Positions 1-64,000 of a stretch of 64,000 bases of DNA are shown here, piece by piece (position 1 is the stretch's first letter; each line of letters starts with the position of its first letter). The notes beneath the pieces were generated by a model. The model was given only the letters and a program-made list of their open reading frames with translations. It was not told the DNA's origin and searched no databases. The translations under genes and the position numbers were made by a program. This stretch comes from Solobacterium sp. (GTDB taxonomy: Bacteria > Bacillota_I > Bacilli_A > Erysipelotrichales > Erysipelotrichaceae). The stretch spans positions 1 to 64,000 of the forward strand of contig JAFUFO010000034.1 in the NCBI GenBank assembly GCA_017469885.1. Direction: 5' to 3'.

Positions 1-54
1 GATTCGCATAAACCCATTCTAAAGAAAGGAGGCTTTTTACTATTTGTCGGGAAG

Positions 55-135
55 ACCCTACGTTCATGAACAGCGAAATTGTTCAGACCCTACATCTGTG
101 AACAGGTGGGGGTGGCACCCTACGTCTGTGAACAA
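55..135. repeat. Three direct 19-bp repeats, possible end of an IS21-type element
   Basis: Three near-identical copies are visible at 55-73 (ACCCTACGTTCATGAACAG), 87-105 (ACCCTACATCTGTGAACAG) and 117-135 (ACCCTACGTCTGTGAACAA), 32 and 30 bp apart. Read on the minus strand each unit begins TGTTCA. Several short repeats of this size near a terminus are a known feature of IS21-family ends, so this could be the right end of an element lying left of the window, ending about base 134. No transposase is in view. Too few and too closely spaced for CRISPR. The function is inferred; only the repeats are certain. Confidence 0.6.
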
Positions 136-181
136 TACCTTCTGAATGGAACAGCTTTTTATCGTCTGAAGAACGAACCGC

Positions 182-212
182 ATTCCGCATATCATCCGGA
201 ATACGGTATAAT
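182..212 (+). promoter_or_regulatory. Putative promoter of the phosphonate operon with inverted repeat
   Basis: A perfect -10 box TATAAT lies at 207-212, with a weak -35 candidate TTCCGC at 183-188 (18-bp spacer). A 6-bp inverted repeat, ATTCCG at 182-187 and CGGAAT at 197-202, overlaps the spacer and could bind a regulator. Transcription would start near 219 and give a leader of about 40 nt before the ATG at 257, which has its own Shine-Dalgarno site. Confidence 0.5.
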
Positions 213-256
213 TTCACTGGTTACGCACCGATGGTGTGTTTTTTAAGGAGACTATT

Positions 257-1558
257 ATGGCAAAAACAGTATATGTGGCAGTCAGTACGGATATCCTCCA
301 CGGCGGGCATATTCAGCTCATTAAAAATGCCGCAACGCTTGGCGATGTCATGATCGGCCTGTTTACCGATGAGGCAGTCGCAAGCTATAAGCGTTATCCG
401 CTGCTGGATTATGAAGAGCGGAAAAAGATTTTTGAAAGTCTGAAAGAAGTAAAATGTATCGTTCCGCAGGAAACCTTAAGCTTCAAGCCGAATCTTCTGA
501 AATACAAGCCGGACTATGTGGTCCATGGCGATAACTGGAAAGAGGGCGTATTATCCCCGGTCCGCAATGAAGTCATTGAAGTGCTGAAGTCCTACGGCGG
601 CGAACTGGTGGAATTCCCGTATTCCTCTAATCCGGTCTACAAGAAGTTGGACAGTTACTTCCGTGACCAGTCCTCCTTGCCGGACCAGCGGCGCGCAAAG
701 CTGCGCAAGATGCTTGCCATGAAGCCGGTGGTTACCGCAATGGAAGCACACAGCGGCCTGACCGGACTCATCGTTGAAAAGACCGTCGTCTATGAAGAGG
801 GTGGCGCGCATCAGTATGATGCGATGTGGATCAGCTCGCTCTGTGATTCCACCGATAAGGGAAAACCGGATATTGAACTCGTCGATATGACCTCCCGTTT
901 CCAGACGATTGATGAGCTGATGGAAGTCACCACCAAGCCGATCGTCTTTGACGGCGATACCGGCGGACGGACCGAACACTTTGTCTATCTGGTACGCTCC
1001 CTGGAACGTATGGGTGTCTCCGCGGTCATTATCGAAGATAAGACCGGCTTAAAGAAAAACAGCCTGTTTGGCACCGAAGTAGAACAGACCCAGGATACGA
1101 TTGAAAACTTCTGCGCAAAGATTTCTGCAGGAGAGAAGGTAAAGCGCACCAATGACTTCATGATCATTGCGCGCTGTGAATCCCTGATTCTTGAACAGGG
1201 CATGGAGGATGCGCTGGAGCGCTGCCATGCGTACGTCGATGCCGGCGCCGATGGAATCATGATCCATTCCCGCAAAAAAGATCCGGCAGAGATCTATGAA
1301 TTCTGCGACCGCTTCCGCAAGACGGACAGCACGACGCCGATCGTTGTTGTACCGACTTCCTTCTGTCATGAGACCCTGGAAGATCTGTCTTCCCATGGCA
1401 TCAACCTGGTCATCTATGCCAACCAGCTGATGCGGGCTGCGGTTCCTGCCATGCAGGAAGTCGCAGAGACGATTCTCAAGAACCACCGGAGTGAAGAAGT
1501 TGAAGGCGAACTGATGCCGTTTGGCAAGATCATCCGGATGATCGATGAACTGGAGTGA
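257..1558 (+). CDS. pepM: Phosphoenolpyruvate mutase with fused N-terminal cytidylyltransferase-like domain
   Basis: This 433-residue protein converts phosphoenolpyruvate to phosphonopyruvate, the C-P bond-forming step of phosphonate synthesis. The mutase half (about residues 150-433) carries the diagnostic signature EDK-x5-NS at 260-269 (EDKTGLKKNS), which separates PEP mutases from isocitrate lyase-like relatives. The first 135 residues are a nucleotidyltransferase fold with HGGH at 15-18 and a DEAVASYKR stretch. The usual C-terminal ISST-type nucleotide-contact motif is not evident there, so this domain may be degenerate. I chose ATG 257 over the in-frame start at 236 because AAGGAG at 245-250 precedes it. 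First gene of a four-gene operon with a cytidylyltransferase and phosphonopyruvate decarboxylase. Confidence 0.95.
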   Translation: MAKTVYVAVSTDILHGGHIQLIKNAATLGDVMIGLFTDEAVASYKRYPLLDYEERKKIFESLKEVKCIVPQETLSFKPNLLKYKPDYVVHGDNWKEGVLSPVRNEVIEVLKSYGGELVEFPYSSNPVYKKLDSYFRDQSSLPDQRRAKLRKMLAMKPVVTAMEAHSGLTGLIVEKTVVYEEGGAHQYDAMWISSLCDSTDKGKPDIELVDMTSRFQTIDELMEVTTKPIVFDGDTGGRTEHFVYLVRSLERMGVSAVIIEDKTGLKKNSLFGTEVEQTQDTIENFCAKISAGEKVKRTNDFMIIARCESLILEQGMEDALERCHAYVDAGADGIMIHSRKKDPAEIYEFCDRFRKTDSTTPIVVVPTSFCHETLEDLSSHGINLVIYANQLMRAAVPAMQEVAETILKNHRSEEVEGELMPFGKIIRMIDELE

Positions 1559-1569
1559 GAGAAGATAAC

Positions 1570-2004
1570 ATGAGTGAAAAGAGAAAAACCGTATATGTAC
1601 CGATGGCCGCAGATATTGTGCATCCCGGTCATGTGAATATCCTGAAGACCGCAGCCTCTTATGGCGATGTTATTGTCGGACTCTTTACCGATGAGGCAAT
1701 TGCCTCCTATAAGCGGGTTCCGTACATGAAGTATGACCAGCGCAAGGTCGTCATTGAAAACATGAAGGGTGTTGTGCAGGTGATCCCGCAGGTCACCAAG
1801 GATTATGAGCCGAATTTAAGAATGTTAAAGCCGGACTATATGGTCCATGGCACCGACTGGCGCCAGGGTCCGCTGGCCCAGGTCCGTCAGAAAGCAATCG
1901 ATACGATGGCTGAGTGGGGCGGACAGGTTATTGAGCCGGAATACACCCAGGGTGTAAGCTCGACTGCCATCATTCATGCGATTGAAGAGCGCGGAGAAAA
2001 ATAA
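1570..2004 (+). CDS. Free-standing cytidylyltransferase-like protein
   Basis: A 144-residue nucleotidyltransferase of the glycerol-3-phosphate/phosphocholine cytidylyltransferase superfamily. It has HPGH at 18-21 and an intact C-terminal GVSSTAI motif near residue 128, both expected to contact the nucleotide. It is clearly homologous to the N-terminal domain of the preceding PEP mutase fusion, which lacks the second motif, so this copy is the better candidate for the active enzyme. In this context it probably makes a CMP-phosphonate or another CDP-activated group for glycan decoration; the substrate is inferred. ATG 1570 follows a purine-rich stretch from 1552. Its stop codon shares one base with the next start. 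Confidence 0.85.
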   Translation: MSEKRKTVYVPMAADIVHPGHVNILKTAASYGDVIVGLFTDEAIASYKRVPYMKYDQRKVVIENMKGVVQVIPQVTKDYEPNLRMLKPDYMVHGTDWRQGPLAQVRQKAIDTMAEWGGQVIEPEYTQGVSSTAIIHAIEERGEK

Positions 2005-3131
2005 TGAAAGTCGAATCGTTTGTCTCCATTCTTGGCGCAGACTTCTTTACCGGCGTACCGGATTCACAGCTCAAGCCGTTATGTAATTATCTGTACCATA
2101 CCTATGGCATTGATAATGATCATCACATCATTGCGGCTAATGAAGGCAACTGTGCAGCACTCGCCGCAGGCTATCATCTTGCGACCGGAAAAGTGCCTGC
2201 GGTATACATGCAGAACAGCGGAGAGGGCAATATCATCAATCCGCTGGCTTCCTTACTGAATGAGAAGGTCTATGCGATCCCGATGATCTTCATCATCGGA
2301 TGGCGGGGAGAACCTGGCATCCATGATGAACCCCAGCATATCTACCAGGGTGAAGTGACGGTCTCCCTGATGGATGTCATGGGCGTCAGATCTTTTGTGG
2401 TTTCCAAAGAGACCACCGAAGAAGAACTGACCGAAGTCATGAAGCAGTTCCGAGAACTGCTTTCCGAAGGACACGATGTGGCCTTTATTATCCGCAAAGG
2501 GGCGCTTTCCTATGACGAGAAGGTCGTCTATGCCAATGACTATGCGATGAAGCGGGAAGAGATCATCTCCCATATCGCCGCGGTCTCCGGCAGTGATCCG
2601 GTGATTTCCACGACCGGCAAGGCCAGCCGGGAACTGTTTGAGATCCGCGAAGCGAATCAGGAAACCCATGGGACGGACTTCCTGACGGTAGGCTCAATGG
2701 GTCATGCCTCGTCCATTGCGTTGGGTGTCGCGCTTCAGAAACCGGACCAGAAGATCTGGTGTATCGATGGGGATGGCGCCGCATTAATGCATATGGGCGC
2801 GATGGCTGTCATCGGAAGCCGGAACCCGGATAACCTGGTTCATATCGTTATCAATAACGAAGCACATGAGACGGTAGGGGGAATGCCTACGGCAGCCCAT
2901 TCTGCCTCGCTTGCGGCGGTTGCGTCGGCCTGCGGGTATCCGTATGCGGCCTGTGTCACGGATTTTGTTTCGCTGGATGCGGAGCTGACTGCCGCAAAGA
3001 CGCGCAATGCGTTAACCTTCATCGAAGTGAAGTCTTCCATCGGTGCCCGGGATGACCTTGGCCGTCCGACGACAACCGCACTGGAAAACAAGATCAACTT
3101 CATGGAATATCTTAAGAATCTGAAGAAATAG
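2004..3131 (+). CDS. aepY: Phosphonopyruvate decarboxylase
   Basis: A 375-residue thiamine-diphosphate enzyme expected to decarboxylate phosphonopyruvate to phosphonoacetaldehyde, the irreversible step that pulls the PEP mutase reaction forward. The ThDP/Mg motif is visible as GDG at 256-258 and NN at 284-285. The N-terminal stretch AANEGNCAALAAGYHLATGK holds the ThDP-activating glutamate region. Length is typical of this two-domain decarboxylase and shorter than acetolactate synthase. The ATG overlaps the upstream stop (TAATG) and is preceded by a purine-rich GGAG-containing stretch at 1991-2000. No AEP transaminase or phosphonoacetaldehyde reductase follows, so the end product of this operon is unknown. 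Confidence 0.92.
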   Translation: MKVESFVSILGADFFTGVPDSQLKPLCNYLYHTYGIDNDHHIIAANEGNCAALAAGYHLATGKVPAVYMQNSGEGNIINPLASLLNEKVYAIPMIFIIGWRGEPGIHDEPQHIYQGEVTVSLMDVMGVRSFVVSKETTEEELTEVMKQFRELLSEGHDVAFIIRKGALSYDEKVVYANDYAMKREEIISHIAAVSGSDPVISTTGKASRELFEIREANQETHGTDFLTVGSMGHASSIALGVALQKPDQKIWCIDGDGAALMHMGAMAVIGSRNPDNLVHIVINNEAHETVGGMPTAAHSASLAAVASACGYPYAACVTDFVSLDAELTAAKTRNALTFIEVKSSIGARDDLGRPTTTALENKINFMEYLKNLKK

Positions 3132-3132
3132 A

Positions 3133-4410
3133 ATGCTGGAATTTTTACTGGATCGAAAACACTGTATTGCCTTTCTTGTGATCGGCTGGCTCGTCCGCGG
3201 GATGGTCTATCACGTTTTTCCGTTGTTCAATGACATCCTGATCTGGGCAACGGTAATCTGGATTACAGCGATCCTGATTTATGAAATCATAAAGAAACGA
3301 ATTCCGTTTGACGCTATGACCGTAATACTCTGCGGATTTCTTGCGGTAATGGTTCTTACCACTGTGATCAACCATACGTCGATTCAGAAGTGGGAGGGGA
3401 TGGAGCTCACCGATTCCATTCTTTCGATCATAGAGGCCACCGGGCTGGTTTGTATTCTCTTTCCTGCCGCAAACTACGAGGACAGTGAATCGTATCAGAA
3501 CTATCTGAGCCGTCTGTTCTGTATTGTATTTGGCTATGTGGTTCTGATGGCACTTGCGTCGGTGATTCTGTTTACGCTGTATCGCATGGATATTGCGCTT
3601 CCTGGAGGCTTTGGCGGTGCGGACCAGATCTTCACGTACGGGCATCTGGGGGAAGAAACCCGCTTCTGCGGGCTGTTTGGGTATTCTACCGATGGCGGAA
3701 ATCTCTGTGCACTCGCAGCGGCGCTTGGCATCTATCTGTATGAGCGGAAAAAACTGCCGCTGATACTGACCATTGTCTGTGTCCTTCTGCTTGGCTATAC
3801 CATTTATCTTCTGGATGTACGGACTTCCATGCTTGCGTTACTGTTATGCGCGATGGTGCTTGGCGTTTATCTGCTTGGAAAACGGATTGGCAGAAAGAAA
3901 GCCGCAGGTATTATCCTTGCGGCTGCGGTGGTACTGATCGGTGCGGTGCTGATATTGAAGAAGGGAAGCATTGACCATTATCTGACACTTTATCGGGAAG
4001 ACCCGCGCAAGACACTTTCCTTCCTGACAACTGGACGCAGTAAATACTGGGAAGCGGCGGTCCTCGGCTGGCTCGAAAAGCCAATCCTTGGATGGGGATG
4101 GCTGAATAACTCATATATCGGTTATTACTTTGATAACCATAATCTGTTCTTCAATCTCCTGCTATGGACCGGTGCCGCAGGGACGGGACTCTTCCTGCTG
4201 TTTACGGTTCTGTGGCTGATACAGGCAATCCGGAAAAAGCAGAACCAGGGGATCGGTATGATACTGATTCTGCTTGCAGTATTTGTTCAGTCAATGCTGG
4301 ATCGTGCAATTATGGGTTCCGCAAATGCCGGTGTTGAAACGATGGTTTTCTGGCTTTGCGCAGGCTGGATGATATACCGGCACAATCATGAAGGCATCGA
4401 TAAAGCATAA
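3133..4410 (+). CDS. O-antigen ligase/polymerase-type membrane protein
   Basis: A 425-residue integral membrane protein with about ten hydrophobic segments and a large polar loop around residues 270-345 (TTGRSKYWEAA, ending at the WGWLNNSYIGYYFDNHNLFFNLL stretch). The loop pattern, with GR-containing and HN-containing motifs before the last helices, is that of Wzy/WaaL polymerases and ligases. It probably joins lipid-linked repeat units outside the membrane. It begins one base after the phosphonopyruvate decarboxylase stop, so it belongs to the same transcript. It is one of three polymerase/ligase-type proteins in the window. Which glycan it acts on cannot be read from sequence. Confidence 0.82.
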   Translation: MLEFLLDRKHCIAFLVIGWLVRGMVYHVFPLFNDILIWATVIWITAILIYEIIKKRIPFDAMTVILCGFLAVMVLTTVINHTSIQKWEGMELTDSILSIIEATGLVCILFPAANYEDSESYQNYLSRLFCIVFGYVVLMALASVILFTLYRMDIALPGGFGGADQIFTYGHLGEETRFCGLFGYSTDGGNLCALAAALGIYLYERKKLPLILTIVCVLLLGYTIYLLDVRTSMLALLLCAMVLGVYLLGKRIGRKKAAGIILAAAVVLIGAVLILKKGSIDHYLTLYREDPRKTLSFLTTGRSKYWEAAVLGWLEKPILGWGWLNNSYIGYYFDNHNLFFNLLLWTGAAGTGLFLLFTVLWLIQAIRKKQNQGIGMILILLAVFVQSMLDRAIMGSANAGVETMVFWLCAGWMIYRHNHEGIDKA

Positions 4411-4422
4411 TCAGGATATACA

Positions 4423-4453
4423 AATAACGGCACCTGCGAAGGGTGCCGTTATT
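4423..4453. terminator. Bidirectional terminator between convergent genes
   Basis: A perfect 12-bp stem (4423-4434 with 4442-4453, arm AATAACGGCACC) and a 7-nt loop lies between the polymerase stop at 4410 and the stop of the minus-strand flippase at 4469. The A/T-rich outer pairs can serve both directions, although there is no long U tract. Confidence 0.7.
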
Positions 4454-4468
4454 CCTGAAGACGGTATA

Positions 4469-5971
4469 TTATGCTTTTCTGAACCGCTGTAACAGGCGGT
4501 CCTTTTCTTCCTGATTTAATGCAAGGAACCACACTGAGACAAGATAAATGAAGGCGATGATTAATGCCTTGACCCCAAGGCCAAGCCAGCCGTTCCAATG
4601 TATGAATGTAAGCAATACCTTGGACAGCCCGATGGTGATCAGATAGGGGAGCACAAAGCCTGCATAACATTTCCGGAAGAAGGAAAAGATATCAAGATGG
4701 AGTTTCTTGTAATAAACGACATTCATATAGAAGAAAGCAAAGAAGTAGGAAATTGCGATTGCAATACTGGAACCAAGTGCGCCGAGATGACGCGCCAGAA
4801 CAAAGGACAATGCGACACAGATTGCGGCCATGCCGATGTTGGAATAAGCGTAGTGTTTCACTTCATTTTTCGCGATCACAGTATCGTTGGCAATCTGCTG
4901 TGTAAATAACAGAAGATCGGGAATAAACATCAGAATTGCACAGAATGCCGCATCCTGATATTCAGCTCCCATCCACAGCCTCATAAAATCTTTTCCTACG
5001 CAGAGGAAGCCGATAAAAATCAGTCCCATGACGACCATCTGGTAACGGCCGACTTTGACCATCAGATCAAACAGCTTGTCCTCCTCGTTCTTTGCGATAT
5101 AGCGGGAAATGCGGGCCAGAAACAGACCGTTTACCGCAGCCGCAAACATGTAGAAATAACCTTCCAGAGAATTGGCAGGAGAAAAGAGGGCAATTTCCGT
5201 ACTGTTGGATACCATTCCCAGAATGGTAGGCGCAAGTGTAAAGACAAACCGCTGGCAGACACTCACCACTGCTGTCCAGATGGAAAACGACAGGACTCCC
5301 TTCAGAATTTCGGGATCGTTTGTGGTGAAGTCCGGGACGATTGGAGTTTCTTTTTTTACGATGATCAGCTTAGCGATTAAGAAGATTGCACCAGCCACAA
5401 CATTCGCGGCGATGAGATACGTTACATTTCTGCCGGTCAGGAGGGCATGAATAATAAGAACGACTGTAAGGAGTTTCTGCCCGAGATCGCAGAGCTTCAA
5501 TGCGACAAACTTTTCATAGGCGGTAAGAATTCCATTTACGGACATAAACGGAAAGGAAAGAACACTGTACCCCGCCATGATCAGATATAAAGGTTTAAAT
5601 GTCTCAATTTCCGCTGGCGTAAGTCCGCGATAGATTACATCGATGAAGAAGTATACCGCAACCATTACCACGATGATGAACGCATCGATCGTAAGATACA
5701 GTTTGGTAATCGTACCAACCAGAATATTGGCACGTCGTTCATCTTCTTCAGCGCGGTACTTTGCGACAAAACGGGCTACTGCCATCCCAAGACCAAAGTC
5801 CACCAGGAAGAAGTTCACAAAGGAAAAAGCTAGATTATATAACGCATAATGCGACTGACCAAGCTTCCGGGCCATCCACGGAATGTAGAACAGGGCGGTC
5901 AGTGTATTGATGAAAATTGCTATATAGGATATGACAGCGCCGTATTTCAGCTGTTTGTTTTCATTATTCAT
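4469..5971 (-). CDS. Polysaccharide flippase (MOP superfamily, Wzx-like)
   Basis: A 500-residue protein with about twelve to fourteen hydrophobic helices, typical of oligosaccharide-lipid flippases. The N-terminus has the usual charged start, then a first helix and the ARKLGQSHYALYNLAFSF region seen in this family. It would move lipid-linked repeat units across the membrane. I prefer ATG 5971 because a TATGAT box at 5981-5986 (minus strand) sits 9 nt upstream, suggesting a leaderless start; ATG 5998 is the alternative. It is the only minus-strand gene in the first 16 kb, set between two forward units, which suggests separate insertion or inversion. One of three flippases in the window. Confidence 0.87.
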   Translation of the reverse strand: MNNENKQLKYGAVISYIAIFINTLTALFYIPWMARKLGQSHYALYNLAFSFVNFFLVDFGLGMAVARFVAKYRAEEDERRANILVGTITKLYLTIDAFIIVVMVAVYFFIDVIYRGLTPAEIETFKPLYLIMAGYSVLSFPFMSVNGILTAYEKFVALKLCDLGQKLLTVVLIIHALLTGRNVTYLIAANVVAGAIFLIAKLIIVKKETPIVPDFTTNDPEILKGVLSFSIWTAVVSVCQRFVFTLAPTILGMVSNSTEIALFSPANSLEGYFYMFAAAVNGLFLARISRYIAKNEEDKLFDLMVKVGRYQMVVMGLIFIGFLCVGKDFMRLWMGAEYQDAAFCAILMFIPDLLLFTQQIANDTVIAKNEVKHYAYSNIGMAAICVALSFVLARHLGALGSSIAIAISYFFAFFYMNVVYYKKLHLDIFSFFRKCYAGFVLPYLITIGLSKVLLTFIHWNGWLGLGVKALIIAFIYLVSVWFLALNQEEKDRLLQRFRKA

Positions 5972-5980
5972 AACGAATGA

Positions 5981-5986
5981 ATCATA
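5981..5986 (-). promoter_or_regulatory. Putative -10 box, leaderless start of flippase
   Basis: Minus-strand TATGAT ends 9 nt before the ATG at 5971 and no Shine-Dalgarno sequence lies between them. This is the same arrangement as at 8186, 11899, 24531, 28592, 45710 and 58525. Confidence 0.4.
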
Positions 5987-6044
5987 CCGTGAAGCCATGT
6001 ATTTTTCAAATATACGCGCGCATATTATAAGCAGGATGGAATCC

Positions 6045-6050
6045 TGTATA
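6045..6050 (+). promoter_or_regulatory. Putative promoter of GT2/GT4 unit
   Basis: TATAAT at 6045-6050 is preceded by TG without the single-base spacer. It lies 33 nt before the ATG at 6084, which has a GGAGG site at 6071-6075. The -35 is not recognisable. It is divergent from the flippase promoter at 5981. Confidence 0.5.
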
Positions 6051-6083
6051 ATAGGACATGGCATACAAGCGGAGGATATTTGG

Positions 6084-7010
6084 ATGTCTGAATCAATCCT
6101 TGTGACAATCGTAATCCCAACCTATCAGCGTCCTGACCGGATTCTGCGTGCGGTAAACAGCGGCTTTGCGCAGGACTGTGCCTGCGAGATCATCGTGGTC
6201 GATGATAACGGAAAAGATACTCCGGCACAGAAGGAAACCGAGGCCCAGCTGCGTCCGTATATTGATGATGGTAAGGTGGTTTATCTGGTCAATGAAACGA
6301 ATCGCAGAGCCTCCTATTCCCGCAACCGCGGTCTGGAGATTGCGAAGGGGAAATACATCACGTTTCTGGACGATGATGATGAGATTGATCCGACAAAACT
6401 GCAGAAACAGGCAGAACTGCTGGAGAAGCTTGGGGAGGACTACAGCTGTTGTTATACGTCCTATCACAAGCTGTTGAAAGACGGCAGTGTCTACGGCAAT
6501 GATGAACATGTGGAAGGGGCGGTCTATCCGTATGCCCTGGCCAGAGTCATCTATAACGGCAGCGGCTCCAATCTTCTGGCAAGAACCGATATTGCCCGTT
6601 CGATCGGCGGCTATGACATTTCCTTCAAGAAGCGCCAGGACATGGAATTTATGGCGCGGCTGTTAAAGAATCATAAGCTTGCCTACCTGGACGAAGATCT
6701 GCTTACGATTCACTATGAGATCCGGGAGAATCCGTTAACGTATGAGGGTCTTGTGAAAGCGGATGAGCATTGGATCGAGTTCTTCAAAGATGAAATTGAC
6801 GCATTGCCCGCAGCGCAGCGGGATCTTGTTTATCAGTCCCTGGCACTGGAACGCTGGCGTTACTCCATTCCGCGCCACCAGCAGAAGGATGCCTGGAAGA
6901 ATCTGAAGAAATACCATGTGACACCCGGTGTGTTTGTGAAGTATATTGCCTATCTTGTGAACCGCGTCGTCCATAAGAAGTCCTACGGCGTCAAGCTGTT
7001 CAAACTGTAA
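6084..7010 (+). CDS. Family 2 glycosyltransferase
   Basis: A 308-residue GT-A fold glycosyltransferase. The N-terminus reads VTIVIPTYQRPDRI, followed by VVDDNGKD (nucleotide contact), SRNRGLEIAKGKYITFLDDDDE (metal-binding DXD-type acid cluster) and a KRQDMEFMARL stretch typical of the acceptor-side helix. It would add one sugar to the growing lipid-linked repeat unit on the cytoplasmic face. ATG 6084 was chosen over the long upstream extension because of the GGAGG at 6071-6075 and because the GT2 fold begins immediately after it. The next gene follows after 20 bp on the same strand. Donor and acceptor cannot be told. Confidence 0.9.
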   Translation: MSESILVTIVIPTYQRPDRILRAVNSGFAQDCACEIIVVDDNGKDTPAQKETEAQLRPYIDDGKVVYLVNETNRRASYSRNRGLEIAKGKYITFLDDDDEIDPTKLQKQAELLEKLGEDYSCCYTSYHKLLKDGSVYGNDEHVEGAVYPYALARVIYNGSGSNLLARTDIARSIGGYDISFKKRQDMEFMARLLKNHKLAYLDEDLLTIHYEIRENPLTYEGLVKADEHWIEFFKDEIDALPAAQRDLVYQSLALERWRYSIPRHQQKDAWKNLKKYHVTPGVFVKYIAYLVNRVVHKKSYGVKLFKL

Positions 7011-7030
7011 GGAAAGGAAGAGATGCAGTA

Positions 7031-8128
7031 ATGAAAATCTTATTCTGTACTACCATAGACCTGCAGATCCAGACCTTTCACTGGCGGACGATCAAGGCGC
7101 TTTCCGATATGGGACATACCGTGGATGCGGTGACCAACGGAACCTATACCACCGATGGTATCAGTCACAAATATACGGTTCCCTTCAACCGGAATCCGTT
7201 ACATCCGGATAATTTCAAAGCGTTGTCCATGTTAAAGGAGATTCTCAAAGAGAATCAGTACGACATCATTTCCTGTCATTCTCCCACAGCCGGTTTTTAT
7301 GGCCGGCTTGCGGCGAAGGGTATGAAGATTAAAGTGCTTTATACCGCGCATGGCTTCCATTTCTGGAAGGGCGCACCGCTGGTCAATACACTGGCCTATA
7401 AGAACATGGAGAAGCTGGCGGCACACTGGACGGATGTCCTGATGACCATCAATCCGGAAGATTATGCGGCCGCACAGACATTTACCTATAAACCAAAAGG
7501 CGGTCCGGTCTATATTCCCGGGGTAGGCGTGGATGTCAAAGCCATTCAGGACGCAAAAGAAGACAAGTCCGTGATCCGCACGGAACTCGGACTTCCGGAA
7601 GAGGCGTTTGTGCTGTATTCCATCGGGGAACTGATTCCACGAAAGAATCATAAATTTGTGATTGATACACTGGCGGAAGAGTTTCGGAACGATTCATCGC
7701 TTCATTACTGTATTGCGGGCAGCGGGAAGCTGACAGAAGAACTCACCGACCATATCAAAGAACTCGGACTGGAAAATCAGATCCATCTTCTTGGTTTCCG
7801 CAAGGATGCGAGAAAACTGATGTACGGCATGGACGTATTTGTCTTTCCGTCCTACCAGGAGGGACTTCCGGTCGCAGTTATGGAGGCGATGGCCGCAGGC
7901 ATGCCGATCATTGCGACAGATATCCGGGGTAACCATGACCTCATCCATCATGAACAGAATGGTCTGTTATATCCCTGTGATGATAAGGAGTCGTTCCTGA
8001 AGTGTTTCCGTGCACTTCGCGACGATGGCGGAATGCGGTCGGCGTTCGGCCGGCAGGTAATGGATGATATTCAGGTCTGTTCCCTGGAAGTCGTTGAACC
8101 CCAGATACTTGATCTTTACCGGATTTAA
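7031..8128 (+). CDS. Family 4 glycosyltransferase (CapM/PglA-like)
   Basis: A 365-residue GT-B enzyme. The N-terminal domain includes the YTAHGFHFWKGAP stretch, typical of early-acting CapM/PglA-type transferases that use UDP-HexNAc-like donors. The C-terminal domain has GELIPRKNHK and VFPSYQEGLPVAVMEAMAAG, the EX7E-type donor-binding region. It probably adds the second or third sugar to the undecaprenyl-linked repeat unit. It sits between a GT2 and the initiating sugar transferase, the usual neighbourhood for this family. A purine-rich site (GGAAAGGAAGAG) lies about 10 bases before the start. Confidence 0.9.
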   Translation: MKILFCTTIDLQIQTFHWRTIKALSDMGHTVDAVTNGTYTTDGISHKYTVPFNRNPLHPDNFKALSMLKEILKENQYDIISCHSPTAGFYGRLAAKGMKIKVLYTAHGFHFWKGAPLVNTLAYKNMEKLAAHWTDVLMTINPEDYAAAQTFTYKPKGGPVYIPGVGVDVKAIQDAKEDKSVIRTELGLPEEAFVLYSIGELIPRKNHKFVIDTLAEEFRNDSSLHYCIAGSGKLTEELTDHIKELGLENQIHLLGFRKDARKLMYGMDVFVFPSYQEGLPVAVMEAMAAGMPIIATDIRGNHDLIHHEQNGLLYPCDDKESFLKCFRALRDDGGMRSAFGRQVMDDIQVCSLEVVEPQILDLYRI

Positions 8129-8162
8129 ATACCCAACAGGACATCACACAGGATGTGAAAAG

Positions 8163-8191
8163 GTGCCAATTTACGGAATCCATAGTAAAAT
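8163..8191 (+). promoter_or_regulatory. Putative promoter, leaderless start of sugar transferase gene
   Basis: GTGCCA at 8163-8168 (4 of 6 consensus) and TAAAAT at 8186-8191 are separated by 17 bp. The -10 box ends 8 nt before the ATG at 8200, with no Shine-Dalgarno site, so the mRNA would start at or next to the initiation codon. Confidence 0.5.
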
Positions 8192-8199
8192 AGACAACG

Positions 8200-9549
8200 A
8201 TGAAATTCCGTCAGAATGAGCGCACACAGCGAACCGTACGGTTCGCGGTCAATGTTTTAAGCATCCTGATTCATGTCCTGTTTTTTTATGTCATCTGGAT
8301 GCAGGTATTCAATGGCCGAGTCATTTATGCAAGAAGGGGATATATTCTCTATTTTGCAATTTATACCGCATCACTGGTGTTATTTAATCATGTCTTCGGC
8401 GGCTTTAATCTTGGCTATAACACCACCGGAGATCTGATTTTCTCACAGATCCTGTCGAGCTTTTTCTCACTGGGCGTTATTTACCTGCAGGTATCCATCG
8501 TAACCAAGCATTTCTTTGGGATTGGCAGGCTCTTCGTTCTGTTTCTGATCGATGTCATTATTTCGGTGGTTCTCTGTTATCTTGCGAACCGCATCTTCTA
8601 TCGGATGTTTCCGCCGAAGGAAACGTTAATGATCTATGACAAGGAAGACCAGTCCATCTACGACCGGATCCTGAAATATCAGTCTGACAGCTATGACATC
8701 CGCAAGAAGGAGTCCTATGCGGAGTTTTCCAAACATATGGAAGAGCTGGAAAACTACCAGTGTGCAGTCGGTGTCGGACTCAAACCCGATCATAAGGAAG
8801 CACTGGTCAAGTATGCCTATGACATCACCAAACCAATCTATCTTCTGCCGGATGTCTATGACGTAATCATCAATGGCGGACGAAATGTATACCTCGTTGA
8901 TACACCGATGTATATGGTTAATAACTTCGGCCCAAGTCAGCTGGAGAAGATCGTAAAGCGGATCTTTGACATTGTCTTTTCTCTGGTTCTGCTTGTGGTA
9001 ATGTCACCGTTCCTGCTGATTACCGCACTGGCGGTAAAACTCCAGGATGGGGGACCGGTATTCTATAAGCAGACGCGTTTGACGCAGTATGGCCGGGAAT
9101 TTGAAATCATCAAGTTCCGTTCCATGAAAGTGGATGCGGAGAAGGTAGGCGGTGCACAGCTCGCAAAAGAGAATGATGACCGCATTACCAAAGTCGGCAA
9201 GTTCATCCGTGCAACCCGCCTGGATGAATTCCCACAGCTGTTCAATATTCTCAAAGGCGATATGTCCGTGGTCGGACCTCGTCCGGAGCGTCCGGAACTT
9301 GCGGCGAAGATCGAAGAAAAGCTGCCTGAATTCCATTACCGCTTAAAGGCAAAAGCCGGTCTTACCGGCTATGCCCAGGTGTATGGGAAATACAATACGA
9401 AATTAAAGGACAAACTGCTGTTTGACCTGATTTATATCGAGCATTACTCGCTTCTGATGGATATCCGTATCCTGTTTCTGACCTTCAAGATTGTTTTCAA
9501 AAAGGAAAGTACAGAAGGAGTAACCGACAACGAACTTCACATTGATTGA
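8200..9549 (+). CDS. Initiating sugar-phosphate transferase (WcaJ/CpsE-type)
   Basis: A 449-residue polyprenyl-phosphate hexose-1-phosphate transferase that starts repeat-unit assembly by placing a sugar-1-phosphate on undecaprenyl phosphate. The N-terminal third has about four or five hydrophobic helices. A CoA-binding-like middle follows, then the catalytic bacterial sugar transferase domain. That domain begins at the KRIFDIVFSLVLL membrane-hairpin segment and includes DGGPVFYKQTR, IIKFRSM, LDEFPQLFNILKGDMS and VGPRPERPE, the signature order of the family. It is the only gene of this type in the window, so at least one glycan starts here. It overlaps the leader of the aminotransferase gene downstream. 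Confidence 0.95.
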   Translation: MKFRQNERTQRTVRFAVNVLSILIHVLFFYVIWMQVFNGRVIYARRGYILYFAIYTASLVLFNHVFGGFNLGYNTTGDLIFSQILSSFFSLGVIYLQVSIVTKHFFGIGRLFVLFLIDVIISVVLCYLANRIFYRMFPPKETLMIYDKEDQSIYDRILKYQSDSYDIRKKESYAEFSKHMEELENYQCAVGVGLKPDHKEALVKYAYDITKPIYLLPDVYDVIINGGRNVYLVDTPMYMVNNFGPSQLEKIVKRIFDIVFSLVLLVVMSPFLLITALAVKLQDGGPVFYKQTRLTQYGREFEIIKFRSMKVDAEKVGGAQLAKENDDRITKVGKFIRATRLDEFPQLFNILKGDMSVVGPRPERPELAAKIEEKLPEFHYRLKAKAGLTGYAQVYGKYNTKLKDKLLFDLIYIEHYSLLMDIRILFLTFKIVFKKESTEGVTDNELHID

Positions 9550-9565
9550 AAGGATGAATTCATAT

Positions 9566-10675
9566 ATGGAAAAGAACATTCTGGTTACCCGGTCTTCCAT
9601 GCCGGAGTATGAAGAGTATATCGAAGAAATCAAAGACATCTGGGACAGTCGCTGGCTGACCAATATGGGCGCAAAGCACCAGAAACTGATTGAAGAACTC
9701 AAGGCCTATCTTGGAGTAGAACATCTGGATCTTCTGACCAATGGCCATATGGCACTGGAGCTGACCCTGCAGGCACTGAATCTTTCCGGTGAGGTCATTA
9801 CCACACCGTTTACCTTTATCTCCACGACCCATGCGATCACAAGAAACGGACTGACACCGGTCTTCTGCGATATCGATCCGGAAACCTATACGATGGACCC
9901 GAACAAAATTGAGGCATTAATCACAGAGAAGACCTGCGCGATCATGCCGGTCCATGTCTATGGCAATGTGTGTGATGTGGAGGCGATTGAGGCAATCGCA
10001 AAGAAACATAACCTGAAGGTCATCTATGACGCAGCGCATGTATTCGGCGTGAAGTACAAAGGGAAGGGCATCGGCTCCTTCGGTGATGCCTCCTGTTTCA
10101 GTTTCCATGCGACAAAGGTCTTCAATACGATTGAAGGCGGTGCCGCGATCATCAACGATCCGGAAGCCGCAGACCGTCTGTATCGGCTCAAGGACTTTGG
10201 AATTCTGGATTCCGAACGCATCGACTGTATCGGACCGAATGCCAAGATGAATGAGTTCTGTGCCGCAATGGGTTTATGCAATCTGAGACATGTGGATGGG
10301 GAAATCGCCAAGCGCAAAGCCGCCGCGGAGTGTTATCGGAAGGAACTTGCGGGGGTGGATGGTCTTCGCCTGAATTGTGAACAGGAAGATGTGACACCGA
10401 ACTATGCATACTTCCCGGTGCTGATTGACCCGGAAAAATTCGGTATGAACCGGGATGAACTGTGTGAGAAACTTAAGGAAGCGCATATCTTTGCGCGGAA
10501 ATATTTCTACCCGTGTGTCAATGCGGCAGAGTGCTACAGTGACAGATACAATGCGGAGGATACGCCGATTGCGCTGGACTACAGCCATAAGGTACTGACA
10601 CTTCCGATGTTCGCGGATCTTACCGAAGACGATGTCCGCCGCATCTGTGCTGTGATAAAGGCCTGCCATAAATAA
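9566..10675 (+). CDS. DegT/DnrJ/EryC1-family PLP sugar aminotransferase
   Basis: A 369-residue PLP enzyme that transfers an amino group, usually from glutamate, to a nucleotide-linked 4-keto (or 3-keto) sugar. The Schiff-base lysine is K184 in SCFSFHATKVFNTIEGG, the typical family motif. Also seen are TPFTFISTTHAI near the phosphate site and YDAAHVFGV with the PLP-stacking aspartate. ATG 9566 lies 11 nt after AAGGA; ATG 9554 is possible. It probably makes an amino-deoxy sugar for the repeat unit, perhaps from a 4-keto intermediate like that of CapE. It could in principle aminate another carbonyl, but nothing in sequence links it to phosphonoacetaldehyde. Confidence 0.9.
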   Translation: MEKNILVTRSSMPEYEEYIEEIKDIWDSRWLTNMGAKHQKLIEELKAYLGVEHLDLLTNGHMALELTLQALNLSGEVITTPFTFISTTHAITRNGLTPVFCDIDPETYTMDPNKIEALITEKTCAIMPVHVYGNVCDVEAIEAIAKKHNLKVIYDAAHVFGVKYKGKGIGSFGDASCFSFHATKVFNTIEGGAAIINDPEAADRLYRLKDFGILDSERIDCIGPNAKMNEFCAAMGLCNLRHVDGEIAKRKAAAECYRKELAGVDGLRLNCEQEDVTPNYAYFPVLIDPEKFGMNRDELCEKLKEAHIFARKYFYPCVNAAECYSDRYNAEDTPIALDYSHKVLTLPMFADLTEDDVRRICAVIKACHK

Positions 10676-10684
10676 GGAACCCGC

Positions 10685-11851
10685 ATGTATGTGATTCTCA
10701 TCTGCGTCGTCCTTGCGGCAATGGCCGCGGTTCGCCTGCAGGATAAAGAAAACAGATTTGAAAAAGCAGAGAAAGCGCTGTATGTTGTGGTCGCTCTGTT
10801 TTTTCTTGTGCGTTTTTCCATCGGTCAGGATACCGGAACATATCACTGGCTGTTTTATGATGTGAAGAACCCGCTTGCGGACTCCCTGACATCGCATATG
10901 ATGCGCAACTTTCTCTATACGCTGTGCAATTACGGAATTAAAACCATGTTTCATGAGTTCCGCTGGTTTGTGCTGTGTTCGAATCTTCTGATCCTGGGGG
11001 CGTTTACCTGGGTCATCTTCCGTCACAGCAGACACACTGCGATGAGTCTCTTCCTGTTCTGTGCCGGCGGGATTCTGGAAGTGTATTACGGCAGCGGGCT
11101 TCGTGCCGGTGCCGTCATGGCCATTTTTATCTTTGCGTTCTATCAGTTTTTGCCGAAGAAGCAGTACCTGCTTTATGAACTGTTCTCTCTGATCGCATTC
11201 GGGTTCCATGAGACTGCATTGTTATTGCTGGTGGTGCCGTTCCTGGTTCCGGCCGCAAAGCACTTTAAGAAGAAGCCGGTGAAGATACTGCTGATCATGT
11301 TCGGCATCAGTGCCGTGCTCTGTCTTATCACAACGCGCGGTTTTGAAGAACTTGGCTATTATCTGATCGGCAAGTACGGCTGGGATGCAACCTGGACGCA
11401 TGTGGTTGCCTATCTTCGCTATCAGGAATTCAGTATCCTGGGACTTGGTATGGAAGGGGTCTTCCTGATCGGAATCTTACTGCTGTACTGGATGGCGGAC
11501 CGGGAGAAGCTCGATGAATTCACCTCCCTGGAGATGATGACCTTCCTGTTCAGTATTGCGATTTATATTTCACTGGCCGGATATTCCCTGATGTCGCGGG
11601 TCAGCGACATGTTTCAGGTGATCATGGTCATTCTGATTCCGAAACTGATCGGCGCAATTCCGCAGACATCAAAACGGCTGATTGCATTCTGCGGTGTGGC
11701 GCTTCTGAATCTGTTTCTTCTCTATTCGGATCTCAACGCAAAGATTGCGTCGATCAATCACACGGAGAAGTTTCAGATTTCCATGCGGGAATTTCCGTAT
11801 ATTACGGTATTTGATAAAAATACGATTGATACCCTATATGAACGGCAATGA
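10685..11851 (+). CDS. EpsG-family membrane protein, probable polysaccharide polymerase
   Basis: A 388-residue membrane protein with about ten hydrophobic segments. The motif RFSIGQDTGTYHW near residue 40 matches the conserved R-x-GxDxxxY region of EpsG/Wzy-type polymerases. It probably polymerises the repeat unit begun by the sugar-phosphate transferase two genes upstream. AAGGA lies before ATG 10685, nine bases after the aminotransferase stop. It ends at a strong hairpin, so it closes this operon. EpsG and O-antigen-ligase-type polymerases both occur in this window; this is the EpsG type. Confidence 0.85.
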   Translation: MYVILICVVLAAMAAVRLQDKENRFEKAEKALYVVVALFFLVRFSIGQDTGTYHWLFYDVKNPLADSLTSHMMRNFLYTLCNYGIKTMFHEFRWFVLCSNLLILGAFTWVIFRHSRHTAMSLFLFCAGGILEVYYGSGLRAGAVMAIFIFAFYQFLPKKQYLLYELFSLIAFGFHETALLLLVVPFLVPAAKHFKKKPVKILLIMFGISAVLCLITTRGFEELGYYLIGKYGWDATWTHVVAYLRYQEFSILGLGMEGVFLIGILLLYWMADREKLDEFTSLEMMTFLFSIAIYISLAGYSLMSRVSDMFQVIMVILIPKLIGAIPQTSKRLIAFCGVALLNLFLLYSDLNAKIASINHTEKFQISMREFPYITVFDKNTIDTLYERQ

Positions 11852-11874
11852 CAGGATGGCAGACGCCATCCTGT
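11851..11874 (+). terminator. Hairpin terminator after EpsG-like gene
   Basis: A perfect 10-bp stem (ACAGGATGGC at 11851-11860 with its complement at 11865-11874) and a 4-nt loop directly follow the stop codon. A weak T-rich tail (TTGCGTTTTG) comes after. Confidence 0.7.
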
Positions 11875-11895
11875 TGCGTTTTGAACCATGTAGTA

Positions 11896-11904
11896 TGATA
11901 TAAC
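11896..11904 (+). promoter_or_regulatory. Extended -10 promoter, leaderless start
   Basis: TGATATAAC at 11896-11904 is an extended -10 element (TGnTATAAC). It ends 7 nt before ATG 11912, leaving no room for a ribosome-binding site. A TTGCGT -35 candidate at 11874 has a long 19-bp spacer. The same TGATATAAC occurs at 63686-63694. Confidence 0.5.
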
Positions 11905-11911
11905 TTGAAAT

Positions 11912-13171
11912 ATGACAACACGATGCCTGGCAGTAACCGGAACCTTTCTTCCGTACAATGATGTAACGACGCAGCTGGTCTATAAACAGCTGCGGCTTTT
12001 ACCGATGGAATACGATGTCTGTGCACTGGACGGACAGAAAGCAGATCCTTCTTTTGTGCAGAAACTGAATGAAGATCCTAATTTCAGGAAGTTTCATATC
12101 ACGCAGACCTATACCAACCGGGATGCCCTGTTTTCCATTAAGAATGTGAATCTCTTCAAGGCACTGTCTACAGTAAACAAGTACATCAATCAGGCTATTT
12201 CCATGTATGACGGCCATGAGGTGCTGTATACCTCGAGTTTCCCATGTTATACGACACGGGTGGGGGTAGAACTGAAGAAGCGCAATCCCAGTCTGAAGTG
12301 GATCGCCAGTTTTTCCGATCCTATCAACCACAGTCCGTATAAATATGACAAGGCGACGATCCGCTCGTATTTTCCGATCCAACGGGAGTGCTTCTATATC
12401 TACTGTCATTACTATGTCGTGGATCAGGATGAAGCCAACGCCTTTGAACAGGCAGACCTCCTGTTATTCATCTGTGAAGAACAGCGGGATTTCATGATCG
12501 AACAGTACATGAAGTATTTTCATAACATTACGGAGGAGGAACTCCGTAAGAAGTGTGTGATCGTACCGCTTTCCTATATTCCCGAATGGACCGATACTAC
12601 GGTTCATCCAAAGCCGGAAGAAGATAACGGTATCTTTACACTTGCGCATTTCGGACGTATTTACGGACTCCGCATCATTGAAGAGTTTCTGTATGCGCTG
12701 AAGATCTTTGTGAGCTCTCATCCGGATGTAAAGCTGCGCATTGAACAGTTCGGAGAATTCCGCCGTAACGATAAGCAACTGATCCGGAAGCTGAACCTGG
12801 AGCCGCTCTTTGTCATCCATGACAAGTTCACATACGAGAAGGGCTTTGAAAAGATGGGACAGGCGGATGCGGTGCTTTTATTCGATACCATCATGTCGGA
12901 AGATGAAATTCAGCCATACCTTCCCAGCAAGGTCCTGGAATACTCTCTGTTAAAGAAAAATGTGCTTGCGGTAACCACAAGCACAAGTCCGACTTACCGC
13001 CTGATGAAACAGACGGATTCCGTTGTCTGTAAATATGACCGTCATGATATTCTGCGCGGACTCGAACAGATCATTCTGGAAGGGAAGACGTCCATTATTG
13101 ACTACAGCTATGACAATGAAACTGCAGTAAAGGAACTGCAGAAACGGGTGGGAGAACTTCTTAACGTATGA
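11912..13171 (+). CDS. Probable GT-B glycosyltransferase
   Basis: A 419-residue protein resembling family 4-like glycosyltransferases with a long N-terminal Rossmann domain. Visible landmarks are the start RCLAVTGTFLPYNDVTTQ, the central FSDPINHSP and LLLFICEEQRDFM segments (residues about 140-200), THAHFGRIYG-like LAHFGRIYGLR before the C-terminal domain, and QPYLPSKVLEYSLL near residue 335, equivalent to the donor-binding loop. The canonical EX7E is not obvious, so the subfamily is unsure. It is translationally coupled to the next GT-C gene by a 4-bp overlap. The likely role is adding a sugar to the repeat unit or to a secondary polymer. Confidence 0.75.
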   Translation: MTTRCLAVTGTFLPYNDVTTQLVYKQLRLLPMEYDVCALDGQKADPSFVQKLNEDPNFRKFHITQTYTNRDALFSIKNVNLFKALSTVNKYINQAISMYDGHEVLYTSSFPCYTTRVGVELKKRNPSLKWIASFSDPINHSPYKYDKATIRSYFPIQRECFYIYCHYYVVDQDEANAFEQADLLLFICEEQRDFMIEQYMKYFHNITEEELRKKCVIVPLSYIPEWTDTTVHPKPEEDNGIFTLAHFGRIYGLRIIEEFLYALKIFVSSHPDVKLRIEQFGEFRRNDKQLIRKLNLEPLFVIHDKFTYEKGFEKMGQADAVLLFDTIMSEDEIQPYLPSKVLEYSLLKKNVLAVTTSTSPTYRLMKQTDSVVCKYDRHDILRGLEQIILEGKTSIIDYSYDNETAVKELQKRVGELLNV

Positions 13172-14493
13172 ATCAGCGAAAACTGCTTGATGACAGAACG
13201 GCATATATCCTGCGGATTGCCCTGATCCTTGTCATGGCAGTTTTCATGTGCGCACTTGCATATAAAAACTACAGTATATGGGATGACGAACTGTTTACGC
13301 TCACCGCAATCGACGGAAGCTGGACGCATCTCTGGGAAGTGATCGTGGCGGACCTCGTTCATCCGCCTCTACATTACGTTCTCTTAAAAGGATTTGTGGA
13401 TCTGTTTTCAACAGGACACCTCGGAACAGTCGTCCTTGCGAAACTGTTTTCGGTGTTCTGGGTCGTTTTACTGATGATTCTGGGTTCAAGGATTCTGGCG
13501 AAGCGATACGGACAGCGGACGGCACTGGTATTTGTGCTTCTGTTATCCGGAAACATGATTGTCGGCTACTCTGTGGAAATCCGGATGTATTCTCTGGCTT
13601 CCTGTGCGACGGCGCTTGCGTATCTTTATGCCAATGAGCTTGTAAATGAACCGGTTCGTAAAAACTGGCTGCCGCTGACGTTTTGGACGGTGATCGGTAT
13701 CTATACCAATTATTTTGCGGCATTTGCGCTGGTCTTTCTGTGGCTGGTGCTGCTTGGCTGGTGCTGGAAACAGAAACGAATCAAAGCCTGGTTCTGTTAT
13801 GCCATGGCATGTGTGATTCTTTATCTTCCGTGGGTTATTACCGTACTGACGAATTACGGCAGTATTACGGATTATGACCCCGGTCTGACTGTTAAACGGA
13901 TCATTCAGTTCTTTGCGTTTCCGTTCAGCAGTCACAATGAAGCGGTGTCACTGTGTCTGATTGCGTTTACCGTTCTGTTAATTGGCATGATTCTGGTTCG
14001 TACAAAGAAGACGGAATTCTTCTGGGCATTCCTGTTAAATCCGGTATGGGTAGGAATTCTGTGCATTCTTTCCTCGTTCCTGTTTCATAAGTTCATTACC
14101 GGCCGTTACCTGTTGCCGGGATGGGCTGCCTTCTGGGCAGGCCTTGCGATCGGTACGTCGTATCTGAAAAAAACCTGGTTTATACCGGTTCTGGCGGTAA
14201 TTGATTTACTTTCCTGTATCTGCATCTATCAGACGGAGGCAGCTGACCGGAAGGCAACGCGTGATCTGCTTGCCTATACCGAAGCACACCAGCCGATGCT
14301 GGCGGAGAGAAGTATTTATAACCTGATACATTATCTTAAGCCGGAGGCAGAGCTCATTGAAAATGGCGATCCGGATGCGGCAGGAAAACGCTTTGTATAT
14401 TATTGGAGTGATCTTTATACCCAGCTTTCAGAGAGTGATATTATTGTGTCATTTCCGCTTTCGGTACATGAAATCTGTGTCTTTGAAAAATGA
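13168..14493 (+). CDS. GT-C membrane glycosyltransferase (PMT/ArnT-like)
   Basis: A 441-residue polytopic protein with about eleven hydrophobic helices. The first extracytoplasmic loop has SIWDDELFTL, the acidic catalytic motif of GT-C enzymes. It is followed by VHPPLHYVLLKG, the HPP motif of the PMT/ArnT/GT39 group. Such enzymes take a sugar from a polyprenyl-phosphate donor and add it outside the membrane. The ATGA overlap with the preceding glycosyltransferase suggests the two act in one modification. The stop at 14493 is followed in the same frame by 70 open codons that look like unrelated decayed coding sequence. Confidence 0.85.
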   Translation: MNQRKLLDDRTAYILRIALILVMAVFMCALAYKNYSIWDDELFTLTAIDGSWTHLWEVIVADLVHPPLHYVLLKGFVDLFSTGHLGTVVLAKLFSVFWVVLLMILGSRILAKRYGQRTALVFVLLLSGNMIVGYSVEIRMYSLASCATALAYLYANELVNEPVRKNWLPLTFWTVIGIYTNYFAAFALVFLWLVLLGWCWKQKRIKAWFCYAMACVILYLPWVITVLTNYGSITDYDPGLTVKRIIQFFAFPFSSHNEAVSLCLIAFTVLLIGMILVRTKKTEFFWAFLLNPVWVGILCILSSFLFHKFITGRYLLPGWAAFWAGLAIGTSYLKKTWFIPVLAVIDLLSCICIYQTEAADRKATRDLLAYTEAHQPMLAERSIYNLIHYLKPEAELIENGDPDAAGKRFVYYWSDLYTQLSESDIIVSFPLSVHEICVFEK

Positions 14494-14706
14494 ACTGTTG
14501 GAAAAAGAAACGGTACATTCGGATATTTTATAAATAAGAGCTATTACCTTGAATGCGACAGTAAAGGAAATGGCAATGTGAACGAACGTGTTGTCCTGGA
14601 TTGTTCAATCAACGGCTTCAAAGTATCTAATCCCAATGTCAGTAATATATGCGGCAGAGTAGTACTGAAAGATACTCAGAATAACGAAGCGGCACAAGCT
14701 AAGTGA
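14494..14706 (+). pseudogene. Open remnant without start codon
   Basis: Seventy sense codons run in frame directly after the GT-C stop and end at TGA 14704-14706. They include YYLECDSKGNGNVNERVV and end in EAAQAK. There is no ATG (only an internal GTG at 14578) and no ribosome-binding site. Composition is visibly more A/T-rich than the neighbours. I do not recognise the family. It looks like the C-terminal part of a foreign gene left after rearrangement. Confidence 0.35.
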
Positions 14707-14731
14707 GATGTAGCCGAAGCGGGAGGATCCT

Positions 14732-14860
14732 ATGTCAGCGCTGTTTGAGAAATGCGCTGAAGAGTTCTCATTGGGTAACTACAAGGAAGCAAACAGTACA
14801 CTTTCTCAGCTTGAAGAAATGCGGCTGGCGGAATATGGGTTAAGTAGAATTGTTGTTTAA
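14732..14860 (+). CDS. Small 42-residue ORF of unknown function, possibly truncated
   Basis: ATG 14732 has a very good ribosome-binding site (GGGAGGA at 14721-14727). The product begins MSALFEKCAEEFSLGNYKEA, has a predicted amphipathic helical character, and stops at TAA 14858. Another frame from about 14876 stays open to TGA 14996 (it includes DEVVLELLSMYDAQSF), so this may be a frameshifted longer gene. I do not recognise it. Either a real small protein or the surviving 5' end of a decayed gene. Confidence 0.35.
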   Translation: MSALFEKCAEEFSLGNYKEANSTLSQLEEMRLAEYGLSRIVV

Positions 14861-15090
14861 ATATTACTTTCCTTAAGTAGTTAGGCATATCATAATCTTC
14901 GTAGCGACGCATGGTCGGATGAAGTCGTTCTCGAACTTCTTTCGATGTATGATGCGCAGAGCTTCAGAACGGGACAAGGAGTGCTGGCCGGAGAGTGATC
15001 TTGAAGAAGGAAGAACCGATCCTGCGGAATTCAAAAACGATGTAATCCTACGGGTGGCATATTGTAATTAGTATTATCAGTAAGGGAACT
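14861..15090. other. Gene-free stretch, decayed coding sequence
   Basis: No intact gene is visible in these 230 bases. An open frame ends at TGA 14996, and a second short frame ending at 15068 reads EEGRTDPAEFKNDVILRVAYCN. Neither has a start or a ribosome-binding site. A TATTAT box at 15072-15077 followed by AAGGGA may serve the acyltransferase gene at 15091. Confidence 0.4.
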
Positions 15091-16062
15091 ATGGAAAACA
15101 CGCATACACGGAATGTGACAATTGATATTCTCCGCATCATCGGACTTTTTCTGGTGATTGCGGCGCATTGCGAATTCCCGGAGTGGTTCTATGAACTGCG
15201 GGAATTTGATGTGGTGACACTGGTCGCGGTTTCCGGTATGTCATTCTATACCAGTTCGGGAAGATCGAATGAGTCCTACGGGAGTTATGTGAAGAAACGG
15301 TTCCTGCGGCTGGTGCTTCCGGTATGGGAGTTTCTCGTACTGTTCTTTGTGTTTTTCCGGCTTCTTGGACGCTCGTTTACGACGTGGCAGATGCTGGAGT
15401 CGTTTGCTTTACTGTCCGGCGGGATTCTCTTCATCTGGGTATACCGCATCTTCTTTATCAACGCGTTGCTGAATCCGCTGTTAAAAAAGCTGGCCGAAAA
15501 ATATGATTTCATTGTATGCTGCGGGATTCTGATCGGCGGTCTTCTGGCAAATCAGCTGATGTATCAGTTTGTCAGTCTGGTTCTGCCGGGTACGGCAGGA
15601 AAGCTGTTTGACTATATCGTGGTTTATACACTTGGCTATGCATTGATTTCCTGGGTGGGAATGCTGTGGGAGAAGGAAGGAAAGCGGGAACGTATCATTC
15701 TGCTGGTCATTGCGGCCGCAGCCCTAGTACTTTCCATTGTCGCCCGCGGATTCCGTCCGTTCTCGGAGTTCAAATATCCGCCGCAGCTGTATTACGTCTC
15801 CTATGGTCTGCTTGTGACGTTTGGCCTGTATCTGCTTCTATCAAAGATCCAGATACCCGAAAGCGCCCGTCAGAGTATCACCTGGCTGTCGGTCAATACG
15901 ATGCGCATCTATATGTGGCACATCTTTCTGTATTATCTGCTCGACACGGTATCGCCTGATCTCATGAAGAATCCCTGGCTGACCTATGCGGTTCTGCTTG
16001 GCGGGGGTGTAATCGGCGCATGGATACAGGGAAAGCTGCTCGGTCTCATAAAAAAGCGTTGA
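15091..16062 (+). CDS. Acyltransferase family 3 membrane protein
   Basis: A 323-residue protein with about ten hydrophobic segments. The N-terminal motif is NVTIDILRIIGLFLVIAAHC, which places the conserved arginine and histidine of acyltransferase-3 (OafA/WecH-like) O-acetyltransferases in helix 1. A second motif, KKRFLRLVLPVW, is the conserved R/K-rich start of helix 3. It probably O-acetylates a sugar or lipid-linked intermediate using acetyl-CoA. AAGGGA lies just before ATG 15091. It has no SGNH extension. It stands alone, bordered by decayed sequence and a bidirectional terminator. Confidence 0.88.
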   Translation: MENTHTRNVTIDILRIIGLFLVIAAHCEFPEWFYELREFDVVTLVAVSGMSFYTSSGRSNESYGSYVKKRFLRLVLPVWEFLVLFFVFFRLLGRSFTTWQMLESFALLSGGILFIWVYRIFFINALLNPLLKKLAEKYDFIVCCGILIGGLLANQLMYQFVSLVLPGTAGKLFDYIVVYTLGYALISWVGMLWEKEGKRERIILLVIAAAALVLSIVARGFRPFSEFKYPPQLYYVSYGLLVTFGLYLLLSKIQIPESARQSITWLSVNTMRIYMWHIFLYYLLDTVSPDLMKNPWLTYAVLLGGGVIGAWIQGKLLGLIKKR

Positions 16063-16079
16063 TCTGATCAGCGCTTTTT
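16051..16079. terminator. Bidirectional terminator overlapping two stop codons
   Basis: AAAAAGCG at 16051-16058 pairs with CGCTTTTT at 16072-16079, with an inner GATC/GATC stem and a G-T wobble. It overlaps the stops of the forward acyltransferase (16062) and the reverse flippase (16068) and gives U tracts in both directions. Confidence 0.8.
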
Positions 16080-17486
16080 CAATAACAGCCATGCGGATAA
16101 GGGAACGGATGCCGCAACGATAAGATATCGGATCAGCGGCAGATGAAACAGGGTTCGGATGATCAGCGTAACACCCAGTAATCCGGCAGATACCAGCAGG
16201 ATGATGCGCAGATCATAGACTGTTTCCAGCTGTTGTTTCTTCTGAATCCTCTGATAACAGACATAGTGGAACAGCGCCAGAAAGAGATAGGAGACCAGCG
16301 TGGTGGTTCCTGCAACGGTATAGCCAAGACGGGGTATCAGAATCGCATTTAACAGAACATTCAGTCCCGCCGCAAGCAGGGTCGCAATCCCGACCAGCTT
16401 TGTTTCCTTAAAGTAATACTCCACATTGGAAAACAGCGTATAGACAAAGATGAAGAAGACACTGGCGGAGACATCCGGTACGATCATCGCCGCCTCCGCA
16501 TAGCTTTCTCCCGCAAAGATTGTGATGACTTCCGGGGCCAGACCCATTCCAATAACACAGAGCAGGGCAATGCCTCCCAGCAACAGTGACGAAGAACTTC
16601 GCAGGGAAGCCTCCTGCCGATCACGGAGCTTTTGAAACGTATATGGAACATAACTGCTGTTGACCGCGTTGACGATCATCAGAACCATGGAGGCGATCAT
16701 ATAGGCAATGCTGTATTTCGCAGAGGCTGAATCACTGACAAGCCTGCCGATCATCAGCCGGTCTGATTGGCTGAGCACAAGGTTGGAGAGAAAGTGGGGG
16801 ATCAATGGCAGGGAGAAGGATAACGCAAAGGTCCAGATCTCCCGGTTGTATATGTACTTTGTCTTGCGAAGCAGGATGATCAGAAGTGGAGCCGCAACCA
16901 GAATGCGGATCAGCAGTTCTCCCTCGATCCGGGCATGGAGCCGATTGGAGAGATGGGTGATCGCATAGATACTGAAGGCATATCCGAATACCGTAATGAT
17001 TACAGAGAGAAGGGTAGACAGCTTATACCGGTAGTGATACCGTTCCCGGCTCTTCCAGTAATCAAACGGGAAGGACGCAAGCAGATGGACAAACATCAGA
17101 CCGGTCAGGTACGGAGACAGGTGAAGCACCTTTGCCCAGAAGGACGGCGCAAGCAGGAAGATCACCAGGAAGAGGGTGAAGATCGCAAGGTTCAGCCATA
17201 ACATGGAGGCGGTGAATGCATCTTCGTCTTCCTCGTGTTCTGTGATGCCTTTCATATAGGCTTCACTGTAAAGGTCCAGGGTGATAATGATACTGAGGAT
17301 GCCGAGCCACGAACTGTACTGGGAATAGATGCCGAAGTCGTCCTGCGAAAGCAGACGGGTGAAAACCGGGGTTGTGATCAGCGATGCGGCACTTTGAAAG
17401 ACCGAGCAGAATAACGCCCATACGGAGGCTTTTACCGGTGCGGACAATGACCGGTATTTCTTAATGAGTGATTGAATCAGATTCAT
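16068..17486 (-). CDS. Polysaccharide flippase (oligosaccharide exporter family)
   Basis: A 472-residue MOP-superfamily protein with about twelve to fourteen hydrophobic helices. N-terminal landmarks are SVWALFCSVFQSAASLITTPVFTRLL and SQDDFGIYSQYSSWLGI, the typical opening of Gram-positive oligosaccharide flippases. It would move a lipid-linked oligosaccharide across the membrane. It is downstream of a GT4 gene on the same strand with a 3-bp gap, so the two form a small reverse operon. It differs clearly from the flippases at 4469 and 61524 and is not a recent duplicate. Confidence 0.9.
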   Translation of the reverse strand: MNLIQSLIKKYRSLSAPVKASVWALFCSVFQSAASLITTPVFTRLLSQDDFGIYSQYSSWLGILSIIITLDLYSEAYMKGITEHEEDEDAFTASMLWLNLAIFTLFLVIFLLAPSFWAKVLHLSPYLTGLMFVHLLASFPFDYWKSRERYHYRYKLSTLLSVIITVFGYAFSIYAITHLSNRLHARIEGELLIRILVAAPLLIILLRKTKYIYNREIWTFALSFSLPLIPHFLSNLVLSQSDRLMIGRLVSDSASAKYSIAYMIASMVLMIVNAVNSSYVPYTFQKLRDRQEASLRSSSSLLLGGIALLCVIGMGLAPEVITIFAGESYAEAAMIVPDVSASVFFIFVYTLFSNVEYYFKETKLVGIATLLAAGLNVLLNAILIPRLGYTVAGTTTLVSYLFLALFHYVCYQRIQKKQQLETVYDLRIILLVSAGLLGVTLIIRTLFHLPLIRYLIVAASVPLSAWLLLKKR

Positions 17487-17489
17487 AGG

Positions 17490-18740
17490 TCAGTTTCTGT
17501 CTCCGTTGCCACTGTCAACCGATGATGGATGTTCGTTTTTCAAAAGTGCAATCCCAGCCGCAAACAGCCGTTTGTTATAGTCATCCGAGGAAAAGCGGGT
17601 CATCGCATAGGCACGCGTTTCCGCAATGACAGATTCTGTCTTTCGGGTTGTATGCATCAGAACGTCTTTCAATGCCGCAATGTCCGCAAACGGCACAAAA
17701 GTTCCATATGGCTCTTCCGCACAGGTAGGTGTACCTGAGATATCAAATCCGGTAATCGGTGTTCCGCAGCTGAGCGCTTCAAGGCAGGTATTCGGCTGCG
17801 TTTCCGCAAGACTCGTGCAGACGAACCGGTCAGCCATAGAGTAAAACTGTGCCAGACGGTCCTGATCACTGATATAACCAATCGGTATGAAGTTGGCAGG
17901 GCATTCTGCCCGGTCGCCTTTAAAACCGACATGCACAAATACAAGATGTTCTTCCTTCAGACAAGCCTGGGCCAGCTCAAGGTAGTATGTGCCGCCTTTT
18001 CGATAGCTGGGATACGGGCAGACATTCAGGATGACCGTTTTTCCCTCGGAGATGCCAAGTTCCTGTCGTAATGCGGAAGGATCTCTTGGGTAGAAGAGAT
18101 TCTTCTGATCAACTGCTTCATCAATGGAGAATATCGGGAATTCCTTCAACAGGGACGACTGCTTTGCCTTGGCGGCAGTAAAGGGAACTCCCGCAAATCC
18201 GATCTTCATACCTGCGTAGGCAGCCTGTTTCTTTTTCTGCAGTACTGCAGAGGTGTCAAAGAACCAGCTGATCGGATAGTCCTTTTTACGCGGGCAGTCA
18301 TGACACTGTTTCTGATAACGATCACAGTCATAGGAAAAGCTGCATGCACCGGTCATCATATATTCATCCCAGAGGATCTGAATTACCGGAACTGCAAGTT
18401 CTTTCAGACATGCGTACAGACGATAGATGTTGATGTAATGGCCGTGAAGATTGCCAAGATATACAAGATCCGGGGAAAACGCTCGGATCATCTGAATGGC
18501 TTTGTTTGTGGCGAGGGGAGAAAAACAGCCGTTCATTCCGCTGACTCTGCCGAGCAGATTGTGCACTTTTCCTTCCCAGTCCGAAGAAAGCCGGACCAGG
18601 TCAGGCGACTCATAGAGCGGTCCATGCCCATACAGCATCAAAACCTGATGTCCCTGTTCCATCAGATAATTGCGGAAGTTATGCATCAGTTTTCCGGTGC
18701 TTTCCTGGTTATAAAACGTGTTAATCAGAATAATCTTCAT
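17490..18740 (-). CDS. Family 4 glycosyltransferase with cysteine-rich insert
   Basis: A 416-residue GT-B enzyme. It opens with INTFYNQESTGKLMHNF, the S-T-G-K start shared with the GT4 at 40980. Around residues 140-160 it carries a four-cysteine insert (C-x5-DCDRYQKQCHDCP), resembling the zinc-ribbon-like patch of colanic-acid WcaC-type transferases. The C-terminal half has ETQPNTCLEALSCGTPITG, the donor-binding EX7E region. It probably adds one sugar in repeat-unit assembly. The start has GGGGA upstream and is divergent from the gene at 18856. Linked to the flippase downstream. Confidence 0.88.
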   Translation of the reverse strand: MKIILINTFYNQESTGKLMHNFRNYLMEQGHQVLMLYGHGPLYESPDLVRLSSDWEGKVHNLLGRVSGMNGCFSPLATNKAIQMIRAFSPDLVYLGNLHGHYINIYRLYACLKELAVPVIQILWDEYMMTGACSFSYDCDRYQKQCHDCPRKKDYPISWFFDTSAVLQKKKQAAYAGMKIGFAGVPFTAAKAKQSSLLKEFPIFSIDEAVDQKNLFYPRDPSALRQELGISEGKTVILNVCPYPSYRKGGTYYLELAQACLKEEHLVFVHVGFKGDRAECPANFIPIGYISDQDRLAQFYSMADRFVCTSLAETQPNTCLEALSCGTPITGFDISGTPTCAEEPYGTFVPFADIAALKDVLMHTTRKTESVIAETRAYAMTRFSSDDYNKRLFAAGIALLKNEHPSSVDSGNGDRN

Positions 18741-18789
18741 GAATTCCCCACAGTATGGACTGCTGATTTTATGGGCAGGCAGTCTACAT

Positions 18790-18802
18790 AGTATAATACT
18801 AT
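18790..18802. promoter_or_regulatory. Palindromic divergent promoter core
   Basis: TAGTATAATACTA is a perfect 13-bp palindrome containing TATAAT (18792-18797, plus strand) and TATACT/TATTAT on the minus strand. It sits between divergent glycosyltransferase genes starting at 18740 and 18856, so it could drive both. A small hairpin (CACTGA at 18811-18816, TCAGTG at 18820-18825) follows in the forward leader. Confidence 0.5.
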
Positions 18803-18855
18803 AAGCATTTCACTGAGGTTCAGTGACCTGTAAAGTATAGTTGGAGGTTTTCTTC

Positions 18856-19881
18856 ATGAGTGAACTGAAAGAATGGCTGGTCGATGTGCCGGTGCAGTTT
18901 AATATCTGGATTCGCCCGGAATGCCAGAGGCGGCAGTGGGAAGTGATTAAGGAGGTCCGTCCGCGGATCTTGTTTGTCGTATCCGACGGCGGCCGCAATG
19001 AAGAAGAGTGGGCGCTGATCAATCAGAACCGGGAACTGATCGATAACGGAATCGACTGGGACTGTGAGGTTCATAAGCTGTACTCGGATAAAAACTACGG
19101 CATGTATCAGAACCAAATGAATGCCAACGAATACATCTGGGACCGCGTTGATCGCTGCATCTTCATGGAAGATGATAATGTGCCCGCAAAGAGTTTCTTT
19201 ACCTTCTGCCGGGATATGCTGGAGAAGTATAAGGATGATGAGCGCATTTCCATGATCTCCGGTCTGAATGTACTGGGCGATTATGATCGTCCAAGTGCGG
19301 ACTATTTCTTCTCCCGCTCCTGCCATGTCTGGGGCTTTGCGACATGGAAGCGGGTATATCAGAACTATTACAACTTCAACTACGGCAAAGACCCCTATGT
19401 CATGGATCTGATTCATAAGGAACTTGGCAATCACACCGCCATGCGGAAGATCATGGATGCCTATGCTGTACAGGAGTACTATCAGGGACACAAGGCATTT
19501 GAAGAATTCTTCCTGGAGTTCAGTTTCTTTGCATATCACCAGCTTGCGATCATACCGACCCGCAATCTGATCAACAATATTGGCGCAACGGAGGATTCTG
19601 CGCACTTTGTGGAATTCAGCCAGCTTCCAAAGGAAGTACAGGCTATCTTCAATATGAAGACATATGAACATGAAGGTCCATGGAAGGATCCGGAATATGT
19701 TGTGCCGGATTACTATTATGACAAGCGCGTCCATGAGATCTATGCGGATATCGGCTGGCCGAAGATCAAACGGCAGATCGAGCGCAAATACCTGTATCTC
19801 AAATCGGGCAAGAGCCTGGTGGCAGGTGTAAAAAAGGTTCTGCGCCGCCATGCAAATTACAATAACGAAATCGAGAAATAA
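18856..19881 (+). CDS. GT-A type glycosyltransferase, paralogue of 27559-28584
   Basis: A 341-residue protein with VDVPVQFNIWIRPECQRRQW at its start, ILFVVSDGGRNEEE (nucleotide pocket) and RCIFMEDDNVPAKSFF (DXD-like metal site near residue 105). The layout resembles eukaryotic-type GlcNAc transferase I-like GT-A proteins found in bacterial glycan loci. GGAGG at 18842-18846 sets ATG 18856. The minus-strand gene at 27559-28584 is a paralogue of the same length (341 residues) with the same motifs. Donor and acceptor are unknown. It is transcribed as a single gene, followed by the capG promoter. Confidence 0.8.
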   Translation: MSELKEWLVDVPVQFNIWIRPECQRRQWEVIKEVRPRILFVVSDGGRNEEEWALINQNRELIDNGIDWDCEVHKLYSDKNYGMYQNQMNANEYIWDRVDRCIFMEDDNVPAKSFFTFCRDMLEKYKDDERISMISGLNVLGDYDRPSADYFFSRSCHVWGFATWKRVYQNYYNFNYGKDPYVMDLIHKELGNHTAMRKIMDAYAVQEYYQGHKAFEEFFLEFSFFAYHQLAIIPTRNLINNIGATEDSAHFVEFSQLPKEVQAIFNMKTYEHEGPWKDPEYVVPDYYYDKRVHEIYADIGWPKIKRQIERKYLYLKSGKSLVAGVKKVLRRHANYNNEIEK

Positions 19882-19915
19882 CCGTCTGCGGAAGTTCAGT
19901 GTCCTTTATGCAGGA

Positions 19916-19924
19916 TGCTATAAT
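19916..19924 (+). promoter_or_regulatory. Extended -10 promoter of capG operon
   Basis: TGCTATAAT at 19916-19924 is an extended -10. The leader to ATG 19963 is about 30 nt and contains a GGGGA ribosome-binding site. No good -35 is seen. Confidence 0.5.
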
Positions 19925-19962
19925 AATGCGGACAGACAGAAAATCGGAAAAAGGGGAATCTT

Positions 19963-21090
19963 ATGCGGAAACTGAAGGTAATGACCGTACTTGGGACACG
20001 GCCTGAGATTATTCGATTAAGCGAGACGATCAAGGCCTGCGAACGGTATTTTGATCATGTCCTGGTGCACACCGGACAAAACTACGATCCGCGCCTTAAT
20101 GACATCTTCTTTCAGGAACTTGGGCTTCGTCAGCCGGACCATTATCTGGACTGCGCCGGAAAGAATCTTGGAGAAACAATGGGCAACATTCTGGCCCGCA
20201 CCTATGATGTGATGCTGGAAGAAAAGCCGGATGCCGTGCTTGTGCTTGGTGATACCAACAGTGCACTTGCGGCAGTCTGCGCAAAGCGTCTGAAAACCCC
20301 GATTTTCCATATGGAGGCAGGCAACCGCTGCTGGGACTGGAATGTTTCCGAGATGATCAACCGTAAGATCGTGGACAGTATCTCTGACATCAATCTTCCG
20401 TATACCGAAAACAGCCGCCGTTATCTGCTTTCCGAAGGCATCGATGGAAAGACCATCTTCGTAACCGGAAGCCCGATGCCGGAGGTGATCCACAAACATA
20501 TGGATTCCATCAATTCCAGCAATGTCCTCAATGAACTCGGTCTTGAGGCAGGAAAGTATATCCTGGTATCCGCACACCGGGAAGAAAATATCGACATTGA
20601 AGAAAACTTCATGTCCCTGATGAATGCGATCAATCATGTGGCGGAAGACTACGGCATGCCGGTCATCTATTCCACCCATCCCCGTTCTAAGAAGTGGATT
20701 GAAGCGCGCAGCTTCAAATTCCATCCGCTCGTAAAGAATCTTCAGCCGTTTGGCTTCTTTGATTACAACAAACTGCAGATGAACAGCTACTGCGTCATCT
20801 CGGACAGTGGAACGCTGAGTGAAGAAAGCGCGATTCTGAAGTTCAGCGGCATTCTGATCCGTACCAGCACGGAGCGCCCGGAGGCACTCGATGCCGGTTC
20901 GGTCATCATCGGCGGTATTACTGCAGAGACGATTGAACAGGCGATTGAGATGGCGGTTTCCATGCGTGAGAATAATGAACCCATGGGCTATCCCCGTGAT
21001 TATGAAGATGACAATGTATCGATCAAAGTCGTGAAGCTCATTCAGAGCTACACCGACATTGTCAGGAGGACCGTATGGCTGGAGCACTGA
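19963..21090 (+). CDS. capG: CapG-type UDP-HexNAc C2-epimerase (UDP-FucNAc synthesis)
   Basis: A 375-residue non-hydrolysing UDP-N-acetylhexosamine 2-epimerase. It opens with VLGTRPEIIRLS and has HTGQNYD, LGDTNSALAA and MEAGNRCWDWNVSEMINRK. The GNRC variant of the VEAGLRTG motif points to the FnlC/CapG branch rather than WecB/MnaA. CapG converts UDP-N-acetyl-L-pneumosamine to UDP-N-acetyl-L-fucosamine. Its partners CapE (31110) and CapF (52667) are in the window but far away. Position in an operon with DUF6077-like and GT2 proteins is not informative. The ATG has a GGGGA site. The substrate assignment rests on the CapE/CapF partners as much as on sequence. Confidence 0.85.
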   Translation: MRKLKVMTVLGTRPEIIRLSETIKACERYFDHVLVHTGQNYDPRLNDIFFQELGLRQPDHYLDCAGKNLGETMGNILARTYDVMLEEKPDAVLVLGDTNSALAAVCAKRLKTPIFHMEAGNRCWDWNVSEMINRKIVDSISDINLPYTENSRRYLLSEGIDGKTIFVTGSPMPEVIHKHMDSINSSNVLNELGLEAGKYILVSAHREENIDIEENFMSLMNAINHVAEDYGMPVIYSTHPRSKKWIEARSFKFHPLVKNLQPFGFFDYNKLQMNSYCVISDSGTLSEESAILKFSGILIRTSTERPEALDAGSVIIGGITAETIEQAIEMAVSMRENNEPMGYPRDYEDDNVSIKVVKLIQSYTDIVRRTVWLEH

Positions 21091-23294
21091 GTTTTCTTGC
21101 GTCGGGATGGGAAGGGTTTGGCTACTATCTCTCCCATTGGAACTCCGATCCGTTTTCCATCGGCTGTGTAATCGTACTTGTGCTGGTGCTCGCCGGATAT
21201 TTTTACGGCTGTATGTTCCGCCATTCGATTCCAGGTCTGGAAAACATGGACTGCACACTGATCGGTATCTGTTTCATTCTGGCGTTGTTTCAGGCAGTCA
21301 TCTTCTTCCTGATTCCGACGGACGGAAATACGGCAATTGCCTATTACGCCATTGCGGGTATCGTTCTGTTTGGGCCGGTGCTGTGCCTGTTTACCTGGTC
21401 AAGCATCATTCCGAGCCGGGACAATCTGATCTCGCTTGTGATCGGCATTGCGTTTACCGCGGTGCTTGTATATGGTTCGTTCAACCTGAATACCAATAAC
21501 ATCTACTTTGACTCCATTACCTATCTTTCCGAAGTGGTGGAAAGCAGTAAGAATGAAGTCTTTGCGCATATGGTATATCCGGGCGGATATCTCCTGAGCC
21601 GGATCGACCCGCTTCATGATTACACCGGTTATTACTATTTCTGGGGAATTCTGATTCGCTGGGCAGTGAATCTGTTTGGCTTTAAGGGTCTTGTTACGCC
21701 GATCTATATCTGGGGCGCAACTGTGCTGTATGGAATGTCACTCGGCATGATCACCGTATGCAGTGCTTCTGTACTGTTCCGGAAGAAGTTCTGGAAGGGG
21801 CTGCTTCTGATCGTTCTGTTCATGGCGCCGTTCTATACCAACTACTTCAACACGACACTGGCGTTCTTCGGCAATACGATCCGGACAGTGATTGTAGGCA
21901 TGATGGTGCTTCTGGTTTATCAGATTCTGCGCCGGCCGAATTCGGCAGCGCTGTTCTTCCCGCTTACAGTCGTTTACTATGCCGGACTGAATGTCAGTTC
22001 GTCCTCGCTGTTTCTGATTGCCCTGATCACAACCGGCATCTTCTTCTCGCTTGCCTTCGGCAATGAGACAAACTGGAAGCGCTGGGCAGGGTTCATCTGT
22101 TCACTGACGCCGCTTGTCCACATGGCAGCTGCGATCGTGCTGAATGATCGGGCAGGGTATCCGGTGATGCTGGGAGGAACGATTGCGGTGATCGGTATTC
22201 TCGTGCTGATTGCCTATCTGCTTCGGAATCACTTTCCGGCTGTAAACAAGGTATTCACGGCACTGTTTCCGATTGCGCTGGTCGGATTGATCGTGGTTTC
22301 CTTCCTGATGCGCAACGGGGATTACGGTTATGGCTATTTCTTCCGTTCGAGTTCCATGGATGATATGACCGTCAATATGACGAGCCATCTGAACGTGAAT
22401 GAGCTGTTCCGGAATATTGTCTTCTATGCGCTTGTGATTCTCATGTTCGCAGAGTTCAAAGTGCAGTCCAAATACAAGCTGTTCCTTGTGATCATTGCGG
22501 CGCTGTTTATCAATCCGCTGGTTCAGCCGGCTGTCTCAAACTTCCTGACGCAGGGGGTTTACAGCCGTGTATTTGATATTCTGGTCAATCCGTTCACGCT
22601 GTGTTTCCTGTTATTCTGTACCGAACGTCTGATCCGGCAGCCGGTACTCAGCTGGGCGGTAATGCTGGTGCTGTGCATATTCATGGGGAAACTTGGCTAT
22701 GATACGCTGACAGGTTCCTATTCCAAGTCGCTGGCCATCGGCACCGAGGAAAACTGGAACTGGGAAGCCAAGGTACGTCAGGATTCCTATGAGCTGTATG
22801 AATATATCAATAATGCACTGGCAACGGATGAATACGATGTGGCGAATCGGGAATATGACAACCGTGTCACGATTCTCTCACAGGATTCCGGTCTGAAAGG
22901 CTACGTCAGAGGAATTGAGCTGGCATTTACGACGGAAGACTTCCGCTCGGCGCTTGCGGGAGATTCCTCCAAGGATATTTCCGAGCGCATGATCAGTCTG
23001 ATGTATCCGGACCGCCGGTATACGGAAGATGATATGGGCGATGTCGGTGATTATTCCAAGCTTGGCAGTCTGTTTCTGGACAGCGAAGCGGATTATATCG
23101 TCATTAACAATACGCTGGCTCTCTGGGATGAGCGCGGCTGGTATGAAAATCCGTATGAGGATCTCATTCGCCGCGGCATGTGCACGAAAGTGTATGAAAA
23201 TGAATCCTGGGCAGTGCTGAAAATGAATCCGGATTATGAACCCGCCGGAAAGCATAATGATCGGTACTGGGTTCATAAATACGAAGAACAATAA
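21075..23294 (+). CDS. Large polytopic membrane protein (DUF6077-like), probable GT-C enzyme
   Basis: A 739-residue protein with about thirteen hydrophobic helices over residues 20-550 and a soluble C-terminal part that ends in a stretch rich in Asp, Glu and Tyr. I see similarity in layout to DUF6077 proteins of Gram-positive glycan loci; the exact family is not certain. The first large loop has NNIYFDSITYLSEVVESSK, an acid-containing loop placed where GT-C enzymes hold their catalytic residue. AGGAGGA at 21064-21070 precedes ATG 21075, which overlaps capG by 16 bp. With the polyprenyl-phosphate GT2 and DUF2304 genes downstream it would make a three-component extracytoplasmic glycosylation system. 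Confidence 0.7.
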   Translation: MAGALSFLASGWEGFGYYLSHWNSDPFSIGCVIVLVLVLAGYFYGCMFRHSIPGLENMDCTLIGICFILALFQAVIFFLIPTDGNTAIAYYAIAGIVLFGPVLCLFTWSSIIPSRDNLISLVIGIAFTAVLVYGSFNLNTNNIYFDSITYLSEVVESSKNEVFAHMVYPGGYLLSRIDPLHDYTGYYYFWGILIRWAVNLFGFKGLVTPIYIWGATVLYGMSLGMITVCSASVLFRKKFWKGLLLIVLFMAPFYTNYFNTTLAFFGNTIRTVIVGMMVLLVYQILRRPNSAALFFPLTVVYYAGLNVSSSSLFLIALITTGIFFSLAFGNETNWKRWAGFICSLTPLVHMAAAIVLNDRAGYPVMLGGTIAVIGILVLIAYLLRNHFPAVNKVFTALFPIALVGLIVVSFLMRNGDYGYGYFFRSSSMDDMTVNMTSHLNVNELFRNIVFYALVILMFAEFKVQSKYKLFLVIIAALFINPLVQPAVSNFLTQGVYSRVFDILVNPFTLCFLLFCTERLIRQPVLSWAVMLVLCIFMGKLGYDTLTGSYSKSLAIGTEENWNWEAKVRQDSYELYEYINNALATDEYDVANREYDNRVTILSQDSGLKGYVRGIELAFTTEDFRSALAGDSSKDISERMISLMYPDRRYTEDDMGDVGDYSKLGSLFLDSEADYIVINNTLALWDERGWYENPYEDLIRRGMCTKVYENESWAVLKMNPDYEPAGKHNDRYWVHKYEEQ

Positions 23295-23305
23295 CAGGGG
23301 AATTT

Positions 23306-24004
23306 GTGAAAACATTAATTGCTATTCCTGCCTATAACGAGGCGGAAAACATCGTCAGAGTAATTACGCACCTGCAGGAAGTCCTTCCGGGTTATGACTA
23401 TGTCATCATCAATGATGGCAGTACGGATAACACGAAGGAAATCTGTCAGGCGAATCACTTTCATATGATCGACCAGGCAGTCAATCTGGGTCTGTCCGGT
23501 ACCTTTCAGTGCGGCATGCGCTATGCACTGAAACATGGCTATGATGCGGTGATTCAGTTTGACGGAGATGGTCAGCACCGGCCGGAATACATTCCTGAAA
23601 TGGAACAGAAGATCAGGAAAGGGGCGGATATCGTCATTGGCAGCCGCTTTCTGACGAAAGCCAAGCCTTCCAGCATGCGTATGCTGGGAAGTAATATGAT
23701 CCAGTTCTTTACAAGACTGACGACCGGGCAGAAACTGAGTGATCCGACGTCCGGCATGCGGATGTATGGAAAACGGGTGATTCAGGTAATGGCGGAACAG
23801 ATCAATCTTGCGCCGGAACCGGATACGATCAGCTATCTGATGCGCTGCGGCGCAAAGACTGCGGAAGTGCAGGTGGAGATGGATGAGCGTATCGCAGGGG
23901 AAAGTTATCTTACAGCCTGGCGCAGTATGCAGTACATGTCCAGTGTCTGCCTCAGCATCTTGTTTATCGGGGCGTTCCGCAAGCGGATACCGTTGGAGGG
24001 TTAA
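23306..24004 (+). CDS. GT2 polyprenyl-phosphate sugar synthase (DPM1-like)
   Basis: A 232-residue family 2 transferase of the dolichol-phosphate-mannose synthase type. It shows IAIPAYNEAENI at the start, VIINDGSTDNT, the DXD-type IQFDGDGQHRPEYI and DPTSGMRMYG, a typical signature set. It lacks the C-terminal membrane helices of the longer GtrB type, and the next gene (DUF2304) supplies a small membrane partner. It would charge undecaprenyl phosphate with a sugar for use outside the membrane by a GT-C enzyme, such as the one upstream. The start is GTG 23306 with GGGGA a few bases before. Confidence 0.9.
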   Translation: MKTLIAIPAYNEAENIVRVITHLQEVLPGYDYVIINDGSTDNTKEICQANHFHMIDQAVNLGLSGTFQCGMRYALKHGYDAVIQFDGDGQHRPEYIPEMEQKIRKGADIVIGSRFLTKAKPSSMRMLGSNMIQFFTRLTTGQKLSDPTSGMRMYGKRVIQVMAEQINLAPEPDTISYLMRCGAKTAEVQVEMDERIAGESYLTAWRSMQYMSSVCLSILFIGAFRKRIPLEG

Positions 24005-24007
24005 GTT

Positions 24008-24376
24008 ATGTCATATCGAGTTCGTATATTGGTCGCAATCGGCGGAATTCTGGTATTCGTATTTATTATTTCCAGCATCCGCCGTTCCAAAATGATGATC
24101 GGTGACAGTGTCTTCTGGTTCCTGTTTTCGCTTGCACTTCTGATTATCGGCATCTTTCCCGAAATGTTCTTTGCGCTTGCAAGAACACTTCATGTCGCAT
24201 CCGCTTCGAACCTTGCGTATCTCTTCCTGATCGGGCTGTTATTGATCCGTATTTTCCAGCAGGATCTCAAAATTTCACAGCTTACGACAAAACTGCAGCG
24301 GCTGGTTCAGAATATGGCCATCTATCAGGCAGACCACTCAGAAGATCGGAAAGAGACACCTTCTGACCGCAAATAA
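24008..24376 (+). CDS. DUF2304 small membrane protein
   Basis: A 122-residue protein with three hydrophobic helices and a C-terminal amphipathic tail (QLTTKLQRLVQNMAIYQ). The family commonly sits next to DPM1-like GT2 enzymes, as here (3-bp gap). It is probably a membrane partner or flippase-like subunit for the polyprenyl-linked sugar made by that enzyme; this role is inferred from co-occurrence. Last gene before a strong terminator. Confidence 0.85.
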   Translation: MSYRVRILVAIGGILVFVFIISSIRRSKMMIGDSVFWFLFSLALLIIGIFPEMFFALARTLHVASASNLAYLFLIGLLLIRIFQQDLKISQLTTKLQRLVQNMAIYQADHSEDRKETPSDRK

Positions 24377-24400
24377 AATTTGGAATCACTTACAGTAACG

Positions 24401-24433
24401 AAATCGTCAGCCCGGGAAAGGCTGCGATTTTTT
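24401..24433 (+). terminator. Rho-independent terminator of capG operon
   Basis: AAATCG-T-CAGCC (24401-24412) pairs with GGCTG-CGATTT (24420-24430) around a GC-rich loop with one bulge, followed by a run of six T. It separates the glycosylation operon from the VTC/DUF4956/CotH unit. Confidence 0.85.
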
Positions 24434-24530
24434 GATGTCTGCGCTGGTTTTATGCCGTATCAGTTTCTGCGGCGGAAATCCGAAGCGGATTATCGAAATG
24501 AAACAGGGTTCGAATAAAGATAAAAAACTG

Positions 24531-24536
24531 TATAAT
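24531..24536 (+). promoter_or_regulatory. Putative -10 box, leaderless start of VTC-domain gene
   Basis: A perfect TATAAT ends 6 nt before ATG 24543. No Shine-Dalgarno sequence precedes that ATG or the alternative ATG at 24498. This supports 24543 as the true start and a leaderless mRNA. Confidence 0.45.
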
Positions 24537-24542
24537 GTCTCC

Positions 24543-25244
24543 ATGCAGGGATTTCGTAACGAATGGAAATACCGTCTTCCGATGACAGATCTGGAAATCA
24601 TCCAGACCCGGCTTGAGGTGCTTCTTTCCAATGACCGGCACAGTGACAAACATGGCGGCTATGGAGTACACAGCCTGTATTTTGATGATTTCTTTGACTC
24701 CTGCGCCAAGGAAAATGACGGCGGAACCGCGGAACGGTTTAAGTACCGCATTCGTTTTTACAATACGTACGAAGGATATCTGAAGCTGGAGCGGAAAGAA
24801 AAACTGTTTGGAAGATGTCGGAAGAAGGCATCTCTGCTTACGGAAAAACAGTATGAAGAAATTATTTCCGGCAGTGCGGAAGAAGTGTACTGGAACACAG
24901 AAGATCCGTTAATCCGGCAGTTCTGTGTGGATATCATGACAAAGGGATTTGCGCCGAAGGCGATTGTTGACTATGAGCGGATTCCGTTTGTGGAGCCTCT
25001 CACCAATGTGCGTGTGACGCTGGACCTCAATATTTCCGCATCAAAGGAAGTTGACCGCTTCCTTGATCTCGATTATCTTAAAATTCCGCTTCAGAAGAAG
25101 GGGGAACATGTGCTGGAAGTGAAATTTGATGAGATTCTTCCAGGATATATCAAACAGGCGGTGACGGTTCCCTCGATGGTACAGACCGCATTCTCAAAAT
25201 ACTACTTTGCACGTAATCTGATTCAATCGACAGGAGGACTCTGA
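24543..25244 (+). CDS. VTC-domain (polyphosphate polymerase-like) protein
   Basis: A 233-residue protein of the VTC catalytic-domain type. The fold is a tunnel lined with basic residues; visible here are FRNEWKYRLP at the start, HSLYFDD, KYRIRFYN, LKLERKEK and, near the end, EVKFDEILPGYI, which match the expected alternating basic/acidic strands. In yeast this domain makes polyphosphate from ATP. In bacteria it usually appears, as here, immediately before DUF4956 and CotH-kinase genes, and its product there is not established. I prefer ATG 24543 to 24498 for the reasons given under the promoter. Confidence 0.85.
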   Translation: MQGFRNEWKYRLPMTDLEIIQTRLEVLLSNDRHSDKHGGYGVHSLYFDDFFDSCAKENDGGTAERFKYRIRFYNTYEGYLKLERKEKLFGRCRKKASLLTEKQYEEIISGSAEEVYWNTEDPLIRQFCVDIMTKGFAPKAIVDYERIPFVEPLTNVRVTLDLNISASKEVDRFLDLDYLKIPLQKKGEHVLEVKFDEILPGYIKQAVTVPSMVQTAFSKYYFARNLIQSTGGL

Positions 25245-25246
25245 AC

Positions 25247-25918
25247 ATGGGTTATATCGAAATTATTCTTGATACATTCCGCAGGGCATTTACGGAATCC
25301 GGCATTGCGGTGGTTACCGTTTTGACGGTTCTGATCATGACCGCATTACTGTCGTTATATGAATATGCCGTATACCGGAATATCTCTCACCGGGCATTTT
25401 ATAACCGGATGTTCAATATCTGTATTGCGGTGATGCCGTCACTGATCGCGACAATCATTCTCTGTTTACAGTCCAATATTGTGATCACACTTGGTACGAT
25501 CGGTGCACTGGCAATCCTGCGTTTCCGTACAGCGGTGAAGGATCCGGTGGACATGCTGTATCTGCTGTGGTCGGTTCATATCGGAATCACCTGTGGTACA
25601 CAGCTGTATGTAGTCGCAATCCTGACATCAGTTGCCGTAACGCTTCTTCTGCTTGTATTTACCAATGTGCAGATTGGAAAGAAACCGTTTGTGGCAGTGA
25701 TCCGCAGTGCCTCGAAAGATCAGGAAGAAGAGATTCTGAATGCGGTGAAATCTGTCACAAAAGCATATCGTGTCAAAAGCCGCAATTATACAAAGAACGG
25801 CGCGGATTATGTGATCGAACTGTCGGTCAAGAATCCTTCCGACCTTACCGCAAAACTCAATACACTGAATCTTGAAAAGTATTCCGTCATTGAATATGAC
25901 AGTGAGGACATCATTTAG
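25247..25918 (+). CDS. DUF4956 membrane protein
   Basis: A 223-residue protein with four hydrophobic helices in the first 150 residues and a cytoplasmic alpha/beta C-terminal domain. The motif TLGTIGALAILRFRTAVKDP is the conserved signature of DUF4956. It starts 2 bp after the VTC-domain gene (AGGAGG before the ATG) and overlaps the CotH gene by one base (TAGTG), so the three are translated together. A role as membrane partner or transporter of the VTC-domain product is plausible but unproven. Confidence 0.9.
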   Translation: MGYIEIILDTFRRAFTESGIAVVTVLTVLIMTALLSLYEYAVYRNISHRAFYNRMFNICIAVMPSLIATIILCLQSNIVITLGTIGALAILRFRTAVKDPVDMLYLLWSVHIGITCGTQLYVVAILTSVAVTLLLLVFTNVQIGKKPFVAVIRSASKDQEEEILNAVKSVTKAYRVKSRNYTKNGADYVIELSVKNPSDLTAKLNTLNLEKYSVIEYDSEDII

Positions 25919-27492
25919 TGTTTCATAAAAAGAAACAGATCATTCAGTTCATTCTTGTCATCGCCGCAGTATTTGCCTGCGCCGGTGTTCTTTACTCGTC
26001 CTCGCCGAAGGGGAGACTGAGCAGTCTTCGGGTCAGCGAAACAGAGTATCAGGCAATCCTTGACTCCCATACGGTCAGTGATAAGGAACTGCTTGGAGAG
26101 GTTTTGCTGAATGGCCGGCCTGTTGTGTATGATCGGGGGAATGATACCTTTTATTATTCGCTGGTCAGAACGGACAATGACTGGACGGATCCGCAGATCA
26201 CAGTGGATGGTTCCGATGTTCAGATCAGGACTCTGTTTTCTGAAATTGATGACCGCTTTCTGGAATCCAACAGCACGATAAAACTGCTTGCCTATAATGA
26301 AACGATATGTCACGAGTACTCCTTGAAACTGACGAGTCTTCCGATGATAAATGTTAAGGCGGATAAGGAGTTTTCCAAGGAACATCCGGCCGCGTTTACA
26401 ATGGAAGTATTTGATAATCGTGACAATGCGCAGGTCTATTACAGTGCCTCAACAGGAATTATTCACCAGCGCGGTAATTCCTCTATGGCATATCCAAAGC
26501 AAAGTTATAAAATCAATCTTAAAACCTCGATTGGCAAAGCAGAATCGCGTGATCCCGATCTGCTTGGTCTTCGGGAAAACAATGAATGGATTCTGTATGC
26601 GCCATATTGGGATCGGGATCTCGTGCGTAATGTATTCACAACGCGGATGTGGAAGGAAAGCTGCGCAAAGCAGAATGAATTCGGCGTGGACAACGGACAT
26701 GATTTCCGCTTTGTGGAATTATTTGTGAATGGAGCGTATGAAGGACTGTATGCCCTTGGATACATGCCGGATGAAGTGCAGATGAAGGTGAATCGGGCGC
26801 TTGGAGAAGTGGAATACAAGAGCCAGGACTGGTTTGATTATGAGAAGGATGCGGATGCGCTCGAAGAATTGTTTTCCATTGTCGATCCGTTCGACGGATT
26901 CAGTGAATATGAGAATAAGAATGCGTGGAAACCGCTTGAAGAATATGTGGCCTCACTCTCTTCCGGCAAACCGCTTGAAGAATACTGGAATGAAATTGAC
27001 CGGGATTCGTTCGAAAATCTGTATCTCTTCACCAATGTGACGCAGGGATTTGACTGTGCGAGAGAAGGCGTTGTAAAAAACTTTTACATTACCGCGAAAT
27101 GGAATGGAGAGCGGCTGAAGATGCTGTATACACCTTGGGACCTTAACCTTACCTGGGGTATGTATTATCAGGAATATCCAATGAATATTGAGGACAATTA
27201 TCTTTATACGTTTGGTCCATTTCACAGATATCCGCCGGAGAATGATCCGGAACAGTTCTCAGAGTTATGTGAGCGATATCGGAACCTGCGGGAGAATTCG
27301 TGGTCCGATGAAGCATTGTTTGCGATCATTGATGAACTGGAAACACAGGTTTTTGATTCCGGAGCCTATCTTCGGAATAAAGAGCGCTGGCCGCACAGTG
27401 ACTTTGCAGAAGAAAAGACGGATCTGTCAGATTTCAAACGGTACGTTTCAGAACGAATGGCATACTGTGATCGCTATTACTCCGAAAACTGA
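25918..27492 (+). CDS. CotH-type atypical kinase, membrane-anchored
   Basis: A 524-residue protein with one N-terminal hydrophobic anchor and an extracytoplasmic CotH domain. CotH proteins are secretory-pathway atypical kinases that phosphorylate proteins. Seen here are IIHQRGNSSMAYPKQSYKI (nucleotide/substrate loop), ENNEWILYAPYWDRDLVRN and YTPWDLNLTWG, where the aspartate of the DFN-like motif lies. The start is GTG 25918 within the upstream stop. Partner of the VTC-domain and DUF4956 proteins; together they may phosphorylate a surface protein or glycan. The target is unknown. Confidence 0.88.
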   Translation: MFHKKKQIIQFILVIAAVFACAGVLYSSSPKGRLSSLRVSETEYQAILDSHTVSDKELLGEVLLNGRPVVYDRGNDTFYYSLVRTDNDWTDPQITVDGSDVQIRTLFSEIDDRFLESNSTIKLLAYNETICHEYSLKLTSLPMINVKADKEFSKEHPAAFTMEVFDNRDNAQVYYSASTGIIHQRGNSSMAYPKQSYKINLKTSIGKAESRDPDLLGLRENNEWILYAPYWDRDLVRNVFTTRMWKESCAKQNEFGVDNGHDFRFVELFVNGAYEGLYALGYMPDEVQMKVNRALGEVEYKSQDWFDYEKDADALEELFSIVDPFDGFSEYENKNAWKPLEEYVASLSSGKPLEEYWNEIDRDSFENLYLFTNVTQGFDCAREGVVKNFYITAKWNGERLKMLYTPWDLNLTWGMYYQEYPMNIEDNYLYTFGPFHRYPPENDPEQFSELCERYRNLRENSWSDEALFAIIDELETQVFDSGAYLRNKERWPHSDFAEEKTDLSDFKRYVSERMAYCDRYYSEN

Positions 27493-27523
27493 ATACTGCC
27501 AGATAAATGCCGGCATAACAAAA

Positions 27524-27555
27524 AGAGGGGATGTATCCTCCGATACGTCCTCTCT
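27524..27555. terminator. Bidirectional terminator
   Basis: A 14-bp stem (27524-27537 with 27542-27555) with two G-U wobbles lies between the forward CotH stop (27492) and the reverse glycosyltransferase stop (27559). A-rich and T-rich flanks serve both directions. Confidence 0.8.
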
Positions 27556-27558
27556 GAT

Positions 27559-28584
27559 TTAATCTTCTTTGAAGGTTCCGTGTTTCAGTTTAATCATCTT
27601 TGCCAAACGGTCTTTGACGTAATCGCCATTGCCGTTTTTTAAATTCAGAAATACGGTTTCCCCATTCCGGTACAGCCGCACCAGAGGATGGCCATAGGCC
27701 ATGATGCGGTTGCGCACCGCTTCATAACGGGTATCCGGGAATACATATTTCGGATGATTCAGCGGGAATTCCAGTTCATAGCGCTTCATATTGAACACTC
27801 TGCGGATACCTTTCGGCAGGTTATCAAGCGCTGCCGCATGGGCCGCATTGGCGTCTGCGCCGATATTGGTGATCATGTTCTTCTTCGGGATGATGAGCAG
27901 CTGATGCTGACCGTAGATCATGAAGTTCATGAAGAATTCACCGCCCGGTTCATGACCGTCATAACGTCCGTATTTTGCGACATTCTCAATCTGCTTATCA
28001 TGGCCGGGCATCAGATCGTGCGCGGCTTTTTCAATGAGTGACATGGTATACGGCTCATCCTTGAAGGCATAGTCATAATACTGTTCATAGGTCCGCTTCC
28101 AGAAGGCATGACCCCAGATACTGCCATAGCGGGAGAAGAAGTAGTCATGTTCCGCCGGTTCGGAGATGCCTTCGTGGTTCATGCCGCAGATCGCATAGAT
28201 GCGCCTGTCATCCTTATACTTTTCCAGCAGTTCTGCGCAATAGCGGAAGAAGCTGACGGAAGGGAGGATGTCATCTTCCAGAAAGATACAGCGGTCGACA
28301 TGCGACCAGACAAACTCGTGCATGGCTTTAATACAGCCATACGTGCCGAGATTGACGTCACTGTAAAAGGACGAGACATTGCATTCCCAGTCAATTTCCG
28401 TCTCAAACATGGTACGGCTGATCTGAATCAGCCGGTTTTCTTCTTCATTGCGTCCGCCGTCAGAAATGATAAGCAGGGTGCTTGGCCGTGCTTCCCGGAG
28501 GATCTCAAACTGTTTTCGCTGGTTCTCAGGGCGGATCCAGATCTGGACCGCTACCGGAACATCTACCAGATATTCTTTTTTCAT
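27559..28584 (-). CDS. GT-A type glycosyltransferase, paralogue of 18856-19881
   Basis: A 341-residue protein sharing start (KKEYLVDVPVAVQIWIRPEN), the ISDGGRNEEENRL pocket and the RCIFLEDDILPSVSFF DXD-like site with the forward gene at 18856, and exactly the same length. Identity looks moderate, so they are old duplicates with probably different acceptors. I chose ATG 28584 over upstream in-frame starts because the length then matches the paralogue and a TATAAT box ends 7 nt before it. It is convergent with the CotH unit and divergent from the regulator gene at 28729. Confidence 0.82.
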   Translation of the reverse strand: MKKEYLVDVPVAVQIWIRPENQRKQFEILREARPSTLLIISDGGRNEEENRLIQISRTMFETEIDWECNVSSFYSDVNLGTYGCIKAMHEFVWSHVDRCIFLEDDILPSVSFFRYCAELLEKYKDDRRIYAICGMNHEGISEPAEHDYFFSRYGSIWGHAFWKRTYEQYYDYAFKDEPYTMSLIEKAAHDLMPGHDKQIENVAKYGRYDGHEPGGEFFMNFMIYGQHQLLIIPKKNMITNIGADANAAHAAALDNLPKGIRRVFNMKRYELEFPLNHPKYVFPDTRYEAVRNRIMAYGHPLVRLYRNGETVFLNLKNGNGDYVKDRLAKMIKLKHGTFKED

Positions 28585-28591
28585 CGGTTTC

Positions 28592-28597
28592 ATTATA
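28592..28597 (-). promoter_or_regulatory. Putative -10 box, leaderless start
   Basis: Minus-strand TATAAT ends 7 nt before ATG 28584, with no ribosome-binding site between. No good -35 is seen. Confidence 0.45.
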
Positions 28598-28674
28598 CCG
28601 GATTCATACGGTTCCATCATGGTATGGTTTCTGACAATATACTGACAATACAATAATAATAAAGTGATATTATA

Positions 28675-28723
28675 CTAACAATACTGATAATTAATGTTAT
28701 AATCAGTATCAGAAAGTTATCAG
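28675..28723 (+). promoter_or_regulatory. Promoter with overlapping inverted repeats (likely autoregulatory operator)
   Basis: CTAACA at 28675-28680 (4 of 6), a 17-bp spacer and TGTTATAAT at 28695-28703 make a good extended -10 promoter. A perfect 8-bp inverted repeat, ATACTGAT at 28681-28688 and ATCAGTAT at 28702-28709, overlaps it. A second, CTGATAA at 28684-28690 with TTATCAG at 28717-28723, is nested. The downstream gene encodes a winged-helix protein, so autoregulation is likely by inference. The flank 28629-28680 is very A/T-rich with repeated ACAATA units. Confidence 0.6.
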
Positions 28724-28728
28724 AACCG

Positions 28729-29694
28729 ATGACAGGTCAGACACAGCACAAGACGAAGACTGGAAACCAGGAATCCGTACTGCGTTACGAACAGGAGTTA
28801 TGTATAACGCAGGATCTTTCCTTTGGAGAGGCGGAGTCCTGTTTTAACATGCACCACAGTGCGCTGACACCGGAAAAGATGCGTGCACTCGGTCTGAAAG
28901 GGAAGAACGGAAACTATACCAATCTTGCTTTATTACTTTCCGATCAGTGTGTTCATACCATGAAGCTGACGGTCTTTCAGGGAACCGGAACCGGTATCCT
29001 GCAGGAATATACCGAACTGCACGGTTCGCTGTTAACACAACTGAAGGAAGCCTATGCGATCCTTGACCGGCTGAACCGGAAACAGATCGTGTTCAGCGGA
29101 CTTACTCAGAATGAACAGCGCAGCTACCCGGCAGAAGCCATACGGGAAGGACTGATGAATGCGGTGCTTCATCGGGAGTATCGGTATAAAGACGCCACAT
29201 TGATAAACATCCATGAAGACCGCATCGAATTTGTGACGCTGGGCGGACTGCCGGAAGGAATTACCATAAACGATCTGAATCTTGGAATCTCCGTATTGCG
29301 CAATCCAGGGCTTGCGCAGGTATTTGCACAGCTTCAAATGCTGGGCGGATTCGGCACAGGAATCCGGGCAATCAGGGATGCCTATGCGGAAGGGTATCAG
29401 ACGCCGGCGTTTGACGCCAGCGATCATGCATTCCGGCTGATTCTGCCAAACCGCAATTACAAGACAGAAAAGCCGTTCTCGCATCTCTCACCGCCGTATC
29501 AGAAGCAGCAGGATGACCGGGAGAAACGAATTGTGGAACTGACACGGAAAAAAGGATATATCTCACGGAAAGACATTGAATCAGAGCTTCATGTTTCCCA
29601 GTCCATGGCAATTCTCATTCTTCGGAAGATGACCGAGAAGGGATTGCTTATCAAAGAGGGAGCCGGGAAAAACCGACTCTACTGGGCGCGATAG
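28729..29694 (+). CDS. AlbA/Schlafen-type ATP-binding regulator lacking its N-terminal domain
   Basis: A 321-residue relative of the widespread ATP-binding transcriptional regulators that normally consist of an AlbA_2 (Schlafen-like) domain, a HATPase-type domain and a C-terminal winged helix (usually about 450-490 residues). Visible are the linker segment YTNLALLLSDQC, the ATPase region AIREGLMNAVLHREYRY and GGFGTGIRAIRDAY, and a terminal winged helix (YISRKDIESELHVSQSMA). The first 120 or so residues of the family, with the AlbA_2 domain, are missing. Either a true short form or a 5'-truncated gene that acquired a new start. No clear ribosome-binding site precedes ATG 28729. Confidence 0.8.
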   Translation: MTGQTQHKTKTGNQESVLRYEQELCITQDLSFGEAESCFNMHHSALTPEKMRALGLKGKNGNYTNLALLLSDQCVHTMKLTVFQGTGTGILQEYTELHGSLLTQLKEAYAILDRLNRKQIVFSGLTQNEQRSYPAEAIREGLMNAVLHREYRYKDATLINIHEDRIEFVTLGGLPEGITINDLNLGISVLRNPGLAQVFAQLQMLGGFGTGIRAIRDAYAEGYQTPAFDASDHAFRLILPNRNYKTEKPFSHLSPPYQKQQDDREKRIVELTRKKGYISRKDIESELHVSQSMAILILRKMTEKGLLIKEGAGKNRLYWAR

Positions 29695-29718
29695 GCAGAC
29701 AACAGGAGGAATGAACAG

Positions 29719-31098
29719 ATGCGAATAACGAAAAACAGATATCGGACGATAACCGCAGGCTTCCTGGCAGCTGCCGCAGTATCGCTGTCCCAGGTTCCGG
29801 TTCATGCGGAAGAAGTGCAGAATGCATGGGATGAAGAATCACGTGTTCATGTGCTGCGCCGCCGGGTCGCGACCGCAATCAATGTATATACGGATGGAAC
29901 GTCGCAGGACATCACCCATGAAGAAGGCATTCTGGATGATGTGGTATATGACATCCTGCGGGTCAATCCAAGTGAACATACCTTTCTTCAGGTGGACTTC
30001 AGTGAAACACCGGGCTTTGTGAATGAACTGAAGGATCCGGAAACCATTGCGCAGGGCTATCAGTATGCCGGAGGAATCAATGCCGGATACTTTATCACCG
30101 GTGAGGACCAGTATGGCCGTCCGGTCGGCGGTGTCCGACGGCATAATGAATGGGTCAACTGGTATCACGACAAATGTGTGCCTGCCTATGGCAGCGGCTT
30201 TGCGACGGCGTATATTACCGGCAGTGAGATGAATCTCAAATATCATGGCTGGCAGTATGGCAGATGGGCCGGGGATCTGGAATGGCAGTGGTTCACCGGT
30301 TATACCATGAACGCAGACTATGCGGTGTCCGGATCGTTTACCTATTTTGCGGATGGCGTTGAACAGGATATTACCCATGGGGATTACGGGGATATCAATT
30401 ACCGCATGTATGGGCGAGCGGTTACCATTCTTGCGCAGCGGCCGGACAAGCAGTATCTTCTGATTACGCTGTATGGAACGGTGGAAGAATCAAGGATTGC
30501 GGACTTCTTAAGAGAACTTGGCGTTGAAGATGCAATTCGTCTCGACGGGGGCGGATCGACCCAGATGGTATATGAAACCGAACTTGTCACCAACGTGGAG
30601 CCGCAGATCGCAAGTACCGCATCGGATGAAATCGAACAGAACGTGACCGATCCGATCGGTTATGTGACCGTGCATGTCGATCAGCTGCGTGTACGCAGAG
30701 CACACCGTACCACAAGCGCCGTCCGCGGTGAGGCGACCAACGGAGAACGCTATCAGGTCTATGAGACCTTTGAGGATGATAACTATACTTGGTACCGTAT
30801 CGGTACGAACCGCTGGATCGCTGGTACCGATGAGTGGGTCACGTATGAGACAATCAACCTGATTGCGGCACCGGAAGAAAATCAGACTGCAGAACCGAAG
30901 ACAATGCGTGTTACAGTAGTTGTGGACAATCTGAACATCCGAAGCGGAGCTGGATTGTCAGACGCAGTTGTTTCAAAAGCAGAAAACGGAAAAACGTATA
31001 CTGCGTATGAAACAACGCAAGCCCAGGGCTATACCTGGTATCGGATTGGAGACAATCAGTGGATCGCCGGAAATCCGGACTGGATCCGTGTGGAATAA
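29719..31098 (+). CDS. Secreted phosphodiester glycosidase with two SH3 repeats
   Basis: A 459-residue exoprotein. A signal peptide ends near VHA|EE (residue 30). Residues about 55-295 form a phosphodiester glycosidase (NAGPA-like) domain with AGGINAGYF and the signature IRLDGGGSTQMV. Two bacterial SH3 repeats follow (about 315-375 and 395-459), each with a WYRIG-x-NxWIAG core, which would bind the cell wall. NAGPA-type enzymes remove a sugar from a phosphodiester, which suits a locus making phosphodiester-linked glycans; the target here is inferred. GGAGGA at 29705-29710 sets the start. Confidence 0.9.
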   Translation: MRITKNRYRTITAGFLAAAAVSLSQVPVHAEEVQNAWDEESRVHVLRRRVATAINVYTDGTSQDITHEEGILDDVVYDILRVNPSEHTFLQVDFSETPGFVNELKDPETIAQGYQYAGGINAGYFITGEDQYGRPVGGVRRHNEWVNWYHDKCVPAYGSGFATAYITGSEMNLKYHGWQYGRWAGDLEWQWFTGYTMNADYAVSGSFTYFADGVEQDITHGDYGDINYRMYGRAVTILAQRPDKQYLLITLYGTVEESRIADFLRELGVEDAIRLDGGGSTQMVYETELVTNVEPQIASTASDEIEQNVTDPIGYVTVHVDQLRVRRAHRTTSAVRGEATNGERYQVYETFEDDNYTWYRIGTNRWIAGTDEWVTYETINLIAAPEENQTAEPKTMRVTVVVDNLNIRSGAGLSDAVVSKAENGKTYTAYETTQAQGYTWYRIGDNQWIAGNPDWIRVE

Positions 31099-31109
31099 GG
31101 AGACAATGT

Positions 31110-32129
31110 ATGTCGATATTTAAAGATAAGATTCTGGTAATTACCGGCGGAACCGGTTCATTCGGAAACGCGGTCGCAGACCGCTTCCTGAATACGGATA
31201 TCAGGGAAATCCGTATTGTTTCAAGAGATGAAAAGAAACAGGATGACATGCGTCACCATTATCAGGCGATTGATCCGGCATCCGCAGAGAAACTGAAATT
31301 CTATATTGGCGATGTGCGTGATTATCGTTCCATCGAAGGCGCATTCCGCGGTGCGGACTATGTGTTCCATGCGGCAGCGCTCAAACAGGTGCCAAGCTGT
31401 GAGTTCTATCCGATCGAAGCTGTAAAGACAAATGTCCTTGGTTCGAATAATGTCATTACGGCATGTGCAGAACACCACATCAAGAAGGCAATCTTCCTGA
31501 GTACCGATAAGGCGGCATATCCGATCAATGCGATGGGCATGACAAAAGCACTCATGGAAAAGAATGTTATTGCCCGTTCCCGACAGATGATGAAAGGGGA
31601 TCCGGTGCTATGCCTGACCCGTTATGGAAATGTCATGGCTTCAAGAGGCAGTGTCATTCCGCTGTTCTGTGATCAGATTGATAACGGCAATCCGATTACG
31701 ATTACCAATCCGGATATGACACGCTTCATGATGACCCTGCAGGATGCGGTGAATCTTGTGCTCTATGCATTCGAGCATGGTAATCAGGGCGACCTCTTTG
31801 TGCAGAAGGCACCTGCCGCAACCATCGATACACTGGCCAAGGCAATCATCGAACTGAAACAGTCCGATACCGGAATCAACTACATTGGCACAAGACATGG
31901 TGAAAAACTCTATGAAGTACTTGTGACGAAAGAGGAAATGGCCCGCGCAGAAGACCTTGGAAACTATTTCCGAATCTGTGCGGATAATCGTGACCTGAAT
32001 TATGACAAGTTTTTTACCAAAGGAAATAAAACAATTGATGTTTCCGAAGAATATGACAGTCACAACACCGAACGTCTGGATGTGGAAGGCATGAAAAAGC
32101 TTCTGCTTAAACTGGACCTGTTTCAGTAA
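31110..32129 (+). CDS. capE: CapE: UDP-GlcNAc 4,6-dehydratase/5-epimerase
   Basis: A 339-residue short-chain dehydrogenase/reductase enzyme, the first step to UDP-L-FucNAc. It shows the NAD motif TGGTGSFGNAV, STDKA with T132-D133-K134, and PINAMGMTKALMEK, where M142-x3-K146 replaces the usual YxxxK; that replacement is a hallmark of CapE/FnlA. ATG 31110 has AAGGAGA 4-10 bp upstream; the longer in-frame extension lies within the glycosidase gene. It would give UDP-2-acetamido-2,6-dideoxy-L-arabino-hexos-4-ulose, the substrate of CapF (52667). It closes the regulator/glycosidase operon. Confidence 0.93.
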   Translation: MSIFKDKILVITGGTGSFGNAVADRFLNTDIREIRIVSRDEKKQDDMRHHYQAIDPASAEKLKFYIGDVRDYRSIEGAFRGADYVFHAAALKQVPSCEFYPIEAVKTNVLGSNNVITACAEHHIKKAIFLSTDKAAYPINAMGMTKALMEKNVIARSRQMMKGDPVLCLTRYGNVMASRGSVIPLFCDQIDNGNPITITNPDMTRFMMTLQDAVNLVLYAFEHGNQGDLFVQKAPAATIDTLAKAIIELKQSDTGINYIGTRHGEKLYEVLVTKEEMARAEDLGNYFRICADNRDLNYDKFFTKGNKTIDVSEEYDSHNTERLDVEGMKKLLLKLDLFQ

Positions 32130-32157
32130 TTCGGATTAACATCTCTACAGGAATTCT

Positions 32158-32189
32158 AAAAAGCTCGGGGTTTTCACTCCGAGCTTTTT
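32158..32189. terminator. Bidirectional terminator after capE
   Basis: AAAAAGCTCGG at 32158-32168 pairs with CCGAGCTTTTT at 32179-32189. It gives U tracts both ways and overlaps the stop of the convergent acyltransferase gene. Confidence 0.88.
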
Positions 32190-32743
32190 CTGGGCTGTTT
32201 GATAATGGTTGATGCAATTGCCATACTGTGTGCCGGCATATCCCGGTTAACAAATGCGTTGGCGCCGATGACACAATGGTCTCCAATGTGAATATCACCG
32301 CATATGACGGCATTTGTATATACTGTCACGTGATCTCCGATGACGGGTTTGCCGCCTTTTCCATCTACACCTAACGTAACACCCTGATAGACAGTGAAGT
32401 GATTGCCAATCGACGCCGCATTCAAATAACTGTCGCTTTCATGTACAACGTGGAAGTGGGTTCCAACCGGGCAGCTGAGATGAACGCCGCTGCGCTTGAT
32501 TTCACGTTTATACATGAATGTGCCGAAGAGCCAGAGCGGGGACATCCGCTTCGTATTCTCGTGAATCCGCATCCATAATGTAAAGCGAAACAGTTTTTCA
32601 CCTTTATTGAAATACATCCGGCGAATTTCAGATTTCATGTATCGAACACGTGATGCGTCATCATGAAACGAATCAATATCCTGCCCGCCGTCTCGAGCCT
32701 GTACATCTGTAAATATCAGTTCCAGTAGTTCGGAGCGATTCAT
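32174..32743 (-). CDS. Hexapeptide-repeat acyltransferase (serine acetyltransferase-like)
   Basis: A 189-residue left-handed beta-helix protein. An N-terminal helical domain is followed by repeats with VGTHFHVVHESDSYLNAASI, GNHFTVYQGVTLG and IGDHVTVYTNAVICGDIHIG, including the catalytic-type histidine in VVHE. It resembles CysE-type serine acetyltransferases and the EpsC/colanic-acid acyltransferases of glycan loci. Here a sugar O-acetyltransferase is more likely than cysteine synthesis. I prefer ATG 32743 to TTG 32761. Last gene of a reverse unit headed by the sulfatase-fold and YfhO genes. Confidence 0.82.
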   Translation of the reverse strand: MNRSELLELIFTDVQARDGGQDIDSFHDDASRVRYMKSEIRRMYFNKGEKLFRFTLWMRIHENTKRMSPLWLFGTFMYKREIKRSGVHLSCPVGTHFHVVHESDSYLNAASIGNHFTVYQGVTLGVDGKGGKPVIGDHVTVYTNAVICGDIHIGDHCVIGANAFVNRDMPAHSMAIASTIIKQPRKSSE

Positions 32744-32855
32744 ATTCTGGCATCTCTTCAAATCTCATTGTTTCTGAGAAGACGGATGCCGTCACCTGCC
32801 TTTCTGTCAGTTCTGTATCAATAATACGTTGAATAACAATTGAATAATACAACTG

Positions 32856-35126
32856 TTATTTTTTCTTTCTGTACCTGTCAGCCGCAAATACGGCGATACA
32901 TAATACGATTCCGGCAATCGTGCAGAGCTCGCCGATCTTTAATCCTCTCGGCGCAAACCACATCTGAATATCATTTTCACCCGGGGTTACCGCAATGCCG
33001 GTCATTCCGCCGTTGACGCAGTATGTCTTTACCGGTGTTCCGTTGTTCATTACTGCCCAGCCTTTATCATAGGGGACAGAGAGCACGGCGAATCCGTTCT
33101 GCGTTGCCTTTAAGCCGGCACTGACATGATTGCCTTCCGCCCAGGCGCTGTAACACTGGACATCTTCAGTTCCAAGCAGGGCCTTGATTTCTTCATAGTC
33201 TTCCGGATGGCAGATAACCTTATCCGTAATCTCTGCCGACATGGACGGATCATAGTCATCATAGGTCATGATTCCGCCGGTATAGGTCTTGCCAAGATTG
33301 ATGTAATCAAGATTCAGATACACATTCCAGGTATCCGCATAGTGACCGATGAGTTCCCCGTGTTTGAACGGGCATGCCTGATCCGGTCCGGTCACCGCAT
33401 ATTTTGTGGAGACCAGAGTCATGATATCCGGATTCTGGATGTTGAAGGTCCAGGGAAGATAATCGATGACATTTTTCTCATCCAATCTGATGAGATCATT
33501 TGTGCTGGACAGATAGGTACTGTCATAGGCAAGCAGTCCGCGGATATTGGCATCGAGGTTATAGTTGGTGCCCATTCCGAAGTAGACCGTCTGCGGATCG
33601 ATATAGCTGCGGTAGAAGCTGTGTTCATTCTCCGGATCCAGTGTCATGGTCCACTCGTTGTAATAATTCTTCTTTCCAAGGATAAAGGGAATCCGGTCCG
33701 CGTCTTCCTTGGTGACCTCAGACTGCGATGGGTTGGCATAATAGGTCAGGAAACAGACCGTACAGAGTTCCAGAATCGTACTGATCAGAAGCACGGCCTT
33801 TTTGTTCTGGTAAAGCGCAAATCCGTTGATCACAATAAACGGCACACAGGCAAGCAAGGCAAGATAGCCGTCACGGATATTGGTGACCTTCAGAATTGTC
33901 GCAAAGATCGGCGGTGTCAGGATCAGCCCGGCTGCACAGACAATGGTTGTAATGACCAGCAGGGAGCGGCTGATCCGCTTATTGCCGTCAAGGAAGGGCA
34001 TCACTGCCGCAATCAACAGGAAGGTCGTATTGGCCATCCACCGGAAGGAAGGCTCACTGAATCCATGCATGACGGAACTCAGAATCGGAACCAGTGCGAT
34101 GGCACTGATGATCAGGGTATTGACGATCGTGATGCCGCGCTCTTTCGCATCAGTAAATAACTGCGGAAACAACAGGGCACACAGACTGCCTGCCCAGACA
34201 TAGACCGCCATCAGCTGATGGTTCGGGGTGTCATACAGGTAGATGGAGGAAATCGCATCCGGCCGATAGGCTACCACAGAGGTCGGGGTAAACAGTCCGC
34301 TGAGATAATTGAGATACGGCACCAAGCTTTCATAGACCAGTACTGCACTGCGGGTACCGACCCGGGAGTTTCCGATAATGTTTAGGATCTCCGGAATAAC
34401 GATGACACCCGAGATCATGAATCCAATCAGGTAATAGCCGATCAGGATCACCGCATGTTTCATCATGTCTTTGAGATTGCCGTATTCTCTGTGCCAGCGC
34501 CAGATGAAGTAAAGAATCGTAAACAGGCTGGTCATATAGAACAGGTAGTAGCTGTTCAGAAACATGAAGAAGACCATGAAGACAAAGAAGAACGGTTTCT
34601 TCTCCCGGATATAGCGGTCTACCGAAAGGTAATACAGCGGCAGGAAGGCAATGAAGCTCGCAAAGAAGGGATCCCGCATGATCTGCAGTAAATAGGCGCT
34701 GAAGGTATATAACAGCGGCGCGACCACACAGGTGAAATCCGAGGCGTTCTGATAGCGGCAGTAGGCATGGAAGCCAAGGGCTGCGGTCAGGAAGCGCAGG
34801 AAGGTCATGTATATGATGGCTTCGCTGTAGGGGAGCTTTGTGAAGACAAAGAAGTACTCAAAGAAATCGTTGAAGTAAAAGAGCTTGCTGGAATAGAAGT
34901 CATTGCCGAGGAAGTTTGCCCAGGACCAGTACGGCAGGGTGTGGTTTTCCCGGAAGGCATCGATCATGGTCCGCAGATTCTCAAAATTGGACGAATAGAT
35001 CGTCCGCATGTCCCAGCCCAGAATAAAGGCTTTGCCGGACACATAATACGGCACAAAGATCACGGCACAGATGATCAGAACCGCGCATAAGAGCCAGAGC
35101 ACGGTGAAATTACGTTTTGGTTTCAT
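32856..35126 (-). CDS. YfhO-family membrane glycosyltransferase
   Basis: A 756-residue GT-C protein with about thirteen hydrophobic helices and a C-terminal extracytoplasmic domain. The first loop carries GWDMRTIYSSNFENL and the WSWANFLGNDFYSS stretch typical of YfhO. In Gram-positive bacteria such proteins transfer sugars from polyprenyl-phosphate carriers to teichoic acids or other surface polymers. The start at 35126 has AAAGGAG 13 bp upstream. A TATAAT box at 35255-35260 (minus strand) gives it a leader of about 120 nt. No GT2 partner lies next to it; the one at 23306 could supply the donor. Confidence 0.9.
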   Translation of the reverse strand: MKPKRNFTVLWLLCAVLIICAVIFVPYYVSGKAFILGWDMRTIYSSNFENLRTMIDAFRENHTLPYWSWANFLGNDFYSSKLFYFNDFFEYFFVFTKLPYSEAIIYMTFLRFLTAALGFHAYCRYQNASDFTCVVAPLLYTFSAYLLQIMRDPFFASFIAFLPLYYLSVDRYIREKKPFFFVFMVFFMFLNSYYLFYMTSLFTILYFIWRWHREYGNLKDMMKHAVILIGYYLIGFMISGVIVIPEILNIIGNSRVGTRSAVLVYESLVPYLNYLSGLFTPTSVVAYRPDAISSIYLYDTPNHQLMAVYVWAGSLCALLFPQLFTDAKERGITIVNTLIISAIALVPILSSVMHGFSEPSFRWMANTTFLLIAAVMPFLDGNKRISRSLLVITTIVCAAGLILTPPIFATILKVTNIRDGYLALLACVPFIVINGFALYQNKKAVLLISTILELCTVCFLTYYANPSQSEVTKEDADRIPFILGKKNYYNEWTMTLDPENEHSFYRSYIDPQTVYFGMGTNYNLDANIRGLLAYDSTYLSSTNDLIRLDEKNVIDYLPWTFNIQNPDIMTLVSTKYAVTGPDQACPFKHGELIGHYADTWNVYLNLDYINLGKTYTGGIMTYDDYDPSMSAEITDKVICHPEDYEEIKALLGTEDVQCYSAWAEGNHVSAGLKATQNGFAVLSVPYDKGWAVMNNGTPVKTYCVNGGMTGIAVTPGENDIQMWFAPRGLKIGELCTIAGIVLCIAVFAADRYRKKK

Positions 35127-35254
35127 GTATAATGAGGTACTCCTTTAATCAACAGAAGCATCAGAAGTTCATTTCATACCATCGGATGGACGGTCAAACC
35201 ATGAATATGAAGCCGGTTATCAGGTCATCCATCGTACTGGTTCCGTTCGCAAGT

Positions 35255-35260
35255 ATTATA
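35255..35260 (-). promoter_or_regulatory. Putative -10 box of YfhO gene
   Basis: Minus-strand TATAAT lies in the 161-bp gap between the sulfatase-fold and YfhO genes. The leader to ATG 35126 is about 120 nt and includes an AAAGGAG site. No other element is recognisable in the gap. Confidence 0.4.
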
Positions 35261-35287
35261 GCCTGTATGCATTCATCTCTCACTGTT

Positions 35288-37270
35288 TCAGTCGTCCAGA
35301 TAATATACATTGCCACTGGCTTTCATACGGTCGAAGTCGGTGGCATAACCGTCCTGGAAATACTCGGTAATGATGGATTCTGTATTGTAATCATAGGACA
35401 GGAAGCGTCGGGTCCGTTGTTCGTTTTCAGAATAGGGGATCAGACTTCCGGAATCTGCTTTATTGCAGAGGTCACGGTAAATGTTCTGAAGATCCTCATA
35501 GGATGCAGGCTGTTCGGAAATGGCTAACGGGTGAGATTCTCCAATTCCCTTAATCATCAGGAACGGATTTGAGCGTCCCAGAAGGGAATCATATACTTCG
35601 GTATAGCCGTGATCTGCCATTACAAGGATCGCGGAGTTGTCGTAAACCCCGGTTTCTCTCAGTTTTGAAAGAAATGCGTCCGTGACCGTAATCGCCGCCT
35701 GGATATTCTGTTCATAGCTGCCCTGGTCAAGAGGAATCACATTGGCATCCTTGTCGTAGCGGAACGGCACATGCGCACCATCAAGATGAATAAACCGGAA
35801 ACAGTTTTCATCCACAGTTGTGAAGGGGGTATTACGAACCGCATCAAGGAATACGTCATTTTCATAACTGAAGGCGTCAGTGCTTCCGACTGCGCGATGC
35901 TGAATGTTGGAAATCATATCTTCATGTGAAAGCAGCGGTTTCAGCTGATAAGGCATGTACTGGAACCATACCGTAAAGAAGTTCTGACGTGCGAATTCAC
36001 CGATGGAATCGAGACTGTAGTGCCCATCATGGATGTTTTCGAACCGATAGATATGTTCATTCTCATAGGTGAGCTCAGTTTCATACATTCCCATGCGATA
36101 TTCCTGTTCCTCAAGCATGGAAAACAGCGGTGATTCATCCATTGCCTTAGTCTGGAATGAAGCATACGGCTCCTGATTCTCCATCCATTTGCCCGTAAGC
36201 ATATAAGGTATTGCGTGGCGCGTATAGGTATAACAGCCTACCGTATTCGGGAAATAGGTGAAGTCCGCAAACGTATCGTTCCATTGCGGATTTTCTTCCA
36301 TTAATGTCCGGAACATTCCGGAATCCAGTGCATCAAGTACAAGAATGATGAGATTCTGGTTCTTGGAAAACGTAAATTCCTGATCCGTTGAAATGATCGG
36401 GGATTCTTTTCTGCGGAAGCCTCCCTTTGACAGTCCGTTGATCAGAAGGGTAGCCGCAAGCGTCAGAAGCAGAATTCTGCATGCAATATTCACACCGCGG
36501 AGAAATCCATGTCTGCGGTATTTCACAAAAAGAACGATAACCAGCAGGAGTACGGCAATCCAGAGAATCAATGACTGTATCCGTTCCGCGGAATACTGCG
36601 ACCAGTCGAACTTGGATCCATCCAGCGCAGGAAGACTGCCTGCCAGGAAATTGCCCTGAATATAGGTTGCGATGAGAAAAATGAGGCCGAACAGAACCAT
36701 TCCGACATACAGCTTCTTTGAAATCCGGTAACAGAGGTCATAGACGATTGTTCCGGTGACAAGCCCCGCTCCCAGCATCAGACATAATGCCGGCAGGATG
36801 GAATAGAAATCGAAGCGGAATTCACTGATGTTATTCAGATACAGCTGCAGCGGCGCATAGAACATCCACATGAAACTGATTGCGGCGGTAAGGAGAAGAC
36901 CGGTGCGAAGGGAAGGACGGCTGGCTTTTTCTGCCAGGGCTTCTTCCTGCTGGATCAGCCGGGCTTTTGCGTCCTCTGAAAGAAATGACAGGGCATGAAC
37001 GGTTGTATGGGTCTGGGGATCATTGAAATACAGATCGTCCGAACGAACCGAGCGTGTCCCGACCGGATTCTTTTTTCCGAACAGCTTCATGAGTCTGCGG
37101 CTGTAAAGACTTGCGAAGGTTCCGAGTGTAATCGCAATTCCGGCAATCGCCTGAACTGCGTAAGTCATAACCGACGGATCAACATATGCCTGAACCGGTC
37201 TGATTGCCAGACACAGAAAGAAAATAGAGAAATACGTAATTCCAAATAGTTTTCGTCTGAATTGCTTCAT
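35288..37270 (-). CDS. Membrane sulfatase-fold (LTA synthase/EptA-like) transferase or hydrolase
   Basis: A 660-residue protein with five or six N-terminal helices and an extracytoplasmic alkaline-phosphatase-superfamily domain from about residue 300. Metal and nucleophile motifs are visible: LIILVLDALDSGMF, the threonine-bearing TVGCYTYTRHAIPYMLTG and ILVMADHGYTE. LTA synthase and phosphoethanolamine transferases have this layout. It may add or remove a phosphate-linked group on a surface glycan. The N-terminal stretch YVDPSVMTYAVQAI and the loop DGSKFDWSQY recur in the gene at 58538. ATG 37270 has GGAG 10 bp upstream; TTG 37285 is the alternative. Confidence 0.82.
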   Translation of the reverse strand: MKQFRRKLFGITYFSIFFLCLAIRPVQAYVDPSVMTYAVQAIAGIAITLGTFASLYSRRLMKLFGKKNPVGTRSVRSDDLYFNDPQTHTTVHALSFLSEDAKARLIQQEEALAEKASRPSLRTGLLLTAAISFMWMFYAPLQLYLNNISEFRFDFYSILPALCLMLGAGLVTGTIVYDLCYRISKKLYVGMVLFGLIFLIATYIQGNFLAGSLPALDGSKFDWSQYSAERIQSLILWIAVLLLVIVLFVKYRRHGFLRGVNIACRILLLTLAATLLINGLSKGGFRRKESPIISTDQEFTFSKNQNLIILVLDALDSGMFRTLMEENPQWNDTFADFTYFPNTVGCYTYTRHAIPYMLTGKWMENQEPYASFQTKAMDESPLFSMLEEQEYRMGMYETELTYENEHIYRFENIHDGHYSLDSIGEFARQNFFTVWFQYMPYQLKPLLSHEDMISNIQHRAVGSTDAFSYENDVFLDAVRNTPFTTVDENCFRFIHLDGAHVPFRYDKDANVIPLDQGSYEQNIQAAITVTDAFLSKLRETGVYDNSAILVMADHGYTEVYDSLLGRSNPFLMIKGIGESHPLAISEQPASYEDLQNIYRDLCNKADSGSLIPYSENEQRTRRFLSYDYNTESIITEYFQDGYATDFDRMKASGNVYYLDD

Positions 37271-37285
37271 ACCTGTTTTCTCCAA

Positions 37286-37705
37286 CGGGTTTTATCTTCC
37301 CAAAGACCTGATCAATCAGGATCGTGAGTCGACAGGGATATGTGCTCCTGCAGGATCTTCTTATGACACTGTCATACACAACACCCATCGAATTGCCTCA
37401 CAATGTTTTATTATAACAATATAAAAGCGGGCTTTCATAATCCGGAAAGCCGCACTGTGCTTGAAACATGCGACATGATTGATCAAACGTCATCGTTTTG
37501 GTGAGAATATTGGCCCAAGCGGTCGTATTAATGGCAGGTTTTACCATACATACAGAGCGGCATTACATTCCCGCCAATGTATCTGCTTAAAAACTGCGCT
37601 GATATAGGCTTTTATTCCGCTCTGTCATCTGGCTTCTGAGTAAGAAATAACGGATTTGAAGTGAGAAATGATCTTCAAAATAGTACAATTACGATTGTGA
37701 ATTAT
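37286..37705. other. Long intergenic region with palindromes and a reverse promoter
   Basis: No gene is seen in these 420 bases. A minus-strand extended -10 (TGTTATAAT, core at 37410-37415) would serve the sulfatase-fold gene, giving a leader of about 130 nt. In that leader lies a perfect palindrome ATGACA-C-TGTCAT (37363-37375). A bulged hairpin at 37427-37453 (GCGG/CCGC arms) follows. ACAGAGCGG at 37552-37560 can pair with CCGCTCTGT at 37617-37625 in the forward direction. None of this matches a riboswitch I know. Confidence 0.5.
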
Positions 37706-39520
37706 ATGAAAAAGAGCACACCGATAACTGACCCCCGTACATTATTCAAAAACAATGTGTCTTATATAAGACTTTTTGTATTTCTCGCCGTTCTGATTCT
37801 GAATCTTCTGACGGTCAAGACCTCAGATGATCTCGGCTATTCGATCAGTAACGGATTGTTTGATCTGTTTCAGCGCGAATATGTCCAGTACATGACCTGG
37901 ACGGGCCGCACGGTTGCCCATCTCATCGCACGGTTCTTCCTGGCAATGCCAAAACTGATCTTTGATGTATGCAATTCAATCATGTTCTGTGTGCTTGTTG
38001 ATCTGATGTGCCGTCATGCGGTCGGACCGAACCGGGACGTAGCCGGTCCGCTGTATGCGGTCACGGCACTGGCGGTGTTTCTGTTTGCGCCGTTATTTGG
38101 ACAGACGGTCCTCTGGGAGACCGGATCCTGTAATTATCTCTGGACGACCACGATCATCCTGGCGTTTCTGTATGTTTACCGGAAGGAACTGGATGGGACT
38201 TCGGAGCGCAAACCATGGTTTGCGGTGCTGTTCTTCCTGTTTGGAATTGCGGCGGGATGGACGAATGAGAATACCGGCGGGGCATGTATCCTGCTGGTGC
38301 TGATCTTCTTCGTCCTGTACCGGCGGAAGAAGATGCCTGTAAAACCATGGATGATTGCCGGTCTGATTGGATCAGTGATCGGATTTGTCCTGATGATCAA
38401 GGCACCGGGCAATGCGATCCGTGCGCAGGATTTCATCAATGAAGGCGGTAAGGCATATGTGCTGGTTCATGACCTGCGCAATACCCTGAATATCTTTGGA
38501 AAACCGGAAGCCCAGCTTCCGCTCTTGCTTGCCTTCGGCGCAGGACTTGCACTTCGTCTGACGAAGGGAATCAGGCGGGAAGACCTGATTCTCGCACTTG
38601 GATATGCACTCTCCGGAATGGCTGCGGTATGCGCTATTATATTAAGTCCGGTACCAGTGGAATTTGACCGGTCGATGTTCGGCGCAACGATTCTGGTAAT
38701 TGTCGGTGTGCTCTCCATTGCGGCACCGCTGTTTGGCGCGCAGAAAACAGAAGTGCACTGGTCCTTGCCGGCACTGCTTGGTGTTATGTGTGTCATATCG
38801 TTGGTTCAGTATGGACATGCATTACTGGATCTTGGCTATACCCGCTATCAGTACACGGTGCGTGAGAAGTGGGTCACTGCCCAGAAGAACGCCGGAAATC
38901 TCAATCCGGTGATTCCGACAATTAACAATGAATTTTTCACAACGTACAATGCGATGTACGGTCTGAATGATATTCTGGATTATCCGTCCTTTGTGAATAA
39001 TGAGAACTATGCGATTACCCATGGACTGGAATCCGTGGTTTCCACATCGCTGGATAAATGGAATGCCATCTATCGAAACGGCGATCCGGCATTAATGAAT
39101 GTGGTTGATCTTGAGCGTTATCTTGCGGCGGTAAAGGCAAATCCCGATTACATCGGCTTTGTGACAACGACCGCTTTGAACGAGCGTTATGAAGCGTATC
39201 TCGATCTTCTGGAAACGGCAGTCGGGAAGAACCTCGGTACACATTCCAATTACATTCTGGAATTCGGCGCGGAAACGGATGTCAATGGCGCAGAGGAATC
39301 CTTCGGGAAGGAATATACCCCGGATGGACATTATGTCTGGGTATACAGCAGTGATGATCCGATGACCAGTGACATTCTGATTGACGGTATGGAATGTACG
39401 AATGATCTCGAAGGCGTCACGATCGCGATATTCGATCGGGCGTCCGGAACGGTGATGGATGCGGTCACCTGGAATACGGACTACGCAATGCGCGGAATCC
39501 GTTCCTACGTGGAGAAGTGA
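37706..39520 (+). CDS. DUF6056-type membrane protein (probable GT-C enzyme), copy 1
   Basis: A 604-residue polytopic protein with about ten to twelve hydrophobic helices and a soluble C-terminal region. The first extracytoplasmic loop has SDDLGYSISNGLFDLF and YMTWTGRTVAHLIARF, a DD-containing loop placed as in GT-C enzymes. The following gene encodes a shorter relative with the same DD and TWxGR landmarks. Probably transfers a sugar outside the membrane; substrate unknown. I prefer ATG 37706; the in-frame GTG 37661 would add 15 residues, and neither has a good ribosome-binding site. The next gene overlaps by one base. Confidence 0.75.
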   Translation: MKKSTPITDPRTLFKNNVSYIRLFVFLAVLILNLLTVKTSDDLGYSISNGLFDLFQREYVQYMTWTGRTVAHLIARFFLAMPKLIFDVCNSIMFCVLVDLMCRHAVGPNRDVAGPLYAVTALAVFLFAPLFGQTVLWETGSCNYLWTTTIILAFLYVYRKELDGTSERKPWFAVLFFLFGIAAGWTNENTGGACILLVLIFFVLYRRKKMPVKPWMIAGLIGSVIGFVLMIKAPGNAIRAQDFINEGGKAYVLVHDLRNTLNIFGKPEAQLPLLLAFGAGLALRLTKGIRREDLILALGYALSGMAAVCAIILSPVPVEFDRSMFGATILVIVGVLSIAAPLFGAQKTEVHWSLPALLGVMCVISLVQYGHALLDLGYTRYQYTVREKWVTAQKNAGNLNPVIPTINNEFFTTYNAMYGLNDILDYPSFVNNENYAITHGLESVVSTSLDKWNAIYRNGDPALMNVVDLERYLAAVKANPDYIGFVTTTALNERYEAYLDLLETAVGKNLGTHSNYILEFGAETDVNGAEESFGKEYTPDGHYVWVYSSDDPMTSDILIDGMECTNDLEGVTIAIFDRASGTVMDAVTWNTDYAMRGIRSYVEK

Positions 39521-40974
39521 TGAAGAAACTGATAAACAACAGAACCGCAGTATGCATGATCATGATCACAGGAATCTTTTTCCTGTTTTTCGCGCTGATC
39601 ACGCACTGGACACCGGCCAGCGGTGATGACTGGGTCTATGCGGTCGGAGGTATGTGGAATAATCCGTTCAAACAGGCGTTTACGATGTATCAGACCTGGT
39701 CGGGACGGTATCTGAGCGAACTCTGGGGCTTCCTTGTGGCACCGCATAAAAACCTCTGGAATGTACTGAATCCCTTGCTGTTTACGGGAATCTTCCTGTT
39801 ACTGGTGAGGCTGTCCGACACAAAACGTCCGGTTCTGACCGCGTTGCTGGCGATGGCATTGATGTTCAGTGTGGGAAACCGGGTGCGCATGCAGACATAT
39901 ACCTGGATCATGGGCACAACCTATGTACTGCCGCTGTTTTTCTTCCTGATCCAGATCTGGATCCTGAAAGGATGGCTTGCGGAAGACAAGCCGCCTGTAT
40001 GGAAAACCATCGCGTTATGCATTCTCAGCTTCTGCATTCCGCTCTATATGGAAAATGCTGCGGCGATGATCTTCGGCGGAGATCTTCTGGTCCTGATTTA
40101 CTGTTACTGCACGAAGAATCCAAACTTGAAGAAGATGATCCTCATCTTCGGTTTTGCAGTAGTTGGATCCGCGATCATTCTGGGTTCTCCCGGTGCGGCT
40201 TCCCGCATGGCCAATGACAATGCCGCATTCAATGCGCTGAGTCTCGGCGAAAAACTGGCCCAGAACTGGCCGCTGTTTCTTGAACGCAGCTTTATGGAAA
40301 GCCTCTGGATCACGATCGCCTTTACGCTGTTTACATTGCTTTGGGCAGAACGGCACCGCAATGAACATAAGCCGCTCTACGGGCTCATCGGGCTTGGTTT
40401 TGTGACGCTTCTGGCCGGTCAGGGGCTGCTGTATCTGATCTATACGATCGTATTCCTTGCGGCGTATATCGCATTTGAAAAACACTCCCTTAAGAAGTGG
40501 TATGTGGTATATCTGGTGCTCTGTGCCGGCGGGGCAGATGTGGTGATGCTGATGTCGCCGATCTTTGACAGCCGCTCCAGCCTGTATACGGTTTATCTTT
40601 TATTACTGACGGCACTGGTGCTGTTTCAGGAAATACCTCTTGCAAAGAAGGAATTCCGTTATGTGCTTGCGGCACTGTTCTGCGGCATCTCGATCTGGCG
40701 CATGGTTTCCTATTATGACATCTATCATCTCGTCCATCTCATCAATATCCGCCGTTACCAGCAGGTCGAATATTACCGGCTCCGCCCGGATGCCGGTGAT
40801 GCCTGGCTCATGGCCTATCCGGATGAATCCATCCATTCCCCGAATGTTCTGGAAGGGGATGATACCCATATGTATTACTTCAAGGAATATTACAGTCTGA
40901 GTCAGGATCTGCATCTGGTTTTCTATTATCTGGACGAATATAACGCGGAGACGATCTTCGCGCCGCAGGAGTGA
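39520..40974 (+). CDS. DUF6056-type membrane protein, copy 2
   Basis: A 484-residue polytopic protein with about ten helices. It has ASGDDWVYAVGG and MYQTWSGRYLSELWGFL in the first outer loop, matching copy 1, and GNRVRMQTYTWIMGTTYVLP, a conserved second segment. It lacks the long C-terminal domain of copy 1. GGAGAAG at 39511-39517 and the ATG overlap with the preceding TGA show translational coupling. Tandem duplicates with different C-termini suggest two sugar transfers to the same polymer. The donor is unknown. Confidence 0.78.
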   Translation: MKKLINNRTAVCMIMITGIFFLFFALITHWTPASGDDWVYAVGGMWNNPFKQAFTMYQTWSGRYLSELWGFLVAPHKNLWNVLNPLLFTGIFLLLVRLSDTKRPVLTALLAMALMFSVGNRVRMQTYTWIMGTTYVLPLFFFLIQIWILKGWLAEDKPPVWKTIALCILSFCIPLYMENAAAMIFGGDLLVLIYCYCTKNPNLKKMILIFGFAVVGSAIILGSPGAASRMANDNAAFNALSLGEKLAQNWPLFLERSFMESLWITIAFTLFTLLWAERHRNEHKPLYGLIGLGFVTLLAGQGLLYLIYTIVFLAAYIAFEKHSLKKWYVVYLVLCAGGADVVMLMSPIFDSRSSLYTVYLLLLTALVLFQEIPLAKKEFRYVLAALFCGISIWRMVSYYDIYHLVHLINIRRYQQVEYYRLRPDAGDAWLMAYPDESIHSPNVLEGDDTHMYYFKEYYSLSQDLHLVFYYLDEYNAETIFAPQE

Positions 40975-40979
40975 GCACT

Positions 40980-42227
40980 ATGAAACTTGCGGTAATCAAT
41001 TCAGTCGCCGGGTATGGAAGCACCGGCAAACTGGCAGAAATGCTTGGAAACGGAGAAGGGATCCAGAGCCGGATCTACTATGGACGCAAAAGCGCAGCCG
41101 TTGATCTGAACGGTTTAAGCAGGGAAGTCCTGCAGGATGACACGCATTTCTATTTCGGCGGGGCAGCCTCCTTTGCGGGGCATATGATCAAAACCTTCCT
41201 GTTTGACAGCCATGGCTTTGAAAGCAATGCAAAGACCATTGAGATGGTCGCAGACCTGAAAGTGTTTGCGCCGGATCTCGTCCATCTTCATAACCTGCAT
41301 GGCTATTACCTTAATGTCGAACCGCTCTTTGCGTATCTCAAAGAGAGCGGTGTGCCGGTCATCTGGACCCTGCATGACTGCTGGGCGTTTACCGGACACT
41401 GTGCGCACTATACCAGCGTGCATTGCGATAAATGGAAGACAACGTGCGTCAACTGCCCGGCATTGTCCCATTATCCGCCGACGTTCAACGGACGCAATAC
41501 GGCAAAGAATCAGGCACGCAAACAGGATGTCTTTACCTCCCTGAAGGCAGATCAGATGACGATCGTGACACCGTCGGTATGGCTGAAGGAAGAGGCGGAA
41601 CAGTCGTACCTTTCAAAATACCGGATCCTTGCGATTCCAAACGGAATTGATACAACCATCTTTACCCGAAGGGAATCGTCCTTCCGGAAAGACCATGGTC
41701 TCGAAAACCGGTTTGTGATCCTTGCGGCGGCGTCCAACTGGTATAAGGAGAAGGGGTCGGAAGACCTGGTGCGTCTGGCCCAGAACCTGCCGGAAAACAC
41801 GGCACTTGTGGCAGTCGGGGTGACAGGCAGCCTGAAGAACAAACTGAATCTTCCGAATGTGCTTGCACTGGAACGCACGGAAAATGTGGACCAGATGGCA
41901 GAACTGTATTCCTCTGCCGATGTCTTTATCAATCTGACGCAGGAAGACACCTTCCCGACGGTAAATATCGAAGCACAGGCATGCGGCTGTCCGGTCCTTA
42001 CCTATGCGGTTGGCGGCAGTCCGGAGATCGTGACCGAGAATACCGGAATCGTCGTACCGGCGAATGATCTCGATGCCATGATCGGCATGATCAAAGTGAT
42101 GCGGGACCGGCAGATTTCCTTCCGCACGGAAGACTGTATTTCGCGCGGTCAGGAATATAGACGTGAGCGGATGAAGGAAGAATATCGTAAACTGTATCAT
42201 GAGATGACAAAAGGGGTACTGAAGTGA
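40980..42227 (+). CDS. Family 4 glycosyltransferase with cysteine-rich insert
   Basis: A 415-residue GT-B enzyme of the same subfamily as the gene at 17490. It shares the STGKL start and a cysteine-rich insert (CAHY...CDKWKTTCVNCP near residue 140-165). The N-terminal domain also has HLHNLHGYYLNVEPLF and WTLHDCWAFTGHC, and the C-terminal domain has LTQEDTFPTVNIEAQACG, the EX7E-type region. It probably adds a sugar to the repeat unit. ATG 40980 is preceded by CAGGAG. It overlaps the HAD phosphatase gene (GTGA), so the two are coupled. Confidence 0.9.
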   Translation: MKLAVINSVAGYGSTGKLAEMLGNGEGIQSRIYYGRKSAAVDLNGLSREVLQDDTHFYFGGAASFAGHMIKTFLFDSHGFESNAKTIEMVADLKVFAPDLVHLHNLHGYYLNVEPLFAYLKESGVPVIWTLHDCWAFTGHCAHYTSVHCDKWKTTCVNCPALSHYPPTFNGRNTAKNQARKQDVFTSLKADQMTIVTPSVWLKEEAEQSYLSKYRILAIPNGIDTTIFTRRESSFRKDHGLENRFVILAAASNWYKEKGSEDLVRLAQNLPENTALVAVGVTGSLKNKLNLPNVLALERTENVDQMAELYSSADVFINLTQEDTFPTVNIEAQACGCPVLTYAVGGSPEIVTENTGIVVPANDLDAMIGMIKVMRDRQISFRTEDCISRGQEYRRERMKEEYRKLYHEMTKGVLK

Positions 42228-42784
42228 ACGTATACGACTGGGATGACACGATTTACCGGGGCGATTCGACGATGGGCATGGTGCTGTATGCCTGGAGCCA
42301 TCGGCCGAAGACCCTGTTAAGTATTCCGCGGACCGCGGTCTGCGGGCTTTTGTTCGTGCTTCATCTCATGCCGAAACAGACCTTCAAGACCAATCTGTTC
42401 CATATGTTTACCTTCATCGATGACATGGAGGATTTTGTGGAGGAGTATACGTCCTCCCATCTGGACCATGTCAAGGAATGGTATAAGAACCACCAGAAAG
42501 AAGATGACGTTGTCATTTCAGCTTCTCCGGAGTTTCTGATCCGTTCCTTCTGCGATAAGGTCGGAATCAAAACAGTCATGGCAAGTCCGGTGGACATGCA
42601 TACCGGCATCTATTCCGGAGACAACTGCCATGGGGAAGAAAAAGTGCGGCGTTACCGTGCGGTATTCGGCGATGCGCCGATCAATGAATTCTATTCGGAT
42701 TCCAGAAGTGATACGCCGCTGGCAAAACTTGCGGCGAAGGCGTTTCTGGTAAAAGGGGATACCCTTGAGGAGTGGCGGCCATGA
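42224..42784 (+). CDS. HAD-superfamily phosphatase (HAD-IB type)
   Basis: A 186-residue HAD phosphatase. Motif I is DWDDT (residues 5-9, nucleophile D5), motif II ISASPEFLI, and motifs III/IV fall in EEKVRRYRAVFG and SDSRSDTPLAKL. A hydrophobic stretch near residue 40 (AVCGLLFVLHL) may touch the membrane. In this position between a glycosyltransferase and an MBOAT gene it could dephosphorylate a sugar- or lipid-phosphate intermediate; the substrate is not known. Start GTG 42224 lies inside the upstream stop, and its own stop overlaps the next ATG. Confidence 0.85.
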   Translation: MNVYDWDDTIYRGDSTMGMVLYAWSHRPKTLLSIPRTAVCGLLFVLHLMPKQTFKTNLFHMFTFIDDMEDFVEEYTSSHLDHVKEWYKNHQKEDDVVISASPEFLIRSFCDKVGIKTVMASPVDMHTGIYSGDNCHGEEKVRRYRAVFGDAPINEFYSDSRSDTPLAKLAAKAFLVKGDTLEEWRP

Positions 42785-44151
42785 GTATTCTGTCACTTCC
42801 GTTTTTACTGTTATCTGCCGGGGCTGGTTTCCTGACCTGGGTGGTTCCGGGAAAGGCCCGGAAATATGCGGTACTTCTCGCAAACCTGGTATTCCTTGCG
42901 CTGCTTGCGGCACGGATCCTGGATGTGATCTATGTGCTGGTGCTTTGCGCATGGACCTATGGGGCAGGGGTTCTGCTTGGAAAACAGAAGAACAAGGGAA
43001 TGCTTGCCTTAAGCATTGCGGTTCCGGTGCTTGGACTCTGTGTCTTTAAATATGCCGGCTTCTTTGCGGGTGTCAGCTGGGTGATGCCGTTAGGTATTTC
43101 GTTCTATACCTTCAAGGCGATCAGTTATCTTGCGGATGTATACACGGAGAAAACCGCCGCGCAGGATCCGATCACGATGTTTGATTATCTGATCTTCTTT
43201 CCGGTCTTTATGGCCGGTCCGATCAACCGGGCAGAGCCGTTTGTCCAGGAACTGAACAAGTCCTGGACCTTTGACTATGCCGATCAGAAAAAAGGCTTTG
43301 TGCAGGCGATGCTGGGATGTTTTGAAAAGCTGGTCATTGCGGATCAGCTTGCGGCAGGGGTAACGAAGTTCCTTTCACCGGAGCTCTCCGGCTGGTATAC
43401 CGTATTCGGTGTCATTCTGTATGCCTTTCAGATCTATACCGACTTTGATGCATACTCCAATGTGGCAATCGGGGTGTCCCGTCTGCTGGGTTTCCATCTG
43501 GAGCGCAACTTCCATACCCCGTATCTTTCCGCTTCGATTCCGGAGTTCTGGCGGCGCTGGCATATGAGTCTCTCTTCGTGGCTCAGGGATTATATTTACA
43601 TTCCATTGGGCGGAAGCCGGAAGGGAAAGGTGCGCCGTATTCTCAACGTACTGATCACATTCCTTGTGAGCGGTCTCTGGCATGGTTCCACACTGCTGTT
43701 TGTGGTGTGGGGACTGGGGCACGGCATTTTGAATGTGCTGGAAAACCCGCTTCAGAAACTTCTGAAGAAGGGCTCCCTGAAGTTCGTCAAACCGCTGCTT
43801 ATTATCCTGAACTTTATTCTTGTGGCATTGCTCTGGATCTTCTTCCGTTCGGCATCCATGGACGAAGCGCTCGGTATCTTTGCGCGTATGGGACAGATCA
43901 GCGGTCTTCCGGCAATCTCGTATGAGACCGCCGGGATCACGCTCAATGAACTGAACTGGCTCTGGATTCTGATTGTTATGGTAATCATTACTGATCTTCT
44001 TCGTTACTTCTTTGATATGAATGAACTGCTCGCAAAACAGTTCATCCTTGTTCGCTGGCTTGTCTATGCGGCACTGATACTGATCGCAATCATCTTTGGC
44101 GTTTATGGACCTGGCTTCCATCCGGAGGATTTTATCTATGTCACCTTCTGA
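42781..44151 (+). CDS. MBOAT O-acyltransferase (AlgI/DltB-like)
   Basis: A 456-residue membrane-bound O-acyltransferase with about eleven helices. Family landmarks are MPLGISFYTFKAISYLADVY, FFPVFMAGPINR, SIPEFWRRWHMSLSSWLRDY and VSGLWHG with the catalytic histidine H301. Like AlgI or DltB it passes an acyl group through the membrane to an extracytoplasmic partner, here very likely the SGNH-type protein encoded next (14-bp overlap). It has no DltA/DltC partners, so the group is more likely acetyl than D-alanyl. GAGGAG precedes the ATGA overlap start. Confidence 0.93.
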   Translation: MSILSLPFLLLSAGAGFLTWVVPGKARKYAVLLANLVFLALLAARILDVIYVLVLCAWTYGAGVLLGKQKNKGMLALSIAVPVLGLCVFKYAGFFAGVSWVMPLGISFYTFKAISYLADVYTEKTAAQDPITMFDYLIFFPVFMAGPINRAEPFVQELNKSWTFDYADQKKGFVQAMLGCFEKLVIADQLAAGVTKFLSPELSGWYTVFGVILYAFQIYTDFDAYSNVAIGVSRLLGFHLERNFHTPYLSASIPEFWRRWHMSLSSWLRDYIYIPLGGSRKGKVRRILNVLITFLVSGLWHGSTLLFVVWGLGHGILNVLENPLQKLLKKGSLKFVKPLLIILNFILVALLWIFFRSASMDEALGIFARMGQISGLPAISYETAGITLNELNWLWILIVMVIITDLLRYFFDMNELLAKQFILVRWLVYAALILIAIIFGVYGPGFHPEDFIYVTF

Positions 44152-45676
44152 TCGTTTTAAAGTTACGACGGACCGTGTCAAGGCTTCCCCGGTGAAGAAG
44201 AAACGGTCTGAGAAAAAAATGAAGCCGCTTGCGGGCATCCTGCTGGGAGGGGTAAAGCTTGCAGTGCTCGCGGCGATTGCGGTTGGTATCTGGAGTGTTC
44301 TGACGCCGTATTTCCGGAAGGACCGCAATACGGACGGTGACCAGTTCCGTGCGTTCCCGGAGAATACGGTCGATGTGATCGCACTTGGTTCGTCACACAT
44401 GCAGTATGCATTCAACCCGGGCTATTTCTATGCGGAGACCGGTTATTACAGCTATGTCTTCGGTTCTGTCTGCCAGCCGTTCTCCGAGAGCGTCTATCTT
44501 CTGGAAGAAGTCCTGAAGACCCAGCATCCGGAAACGGTTGTCATTGATGTCTTTACACTCTTACCGCAAAGTCAGGTCTGCTATGCGGACGGCACGTATT
44601 ACATCGCAATGGATATGATGAGCGGAAAGACCCGTACCGATGCGGCAGAGGGAATACCGGATACGGTGGATGACGAGACAAAGCTTGGCTATACCTATGA
44701 CCTCTATATGAACCATGACAACTGGAAGACGATGGATTTCTCTGATCTGGATGCGGTTGCCAAAGCGGCATCCCCGGACCAGGGCATTGAATGGGGCCTG
44801 GGTTATGTAGACCAGAAGCCGGAGAACCTGCAGTTTACGCCGCTGGAAGTATTCCAGCCGCAGAAGGAAGTTCCGCTTTCGGACGATGAGAAATACTGGA
44901 TCGACCGGCTCGCGGACCTCTGTAAACAAAATGATATTCATCTGATCTTTGTCAAAACACCATATCAGGAAGACCAGGCGGATGCGGATAAGCTCGGCTC
45001 GCTCTGGAAGTACTTCGATGAGAAGGGATATGAGTATATCGATTTCCTGGCCAAGGCATCCGAGCTTGGATGGTATCTCGATATGGACGGCGATACCTGG
45101 CACAACAATACCTGGGGTGCGGAAATCGTTACCCGCCATCTGGCTGATGTAATCAGGGAAAAGGGCTATGTGACAAAGCACAGCGACAATCCGGAAGCCA
45201 AGCCGGTCTATGAGACCGCGCGCAGGCGGGCGTCTGAATATCTGCTCACCAAGCAGAATGTAAATATCTACAGCCTCTTGGAAGACGCAAAGAAGTACCC
45301 ATGCACGATTCTCTTCCGTTACAAGGGAGAGGATCATTCCTCCATCGGACAGTATGAAAACGGCGCCCTCAATGCACTGGGTCTGAATCATGACTTCATC
45401 AAAGACAAGGAGAAGGATTACTATGCGGCGGTGAAGGACGGTGTCTTACTGCAGGAAAGCAGTACGCCGTTTGACATCGAACTGGCAGGCAATCAGATTT
45501 CTCTGAAGGAAGACGATATTCTCTTCAACGGCGCATCCACCGGGCTTACCGGAGAACTGCAGATCATCTTCTGTGATGATGACTTTGAATGGATCAATGC
45601 CGTACCGATTGACTATGCGTCCAGTCACTTCTGGAAGAAGAGCTGCGACGGCTGGAACTGTACCTGGAATCCGTAA
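44138..45676 (+). CDS. SGNH-type partner of MBOAT (AlgX/DltD-like)
   Basis: A 512-residue protein with one N-terminal anchor (about residues 36-56) and an extracytoplasmic SGNH-hydrolase-like domain. The block I serine lies in VIALGSSHMQYAFNP. Later motifs include HLIFVKTPYQ and DGDTWHNNTWGAE, in which the D-x2-H catalytic pair is recognisable. It probably completes acyl transfer from the MBOAT protein to the surface glycan. GGAGGA at 44124-44129 sets ATG 44138. A second domain of about 130 residues at the C-terminus is unrecognised. Last gene of this unit. Confidence 0.87.
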   Translation: MSPSDRFKVTTDRVKASPVKKKRSEKKMKPLAGILLGGVKLAVLAAIAVGIWSVLTPYFRKDRNTDGDQFRAFPENTVDVIALGSSHMQYAFNPGYFYAETGYYSYVFGSVCQPFSESVYLLEEVLKTQHPETVVIDVFTLLPQSQVCYADGTYYIAMDMMSGKTRTDAAEGIPDTVDDETKLGYTYDLYMNHDNWKTMDFSDLDAVAKAASPDQGIEWGLGYVDQKPENLQFTPLEVFQPQKEVPLSDDEKYWIDRLADLCKQNDIHLIFVKTPYQEDQADADKLGSLWKYFDEKGYEYIDFLAKASELGWYLDMDGDTWHNNTWGAEIVTRHLADVIREKGYVTKHSDNPEAKPVYETARRRASEYLLTKQNVNIYSLLEDAKKYPCTILFRYKGEDHSSIGQYENGALNALGLNHDFIKDKEKDYYAAVKDGVLLQESSTPFDIELAGNQISLKEDDILFNGASTGLTGELQIIFCDDDFEWINAVPIDYASSHFWKKSCDGWNCTWNP

Positions 45677-45684
45677 GCCGGCAG

Positions 45685-45715
45685 GTGACAGGGGGCAGTA
45701 CCGGCATGGTATACT
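45685..45715 (+). promoter_or_regulatory. Extended -10 promoter, leaderless start of GT2 operon
   Basis: GTGACA at 45685-45690 (5 of 6) and TGGTATACT ending at 45715 are separated by a long 19-bp spacer. The -10 box ends 9 nt before ATG 45725 and there is no ribosome-binding site. A GCCGG/CCGGC inverted repeat (45677-45705) overlaps it. Confidence 0.5.
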
Positions 45716-45724
45716 AAACTCTGT

Positions 45725-46687
45725 ATGAAACAGCCTCTGATCACGGTCGTAATACCGGTTTATAACATTGAGCCTTATATAAAGGAATGCCTCGACAGCA
45801 TCTCTGCCCAGACCTATGAGAATCTGGAGATTCTTGCGGTCAACGACGGCAGTACGGACCAGTCCAAAGCCATCCTGGAAGTGGCCGCATTTGAAGAGAA
45901 CCGCCTGACGATACTCGACAAGCCTAACGGCGGTCTCAGTGATGCCCGCAACTACGGCATCCTGCATGCGCATGGGGACTATATCTGTTTTATTGACGGC
46001 GATGATACGATTGCGCCGGACTATGTAAAGCTTCTTTATGAAGCATTGAATGAAGACGGGGATATCGCAGTCTGCGATATGGAATATGTCTATGAGGACG
46101 GACACCGGGAGTTTTCCTCCGGCGGAAGTTTTACATCTGCGAGCGTCAAAGACATGCCGTCTTTGATTCGCATCAACAACTCCGCCTGCAATAAGCTCTT
46201 CCGGACGTCCTTATTTAAAGAGGTCCTGTTTCCCAAGGGAAAGCTCTATGAAGACCTTGCGACGGTTCCGATTCAGATCTACCGCAGTCAGAAGGTCGTG
46301 AAAGTCGATCAGCCGCTGTACTTCTACCGCCAGCGGGAAGGGAGTATCCAGCATAAGATCGACCGCAGGGTATTCCACATCTATGATGCGATCGACCGGG
46401 TCAATGACTATGTAAAGACCCATGGCAATGAGCCGGCTGTGCTTGAAGAGATTAAGCACATGTACATCATTTTCGGGCTGGACATCACCACGCTCAAGAT
46501 CAAGGATATGGAGAAATCCTCCGAGCGGGAAGTCATGCTGGGGGAGAATATGGATTATCTTCGCAAACGGTATCCGGACTATATCGATGATCCGTATGTG
46601 AAGAACATGAGCTTCAAGAAACGGCTGATCTTTATCCTGCTGAGTCAGGGACATTACAGAACGGTGCTGAGGATTTATGACCGATAA
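45725..46687 (+). CDS. Family 2 glycosyltransferase
   Basis: A 320-residue GT-A transferase of the EpsJ/CpsI type, with VVIPVYNIEPYIKECLDSI, LAVNDGSTDQS, GGLSDARNYGI and CFIDGDDTIAPDYV (DXD). It adds a sugar to the repeat unit on the inner face. It is the first gene of a long operon that runs to 55038 with gaps of under 20 bp. Two further EpsJ-type GT2 genes in the window (51680 and 60560) share the same opening motifs, so this family has expanded here. Confidence 0.92.
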   Translation: MKQPLITVVIPVYNIEPYIKECLDSISAQTYENLEILAVNDGSTDQSKAILEVAAFEENRLTILDKPNGGLSDARNYGILHAHGDYICFIDGDDTIAPDYVKLLYEALNEDGDIAVCDMEYVYEDGHREFSSGGSFTSASVKDMPSLIRINNSACNKLFRTSLFKEVLFPKGKLYEDLATVPIQIYRSQKVVKVDQPLYFYRQREGSIQHKIDRRVFHIYDAIDRVNDYVKTHGNEPAVLEEIKHMYIIFGLDITTLKIKDMEKSSEREVMLGENMDYLRKRYPDYIDDPYVKNMSFKKRLIFILLSQGHYRTVLRIYDR

Positions 46688-47834
46688 GAGAAAGATTTTA
46701 TTCGTCAATGATGAGATGAGAATGGGCGGAGTTGCCCGGGTACTGAATACCCTGATGGCGGCACTGCCGGACGATAAATATGAGATCGATCTTCTCATCC
46801 TGCATAAAGAAGGAATGTTACTGGACGAGATTCCTTCCAAAGTGCATGTGATTGAAGGAAGTTCCTTTTTCCGTGCGGTCGACCAGTCCCTGGAACTGCT
46901 CTGGCAGGAGAAAAAATTCAAGGACCTTGCCGGAAAGGTCCGTCTGCTTGCCTATATGAAGACCGGTCTTATCCGGAATAAAATCCGTGCCGAGCGAAAG
47001 AAGATCCTGCACAAGCAGTACGATGTGGAAGTTGCCGCAAAGGAAGGCTTCTGTACGATCTTCACTGCGTGCGGTGACAGTAAGCGTAAGATCAACTGGG
47101 TCCTGACGGACTACAGCGTGAATAATTATTCCCGGAACCATATGCCCCTGGTGAAGAAGGCACTGGAAGAAATCGATCTCAATATTGCGGACAGTGAAAA
47201 GGCACTGATCGCCTATGAGACCGTGTTTCATGTGTCCAACGGCATTGCGATTCACAATCTGATGGATACCGACCGCATTAAAAAGGCACTGGAAGAAGAT
47301 GACGGCAGTGAGATCAACGGAACCGACGGTCCCAATGTCATTACCGTTGCCCGCTTCCATCCGCAGAAGAGCATCGACCGGCTTCTGATCGCCAGTGATG
47401 AAGTCTATCAGGGCGGCAATCACCATACCCTGTATCTGATCGGCGGGGGAGAAGAGGAAGAAAAGCTGCGCAATATGGTAAAAGAGCGCAACATGAAACA
47501 TGTGGTATTCCTCGGCTACCGTCAGAATCCGTATGCGGATATGAAAAAAGCAGACCTCTATGTCTCCAGCAGTCTCTATGAAGGCTTTGCGACGGTCATC
47601 TCGGAAAGTCTGATCGTCGGCACCCCGGTGCTTGCGACGGAGGTCAGCGGTGTTCAGGAACAGATCACCAAACCGGAACACGGCTGGATCGTGGAAAATA
47701 CACAGGAAGGTCTTACCGAAGGCATGAAGAAGGCACTGTGTTCGATCGGAGAACTGGCGGACATGAAGATCTATCTGAAGAAGTACGAATATCCAAACAA
47801 GGAGATCCTCGAAAAGTTCATGGAGGTCTTATGA
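46677..47834 (+). CDS. Family 4 glycosyltransferase
   Basis: A 385-residue GT-B enzyme with LFVNDEMRMGGVARVLNTL at the start, VARFHPQKSIDRLL at the domain junction and SSLYEGFATVISESLIVGTPV as the donor-binding EX7E region. The MGGVxRVLNTL opening is typical of polymer-extending GT4 enzymes, including those acting on teichoic-type polymers. TGAGGA precedes ATG 46677, which overlaps the upstream GT2 gene by 11 bp; its own stop overlaps the next start (ATGA). Confidence 0.92.
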   Translation: MTDKRKILFVNDEMRMGGVARVLNTLMAALPDDKYEIDLLILHKEGMLLDEIPSKVHVIEGSSFFRAVDQSLELLWQEKKFKDLAGKVRLLAYMKTGLIRNKIRAERKKILHKQYDVEVAAKEGFCTIFTACGDSKRKINWVLTDYSVNNYSRNHMPLVKKALEEIDLNIADSEKALIAYETVFHVSNGIAIHNLMDTDRIKKALEEDDGSEINGTDGPNVITVARFHPQKSIDRLLIASDEVYQGGNHHTLYLIGGGEEEEKLRNMVKERNMKHVVFLGYRQNPYADMKKADLYVSSSLYEGFATVISESLIVGTPVLATEVSGVQEQITKPEHGWIVENTQEGLTEGMKKALCSIGELADMKIYLKKYEYPNKEILEKFMEVL

Positions 47835-50101
47835 GTGAACTGAACGGACTCCCGATTGAAAATATTGACTATATCGCCGGCTATGACCGACTGCCCGAGG
47901 CATGGCGCGCGGATTATGAAACGCTGATCCGTCTTGTCGCAAACGAACAGTATGACAAGGCAGAGATGCTCTGCCGGTCCGTATTGTCCCGGTATGACGA
48001 TAAGGATACCGGGCTTTTCCGGGAGGAACTGTCGGCGATTTATTTTGACCGCGGAGATGTCTCCGGAGCACGGAAGATCCTGCGGGAGCTGGCAAAGGAA
48101 CCTGCCTGCGCAGACCGTGCGCATCTTTCCCTTGCCCGGCTTCTGTTTCAGGAAGAGGAATTTGAGGCATGCCTGAAAGAACTCAATCAGATTCAGAATC
48201 CTTATATGGATGTGTATGCCGAGATGATCTATTTCCGGGCATCCTGTCTTCTGGATCTCGAAGGAATCACACCGTCCGCAGAAGTTCTGCGGGAGGGCAT
48301 CAATACGATTACAGCTTCGGATTATGAGCCTGCGATCAAGGACTTTTTTACGATGCGCCTGTTTGCCTTTCTGCTGTTCTGGGACATGAATGAATTCATG
48401 CCGGAATATCTGACAGACGATGTGGACCTGTTTACCCGCTATACCGAAACGGTTCCGGGAACGCCCGGAATGGATTTCTACATCCTGAATGAACTGAGTA
48501 TGGTCATTGAGGATATGCTGCGGGAAGTCATGTACCGCGGCTACTTTGAACACATGGTCAATGCACTGGAGTTGTCTGGCCGCCTGAATGATGAAGCGGA
48601 TGCGGCGGATGCGATGCGCGGTGCGATGGAAAGCCATGAAGCCGCAGAAGACGAGACGATTGATCCGATCGTTCTGCAGTTTGTCTCCTGTGTAGCGGCA
48701 CCGGATGTGACACCGAAGGAGAAGGCGGAGACCTACTGGATGGCCGCAAGAAAATATCTTGAGGCACCGAAGGAATTTGAAGATTTCCGCTTCCTGTATC
48801 CGTACTTCTTCAAGGAAGCAGAGGAAGAATTCAACCGGCTCAAAGCCGATCCGCAGGGCATGATGAAGCAGTGTGTCGAAGAGTATGCGGCCGCAGCCGG
48901 TGTGACCCCGGATCGGGCGGAAGCGCAGCTGAACCGGACCTATGAAGTGGATAACCATTATGATCTTCAGCTTGCGGAGATCACCTGGGAAGAACTGGAA
49001 CAGCAGTATCCCAAAGAAGCCCATGAGATGGTCCTGCGGGCACGCTATGCGTTCCACCGGGAAGAATACGAGATGGTCGATGACTATGTCGACCAGATTC
49101 TTGGGATTCTCAACCATCCGGATGAATACCTGCAGTATATGCAGATCGTCGCCAATGCACGGCTTGGGGATGACCGCCATGCCCAGAAACATCTGAAACA
49201 GATGAAGAAAGATTTTCCGGATGCCATGCGGACAAAACTGGCAGAGGGAATCGTCCTGGAAGAAAAAGACCGCCTGAAACAGGCGGAAAAGATACTGGCC
49301 CCGCTGATTCCGACCACAGAAGATCCGTATGTTCTACTGGAAGAATACAAGACGGTACTGGACAACCTGAAACGGAGCGGACAGGTGCGCAATGTCATCC
49401 TGAAACAGATGCAGGTGACGGAAGCCGAGGATCCCAAACCCGGTTCAAAGCGTTCCTTCCTGGTCTGTGCCTGGCTGATGCTGGGGGAGACGGATGTTAT
49501 CCGGAAGGATTCCGAAAACCTGAAGAAGGATCTGGAAGAGCTGAAGGCATATCTTTCGACCCATCCGATCAACTCCCTGGAAGAGTTCCGGCTTTCCTTC
49601 TGGGTGACCCGGTTCTGCTCGGCCATGCAGATGATGGACTTTGGCCTCCAGGAATTCATTGATCTGATTCACTGGTTTGATGATCATGATATCTTTGCGG
49701 ATCAGAATCCGCTGATTGACAGTGCGCATGCGGCGTATGAGAGTGCGCTTGCGTACGACGACGAAGAGGTGGACGACCATCTGTTTGACTTTGTGTCGAT
49801 CGGACGGAATGAGACAGAAAACGCCAGTCCGCAGGAATTTGCGGAGGCATTCTGGCGGGCGGCGGAAAGTGTCCGCAGGGATCCGGACTGCGCCGAATAT
49901 ATGAAAGAACACTATCCGAATTTCGTCGGTCCGATGTTGAATGACATCAATGAAATGATCGAGGATCCGGAATCCGCAAAGCATCTTGCGGAAGAAATGC
50001 TCTCCAACTTTACCGGAAACAGCCCGGAAGAGATCCGTGCCATGATGAATCTTTCCATGGGCAATTTCGGGAATGATTTTGACAAACGGAGATTCAGCTG
50101 A
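47831..50101 (+). CDS. Large TPR-like helical-repeat protein of unknown function
   Basis: A 756-residue soluble protein without signal peptide or hydrophobic helix. It is strongly acidic and helical; several units look like tetratricopeptide-type helix pairs (for example around residues 27-60, with YETLIRLVANEQYDKAEMLC, and around 395-425). It probably acts as a cytoplasmic scaffold or regulator for the glycosyltransferases encoded beside it. GGAGGT at 47822-47827 sets ATG 47831 and the ATGA overlap couples it to the GT4 gene. I do not recognise a specific family. Its place in the middle of a glycan operon is unusual. Confidence 0.75.
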   Translation: MSELNGLPIENIDYIAGYDRLPEAWRADYETLIRLVANEQYDKAEMLCRSVLSRYDDKDTGLFREELSAIYFDRGDVSGARKILRELAKEPACADRAHLSLARLLFQEEEFEACLKELNQIQNPYMDVYAEMIYFRASCLLDLEGITPSAEVLREGINTITASDYEPAIKDFFTMRLFAFLLFWDMNEFMPEYLTDDVDLFTRYTETVPGTPGMDFYILNELSMVIEDMLREVMYRGYFEHMVNALELSGRLNDEADAADAMRGAMESHEAAEDETIDPIVLQFVSCVAAPDVTPKEKAETYWMAARKYLEAPKEFEDFRFLYPYFFKEAEEEFNRLKADPQGMMKQCVEEYAAAAGVTPDRAEAQLNRTYEVDNHYDLQLAEITWEELEQQYPKEAHEMVLRARYAFHREEYEMVDDYVDQILGILNHPDEYLQYMQIVANARLGDDRHAQKHLKQMKKDFPDAMRTKLAEGIVLEEKDRLKQAEKILAPLIPTTEDPYVLLEEYKTVLDNLKRSGQVRNVILKQMQVTEAEDPKPGSKRSFLVCAWLMLGETDVIRKDSENLKKDLEELKAYLSTHPINSLEEFRLSFWVTRFCSAMQMMDFGLQEFIDLIHWFDDHDIFADQNPLIDSAHAAYESALAYDDEEVDDHLFDFVSIGRNETENASPQEFAEAFWRAAESVRRDPDCAEYMKEHYPNFVGPMLNDINEMIEDPESAKHLAEEMLSNFTGNSPEEIRAMMNLSMGNFGNDFDKRRFS

Positions 50102-50115
50102 AATACTTCATAGTT

Positions 50116-51687
50116 ATGAAAAAGATTTTTAACGAAAAACTGCTCCATCGTATGGTCCTGCTGTTTATCTTCATTCAGCCGCTGATCGACATGGATTATC
50201 TGGTATTTGAGTGGCTGGACCGCTTCGGTCTGCCGCGCTTTTCAACGGTCATTCGCTTTATTATCCTTCCATTGCTTGTACTCTGGTCATTCTGGCTGCG
50301 GGAGAAAAACAAGAAGCGGACCTTTTTCATTGCGCTGTTCTATGGCGTGGTGTTCCTGATCTATTTTGTCCTGCATGCCAAACAGGCAGAAGGGCTGGTC
50401 GAACGGTTATGGCTGACGGATAACTTCCGCTTCTCAACATTCCAGGAACTTACGTACTGCCTGACGCTGTGTCTGCCGTATGCGGTCATCTATTTCTGTT
50501 ACAACGAACACTCCAGTACAACGGAACGGAAGAATATGGTCATCTGGAGCTCTGCGCTCATTTCACTGCCGATCGTCATCGGTGACCTGTATGTATTCGC
50601 AAAATCCACGTATTACGGGGATACCGTAGGAAACTTCTTCTCCTGGTTCTCGGGTATCTATAAGTGGTACCATCCGCGTACGCTTGCCTCGAAGTTCTTC
50701 TTCAATGAAGGCAATACGATCGGCATCCTGCTGTTCATGTTATTGCCATTGATGTATGCATGCTGGCTGACGGAAGAAGATAAGAAGCGGAAGAGACGGA
50801 TCTTTATCCTGATCTTACTGCAGAGTCTGGCCATGCAGATGCTGTCGACACGGGTTGCGACCTATGGCGCAGTCGTCATGCCGGTTCTGTTTATCTGCGT
50901 CTATCTCTTTGATGCACTGCTGTTAAAACACCGCAAAGCAGAGGGAAAACCCATCCTGGCCTGTCTTTGTGCGGCGGCTATTTTCGGTGCGATTCTCAAC
51001 TGGACACCGGCCGTACAGAACCAGCGGGTCGATGCGAAAAACGATGTCGCACTGCTTCATAACGGGGCAGTTCAGTTTGCGGCAGATGAGTTGAAAGCCG
51101 CGGAAGATCTGGTGCCGGGAAGTGAAGAGTGGATCAACTTCTACGTCTATATGTTTGAATCCTACGGTATCAATGCCCGTTATATTCAGTCGGTTCCGTC
51201 CATGTACTACACGGAATACTATTCCTACCAGCATGATCCCTGGTTCTGGACGCATGTATGTCTGGACATTCCGGTCTTTGACCGCGTTTCCGGACGGCAG
51301 ATCGAAACGATTTTCTTCAACTACAAATATGAGAATCTGACTCCGGCGGAGAAGATCCTCGGCATGGGCTACAGCACCTTTATGAACGGTTCGATCGTTC
51401 TGGAAAAGGATTTTGTCCAGCAGGTCTATACACTCGGTTATGCCGGTGTCATCATCCTGCTGTTCCCGTGGATCGGCATTATTCTCTTCGGGACAGTGAT
51501 GCTGATCAAATACCGGAAACAGATGTGGACCCTTGAAAACTTCTGCATGGTCATTGCACTTGGGTGCGGATTCGGCGGTGCATGGCTCTCGGGTCATTAT
51601 CTCGACCAGTTTGTGACAACGATGTTTACCGCATTTATCGTTGCGGTATTGCTGAATAAAGTAACGGAGGCCAGAAAGAATGCCTGA
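50116..51687 (+). CDS. O-antigen ligase-family membrane protein
   Basis: A 523-residue polytopic protein with about ten helices and a large outer loop at about 290-430. It resembles O-antigen ligase/polymerase proteins of Gram-positive loci such as TuaE-type polymerases. Recognisable segments are WLTDNFRFSTFQELTYC and STRVATYGAVVMP. It is the third polymerase/ligase-type protein of the window, together with those at 3133 and 10685. It follows the helical-repeat gene by 14 bp, with no clear ribosome-binding site, and overlaps the next GT2 by 8 bp. Confidence 0.78.
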   Translation: MKKIFNEKLLHRMVLLFIFIQPLIDMDYLVFEWLDRFGLPRFSTVIRFIILPLLVLWSFWLREKNKKRTFFIALFYGVVFLIYFVLHAKQAEGLVERLWLTDNFRFSTFQELTYCLTLCLPYAVIYFCYNEHSSTTERKNMVIWSSALISLPIVIGDLYVFAKSTYYGDTVGNFFSWFSGIYKWYHPRTLASKFFFNEGNTIGILLFMLLPLMYACWLTEEDKKRKRRIFILILLQSLAMQMLSTRVATYGAVVMPVLFICVYLFDALLLKHRKAEGKPILACLCAAAIFGAILNWTPAVQNQRVDAKNDVALLHNGAVQFAADELKAAEDLVPGSEEWINFYVYMFESYGINARYIQSVPSMYYTEYYSYQHDPWFWTHVCLDIPVFDRVSGRQIETIFFNYKYENLTPAEKILGMGYSTFMNGSIVLEKDFVQQVYTLGYAGVIILLFPWIGIILFGTVMLIKYRKQMWTLENFCMVIALGCGFGGAWLSGHYLDQFVTTMFTAFIVAVLLNKVTEARKNA

Positions 51688-52654
51688 GGTATCGGTAATC
51701 GTTCCGTGCTATAACTGCGCCTCTACGGTAGAGCGGACGCTTGACTGTCTTGCGGCACAGACACTGAAGTCACTGGAACTCATCGTGATCAATGACGGCA
51801 GCACGGACAATACGCTGGATGTTTTGACGGCGTGGAAAGAGGCGCATCCCGATGTCGATATGAAACTCTTCACCAAGGAGAATGAAGGCATCGCGGAGGC
51901 TCGTAATTTCGGCGTGTCCAAAGTGACAGGTGAGTACTTCGGCTTTCTGGACAGTGATGACTATACCTCGCCGGAGATGTTTGAAGAGATGTATACGCTC
52001 GCAAAGAAGGATGATCTGGAGCTGGTTGTTTCGGACTTCTACTGGAAGAATTCCAAAGGGGAGACGTTACAGAAAGAAGGACCGTATGAAGCCGGACAGG
52101 ATATGATGGTCAAACTCTTTGCGGTGCTCTGGGACAAGCTGTATAAAACCTCATTTATCCGTTCATTGGATATCGTGTTTCCAAAAGGTGACCGCTATGA
52201 GGATGCGTGCTACTTGTACTGTCTCTGCTGTCAGGTAAAAAAGATCGGATTTACAAACAAACCGTATGTCCGCTATGTCCAGCAGGAAAAATCCATTACG
52301 CATACCAACAACGATCAGGTCAAAAACATGATCCATGTCTTTGAAATCATCCTGAAGTATTACAAGGATCATGGTTTCTATGAGGAGTATCACGATGCGC
52401 TGGAATATATCCATATCAAGTTTTTCCTTGGAAACAGTTTCCTGCGCAGCGCAAAGATCAAGGATCCCGCTGACCGTAAGGCAACAATCAAAATGGGCTG
52501 GGATCTTCTGAACCGGGAATTTCCGAACTGGCATCAAAATCCGTACCTGAAATCCATGGGCGGAATGAAAAATAAATACTTCTCACTGGTCTATGACTGG
52601 AACGTCGGCTTTTTCGCATGGCTGTTCCATGTGCTCCAGCGGGATAATCTGTAA
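51680..52654 (+). CDS. Family 2 glycosyltransferase
   Basis: A 324-residue GT-A enzyme with VSVIVPCYNCASTVERTLDC, LIVINDGSTDNT, GIAEARNFGV and GFLDSDDYTSPEMF (DXD). The C-terminal half (KLYKTSFIRS, RYEDACYLYCLCC) is the conserved acceptor side of EpsJ-type enzymes. It adds a sugar in repeat-unit assembly. An ACGGAGG site precedes the start, which lies inside the polymerase gene. It is followed after 12 bp by capF. Confidence 0.92.
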   Translation: MPEVSVIVPCYNCASTVERTLDCLAAQTLKSLELIVINDGSTDNTLDVLTAWKEAHPDVDMKLFTKENEGIAEARNFGVSKVTGEYFGFLDSDDYTSPEMFEEMYTLAKKDDLELVVSDFYWKNSKGETLQKEGPYEAGQDMMVKLFAVLWDKLYKTSFIRSLDIVFPKGDRYEDACYLYCLCCQVKKIGFTNKPYVRYVQQEKSITHTNNDQVKNMIHVFEIILKYYKDHGFYEEYHDALEYIHIKFFLGNSFLRSAKIKDPADRKATIKMGWDLLNREFPNWHQNPYLKSMGGMKNKYFSLVYDWNVGFFAWLFHVLQRDNL

Positions 52655-52666
52655 AGAGGCAAACGT

Positions 52667-53878
52667 ATGAATATACTGGTGACCGGCGCAAAGGGATTTG
52701 TCGGAACGAATCTTGTCGAAAATCTGAAGAATATCCGGGATGGAAAAAACCGCACCCGCACGATCGAAGTGGGAGAGATCATGGAATATGATCTCGGCAA
52801 TACGCCCGAAGACCTGCGTGCATTCTGTGCAAAGGCGGATTTTGTCTTTCATCTTGCGGGCGTAAACCGGCCGAAGGATCCGGAAGAATTCATGAAGGGA
52901 AACTTCGGTTTTTCTTCGGAACTGCTTAACACACTGGAACAGGCAGAAAACAAATGCCCGGTCATGCTATCGAGTTCGATTCAGGCTTCGCTTGCCGGAC
53001 GGTTTGAAAACAGTGAATACGGAAAATCCAAGCTGGCAGGGGAGGAACTCTTCTTTGCCTATGGCGAACGGACCGGTGCGCCAGTGCTTGTGTACCGCTT
53101 TCCGAATGTCTTTGGAAAGTGGTGCCGGCCGAATTACAACAGCGCCGTTGCGACCTTCTGTAATAACATTGCCAACGATCTTCCGATCACGGTAAATGAT
53201 CCGTCCACCGAACTGGAACTGGTCTATATCGACGATATCGTGGAAGAAATGCTCGATGCGCTGGAAGGACATGAACACCACTGCGATTATCAGGGACTTT
53301 ACCCGGTCCTGAATCCGCATGGCCGCTACTGCCATGTGCCGATGACCCATACCGTGACACTTGGGAAAATCGTCGATCTTCTCCATGCATTTAAGGCATT
53401 TACCGAAGGCGGAGATATTCCGGAACTGCGTCCGAATTCCTTTGCCAAGAAACTGTTTTCCACATATCTGTCCTATCTTCCGAAAGACAGAATGCATTTT
53501 GCATTGAAGAAAAATGAAGATGTGCGCGGATCGTTTACGGAGATCGTACATACCGAAACCGGCGGACAGATGTCGGTCAATATCAGTAAGCCCGGCATTA
53601 CCAAAGGGCAGCACTGGCACAATACCAAATGGGAAATCTTTGCGGTCGTTTCCGGTCATGCATTAATTCAGGAGCGGAAGCTCGGCAGTGATGAGATCGT
53701 TGAATTTGAAGTGGACGGGGAACATCCGGAGGCAGTCATCATGTGTCCGGGCTATACCCATAACATCATCAATCTTTCTGATACGGAGAATCTCATTACC
53801 CTGATGTGGGCCAATGAGCGCTTTGATTCCAGTCATCCGGATACCTTCTTTGAACCGGTGGTAAGTGAGGAGGGGTAA
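52667..53878 (+). CDS. capF: CapF: UDP-4-keto-6-deoxy-GlcNAc-type epimerase/reductase
   Basis: A 403-residue bifunctional enzyme, the second step to UDP-L-FucNAc. The N-terminal SDR domain has VTGAKGFVGTNL and the YxxxK pair Y118/K122 (EYGKSKLAGEE). The C-terminal cupin domain (from about residue 290) has KGQHWHNTKWEIF with the metal-binding histidines, and CPGYTHNI. This reductase-cupin fusion is specific to CapF. It acts on the CapE product (31110) and feeds CapG (19963). AAAGAGG lies before the ATG. Confidence 0.95.
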   Translation: MNILVTGAKGFVGTNLVENLKNIRDGKNRTRTIEVGEIMEYDLGNTPEDLRAFCAKADFVFHLAGVNRPKDPEEFMKGNFGFSSELLNTLEQAENKCPVMLSSSIQASLAGRFENSEYGKSKLAGEELFFAYGERTGAPVLVYRFPNVFGKWCRPNYNSAVATFCNNIANDLPITVNDPSTELELVYIDDIVEEMLDALEGHEHHCDYQGLYPVLNPHGRYCHVPMTHTVTLGKIVDLLHAFKAFTEGGDIPELRPNSFAKKLFSTYLSYLPKDRMHFALKKNEDVRGSFTEIVHTETGGQMSVNISKPGITKGQHWHNTKWEIFAVVSGHALIQERKLGSDEIVEFEVDGEHPEAVIMCPGYTHNIINLSDTENLITLMWANERFDSSHPDTFFEPVVSEEG

Positions 53879-53880
53879 GC

Positions 53881-55038
53881 ATGAAGATTACCGCATTTGC
53901 CAACTTTTGTGACCCGCAGACCCTGCCGATGTATGAAACGCTGTATGAAAAAAGCGGACATGAACTGATCCTTGCGGCGACAGAGCCGATGGAAGAGCAG
54001 GTTCTGAAACAGGGCTACCCCGATTATCACGAGACAAAGCCGTTTGTTTATAAGCTCTATGAAGAAGCGGATATGCTTTCAAAGGCAAAGGAACTGGCTT
54101 CCCAGAGCGATGTTCTGATCTATGGACATTGTCCGGTAGAGTACTTCAATCTTGCGGTGGATTCCGGAAAACCGGTCTTCCGGCTATCCCAGCATATTTA
54201 CCGGGATGGGAAGACCTATCCGCTGAAGTGGAAGGCATCCTACTATCTGAAACACACACTGGCGTTAAAGAACAAGCCGGTATATCTGCTGTGTCTGGGT
54301 ACCTATACGGCCTATGATTTTTCCCTGACGAATTCCTATAAGGACAAAATGTTTGAATTCGGCGAGTTTACCCCGGTCATTGACTATGACCTTGAAACGC
54401 TGATCAAAACCAAACAGAAAGACCCGGTCAAGATCGTCTGGGTCAATGATCTGCATCCATGGTTTGAACCGGATACCGTCATTGAACTGGCAGAACGCCT
54501 GAAAGATTTGTCCTGTATCTTTGAACTGTACGGAACCGGAGAACTGGCAGAGGAACTGAAACAGAAGACGGAACCGCTTGCCAATGTGACGGTCATCGAA
54601 GATGATTCGCTGTTCATTGTCAACAAGGCACTGACCACGGCAGATATCTTCCTTTCTACGAGCGGTTATAACGAAGGGTGGGGAAATATCCTCAACCGGG
54701 CGATGAATCATGCCTGTGCCTGTGTGGTCAGCACGGCAGTCGGCGCATCCAAAATGATGGGTGACAACGAAAACGGACTGCTTTATGAATACGGCAATCT
54801 GGATGATCTTGAGGCAAAGATCCGGGCACTGATCAGTGATCAGGCAGGCCGGGAAGCGTACAGCCGTGCGGCGTTCATCGCAAACCGCGATGTCTGGAAC
54901 GGTACCCAGGCAGGGGAGCGGCTCTATACGCTCATGGAAGCACTGCTTGCCGGGAAATCATCTCCGTTTACGGAAGGCCTCTGTTCCCCCGCGAAGGTCA
55001 TTACCCATGAGGAGATGACCCGACGGGCGGGACTCTGA
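53881..55038 (+). CDS. Probable GT-B glycosyltransferase
   Basis: A 385-residue protein of GT-B layout. The N-terminal domain opens with KITAFANFCDPQTLPMYETL and the C-terminal domain carries VWVNDLHPWFEP, ELYGTGEL and the donor-loop region STSGYNEGWGNILNRAMNHA. It probably adds a sugar such as FucNAc, since it is directly downstream of capF (2-bp gap, GAGGAGG site). It appears to be the last gene of the operon from 45725, as a palindrome and new start follow. Confidence 0.8.
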   Translation: MKITAFANFCDPQTLPMYETLYEKSGHELILAATEPMEEQVLKQGYPDYHETKPFVYKLYEEADMLSKAKELASQSDVLIYGHCPVEYFNLAVDSGKPVFRLSQHIYRDGKTYPLKWKASYYLKHTLALKNKPVYLLCLGTYTAYDFSLTNSYKDKMFEFGEFTPVIDYDLETLIKTKQKDPVKIVWVNDLHPWFEPDTVIELAERLKDLSCIFELYGTGELAEELKQKTEPLANVTVIEDDSLFIVNKALTTADIFLSTSGYNEGWGNILNRAMNHACACVVSTAVGASKMMGDNENGLLYEYGNLDDLEAKIRALISDQAGREAYSRAAFIANRDVWNGTQAGERLYTLMEALLAGKSSPFTEGLCSPAKVITHEEMTRRAGL

Positions 55039-55063
55039 CTCAACGACTGTATTTGGAAAATTG

Positions 55064-55079
55064 GCGCATTTCAATGCGC
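55064..55079. repeat. Inverted repeat upstream of IspD-like gene
   Basis: GCGCATT at 55064-55070 and AATGCGC at 55073-55079 form a perfect 7-bp inverted repeat with a 2-nt centre. It lies 39 bp before ATG 55118 and just before GATACACTTTTT. It could be an operator, or a weak terminator for the operon ending at 55038. Confidence 0.5.
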
Positions 55080-55117
55080 AATGATACACTTTTTGTGAAT
55101 AAGGAAAGGCGGCACTT

Positions 55118-55831
55118 ATGAATATTGCCTTAATTACCGCAGCCGGTGTCGGCACACGGACGCACCAGCTGGTCCCCAAGCAGTTTCTGAATGTGAATGA
55201 AAAACCGGTCATCATCTATACGATGGAATGTTTCCAGAACCATCCCGAGATCGATGCGATCTATATCGCATGCCTGGAAGGCTGGGAAGGGTTTCTTGAC
55301 CTGTATGCCAAGCAGTATGACATCACCAAACTGAAGAAGATCGTCCGCGGCGGTGCGACCGGACAGGAATCCATTGAAAATGTCCTGGCGGAGATTGCCA
55401 AGGACTGCAAGGATGATGATATCGTGCTTGTCCATGACGGTGCACGGCCGTATCTGCCTGCCCAGGTCATTACCGACAATATTGAAACCTGCCGCAAACA
55501 CGGCAACGGCATCACTGCCATTGACTGTAAGGAAGCGATGCTGGTGACACCGGACAAGATTCAGTCCGAAGTCAGTATTGACCGTGAAACGCTGTACCGC
55601 ACCCAGACGCCCCACAGCATGTATCTCAAGGACATGCTGGAACTGCACGAAGAGGCAAAGAAGAAGGGCATCACCGGGTCGGTCGCAACCTGTACATTGC
55701 TCATTGAATGCGGCCATAAGGTCTGGTTCAACCGCGGTTCGGATTTCAACTTTAAAATCACTTCCAAGGAAGATCTGCTTTTGTTTAAAGCGCTGCTTTC
55801 CGAAAGCATGAATCAGAACTGGCTGAGATAA
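55118..55831 (+). CDS. IspD/TarI-family cytidylyltransferase
   Basis: A 237-residue CTP:alditol-phosphate cytidylyltransferase. Signature segments are ITAAGVGTRTHQLVPKQF (P20-K21-Q22), VHDGARPYLP and RTQTPHSM. IspD (isoprenoid pathway) and TarI/Bcs1 (CDP-ribitol) share these motifs. In a glycan operon next to a LicD-type transferase, activation of a polyol or other phosphate for surface transfer is more likely than an isoprenoid role. There is no TarJ-like reductase beside it; its place is taken by a ThDP enzyme. AAGGAAAGG precedes the ATG. Confidence 0.88.
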   Translation: MNIALITAAGVGTRTHQLVPKQFLNVNEKPVIIYTMECFQNHPEIDAIYIACLEGWEGFLDLYAKQYDITKLKKIVRGGATGQESIENVLAEIAKDCKDDDIVLVHDGARPYLPAQVITDNIETCRKHGNGITAIDCKEAMLVTPDKIQSEVSIDRETLYRTQTPHSMYLKDMLELHEEAKKKGITGSVATCTLLIECGHKVWFNRGSDFNFKITSKEDLLLFKALLSESMNQNWLR

Positions 55832-55850
55832 CAGTAGGAGAATACACAAC

Positions 55851-57635
55851 ATGAATGTATCGGAATATATCGTCAAATATGTGGAACATATCGGCATTGA
55901 TCATGCCTATGTCATTGTCGGCGGGGCAGCCCTCTGGATCTGCAAGGCTCTCAGTAAATCAGAAAAACTGAAGTTCACCTTTACCAATCATGAACAGCCG
56001 GCAGTCATGGGCGCCGACGGCTATGGCCGGATTTCCGGCAAGCCGGGTGTTGCCTTTGTCACAAACGGTCCGGCGCTGACCAATACCGTTACCGGTATGG
56101 CACAGGCCTATGTCGATTCTTCGGCAGTTGTGGTATTCACCGGCAACTCCAGCCTTGCGCACGTCAGATATGAACGTGAGCATAACATGCGGCAGTACGG
56201 CACCCAGGATGTGCGTACCGACCTCATCATGAAGCCGGTCACCAAGAAGTACTATCTCCTGGACGATCCGGCAAAAACCGCAGATGTCCTGCAGGATGCT
56301 TTTGCGACCGCCGCAGGGGGAAGACCCGGTCCGGTATGCATTGATGTGCCGATCAGCGTTCAGGGCGCAGAGTGCCCGTGCGCATTCCCGCCCGAACCGC
56401 TTCCCGCCCCGAAAGAGACCATGACAAAGGATACCGTTCGAGCTGTCCTGAAGACCCTGATGGAATCGAAGCGTCCGCTGATCATGGCCGGTCAGGGCAT
56501 CCGTCTTTCCGGCAGTGTGGAGATGTTCCGGAAGTTTATTGAGCTGATGGACATCCCGGTCATCAATCCCCGCATGGGCATTGATACGATTCAGAGTGAC
56601 AACAAGTATTACGCAGGCCGGATGGGAAACCATGGCTTCCGCTCCGCGCATTTCGCGGCACAGACCTGTGATACGTTACTGGTTCTCGGCAGCCATATGG
56701 CCCCGAATGCGACCGGATACAACATCTGGGATTTCTCCAAGCAGTCTCACAAGATCCTCGTTGAGATCGATCCGAGCGAACTGAACAAATATGAACTGAA
56801 GATCGATGAGACGATTGAAGGTGACCTGCATGAATTCTTCACCAAGGCATTGGAGATCATTGAAGAGGAAGGTCTGAGGGGAAGTCACAGTCACTGGGTT
56901 TCTGTATGCCAGGAATGGCTGAAGACCTATCCGATCATGCAGGAAAAGTATTACGAAGGCGAACTGAATTCCTATCGCCTGGTCGATGCCGTCACAAAGC
57001 AGGCAAAGGAAAACGATATCGTCATCGCGGATACCGGAAGCTCCTGCAGTGTGGTCGCACAGACCTGGCAGGTAAAGGAAGGCCAGCGTGTATTCATTTC
57101 CGGCGGCCTTTCCGGTATGGGCTACTGGGCGACATCGCTTGGTCTTGCGGAGGCAAATAAAGGAAACGGACAGGTCATCTGCTTCGTCGGTGACGGTTCC
57201 CTCCAGATGAATATCCATGAATTTGCGACGATTGAGCGCAATCAGATTCCCATCAAGCTGTTTGTCGTATCCAATGACGGCTACCAGTTTGTCCGCATGT
57301 CGCAGGGAGGATACAACATCAATCCGACCTTTGGTACGGATGTCTCGGACGGTGTCCCGATTCCCAATACCGAAAAGATCACAAAGGCCTATGGGCTGGA
57401 ATACCGCTCCATCCGTTCCGCAGAAGAACTCGAACCGGTGATTCAGGAAGTGCTCTCCATGGAAGGACCGGTGGTCTGTGAGGTTGCGGTCAGTAAGAAT
57501 CTCGAAGTGGAACCGCGCCTTCGTTCCATCGCCAATCCGGACGGAACCTTCCGGATGCCGCACTATGAAGACCTCTACCCGCATCTTCCGGAGGATGTTC
57601 TGAAGGCAGAACTTGAGAAAGCGTTTGAAGAATAA
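55851..57635 (+). CDS. ThDP-dependent acetolactate synthase-like enzyme
   Basis: A 594-residue three-domain thiamine-diphosphate enzyme. The catalytic glutamate is E48 (TNHEQPAVMGADGYGR). The ThDP/Mg motif is GDG at 447-449 with ND at 475-476. The length and central Rossmann domain fit acetolactate synthase/pyruvate oxidase-type carboligases. It belongs to a different branch from the phosphonopyruvate decarboxylase at 2004. Placed between a cytidylyltransferase and LicD it probably makes or extends the carbon skeleton of the activated group, as YerE does for branched sugars. No regulatory ACT subunit is present, which argues against amino-acid synthesis. Confidence 0.85.
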   Translation: MNVSEYIVKYVEHIGIDHAYVIVGGAALWICKALSKSEKLKFTFTNHEQPAVMGADGYGRISGKPGVAFVTNGPALTNTVTGMAQAYVDSSAVVVFTGNSSLAHVRYEREHNMRQYGTQDVRTDLIMKPVTKKYYLLDDPAKTADVLQDAFATAAGGRPGPVCIDVPISVQGAECPCAFPPEPLPAPKETMTKDTVRAVLKTLMESKRPLIMAGQGIRLSGSVEMFRKFIELMDIPVINPRMGIDTIQSDNKYYAGRMGNHGFRSAHFAAQTCDTLLVLGSHMAPNATGYNIWDFSKQSHKILVEIDPSELNKYELKIDETIEGDLHEFFTKALEIIEEEGLRGSHSHWVSVCQEWLKTYPIMQEKYYEGELNSYRLVDAVTKQAKENDIVIADTGSSCSVVAQTWQVKEGQRVFISGGLSGMGYWATSLGLAEANKGNGQVICFVGDGSLQMNIHEFATIERNQIPIKLFVVSNDGYQFVRMSQGGYNINPTFGTDVSDGVPIPNTEKITKAYGLEYRSIRSAEELEPVIQEVLSMEGPVVCEVAVSKNLEVEPRLRSIANPDGTFRMPHYEDLYPHLPEDVLKAELEKAFEE

Positions 57636-57638
57636 ACT

Positions 57639-58451
57639 ATGAGAGAAGTCACACTGGAAGAACAGAAACAGCTGATGCTGGAGATGCTGAAGGATTTTGA
57701 TCAGTTCTGTATTGATCATGATCTTTCCTATTTCCTGACCGGCGGAACGCTGTTAGGGGCAGTCCGGCATAAGGGCTATATTCCCTGGGATGACGACATC
57801 GATGTCGGAATGCCCAGAAATGATTACGAAACGTTCTGGCGCATCTACAACGAGGAAAAGGAAAATCCGAACTATGAATTCGTTTCCTTTCACCAGGAAC
57901 CGGAACTGTATGTTTCTTCCGGGAAACTCGTCGATACAAGAACCGTCATGGAAGAGGCTGTCGACAGTCCGGTCAAACTCGGTGTATACATCGATGTCTT
58001 CCCGCTCGATAACCTCGGCAATACCGAAGAAGAGGCAAAGGCCATGACGGAGCGTCTGCTTAAGGTCCGTCATAAGTTGGACGTACAGAACTGGAAGATC
58101 ATCCCGGAGCGGGCCTGGTATAAGAATCTGGTGATCCGGGCACGGAAGCTGTTCGCAAAGAAGGGTGCACGCAAAGAGCTGATCTTTGATCAGGATATGA
58201 TGTGCCGCCAGTATGCTTCGTCAGAACTGACCACGTATGTCGGCTACCCGTGTGCAGCGATGAAACAGGAACTCCTGAAAGGGGAATGGTACCAGTCCTT
58301 CAAAATTGTGCCGTTTGAACAGTATGCCTTCCGTATTCCAATTGGCTATAACGGCTGTCTGAATGTCTTCTATGGACCAAACTACATGGAACTTCCGCCG
58401 ATTGAAAAGCAGAAGACGCACCATGCCTATAAGGTCTGGTATAAAGATTGA
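57639..58451 (+). CDS. LicD-family phosphotransferase
   Basis: A 270-residue nucleotidyltransferase-fold enzyme that transfers a phosphate-linked group from a CDP/CMP donor to a glycan sugar. The signature is YFLTGGTLLGAVRHKGYIPW followed by DDDID at D51-D55, the metal-binding acidic cluster of LicD and fukutin-type enzymes. LicD moves phosphocholine from CDP-choline; fukutin relatives use CDP-ribitol. Here the donor may be the product of the cytidylyltransferase two genes upstream, or a CMP-phosphonate from the 257-3131 operon. It is the only LicD in the window. Ends at a terminator. Confidence 0.93.
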   Translation: MREVTLEEQKQLMLEMLKDFDQFCIDHDLSYFLTGGTLLGAVRHKGYIPWDDDIDVGMPRNDYETFWRIYNEEKENPNYEFVSFHQEPELYVSSGKLVDTRTVMEEAVDSPVKLGVYIDVFPLDNLGNTEEEAKAMTERLLKVRHKLDVQNWKIIPERAWYKNLVIRARKLFAKKGARKELIFDQDMMCRQYASSELTTYVGYPCAAMKQELLKGEWYQSFKIVPFEQYAFRIPIGYNGCLNVFYGPNYMELPPIEKQKTHHAYKVWYKD

Positions 58452-58455
58452 ACAC

Positions 58456-58480
58456 AAGGTGCGCGCAGGCGTACCTTTTT
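58456..58480 (+). terminator. Rho-independent terminator after LicD
   Basis: AAGGTGCGC at 58456-58464 pairs with GCGTACCTT at 58469-58477 (one G-U pair), followed by TTT and further T. Confidence 0.82.
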
Positions 58481-58524
58481 CGTTATGTGCATATCAGAAC
58501 AGGAATGCGGACTGTGATTTCATG

Positions 58525-58530
58525 TATAAT
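58525..58530 (+). promoter_or_regulatory. Putative -10 box, leaderless start of sulfatase-fold gene
   Basis: TATAAT ends 7 nt before ATG 58538 with no ribosome-binding site. The ATG opens a clear signal-like sequence, which supports it over in-frame ATG or GTG codons upstream. The preceding gene is closed by a terminator at 58480. Confidence 0.55.
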
Positions 58531-58537
58531 ACAGTGT

Positions 58538-60481
58538 ATGCGAAAAACAGATCGTATCTTTCAGATTGCAGTTCTCAGTACTGCATTTCTGTTTATGAGT
58601 ACCTTACCTGTAAGGGCGGCTTATATTGATCCGTCTGTAATGACCTATGCCATTCAGGCGATTTCCGGCGTGGTAATTGCGCTTGGTACATTTTTTGGAG
58701 TCTATCGAAACCGCATCCGCAAAGCGCTGCTTGGCTCGGAACATCACTCTGATGTAATGGAAAGCGATGCGCTGGAGTTTCGTGATCCCGAATCGGACAA
58801 AACCATAACCACCGGAATTACTGATCAGAAAACAGCGGGTGGTGCCAAAGAGGACCAGAGGACACCGCTTCGTCCTGCAGTGTTTCTGTCGCTTGCGATG
58901 GGTTTCATGTTATGCCTGTACAAGCCCCTGGAACTGTATTTCACCAATATCATTGAATTTGAATATGACGTCTTTGATATTCTGAAATACATTCTGCTTC
59001 TGTTTGCGGCCGTAGCGTTGTTTATTCTGATTGCCTATGTAATTGCCCGGCTGATTTCAAAGAAACTGTACACGGTTCTGATCGCATTGGGACTGATCGC
59101 ATTTATTGCGTTCTATGTACAGGGTAATATTCTTGTCGGTAATCTTCCGCCTTCGGATGGCTCCGAAGTTGATTGGAGTCAGTACCGTGGAGAGGAGATC
59201 AAATCCATTGTTCTGTGGGTTCTCAGTGCGGCAGCGGTATTGTTTGTCTGTCTTCGGTTTAAGCGCAGGGGACTGTTCCGGATTACAGAACTGGTGTCTG
59301 CGGCTGTCTCCGGAATCCTTGCGGTTTCGCTGATTCTTGTATGTGTACAGAATGACGGTCTGCGCCGAAAGGAACATACCTGTATCGGCACCGATTATCT
59401 GAATGTGATGTCGGAAGACAAGAACTTCGTGATCTTTGTGGTTGACGCTGCCGGCGGCAAAACATTTATGGATCTTGCGGAAACGACAGATCCGGAATAC
59501 AAGGAGATCTTTCGGGATTTTACGTTTTACCCTGATACCCTCGGAGCTTATCAGGTCACAAGACTCGCGATTCCGCAGATACTGACCGGATACTGGTTTG
59601 AAGCGGAAGAGGACTTTGAGACCTGGTATGTCAAAAAGATTCATGAATCTGCATTTATGAAACGGCTGGAGAATGAAGGATATATTTCCGGCGTTTATGA
59701 TCAGCTTGACTTTCCGGTTCCTGCGGAAGACATTGACCGGTATGAGAATGTTTCAATGAGACCGTATGGCCTGAAAAGCGTCAGGACATTCCTCCTGGAT
59801 GAACTCCGGATGATCTTCTTTATGTACATGCCGTTTCAGCTTAAGAAGTATGAGCCGTATGCATTGTTTAATCTGTCGAACCAGCGTCCGGCCGACTATT
59901 ATTACACCTGGTATGACGATGAAAACTATAAGTATTTCCGTGATAATAAGTTTGAAACTGCGCCGGAAAAACGGTTCCGCTTTATTCATATCATGGGTGC
60001 CCACCCGCCGTATCAGTTTGACAAGAATATGAATGATGTGGATAATACGGAAGAGGCGACCTATGAGAACATGTACCGGGCATCGGTTACGGTTCTGCAA
60101 ACCTATCTGGAACGGCTTAAGGAAAACGGCACATATGATAATTCTGTCATTATGATCCTTGGAGACCATGGACTGGCAGATCATGTACATACTGAGACGC
60201 GCCAGAACCCGCTGCTTCTGATCAAGGGACTGAACGAGTCACATGAACTTGCGATGTCAGACCTTCCGATTTCCTACGATTATCTGCCGGAGATCTATCA
60301 GAATCTGCTGGATGAAAAGACAGGGGAGGCTGTAATTCCGGAAATCGCACGTGAGAATCCGCCTCGAAAGTATGTTTATCACGAGTTTGATGATATCTAT
60401 CATCAGGAAGTCCGGGAGCTGAAAAACGGCAAAGCCTATGAGGTAGAGGCGGAACCGACCGGTGAAATCATCGGCAACTGA
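58538..60481 (+). CDS. Membrane sulfatase-fold enzyme, paralogue of 35288-37270
   Basis: A 647-residue protein with N-terminal helices and an extracytoplasmic alkaline-phosphatase-superfamily domain. It shares AYIDPSVMTYAIQAI and the outer loop DGSEVDWSQYRGEEIKS with the gene at 35288. Metal and nucleophile regions are FVIFVVDAAGGKTF, TLGAYQVTRLAIPQILTG (threonine) and MILGDHGLADHVHTE. It may transfer or hydrolyse a phosphate-linked group on the polymer made by this locus. ATG 58538 begins MRKTDRIFQIAVLSTAFLF, a signal-type helix. Transcribed alone from a -10 box 7 nt upstream. Confidence 0.83.
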   Translation: MRKTDRIFQIAVLSTAFLFMSTLPVRAAYIDPSVMTYAIQAISGVVIALGTFFGVYRNRIRKALLGSEHHSDVMESDALEFRDPESDKTITTGITDQKTAGGAKEDQRTPLRPAVFLSLAMGFMLCLYKPLELYFTNIIEFEYDVFDILKYILLLFAAVALFILIAYVIARLISKKLYTVLIALGLIAFIAFYVQGNILVGNLPPSDGSEVDWSQYRGEEIKSIVLWVLSAAAVLFVCLRFKRRGLFRITELVSAAVSGILAVSLILVCVQNDGLRRKEHTCIGTDYLNVMSEDKNFVIFVVDAAGGKTFMDLAETTDPEYKEIFRDFTFYPDTLGAYQVTRLAIPQILTGYWFEAEEDFETWYVKKIHESAFMKRLENEGYISGVYDQLDFPVPAEDIDRYENVSMRPYGLKSVRTFLLDELRMIFFMYMPFQLKKYEPYALFNLSNQRPADYYYTWYDDENYKYFRDNKFETAPEKRFRFIHIMGAHPPYQFDKNMNDVDNTEEATYENMYRASVTVLQTYLERLKENGTYDNSVIMILGDHGLADHVHTETRQNPLLLIKGLNESHELAMSDLPISYDYLPEIYQNLLDEKTGEAVIPEIARENPPRKYVYHEFDDIYHQEVRELKNGKAYEVEAEPTGEIIGN

Positions 60482-60522
60482 TTTTAACAGCGGAAACAGT
60501 AAATACAGGCACCTGCGGAAGA

Positions 60523-60531
60523 TGGTATAAT
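60523..60531 (+). promoter_or_regulatory. Extended -10 promoter of GT2/flippase operon
   Basis: TGGTATAAT at 60523-60531 lies 28 bp before ATG 60560, which has GGAGGT at 60544-60549. No good -35 is seen. Confidence 0.55.
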
Positions 60532-60559
60532 AACCGTGTTTTCGGAGGTGCTTTTTCTT

Positions 60560-61516
60560 ATGCGTCTGAGTGTCATCGTACCGATGTACAATGTGGAAGC
60601 TTATCTCGAAGAATGCCTGGATTCTCTGGTGAATCAGACACTCTCGGATATGGAAGTGCTGATGGTCGATGATGGTGCGACCGACAATACCTCTGCGATT
60701 GCACAGCGCTATGCCGAAAACCATCCGAACTTCCGCTATTTCCGCAAGGAAAACGGGGGATTGTCGGATGCACGCAATTATGCAATTCCGCATGCACAGG
60801 GAGACTATATTGCCTTTCTGGATAGTGATGACTGGGTGGAACCGGACATCTATGAACACATGGTAAATGCCATCGGAAATGCTGATGTCTGTGTGGCAGA
60901 CCTTGAATATGTCTATGAAGAAGACATGTCGAAGAACTTCGTGATGAAGGGACTCTCGGACAAGCCGGCGGACACCGTTCAGAAGAAGGCATTACTGTCA
61001 CCGTTATTTGCCTGGAATAAGATTTACCGGGCAGAACTGTTCAAACAGGAGAATGGCTACCGCTATCCGGTTGGAACCTGGTATGAAGATCATCCGGTTA
61101 CGACCATGATCTTTGCGAAGGCAGAAGAGATTGCCTATCTTCCCGAGGCGGGATTTCATTACCGGCAGCGGGAAGGATCCATCATGTCCGCCCGGAATGA
61201 CAAGCGCATTATTCAGATCTTCGATGTGCTTTCCATGGTGCGGGAAAACTTCCGCAGGGAAGGACTCTATGGTCCGTATTTCAGTGAACTGGAATACCTG
61301 CATATTGAACATCTCCGGCTTTACGGCATGTTCCGATTTATCCGCAGTGATGACTGGAAGCTGTATTACAACATGAGCGACCATGTGATGAAAGAGTGTT
61401 TCTCGAACTGGAAACAGAATAAATATCTTTCGTCGCTTGGATTCAAAAACAGGATGTTTCTGCGGTGGTATAGTCCGGCAACCGCCTGGCTGTTTCATCC
61501 GCTGATCAGACGATAG
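60560..61516 (+). CDS. Family 2 glycosyltransferase
   Basis: A 318-residue EpsJ-type GT-A enzyme with RLSVIVPMYNVEAYLEECLD, VLMVDDGATDNT (alanine replacing the usual serine), GGLSDARNYAIPHA and IAFLDSDDWVEPDIY (DXD), then WYEDHPVTTMIFAKAE. It adds a sugar in repeat-unit assembly. ATG 60560 was chosen for the GGAGGT site over an in-frame start at 60536. It is coupled to the third flippase; its TAG stop overlaps that gene's ribosome-binding site. Confidence 0.92.
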   Translation: MRLSVIVPMYNVEAYLEECLDSLVNQTLSDMEVLMVDDGATDNTSAIAQRYAENHPNFRYFRKENGGLSDARNYAIPHAQGDYIAFLDSDDWVEPDIYEHMVNAIGNADVCVADLEYVYEEDMSKNFVMKGLSDKPADTVQKKALLSPLFAWNKIYRAELFKQENGYRYPVGTWYEDHPVTTMIFAKAEEIAYLPEAGFHYRQREGSIMSARNDKRIIQIFDVLSMVRENFRREGLYGPYFSELEYLHIEHLRLYGMFRFIRSDDWKLYYNMSDHVMKECFSNWKQNKYLSSLGFKNRMFLRWYSPATAWLFHPLIRR

Positions 61517-61523
61517 GAGTACG

Positions 61524-63053
61524 ATTACGAGAACCAGACACAGTTTTTACAACTTTTTGGTAAGCACGATTGCGGCTTTGGTTCTGCCTCTGGTGGGATT
61601 TGTCAAAGTCAGTCTTTTCGTACGCCTTTACGGAAGTGCGGTCAACGGTCTGCAGTTAACGATTGCCCAGGTCATCACATTTCTGAATATCTGTGAGCTT
61701 GCATACTCGCTTGCCTTCCGGCAGCTGTTGTACAAACCGCTTGCGGAAGGGGATCGGGAGACCGTCAAATCTATTTACCACGGCGCATGCAAGGTATTCC
61801 GCATGACGGGCGTCATCTGCATCCTTGCCTCAATTGCGGTAGCCCTGATCTTCCCGTCGCTTTCAGAAAGTCCGTTCAGCTACTGGGAGACGGTAGGGAC
61901 ATTCCTGTTGCTGGCACTGCCATATGGCATTTCCTACTTCCTGATGGGCCCGAACTTTGTGATCATGGCCGATCAGAAGGAGTATAAGATCAACCTCTGG
62001 ATCCAGACGATCTCCGTCTGCCGGATGGGTCTGATGGTATTTGCCATCCTGATGAAGATGCCGTTTATTACGATCCTCATCATTGAAGGGCTCAATATCC
62101 TGATTGCCAATACATTATCCAGATTCATCGCATTGCGTGCATATCCCTGGCTGAAGGAAGCACCGCAGAATCCGGATGACCGGTCCTTCCAGAAGAAGGC
62201 CGGCTATGCGATGGTTCAGCGTCTGTCCGAACTTGCGACTACCCAGACCGATAACATTGTGGTTTCCGGTTTTATGGGCTATGTCATGTCGAGCGTCTAC
62301 GGTACGTACAGTTATCTGACCGATAACATCGGTAAGATTACCCAGACCATGGTTCAGTCGCCGATGAACTCGTTTGGAAATCTCTTTAATGACAAGGAAG
62401 CGGACAGCTTCGGCGTCTTTACGGAATTCTTCAACTTTGCGACTTATGTATCCACCATCGTTGCCTGCACAATTGCCATTGTCATGCCGCAGTTTGTGCC
62501 GGTATGGATGGGTGATCCGCTCTATTCCGCAAGCATTCCGATCTGTTTCTTCTTCGGTCTGAACATCTTCTATATGACGATGCGTCAGCCGGTGATCATT
62601 GCCCGGGATGCCAACGGTCTGTATGTCAATGCGAAGAATAACGCCTGGCTGCTGGCAGGGGTAAAGATCGTCCTGTCCGTGATCCTTGTTCAGAAACTCG
62701 GACTGCTCGGTGTCGTACTTGCGACAACGATTGCCTACTGGGTGGTGGACTTCTCGTATAACCCGCGTCTGGTCTATGATCGGGTCTTCCATCGTCCGTC
62801 AAAGGACTACTACTTTCTGGTCGCGACCCGGCTTGGCATTACGCTTGCGATCGGACTCTGCGGATTCTGGTTCTGGAATCATGTAATGAATGTCAATATT
62901 GCGGATGGCCGGATGGCACTGATTCTCAATATCATCCTGCTGGGAATTCTGATCACCGCAGTGACAACGGTTATTTACTGGGTTGCCTACCGGAGTTTCC
63001 GGCATCTGTTTACGCGCTTAATGGGTATTCTGAAGCGCAGGAGGAATTCATGA
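61524..63053 (+). CDS. Polysaccharide flippase with a non-standard start codon
   Basis: About 509 residues with twelve to fourteen helices. The reading frame has no ATG where the protein should begin. The family's usual RT-x-x-YNFL opening (RTRHSFYNFLVSTIAAL) is encoded right after AGGAG at 61515-61519, with ATT at 61524 or ACG at 61527 as the only plausible start codons. The first conventional in-frame start, TTG 61557, would remove those residues and has no ribosome-binding site. The rest is intact (RLYGSAVNGLQLTIAQVI, ICELAYSLAFRQLLY). Third flippase of the window; it closes the locus with the lipoprotein gene. Confidence 0.8.
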   Translation: MTRTRHSFYNFLVSTIAALVLPLVGFVKVSLFVRLYGSAVNGLQLTIAQVITFLNICELAYSLAFRQLLYKPLAEGDRETVKSIYHGACKVFRMTGVICILASIAVALIFPSLSESPFSYWETVGTFLLLALPYGISYFLMGPNFVIMADQKEYKINLWIQTISVCRMGLMVFAILMKMPFITILIIEGLNILIANTLSRFIALRAYPWLKEAPQNPDDRSFQKKAGYAMVQRLSELATTQTDNIVVSGFMGYVMSSVYGTYSYLTDNIGKITQTMVQSPMNSFGNLFNDKEADSFGVFTEFFNFATYVSTIVACTIAIVMPQFVPVWMGDPLYSASIPICFFFGLNIFYMTMRQPVIIARDANGLYVNAKNNAWLLAGVKIVLSVILVQKLGLLGVVLATTIAYWVVDFSYNPRLVYDRVFHRPSKDYYFLVATRLGITLAIGLCGFWFWNHVMNVNIADGRMALILNIILLGILITAVTTVIYWVAYRSFRHLFTRLMGILKRRRNS

Positions 63054-63054
63054 T

Positions 63055-63621
63055 ATGAAATCCCTGATGAAACAGATGATTGCGATTGTTCTGGCGGTTA
63101 CCGCATGTGTTGCCTGTTCGATGAAGAACGATGATGCGTCAGCCGTCAATGATACGATGGCACCGTATATCAATATGCGGCAGTATGAGTTCTATACCGA
63201 AGTAAACAAGCCGCTTCATTTCTCCAATATCGGCGGCTATGACGATATTGACGGGATGCTGCCGACAAGGCTGCGGGGATATGTCGACTACAGCCGGCCG
63301 GGGGAGTATTATCCGTCCATCGTATGCACGGACCTTTCCGGCAATGAGAGTGAACAGGTCATTACGATTCATGTTGTGGAATCCGGTCAGCTTCCGGTCG
63401 CAGAAGTGGCAGAAACACCGGAGCCGACCCCGTCTACCTGTGAGAAGGGAACCGATCCCGAACAGCCGTGCTCGGTTGTGCTTGTGGAAGAACAGGCGCA
63501 GTACAGCAAGCTGTATCCCGGAAAAGAAGGCAAGACGCAGTGTGAAGATGCCAATGGAGAAGATGCCTGTGAAGTGATTCACCGCAATGACGGCAGCTTC
63601 TGGGGCTACGGCGTCAAATAA
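63055..63621 (+). CDS. Lipoprotein with Ig-like domain
   Basis: A 188-residue lipoprotein. The signal sequence ends in a lipobox VTAC with C18 as likely lipidated residue (C21 follows). Residues about 30-105 resemble the small Ig-like DUF5011/HYR-type fold (TMAPYINMRQYEFYTEV, YPSIVCTDLSGNESEQVITI). A Pro/Thr/Glu-rich linker and a region with several cysteines follow. It is exported and anchored to the membrane; its role is unknown, perhaps in glycan attachment or cell-wall contact. AGGAGG at 63040-63045 precedes ATG 63055; the gap to the flippase stop is 1 bp. Confidence 0.82.
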   Translation: MKSLMKQMIAIVLAVTACVACSMKNDDASAVNDTMAPYINMRQYEFYTEVNKPLHFSNIGGYDDIDGMLPTRLRGYVDYSRPGEYYPSIVCTDLSGNESEQVITIHVVESGQLPVAEVAETPEPTPSTCEKGTDPEQPCSVVLVEEQAQYSKLYPGKEGKTQCEDANGEDACEVIHRNDGSFWGYGVK

Positions 63622-63633
63622 CGAACCTACAGC

Positions 63634-63676
63634 AAGACCACAGATACGCAGTAAACTGCGCGGCTGTGGTCTTTTT
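63634..63676 (+). terminator. Strong rho-independent terminator ending the locus
   Basis: AAGACCACAG at 63634-63643 pairs with CTGTGGTCTT at 63664-63673, enclosing an inner hairpin (CGCAGT at 63647-63652, ACTGCG at 63655-63660), followed by TTTTT. Confidence 0.92.
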
Positions 63677-63685
63677 CTGATTTTG

Positions 63686-63715
63686 TGATATAACAGAGTC
63701 ACGCGGCATATGCCG
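63686..63715 (+). promoter_or_regulatory. Extended -10 promoter and palindrome before CHAP gene
   Basis: TGATATAAC at 63686-63694 is the same extended -10 as at 11896. A 10-bp palindrome GGCATATGCC sits at about 63705-63714 in the short leader. Confidence 0.5.
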
Positions 63716-63722
63716 GGTGCTT

Positions 63723-64000
63723 ATGATGATGAACAAACGCTTATCCCAAACCGTATTTCTCAAAGCTCTGCTCTGCAGTGCTTTTATCATGCATACCGCA
63801 CTGCCGGTACAGGCAGAAGGCGAACAGCTGGATTACAACCCGTATGAAGGCGGATACTACAACTGTACATGGACGGTATGGAATGCGGTAAATGAAGCGG
63901 GCTATCGTCTGCCTGGATGGCATAATGCCGGTACCTGGGCAATGGAGGCGGCCCTGCAGGGATATACCGTTACGGATGTACCCGCAAACCATGCCATCTC
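63723..64000 (+). CDS. Secreted CHAP-domain hydrolase, 3' end beyond the window
   Basis: The first 92 codons are visible, with three ATG codons in a row at 63723, 63726 and 63729. A signal peptide ends near VQA|EG (residue 31). The following segment GGYYNCTWTVWNAVNEAGYR carries the catalytic-type cysteine C48 of CHAP amidase/peptidase domains, and the GWHNAGTWA stretch fits the same fold. It is probably a cell-wall hydrolase acting on peptidoglycan peptides or amide bonds. It is a separate unit after the terminator at 63676. The catalytic histidine would lie past the window end. Confidence 0.85.
   Translation, partial: MMMNKRLSQTVFLKALLCSAFIMHTALPVQAEGEQLDYNPYEGGYYNCTWTVWNAVNEAGYRLPGWHNAGTWAMEAALQGYTVTDVPANHAI

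Follow-up and report, generated by a model that had tools for sequence, protein, structure and literature searches.

A set of three adjoining genes, encoding a VTC-domain protein (PF09359), a DUF4956 membrane protein (PF16316) and a CotH-family kinase-like protein (PF08757), is present at positions 24543-27492 of the window, as we call the whole 64,000-nt stretch of Solobacterium sp. contig JAFUFO010000034.1 that was analysed. The reading we favour, at a probability of roughly 0.4, is that the VTC protein makes polyphosphate, DUF4956 helps it across the membrane, and an exported partner uses or holds it. In the cytosol of the living cell, the VTC protein would draw on nucleoside triphosphate to build phosphate chains, like Vtc4. 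DUF4956, its near-constant membrane partner, would move the chain across the membrane, taking the role of the eukaryotic VTC transmembrane domains. CotH, anchored outside, could receive this polymer, either using it to donate phosphate or attaching it, and would then phosphorylate a surface protein or exopolysaccharide; in a sister branch, the exported β-helix protein Cthe_2159 would replace it. Since ATP is scarce outside the membrane, exported polyphosphate would solve the phosphate supply of an external kinase. The fully specified version appears unlikely to us: VTC and DUF4956 as a synthase-translocase, exported polyphosphate as donor or graft for ATP-independent (poly)phosphorylation of surface proteins or exopolysaccharides by CotH, and the Cthe_2159 branch as a polyphosphate-binding sister system.

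The trio has already been described among the accessory genes of pel loci in Gram-positive bacteria, and deletion mutants have been reported (PMC7112168 and PMC12345266). In the papers found, it appears only as such unexplained accessory genes and in one pathogenicity locus. In the literature searched, we found no trio that had been assayed for polyphosphate, transport or kinase activity, and no title or abstract opening proposes export by VTC and DUF4956; that the substrate of the trio is not established, as an earlier sequence-only reading of this DNA had stated, still holds. If true, the favoured reading would add a second bacterial polyphosphate route besides PPK1, one delivering outside the cell, and would make the feeding of extracellular bacterial kinases a testable question, for which CotH and Cthe_2159 as alternative partners offer a clean comparison.

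Gene arrangement and flanking signals

The three genes all lie on the + strand (Table 1). Their tight coupling, claimed in the sequence-only reading, is borne out by a spacing of 2 bp between the VTC and DUF4956 genes, with AGGAGG preceding the DUF4956 start, and by a 1 bp overlap of DUF4956 and CotH; the VTC-DUF4956 adjacency recurs in relatives. The VTC frame opens at TTG 24432 and contains further ATGs at 24435 and 24498, ATG 24543 being the likely start only. The promoter of its own with which that reading had credited the trio did not emerge: no + strand promoter-like site was returned by the scan in 22000-25000 (12 sites overall against 11.6 expected), and the candidate -10 box, accompanied by a poor -35, ends 6 nt from ATG 24543 and would leave almost no leader. 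Terminators on both sides had also been proposed. Downstream, this stands with a 14-pair stem, which probably also serves the convergent gene because its better T-run is on the minus strand; upstream, there is only a 5-pair stem with a T-run. Terminator-like sites in 22000-30000 number 12, compared to 6.6 ± 2.4 in shuffles. NCBIfam gave no match at or above cut-off for the trio proteins.

Table 1. Coordinates of the trio genes, selected codons and flanking signals in the window.
Feature	Position	Strand	Remark
Terminator-like stem, 5 pairs, with T-run	24408-24424	+	behind GT2-DUF2304 genes, upstream of trio
TATAAT, possible -10 box	24531-24536	+	perfect match; -35 TTCGAA poor (3/6)
VTC-domain protein	24543-25244	+	233 aa from likely start ATG 24543; PF09359 E 1.2e-27
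VTC codons R69-I-R71	24747-24755	+	correspond to Vtc4 R264/R266
VTC codon E192	25116-25118	+	corresponds to Vtc4 E426
DUF4956 membrane protein	25247-25918	+	223 aa; PF16316 E 2.8e-9
CotH-family kinase-like protein	25918-27492	+	524 aa, GTG start; PF08757 E 1.1e-27
CotH D379	27052-27054	+	aligned with B. subtilis CotH D228 position
CotH D408	27139-27141	+	aligned with B. subtilis CotH D251 position
Terminator-like stem, 14 pairs	27524-27555	.	downstream of trio, possibly bidirectional

Predicted activities of the three proteins

Searched against solved structures, a VTC-domain profile built from 38 relatives found yeast VTC4 (best 3g3q, E 8e-20); single trio sequences in phmmer gave only chance matches, so that profiles were required. 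The chain of ~233 aa is a VTC domain alone, with SPX domain and fused transmembrane domain absent and no N-terminal hydrophobic segment above threshold, and it is predicted from sequence to be a cytosolic polyphosphate polymerase. Equivalents of Vtc4 K200, R264, R266, K281, K294, R361, R373, E426 and K458 are invariant in all 38 aligned VTC rows, those of E426 and K458 being placed by a second, weak alignment stretch together with common LEVK and SK motifs. The basic tunnel residues in this list other than R264 and R266 also belong to the Vtc4 active site. The Vtc4 R264A/R266A/E426N protein is described as a catalytically impaired variant in PMC9911596. The capacity of VTC domains for polyphosphate synthesis, on which the sequence-only reading had drawn, appears to be retained here, judging from the presence of the needed residues. 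PPK1 is also encoded in the genome of the window.

The DUF4956 protein passes the PF16316 gathering cut-off (37.4 bits, cut-off 30.6), and its match to PF02308 (MgtC; E 0.0023, 18.7 bits) lies below the cut-off of 31.4. Hydrophobic helices at 22-140 are followed by an ACT/ferredoxin-like domain at 146-216; in the AlphaFold2 model (mean pLDDT 88.6), the C-terminal domain matches ACT-like domains including that of MgtC (2lqj). Positions 92 and 94 are basic in every aligned row, and the model places them at the end of helix 4, by the membrane; this would fit a required basic entry and counts for translocation. The resemblance to MgtC, as opposed to known channels or Vtc1, counts against it, and the Pfam and structure matches listed include none to Vtc1/DUF202. 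The ACT-like domain suggests another reading, which we regard as quite unlikely: polyphosphate would stay cytosolic, the domain would sense polymer or nucleotide and thereby control exopolysaccharide synthesis or export, and CotH would be an output. Deletion phenotypes from Streptococcus intermedius are consistent with it, Pel being raised by loss of DUF4956 and lowered by loss of CotH according to PMC12345266, and regulation by phosphorylation was suggested by the pel-locus authors themselves in PMC7112168. Such a sensor would fit poorly with exported partners of two unrelated kinds, and with the many gene copies that have no recognised exopolysaccharide gene nearby.

In the CotH protein, an N-terminal KKK and hydrophobic anchor (mean KD 2.94 from residue 11) precede a mostly beta, low-confidence stretch and a kinase domain at ~140-524. 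The model (mean pLDDT 63.7) superimposes on B. cereus CotH 5jd9 with Z 25.6 and rmsd 3.9 over 314 aligned residues. D379 and D408, invariant in 20 aligned CotH rows, were assigned by alignment and by the 23-residue spacing in B. cereus CotH; in B. subtilis CotH, which uses ATP, D228Q and D251A are inactive (PMC7821199). The protein is thus predicted to be of kinase fold and held outside the membrane by its N-terminal anchor, and to this extent the view of CotH as a secretory-pathway kinase is supported. A WDxN versus WDxD motif was rejected as marker of trio-linked versus orphan CotH, as linked proteins comprised 50 with N, 38 with D and 51 without the pattern, giving no clean split.

Co-occurrence and choice of the predicted exported partner

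The main samples were 145 genomes of the window's family and 80 named loci, mostly Lachnospiraceae. Among the family genomes, 109/113 DUF4956 matches stand beside VTC on the same strand, the remaining 4 being at contig ends or a masked stretch; 85 genomes have both VTC and DUF4956, 2 DUF4956 alone, 3 VTC alone and 55 neither. The named loci gave DUF4956 with VTC in 82/86 cases, and among 14 control genomes the 3 that have DUF4956 are also the 3 that have VTC. Absolute pairing is broken by three named loci (L118, L126, L146) in which DUF4956 lies away from contig ends and has no findable VTC. No fusion among the trio genes was evident from the DUF4956 frames (186-282 aa) and VTC frames (199-401 aa).

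The third partner varies. Of the 110 family DUF4956 copies, 62 adjoin CotH, making the CotH-type trio common in the relatives searched, 38 adjoin Cthe_2159 and 10 neither. These counts use a rebuilt Cthe_2159 HMM, with partner labels recounted on the unchanged tree; the first HMM (34 neighbours, 29 of them Cthe_2159) was discarded as too loose, having mislabelled L032, L064, L072 and L083. Whichever it is, the partner usually looks exported from its sequence: an N-terminal hydrophobic segment was found in 57/62 CotH, 33/36 Cthe_2159 and 12/106 VTC proteins of the family, and in 67/73, 9/9 and 0/80, respectively, of the named loci. Two supported clades of the DUF4956 tree nearly follow the choice of partner, one comprising 40 rows, of which 34 are Cthe-type and none CotH-type, the other comprising 70 rows, among them 62 of CotH type and the window's DUF4956 (branches 100/100); the VTC tree has the same two-way split. 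The split counts for the export reading, with the reservation that linked genes may come to show the same split through shared descent alone.

CotH in turn is linked to VTC. In the family, 63/86 CotH genes adjoin VTC or DUF4956, and of the 23 that do not, 20 belong to genomes with VTC. A sample of the phylum, which shares the window's own genome and G026 with the family sample, had VTC in 11/18 CotH genomes compared to 5/102 without CotH. Strict dependence is rejected in view of the CotH genomes lacking a VTC match, 7/18 at phylum level and 3 among the family genomes, a fourth family genome (G116) having its DUF4956 cut at a contig end; in 4 of the 7, CotH N-termini are lipoprotein-like. These exported CotHs, together with the ATP use by B. 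subtilis CotH, agree with a further reading, which we hold to be somewhat unlikely: CotH would be an ordinary ATP kinase on a surface protein or polymer, served by leaked or lysis ATP, and VTC and DUF4956 would tune phosphate or nucleotide supply, no exporter being involved. Consistent with this, aggregation of S. intermedius was kept on deletion of VTC (SIR_1593) and, in one medium, fell to less than half on deletion of CotH (SIR_1594) or DUF4956 (SIR_1592) (PMC12345266). An ordinary kinase would leave unexplained the near-inseparability of VTC and DUF4956, the non-kinase β-helix protein as outer partner, and the large majority of family CotH genes beside the pair or in VTC genomes. For polyphosphate export, the invariant VTC active-site residues, the VTC-DUF4956 co-occurrence, the third partner with its export-type N-terminus and the CotH-VTC linkage count in favour, as does the coupling in yeast of polyphosphate synthesis to translocation via a basic channel (PMC9911596). 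Counting against it are the aggregation of the S. intermedius VTC mutant, in contrast to the DUF4956 and CotH mutants, the opposite effects of these last two on Pel, the exported CotHs without VTC, ATP use by CotH, PPK1 in the genome, and DUF4956 without VTC at L118, L126 and L146.

Glycan neighbourhood and known systems

The description of the trio as lying inside a glycan locus, among phosphate-decorated glycan genes, is correct for the window itself, whose phosphate/phosphonate glycan genes encode a PEP mutase with cytidylyltransferases, LicD and a phosphodiester glycosidase domain. These neighbours invite the interpretation of the sequence-only reading, which we consider very doubtful, that the trio modifies the glycan of the surrounding locus, CotH phosphorylating sugars of the neighbour-built polymer. 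Conserved operons are in keeping with it: among the first 23 CotH loci, 7 GT2-synthase operons and 2 pel operons are conserved with the trio, and among the 22 nearest relatives 7 have it together with a GT2/LCP cluster. As a general rule, the association was rejected, since 45/62 family CotH-type copies have no glycan gene within 7 kb that the small home-built HMM set (GT2, GT4, YfhO, flippase, LicD, PelG, LCP, GtrA) recognises, many trio contigs stopping within that distance; the close relatives L132, L099, L100 and L101 likewise lack one, the stretch covered being short for three of the four. Within 7 kb, a glycan gene was recognised at 17/62 CotH-type, 6/38 Cthe-type and 1/10 neither-type family copies against 5/40 random stretches (CotH-type versus random, Fisher p 0.09), the control being rough (same-family long contigs, round coordinates hand-picked) and unsuited to the named loci, which gave 13/68, 0/1 and 7/17. 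Within 3.5 kb, without the GtrA HMM, there is no difference (5/62, 3/38, 1/10; random 3/40). The conserved glycan operons speak for non-random placement, and the family-wide counts are compatible with either random or non-random placement, leaving the trio-glycan linkage partial.

Known systems resemble the trio to different degrees. The accessory set of Gram-positive pel loci (cotH, poly-phosphate polymerase, DUF4956, sometimes DUF4832) has the same three families adjoining, and trios of this type occur in the family sample at L072 and L083, where PelG and PelF-like genes precede them and DUF4832 follows. The window differs, as no pel gene was among its proteins scanned and the pelDEADAFG contiguity is lacking; a PelG model from L072 and L083, narrow and applied to many short contigs, matches only these two of 189 trio/pair loci. 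A 2025 paper states that the three-gene order was not found outside the Pel locus in its analyses (PMC12345266). NELoc-2 of Clostridium perfringens (PMC2879425) has VTC, a 222-226 aa 'tubulin/FtsZ' protein that we infer from position and length to be DUF4956, CotH, a 685 aa protein, HEAT repeats and a glycosyltransferase, in the gene order of 7 loci in the present sample; its VTC pair is present twice with a resolvase between, and no 700 aa, HEAT or synthase genes adjoin the window trio.

With the eukaryotic VTC complex (Vtc1/Vtc3/Vtc4), the trio shares the catalytic tunnel domain, its active-site residues and a membrane protein partner; the window chain differs in lacking SPX and a fused transmembrane domain, and its membrane partner resembles MgtC/ACT-type proteins, with no likeness to Vtc1 among the matches listed. 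Spore CotH acts in the mother cell. The trio CotH has the fold and both catalytic aspartates of the B. subtilis and B. cereus spore coat kinase, and is distinguished from it by a predicted membrane anchorage on the outside and by its tie to VTC-DUF4956.

A VTC–DUF4956 pair with two third partners

Based on the collective evidence, the trio of VTC (PF09359), DUF4956 (PF16316) and CotH (PF08757) genes, known from pel loci, belongs to a wider two-flavour system, which we did not find described as such in the literature on bacterial VTC, DUF4956, CotH and Cthe_2159. The third partner within 2.5 kb is CotH in 62, the beta-helix protein Cthe_2159 in 38 and neither in 10 of 110 DUF4956 genes, representing the whole sample of the window's family (Erysipelotrichaceae) without the window's own copy and two identical additional ones from a single genome, G112; in a Pfam scan of the first 60 loci, Cthe_2159 made up 29 of 34 non-CotH neighbours. 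The DUF4956 tree (109 family rows and the window, one short fragment left out) splits 40/70 with support of 100/100. According to corrected labels, the smaller clade comprises 34 Cthe_2159-type rows, 6 with neither partner and none with CotH, the larger one 62 CotH-type rows and the window, 4 of Cthe_2159 type and 3 with neither. The VTC tree (106 rows) splits alike, 39/67, into 33 Cthe_2159-type and 6 partnerless rows as against 61 CotH-type, 4 Cthe_2159-type and 2 partnerless ones. The outside partner thus tracks the membrane protein, which fits direct or product-mediated coupling, although linked inheritance alone could give the same split by partner in both trees. Among DUF4956 genes of the best 80 named loci, 9 of 86 have a Cthe_2159-like gene nearby, 8 of them alongside CotH.

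The pair itself is found in close association. The 145 family genomes contain DUF4956 in 87, VTC in 88 and CotH in 62 cases, and VTC lies within 2 kb on the same strand beside 109 of 113 DUF4956 matches (two of the 113 under Pfam's cut-off). Of the remaining four, three lie at contig ends, where one still has a VTC fragment at the extreme end, and the fourth has its VTC beneath a masked stretch. DUF4956 is beside 108 of 114 VTC matches, some of those examined among the other six (all but G044 and G110) being fragments or at contig ends. For the best 80 named loci among the matches listed, VTC is near 82 of 86 DUF4956 genes; of the four without, one is at the start of a contig, and three (L118, L126, L146) count as true misses by a home-built HMM. 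In L118 (670-3987), the DUF4956 gene without recognisable VTC stands behind LicD and a flippase-like gene.

Of 86 CotH genes in the family (91 rows minus second pieces of five genes), 63 have VTC or DUF4956 no more than 4 kb away. The other 23, one under Pfam's cut-off, are distributed over genomes with VTC (20) and without (3). Treating genomes as independent of kinship, VTC is in slight excess in orphan-CotH genomes (15/18 versus 73/127 others, p 0.04), and in a phylum sample of 120 genomes, with the window's own genome and G026 counted in both samples, it occurs in 11 of 18 CotH genomes compared to 5 of 102 others; four of the seven CotH genomes without VTC have a CotH with lipoprotein-like start.

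The window's DUF4956 is a long branch grouped with loci L071 and L245 (99/96). Its closest match among the 80 named loci is from Lachnospiraceae IMSAGC_005 (L132, 47% identity), where three VTC/DUF4956/CotH sets lie inside 13.4 kb (43-13428), the third truncated by the locus end; L105 and L130 hold two sets each. The window's own genome has a second VTC–DUF4956 pair with neither CotH nor Cthe_2159 close by, an orphan CotH that probably starts with a lipoprotein signal, and PPK1. In G112, three DUF4956 matches of like score (contig C1, 2347548, 2418554 and 2489560) are exactly 71006 bases apart; in this two-contig genome with 10% contamination, either a 71 kb stretch is repeated in tandem or the assembly is at fault.

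The trio in the window and its proteins

The sequence-only reading had described tightly coupled genes with their own promoter and terminators on both sides, within a glycan locus. The three genes are borne out, as is their close packing, with a good ribosome site ahead of DUF4956. A strong terminator-like stem exists downstream, but the upstream stem is only weak, and an own promoter is not shown for the trio. Phosphate, phosphonate and glycan genes of the window place the trio in a phosphate/phosphonate-rich glycan locus, in agreement with the earlier reading: GT2 and DUF2304 protein genes upstream of the trio, a likely phosphonate activation route for a glycan, and genes for an O-antigen ligase-like protein, LicD and sulfatase-fold proteins. 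Two look-alike proteins sharing, by eye, DVPV..IWIRPE.QR and SDGGRNEEE gave no family in a Pfam scan at E 0.01 and are perhaps glycosyltransferases of an undescribed family.

Features of the window and of its genome
Feature	Position	Strand	Basis
VTC gene	stop 25244; start codon unsure	+	ORF, Pfam above cut-off
DUF4956 gene	25247-25918	+	ORF, Pfam above cut-off
CotH gene	25918-27492	+	ORF, Pfam above cut-off
PEP mutase with cytidylyltransferase domain, second cytidylyltransferase, TPP enzyme	236-3131
Look-alike protein	18841-19881	+	by eye
Look-alike protein	27559-28653	-	by eye
Protein near trio	29719-31098		partial NAGPA phosphodiester glycosidase match, SH3 repeats
Two neighbouring DUF6056 membrane proteins, within glycan locus	37661-40974		Pfam above cut-off, both
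Extra pair, own genome	L032 8019-9466
Orphan CotH, own genome	L266 6917-8539
PPK1, own genome	L267 5510-7804

A VTC profile (38 rows) recovers yeast VTC4 structures at E 8e-20. Residues K9, R69, R71, K85, K94, R146, R157, E192 and K219 align with K200, R264, R266, K281, K294, R361, R373, E426 and K458 of Vtc4, the yeast polyphosphate polymerase, the last two in a second alignment stretch of only 2.1 bits, so that for these two the equivalence depends on LEVK and SK motifs common to both proteins and on the reach of the Pfam match, to profile position 229 of 235. All nine are invariant (38/38 rows), and changing R264/R266/E426 is reported to cripple Vtc4 (PMC9911596). Judged from its residues, cytosolic VTC chemistry is well supported.

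The AlphaFold2 model of DUF4956 (pLDDT 88.6) has hydrophobic helices within residues 22-140 and an ACT/ferredoxin-like domain at 146-216. Its C-terminal fold resembles that of MgtC (2lqj), and sequence likeness to MgtC is weak, under Pfam's cut-off. Every row of a 56-row alignment has basic residues at positions 92 and 94, and position 98 is basic in 21/21 rows of alignment A5, picked mainly for CotH neighbours. Four transmembrane segments and an intracellular ACT domain are reported for the S. intermedius homologue (PMC12345266).

The CotH profile (20 rows) finds B. cereus CotH at E 4.6e-30, and the model, of middling confidence (pLDDT 63.7), matches the structure 5jd9 of that protein (Z 25.6, rmsd 3.9, 314 aligned) far better than the best non-CotH structures (Z 13). 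The invariant D379 and D408 appear, by alignment and spacing, to correspond to B. subtilis CotH D228 and D251, at which changes are reported to inactivate the enzyme (PMC7821199). The N-terminus, KKK followed by a hydrophobic stretch, predicts the kinase domain outside.

A proposed polyphosphate route

In the mechanism we propose, VTC would make polyphosphate in the cytosol, DUF4956 would form the membrane exit for this tunnel polymerase, CotH could draw phosphate from the polymer or graft the polymer itself, and Cthe_2159 could bind it. Synthesis and translocation are reported as coupled in yeast (PMC9911596); because the yeast tunnel polymerase needs a coupled membrane exit and DUF4956 is rarely far from VTC, DUF4956 is the natural candidate. 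What the third partners visibly have in common is that both look exported and accompany one gene pair, so the shared product is probably delivered outside. Translocation is the riskiest step, since DUF4956 looks MgtC-like.

Streptococcal and clostridial pel loci carry accessory CotH, poly-phosphate polymerase, DUF4956 and DUF4832 genes, for which regulation by phosphorylation has been suggested (PMC7112168). In S. intermedius, aggregation persisted in all four single deletions of these genes (PMC12345266); in artificial sputum medium, it dropped to less than half in the DUF4956 and CotH deletions, and Pel was higher in the former, lower in the latter. The VTC deletion, for which no loss of aggregation is reported, argues, for the strain and medium used, against a dependence of CotH on VTC. 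The same source reports that its analyses did not turn up the three genes in this order anywhere but in the Pel locus. As a general statement, this is at odds with the window and with those loci of the present samples that lack recognised pel genes. The polyphosphate mechanism is testable and potentially important.

Glycan neighbours of the trio

Operon partners from 83 CotH-type loci (149 proteins) were scanned with Pfam in two sets, taking the first 25 families of each. GT2 is commonest among the first 78 (14), followed by RsgI middle domains (6), HEAT (5), bacterial sugar transferase and LytR-CpsA-Psr (3 each), PelG (2) and YfhO (1). Among the remaining 71, the most frequent are GH25 and HATPase, with 6 apiece, while GT2 is at 3 and YfhO at 2. 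Two CotH-type loci are pel operons. The order VTC, DUF4956, CotH, a protein of ~700 aa, one of 179-414 aa and a GT2 of ~465 aa recurs in seven of the first 23 CotH loci, with an extra gene between VTC and DUF4956 in L082 and a transposase-like one at that place in L073. A home-built HMM recovered GT2 in 7/7 of these loci as well as in L224 and L233; for L082, both HEAT and GT2 are confirmed by Pfam.

A recognised glycan gene lies within 7 kb in only 17/62 CotH-type loci, 6/38 Cthe_2159-type loci and 5/40 random stretches (CotH-type p 0.09 versus random, 0.23 versus Cthe_2159-type), and in 13/40 loci closest to the window (p 0.06). The suggested trio–glycan linkage holds in part: operons are conserved, yet the trio is often solitary, and the association is therefore a set of conserved operons inside a wider system.

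The reported gene order of NELoc-2 of C. perfringens is that of the seven GT2 loci found here. In several other loci the trio comes after genes that we take, from their sequence, to encode a sigma-I factor and its RsgI; such genes stand beside it in L033, L061, L077, L086 and L087, and NELoc-2 likewise has SgiI there.
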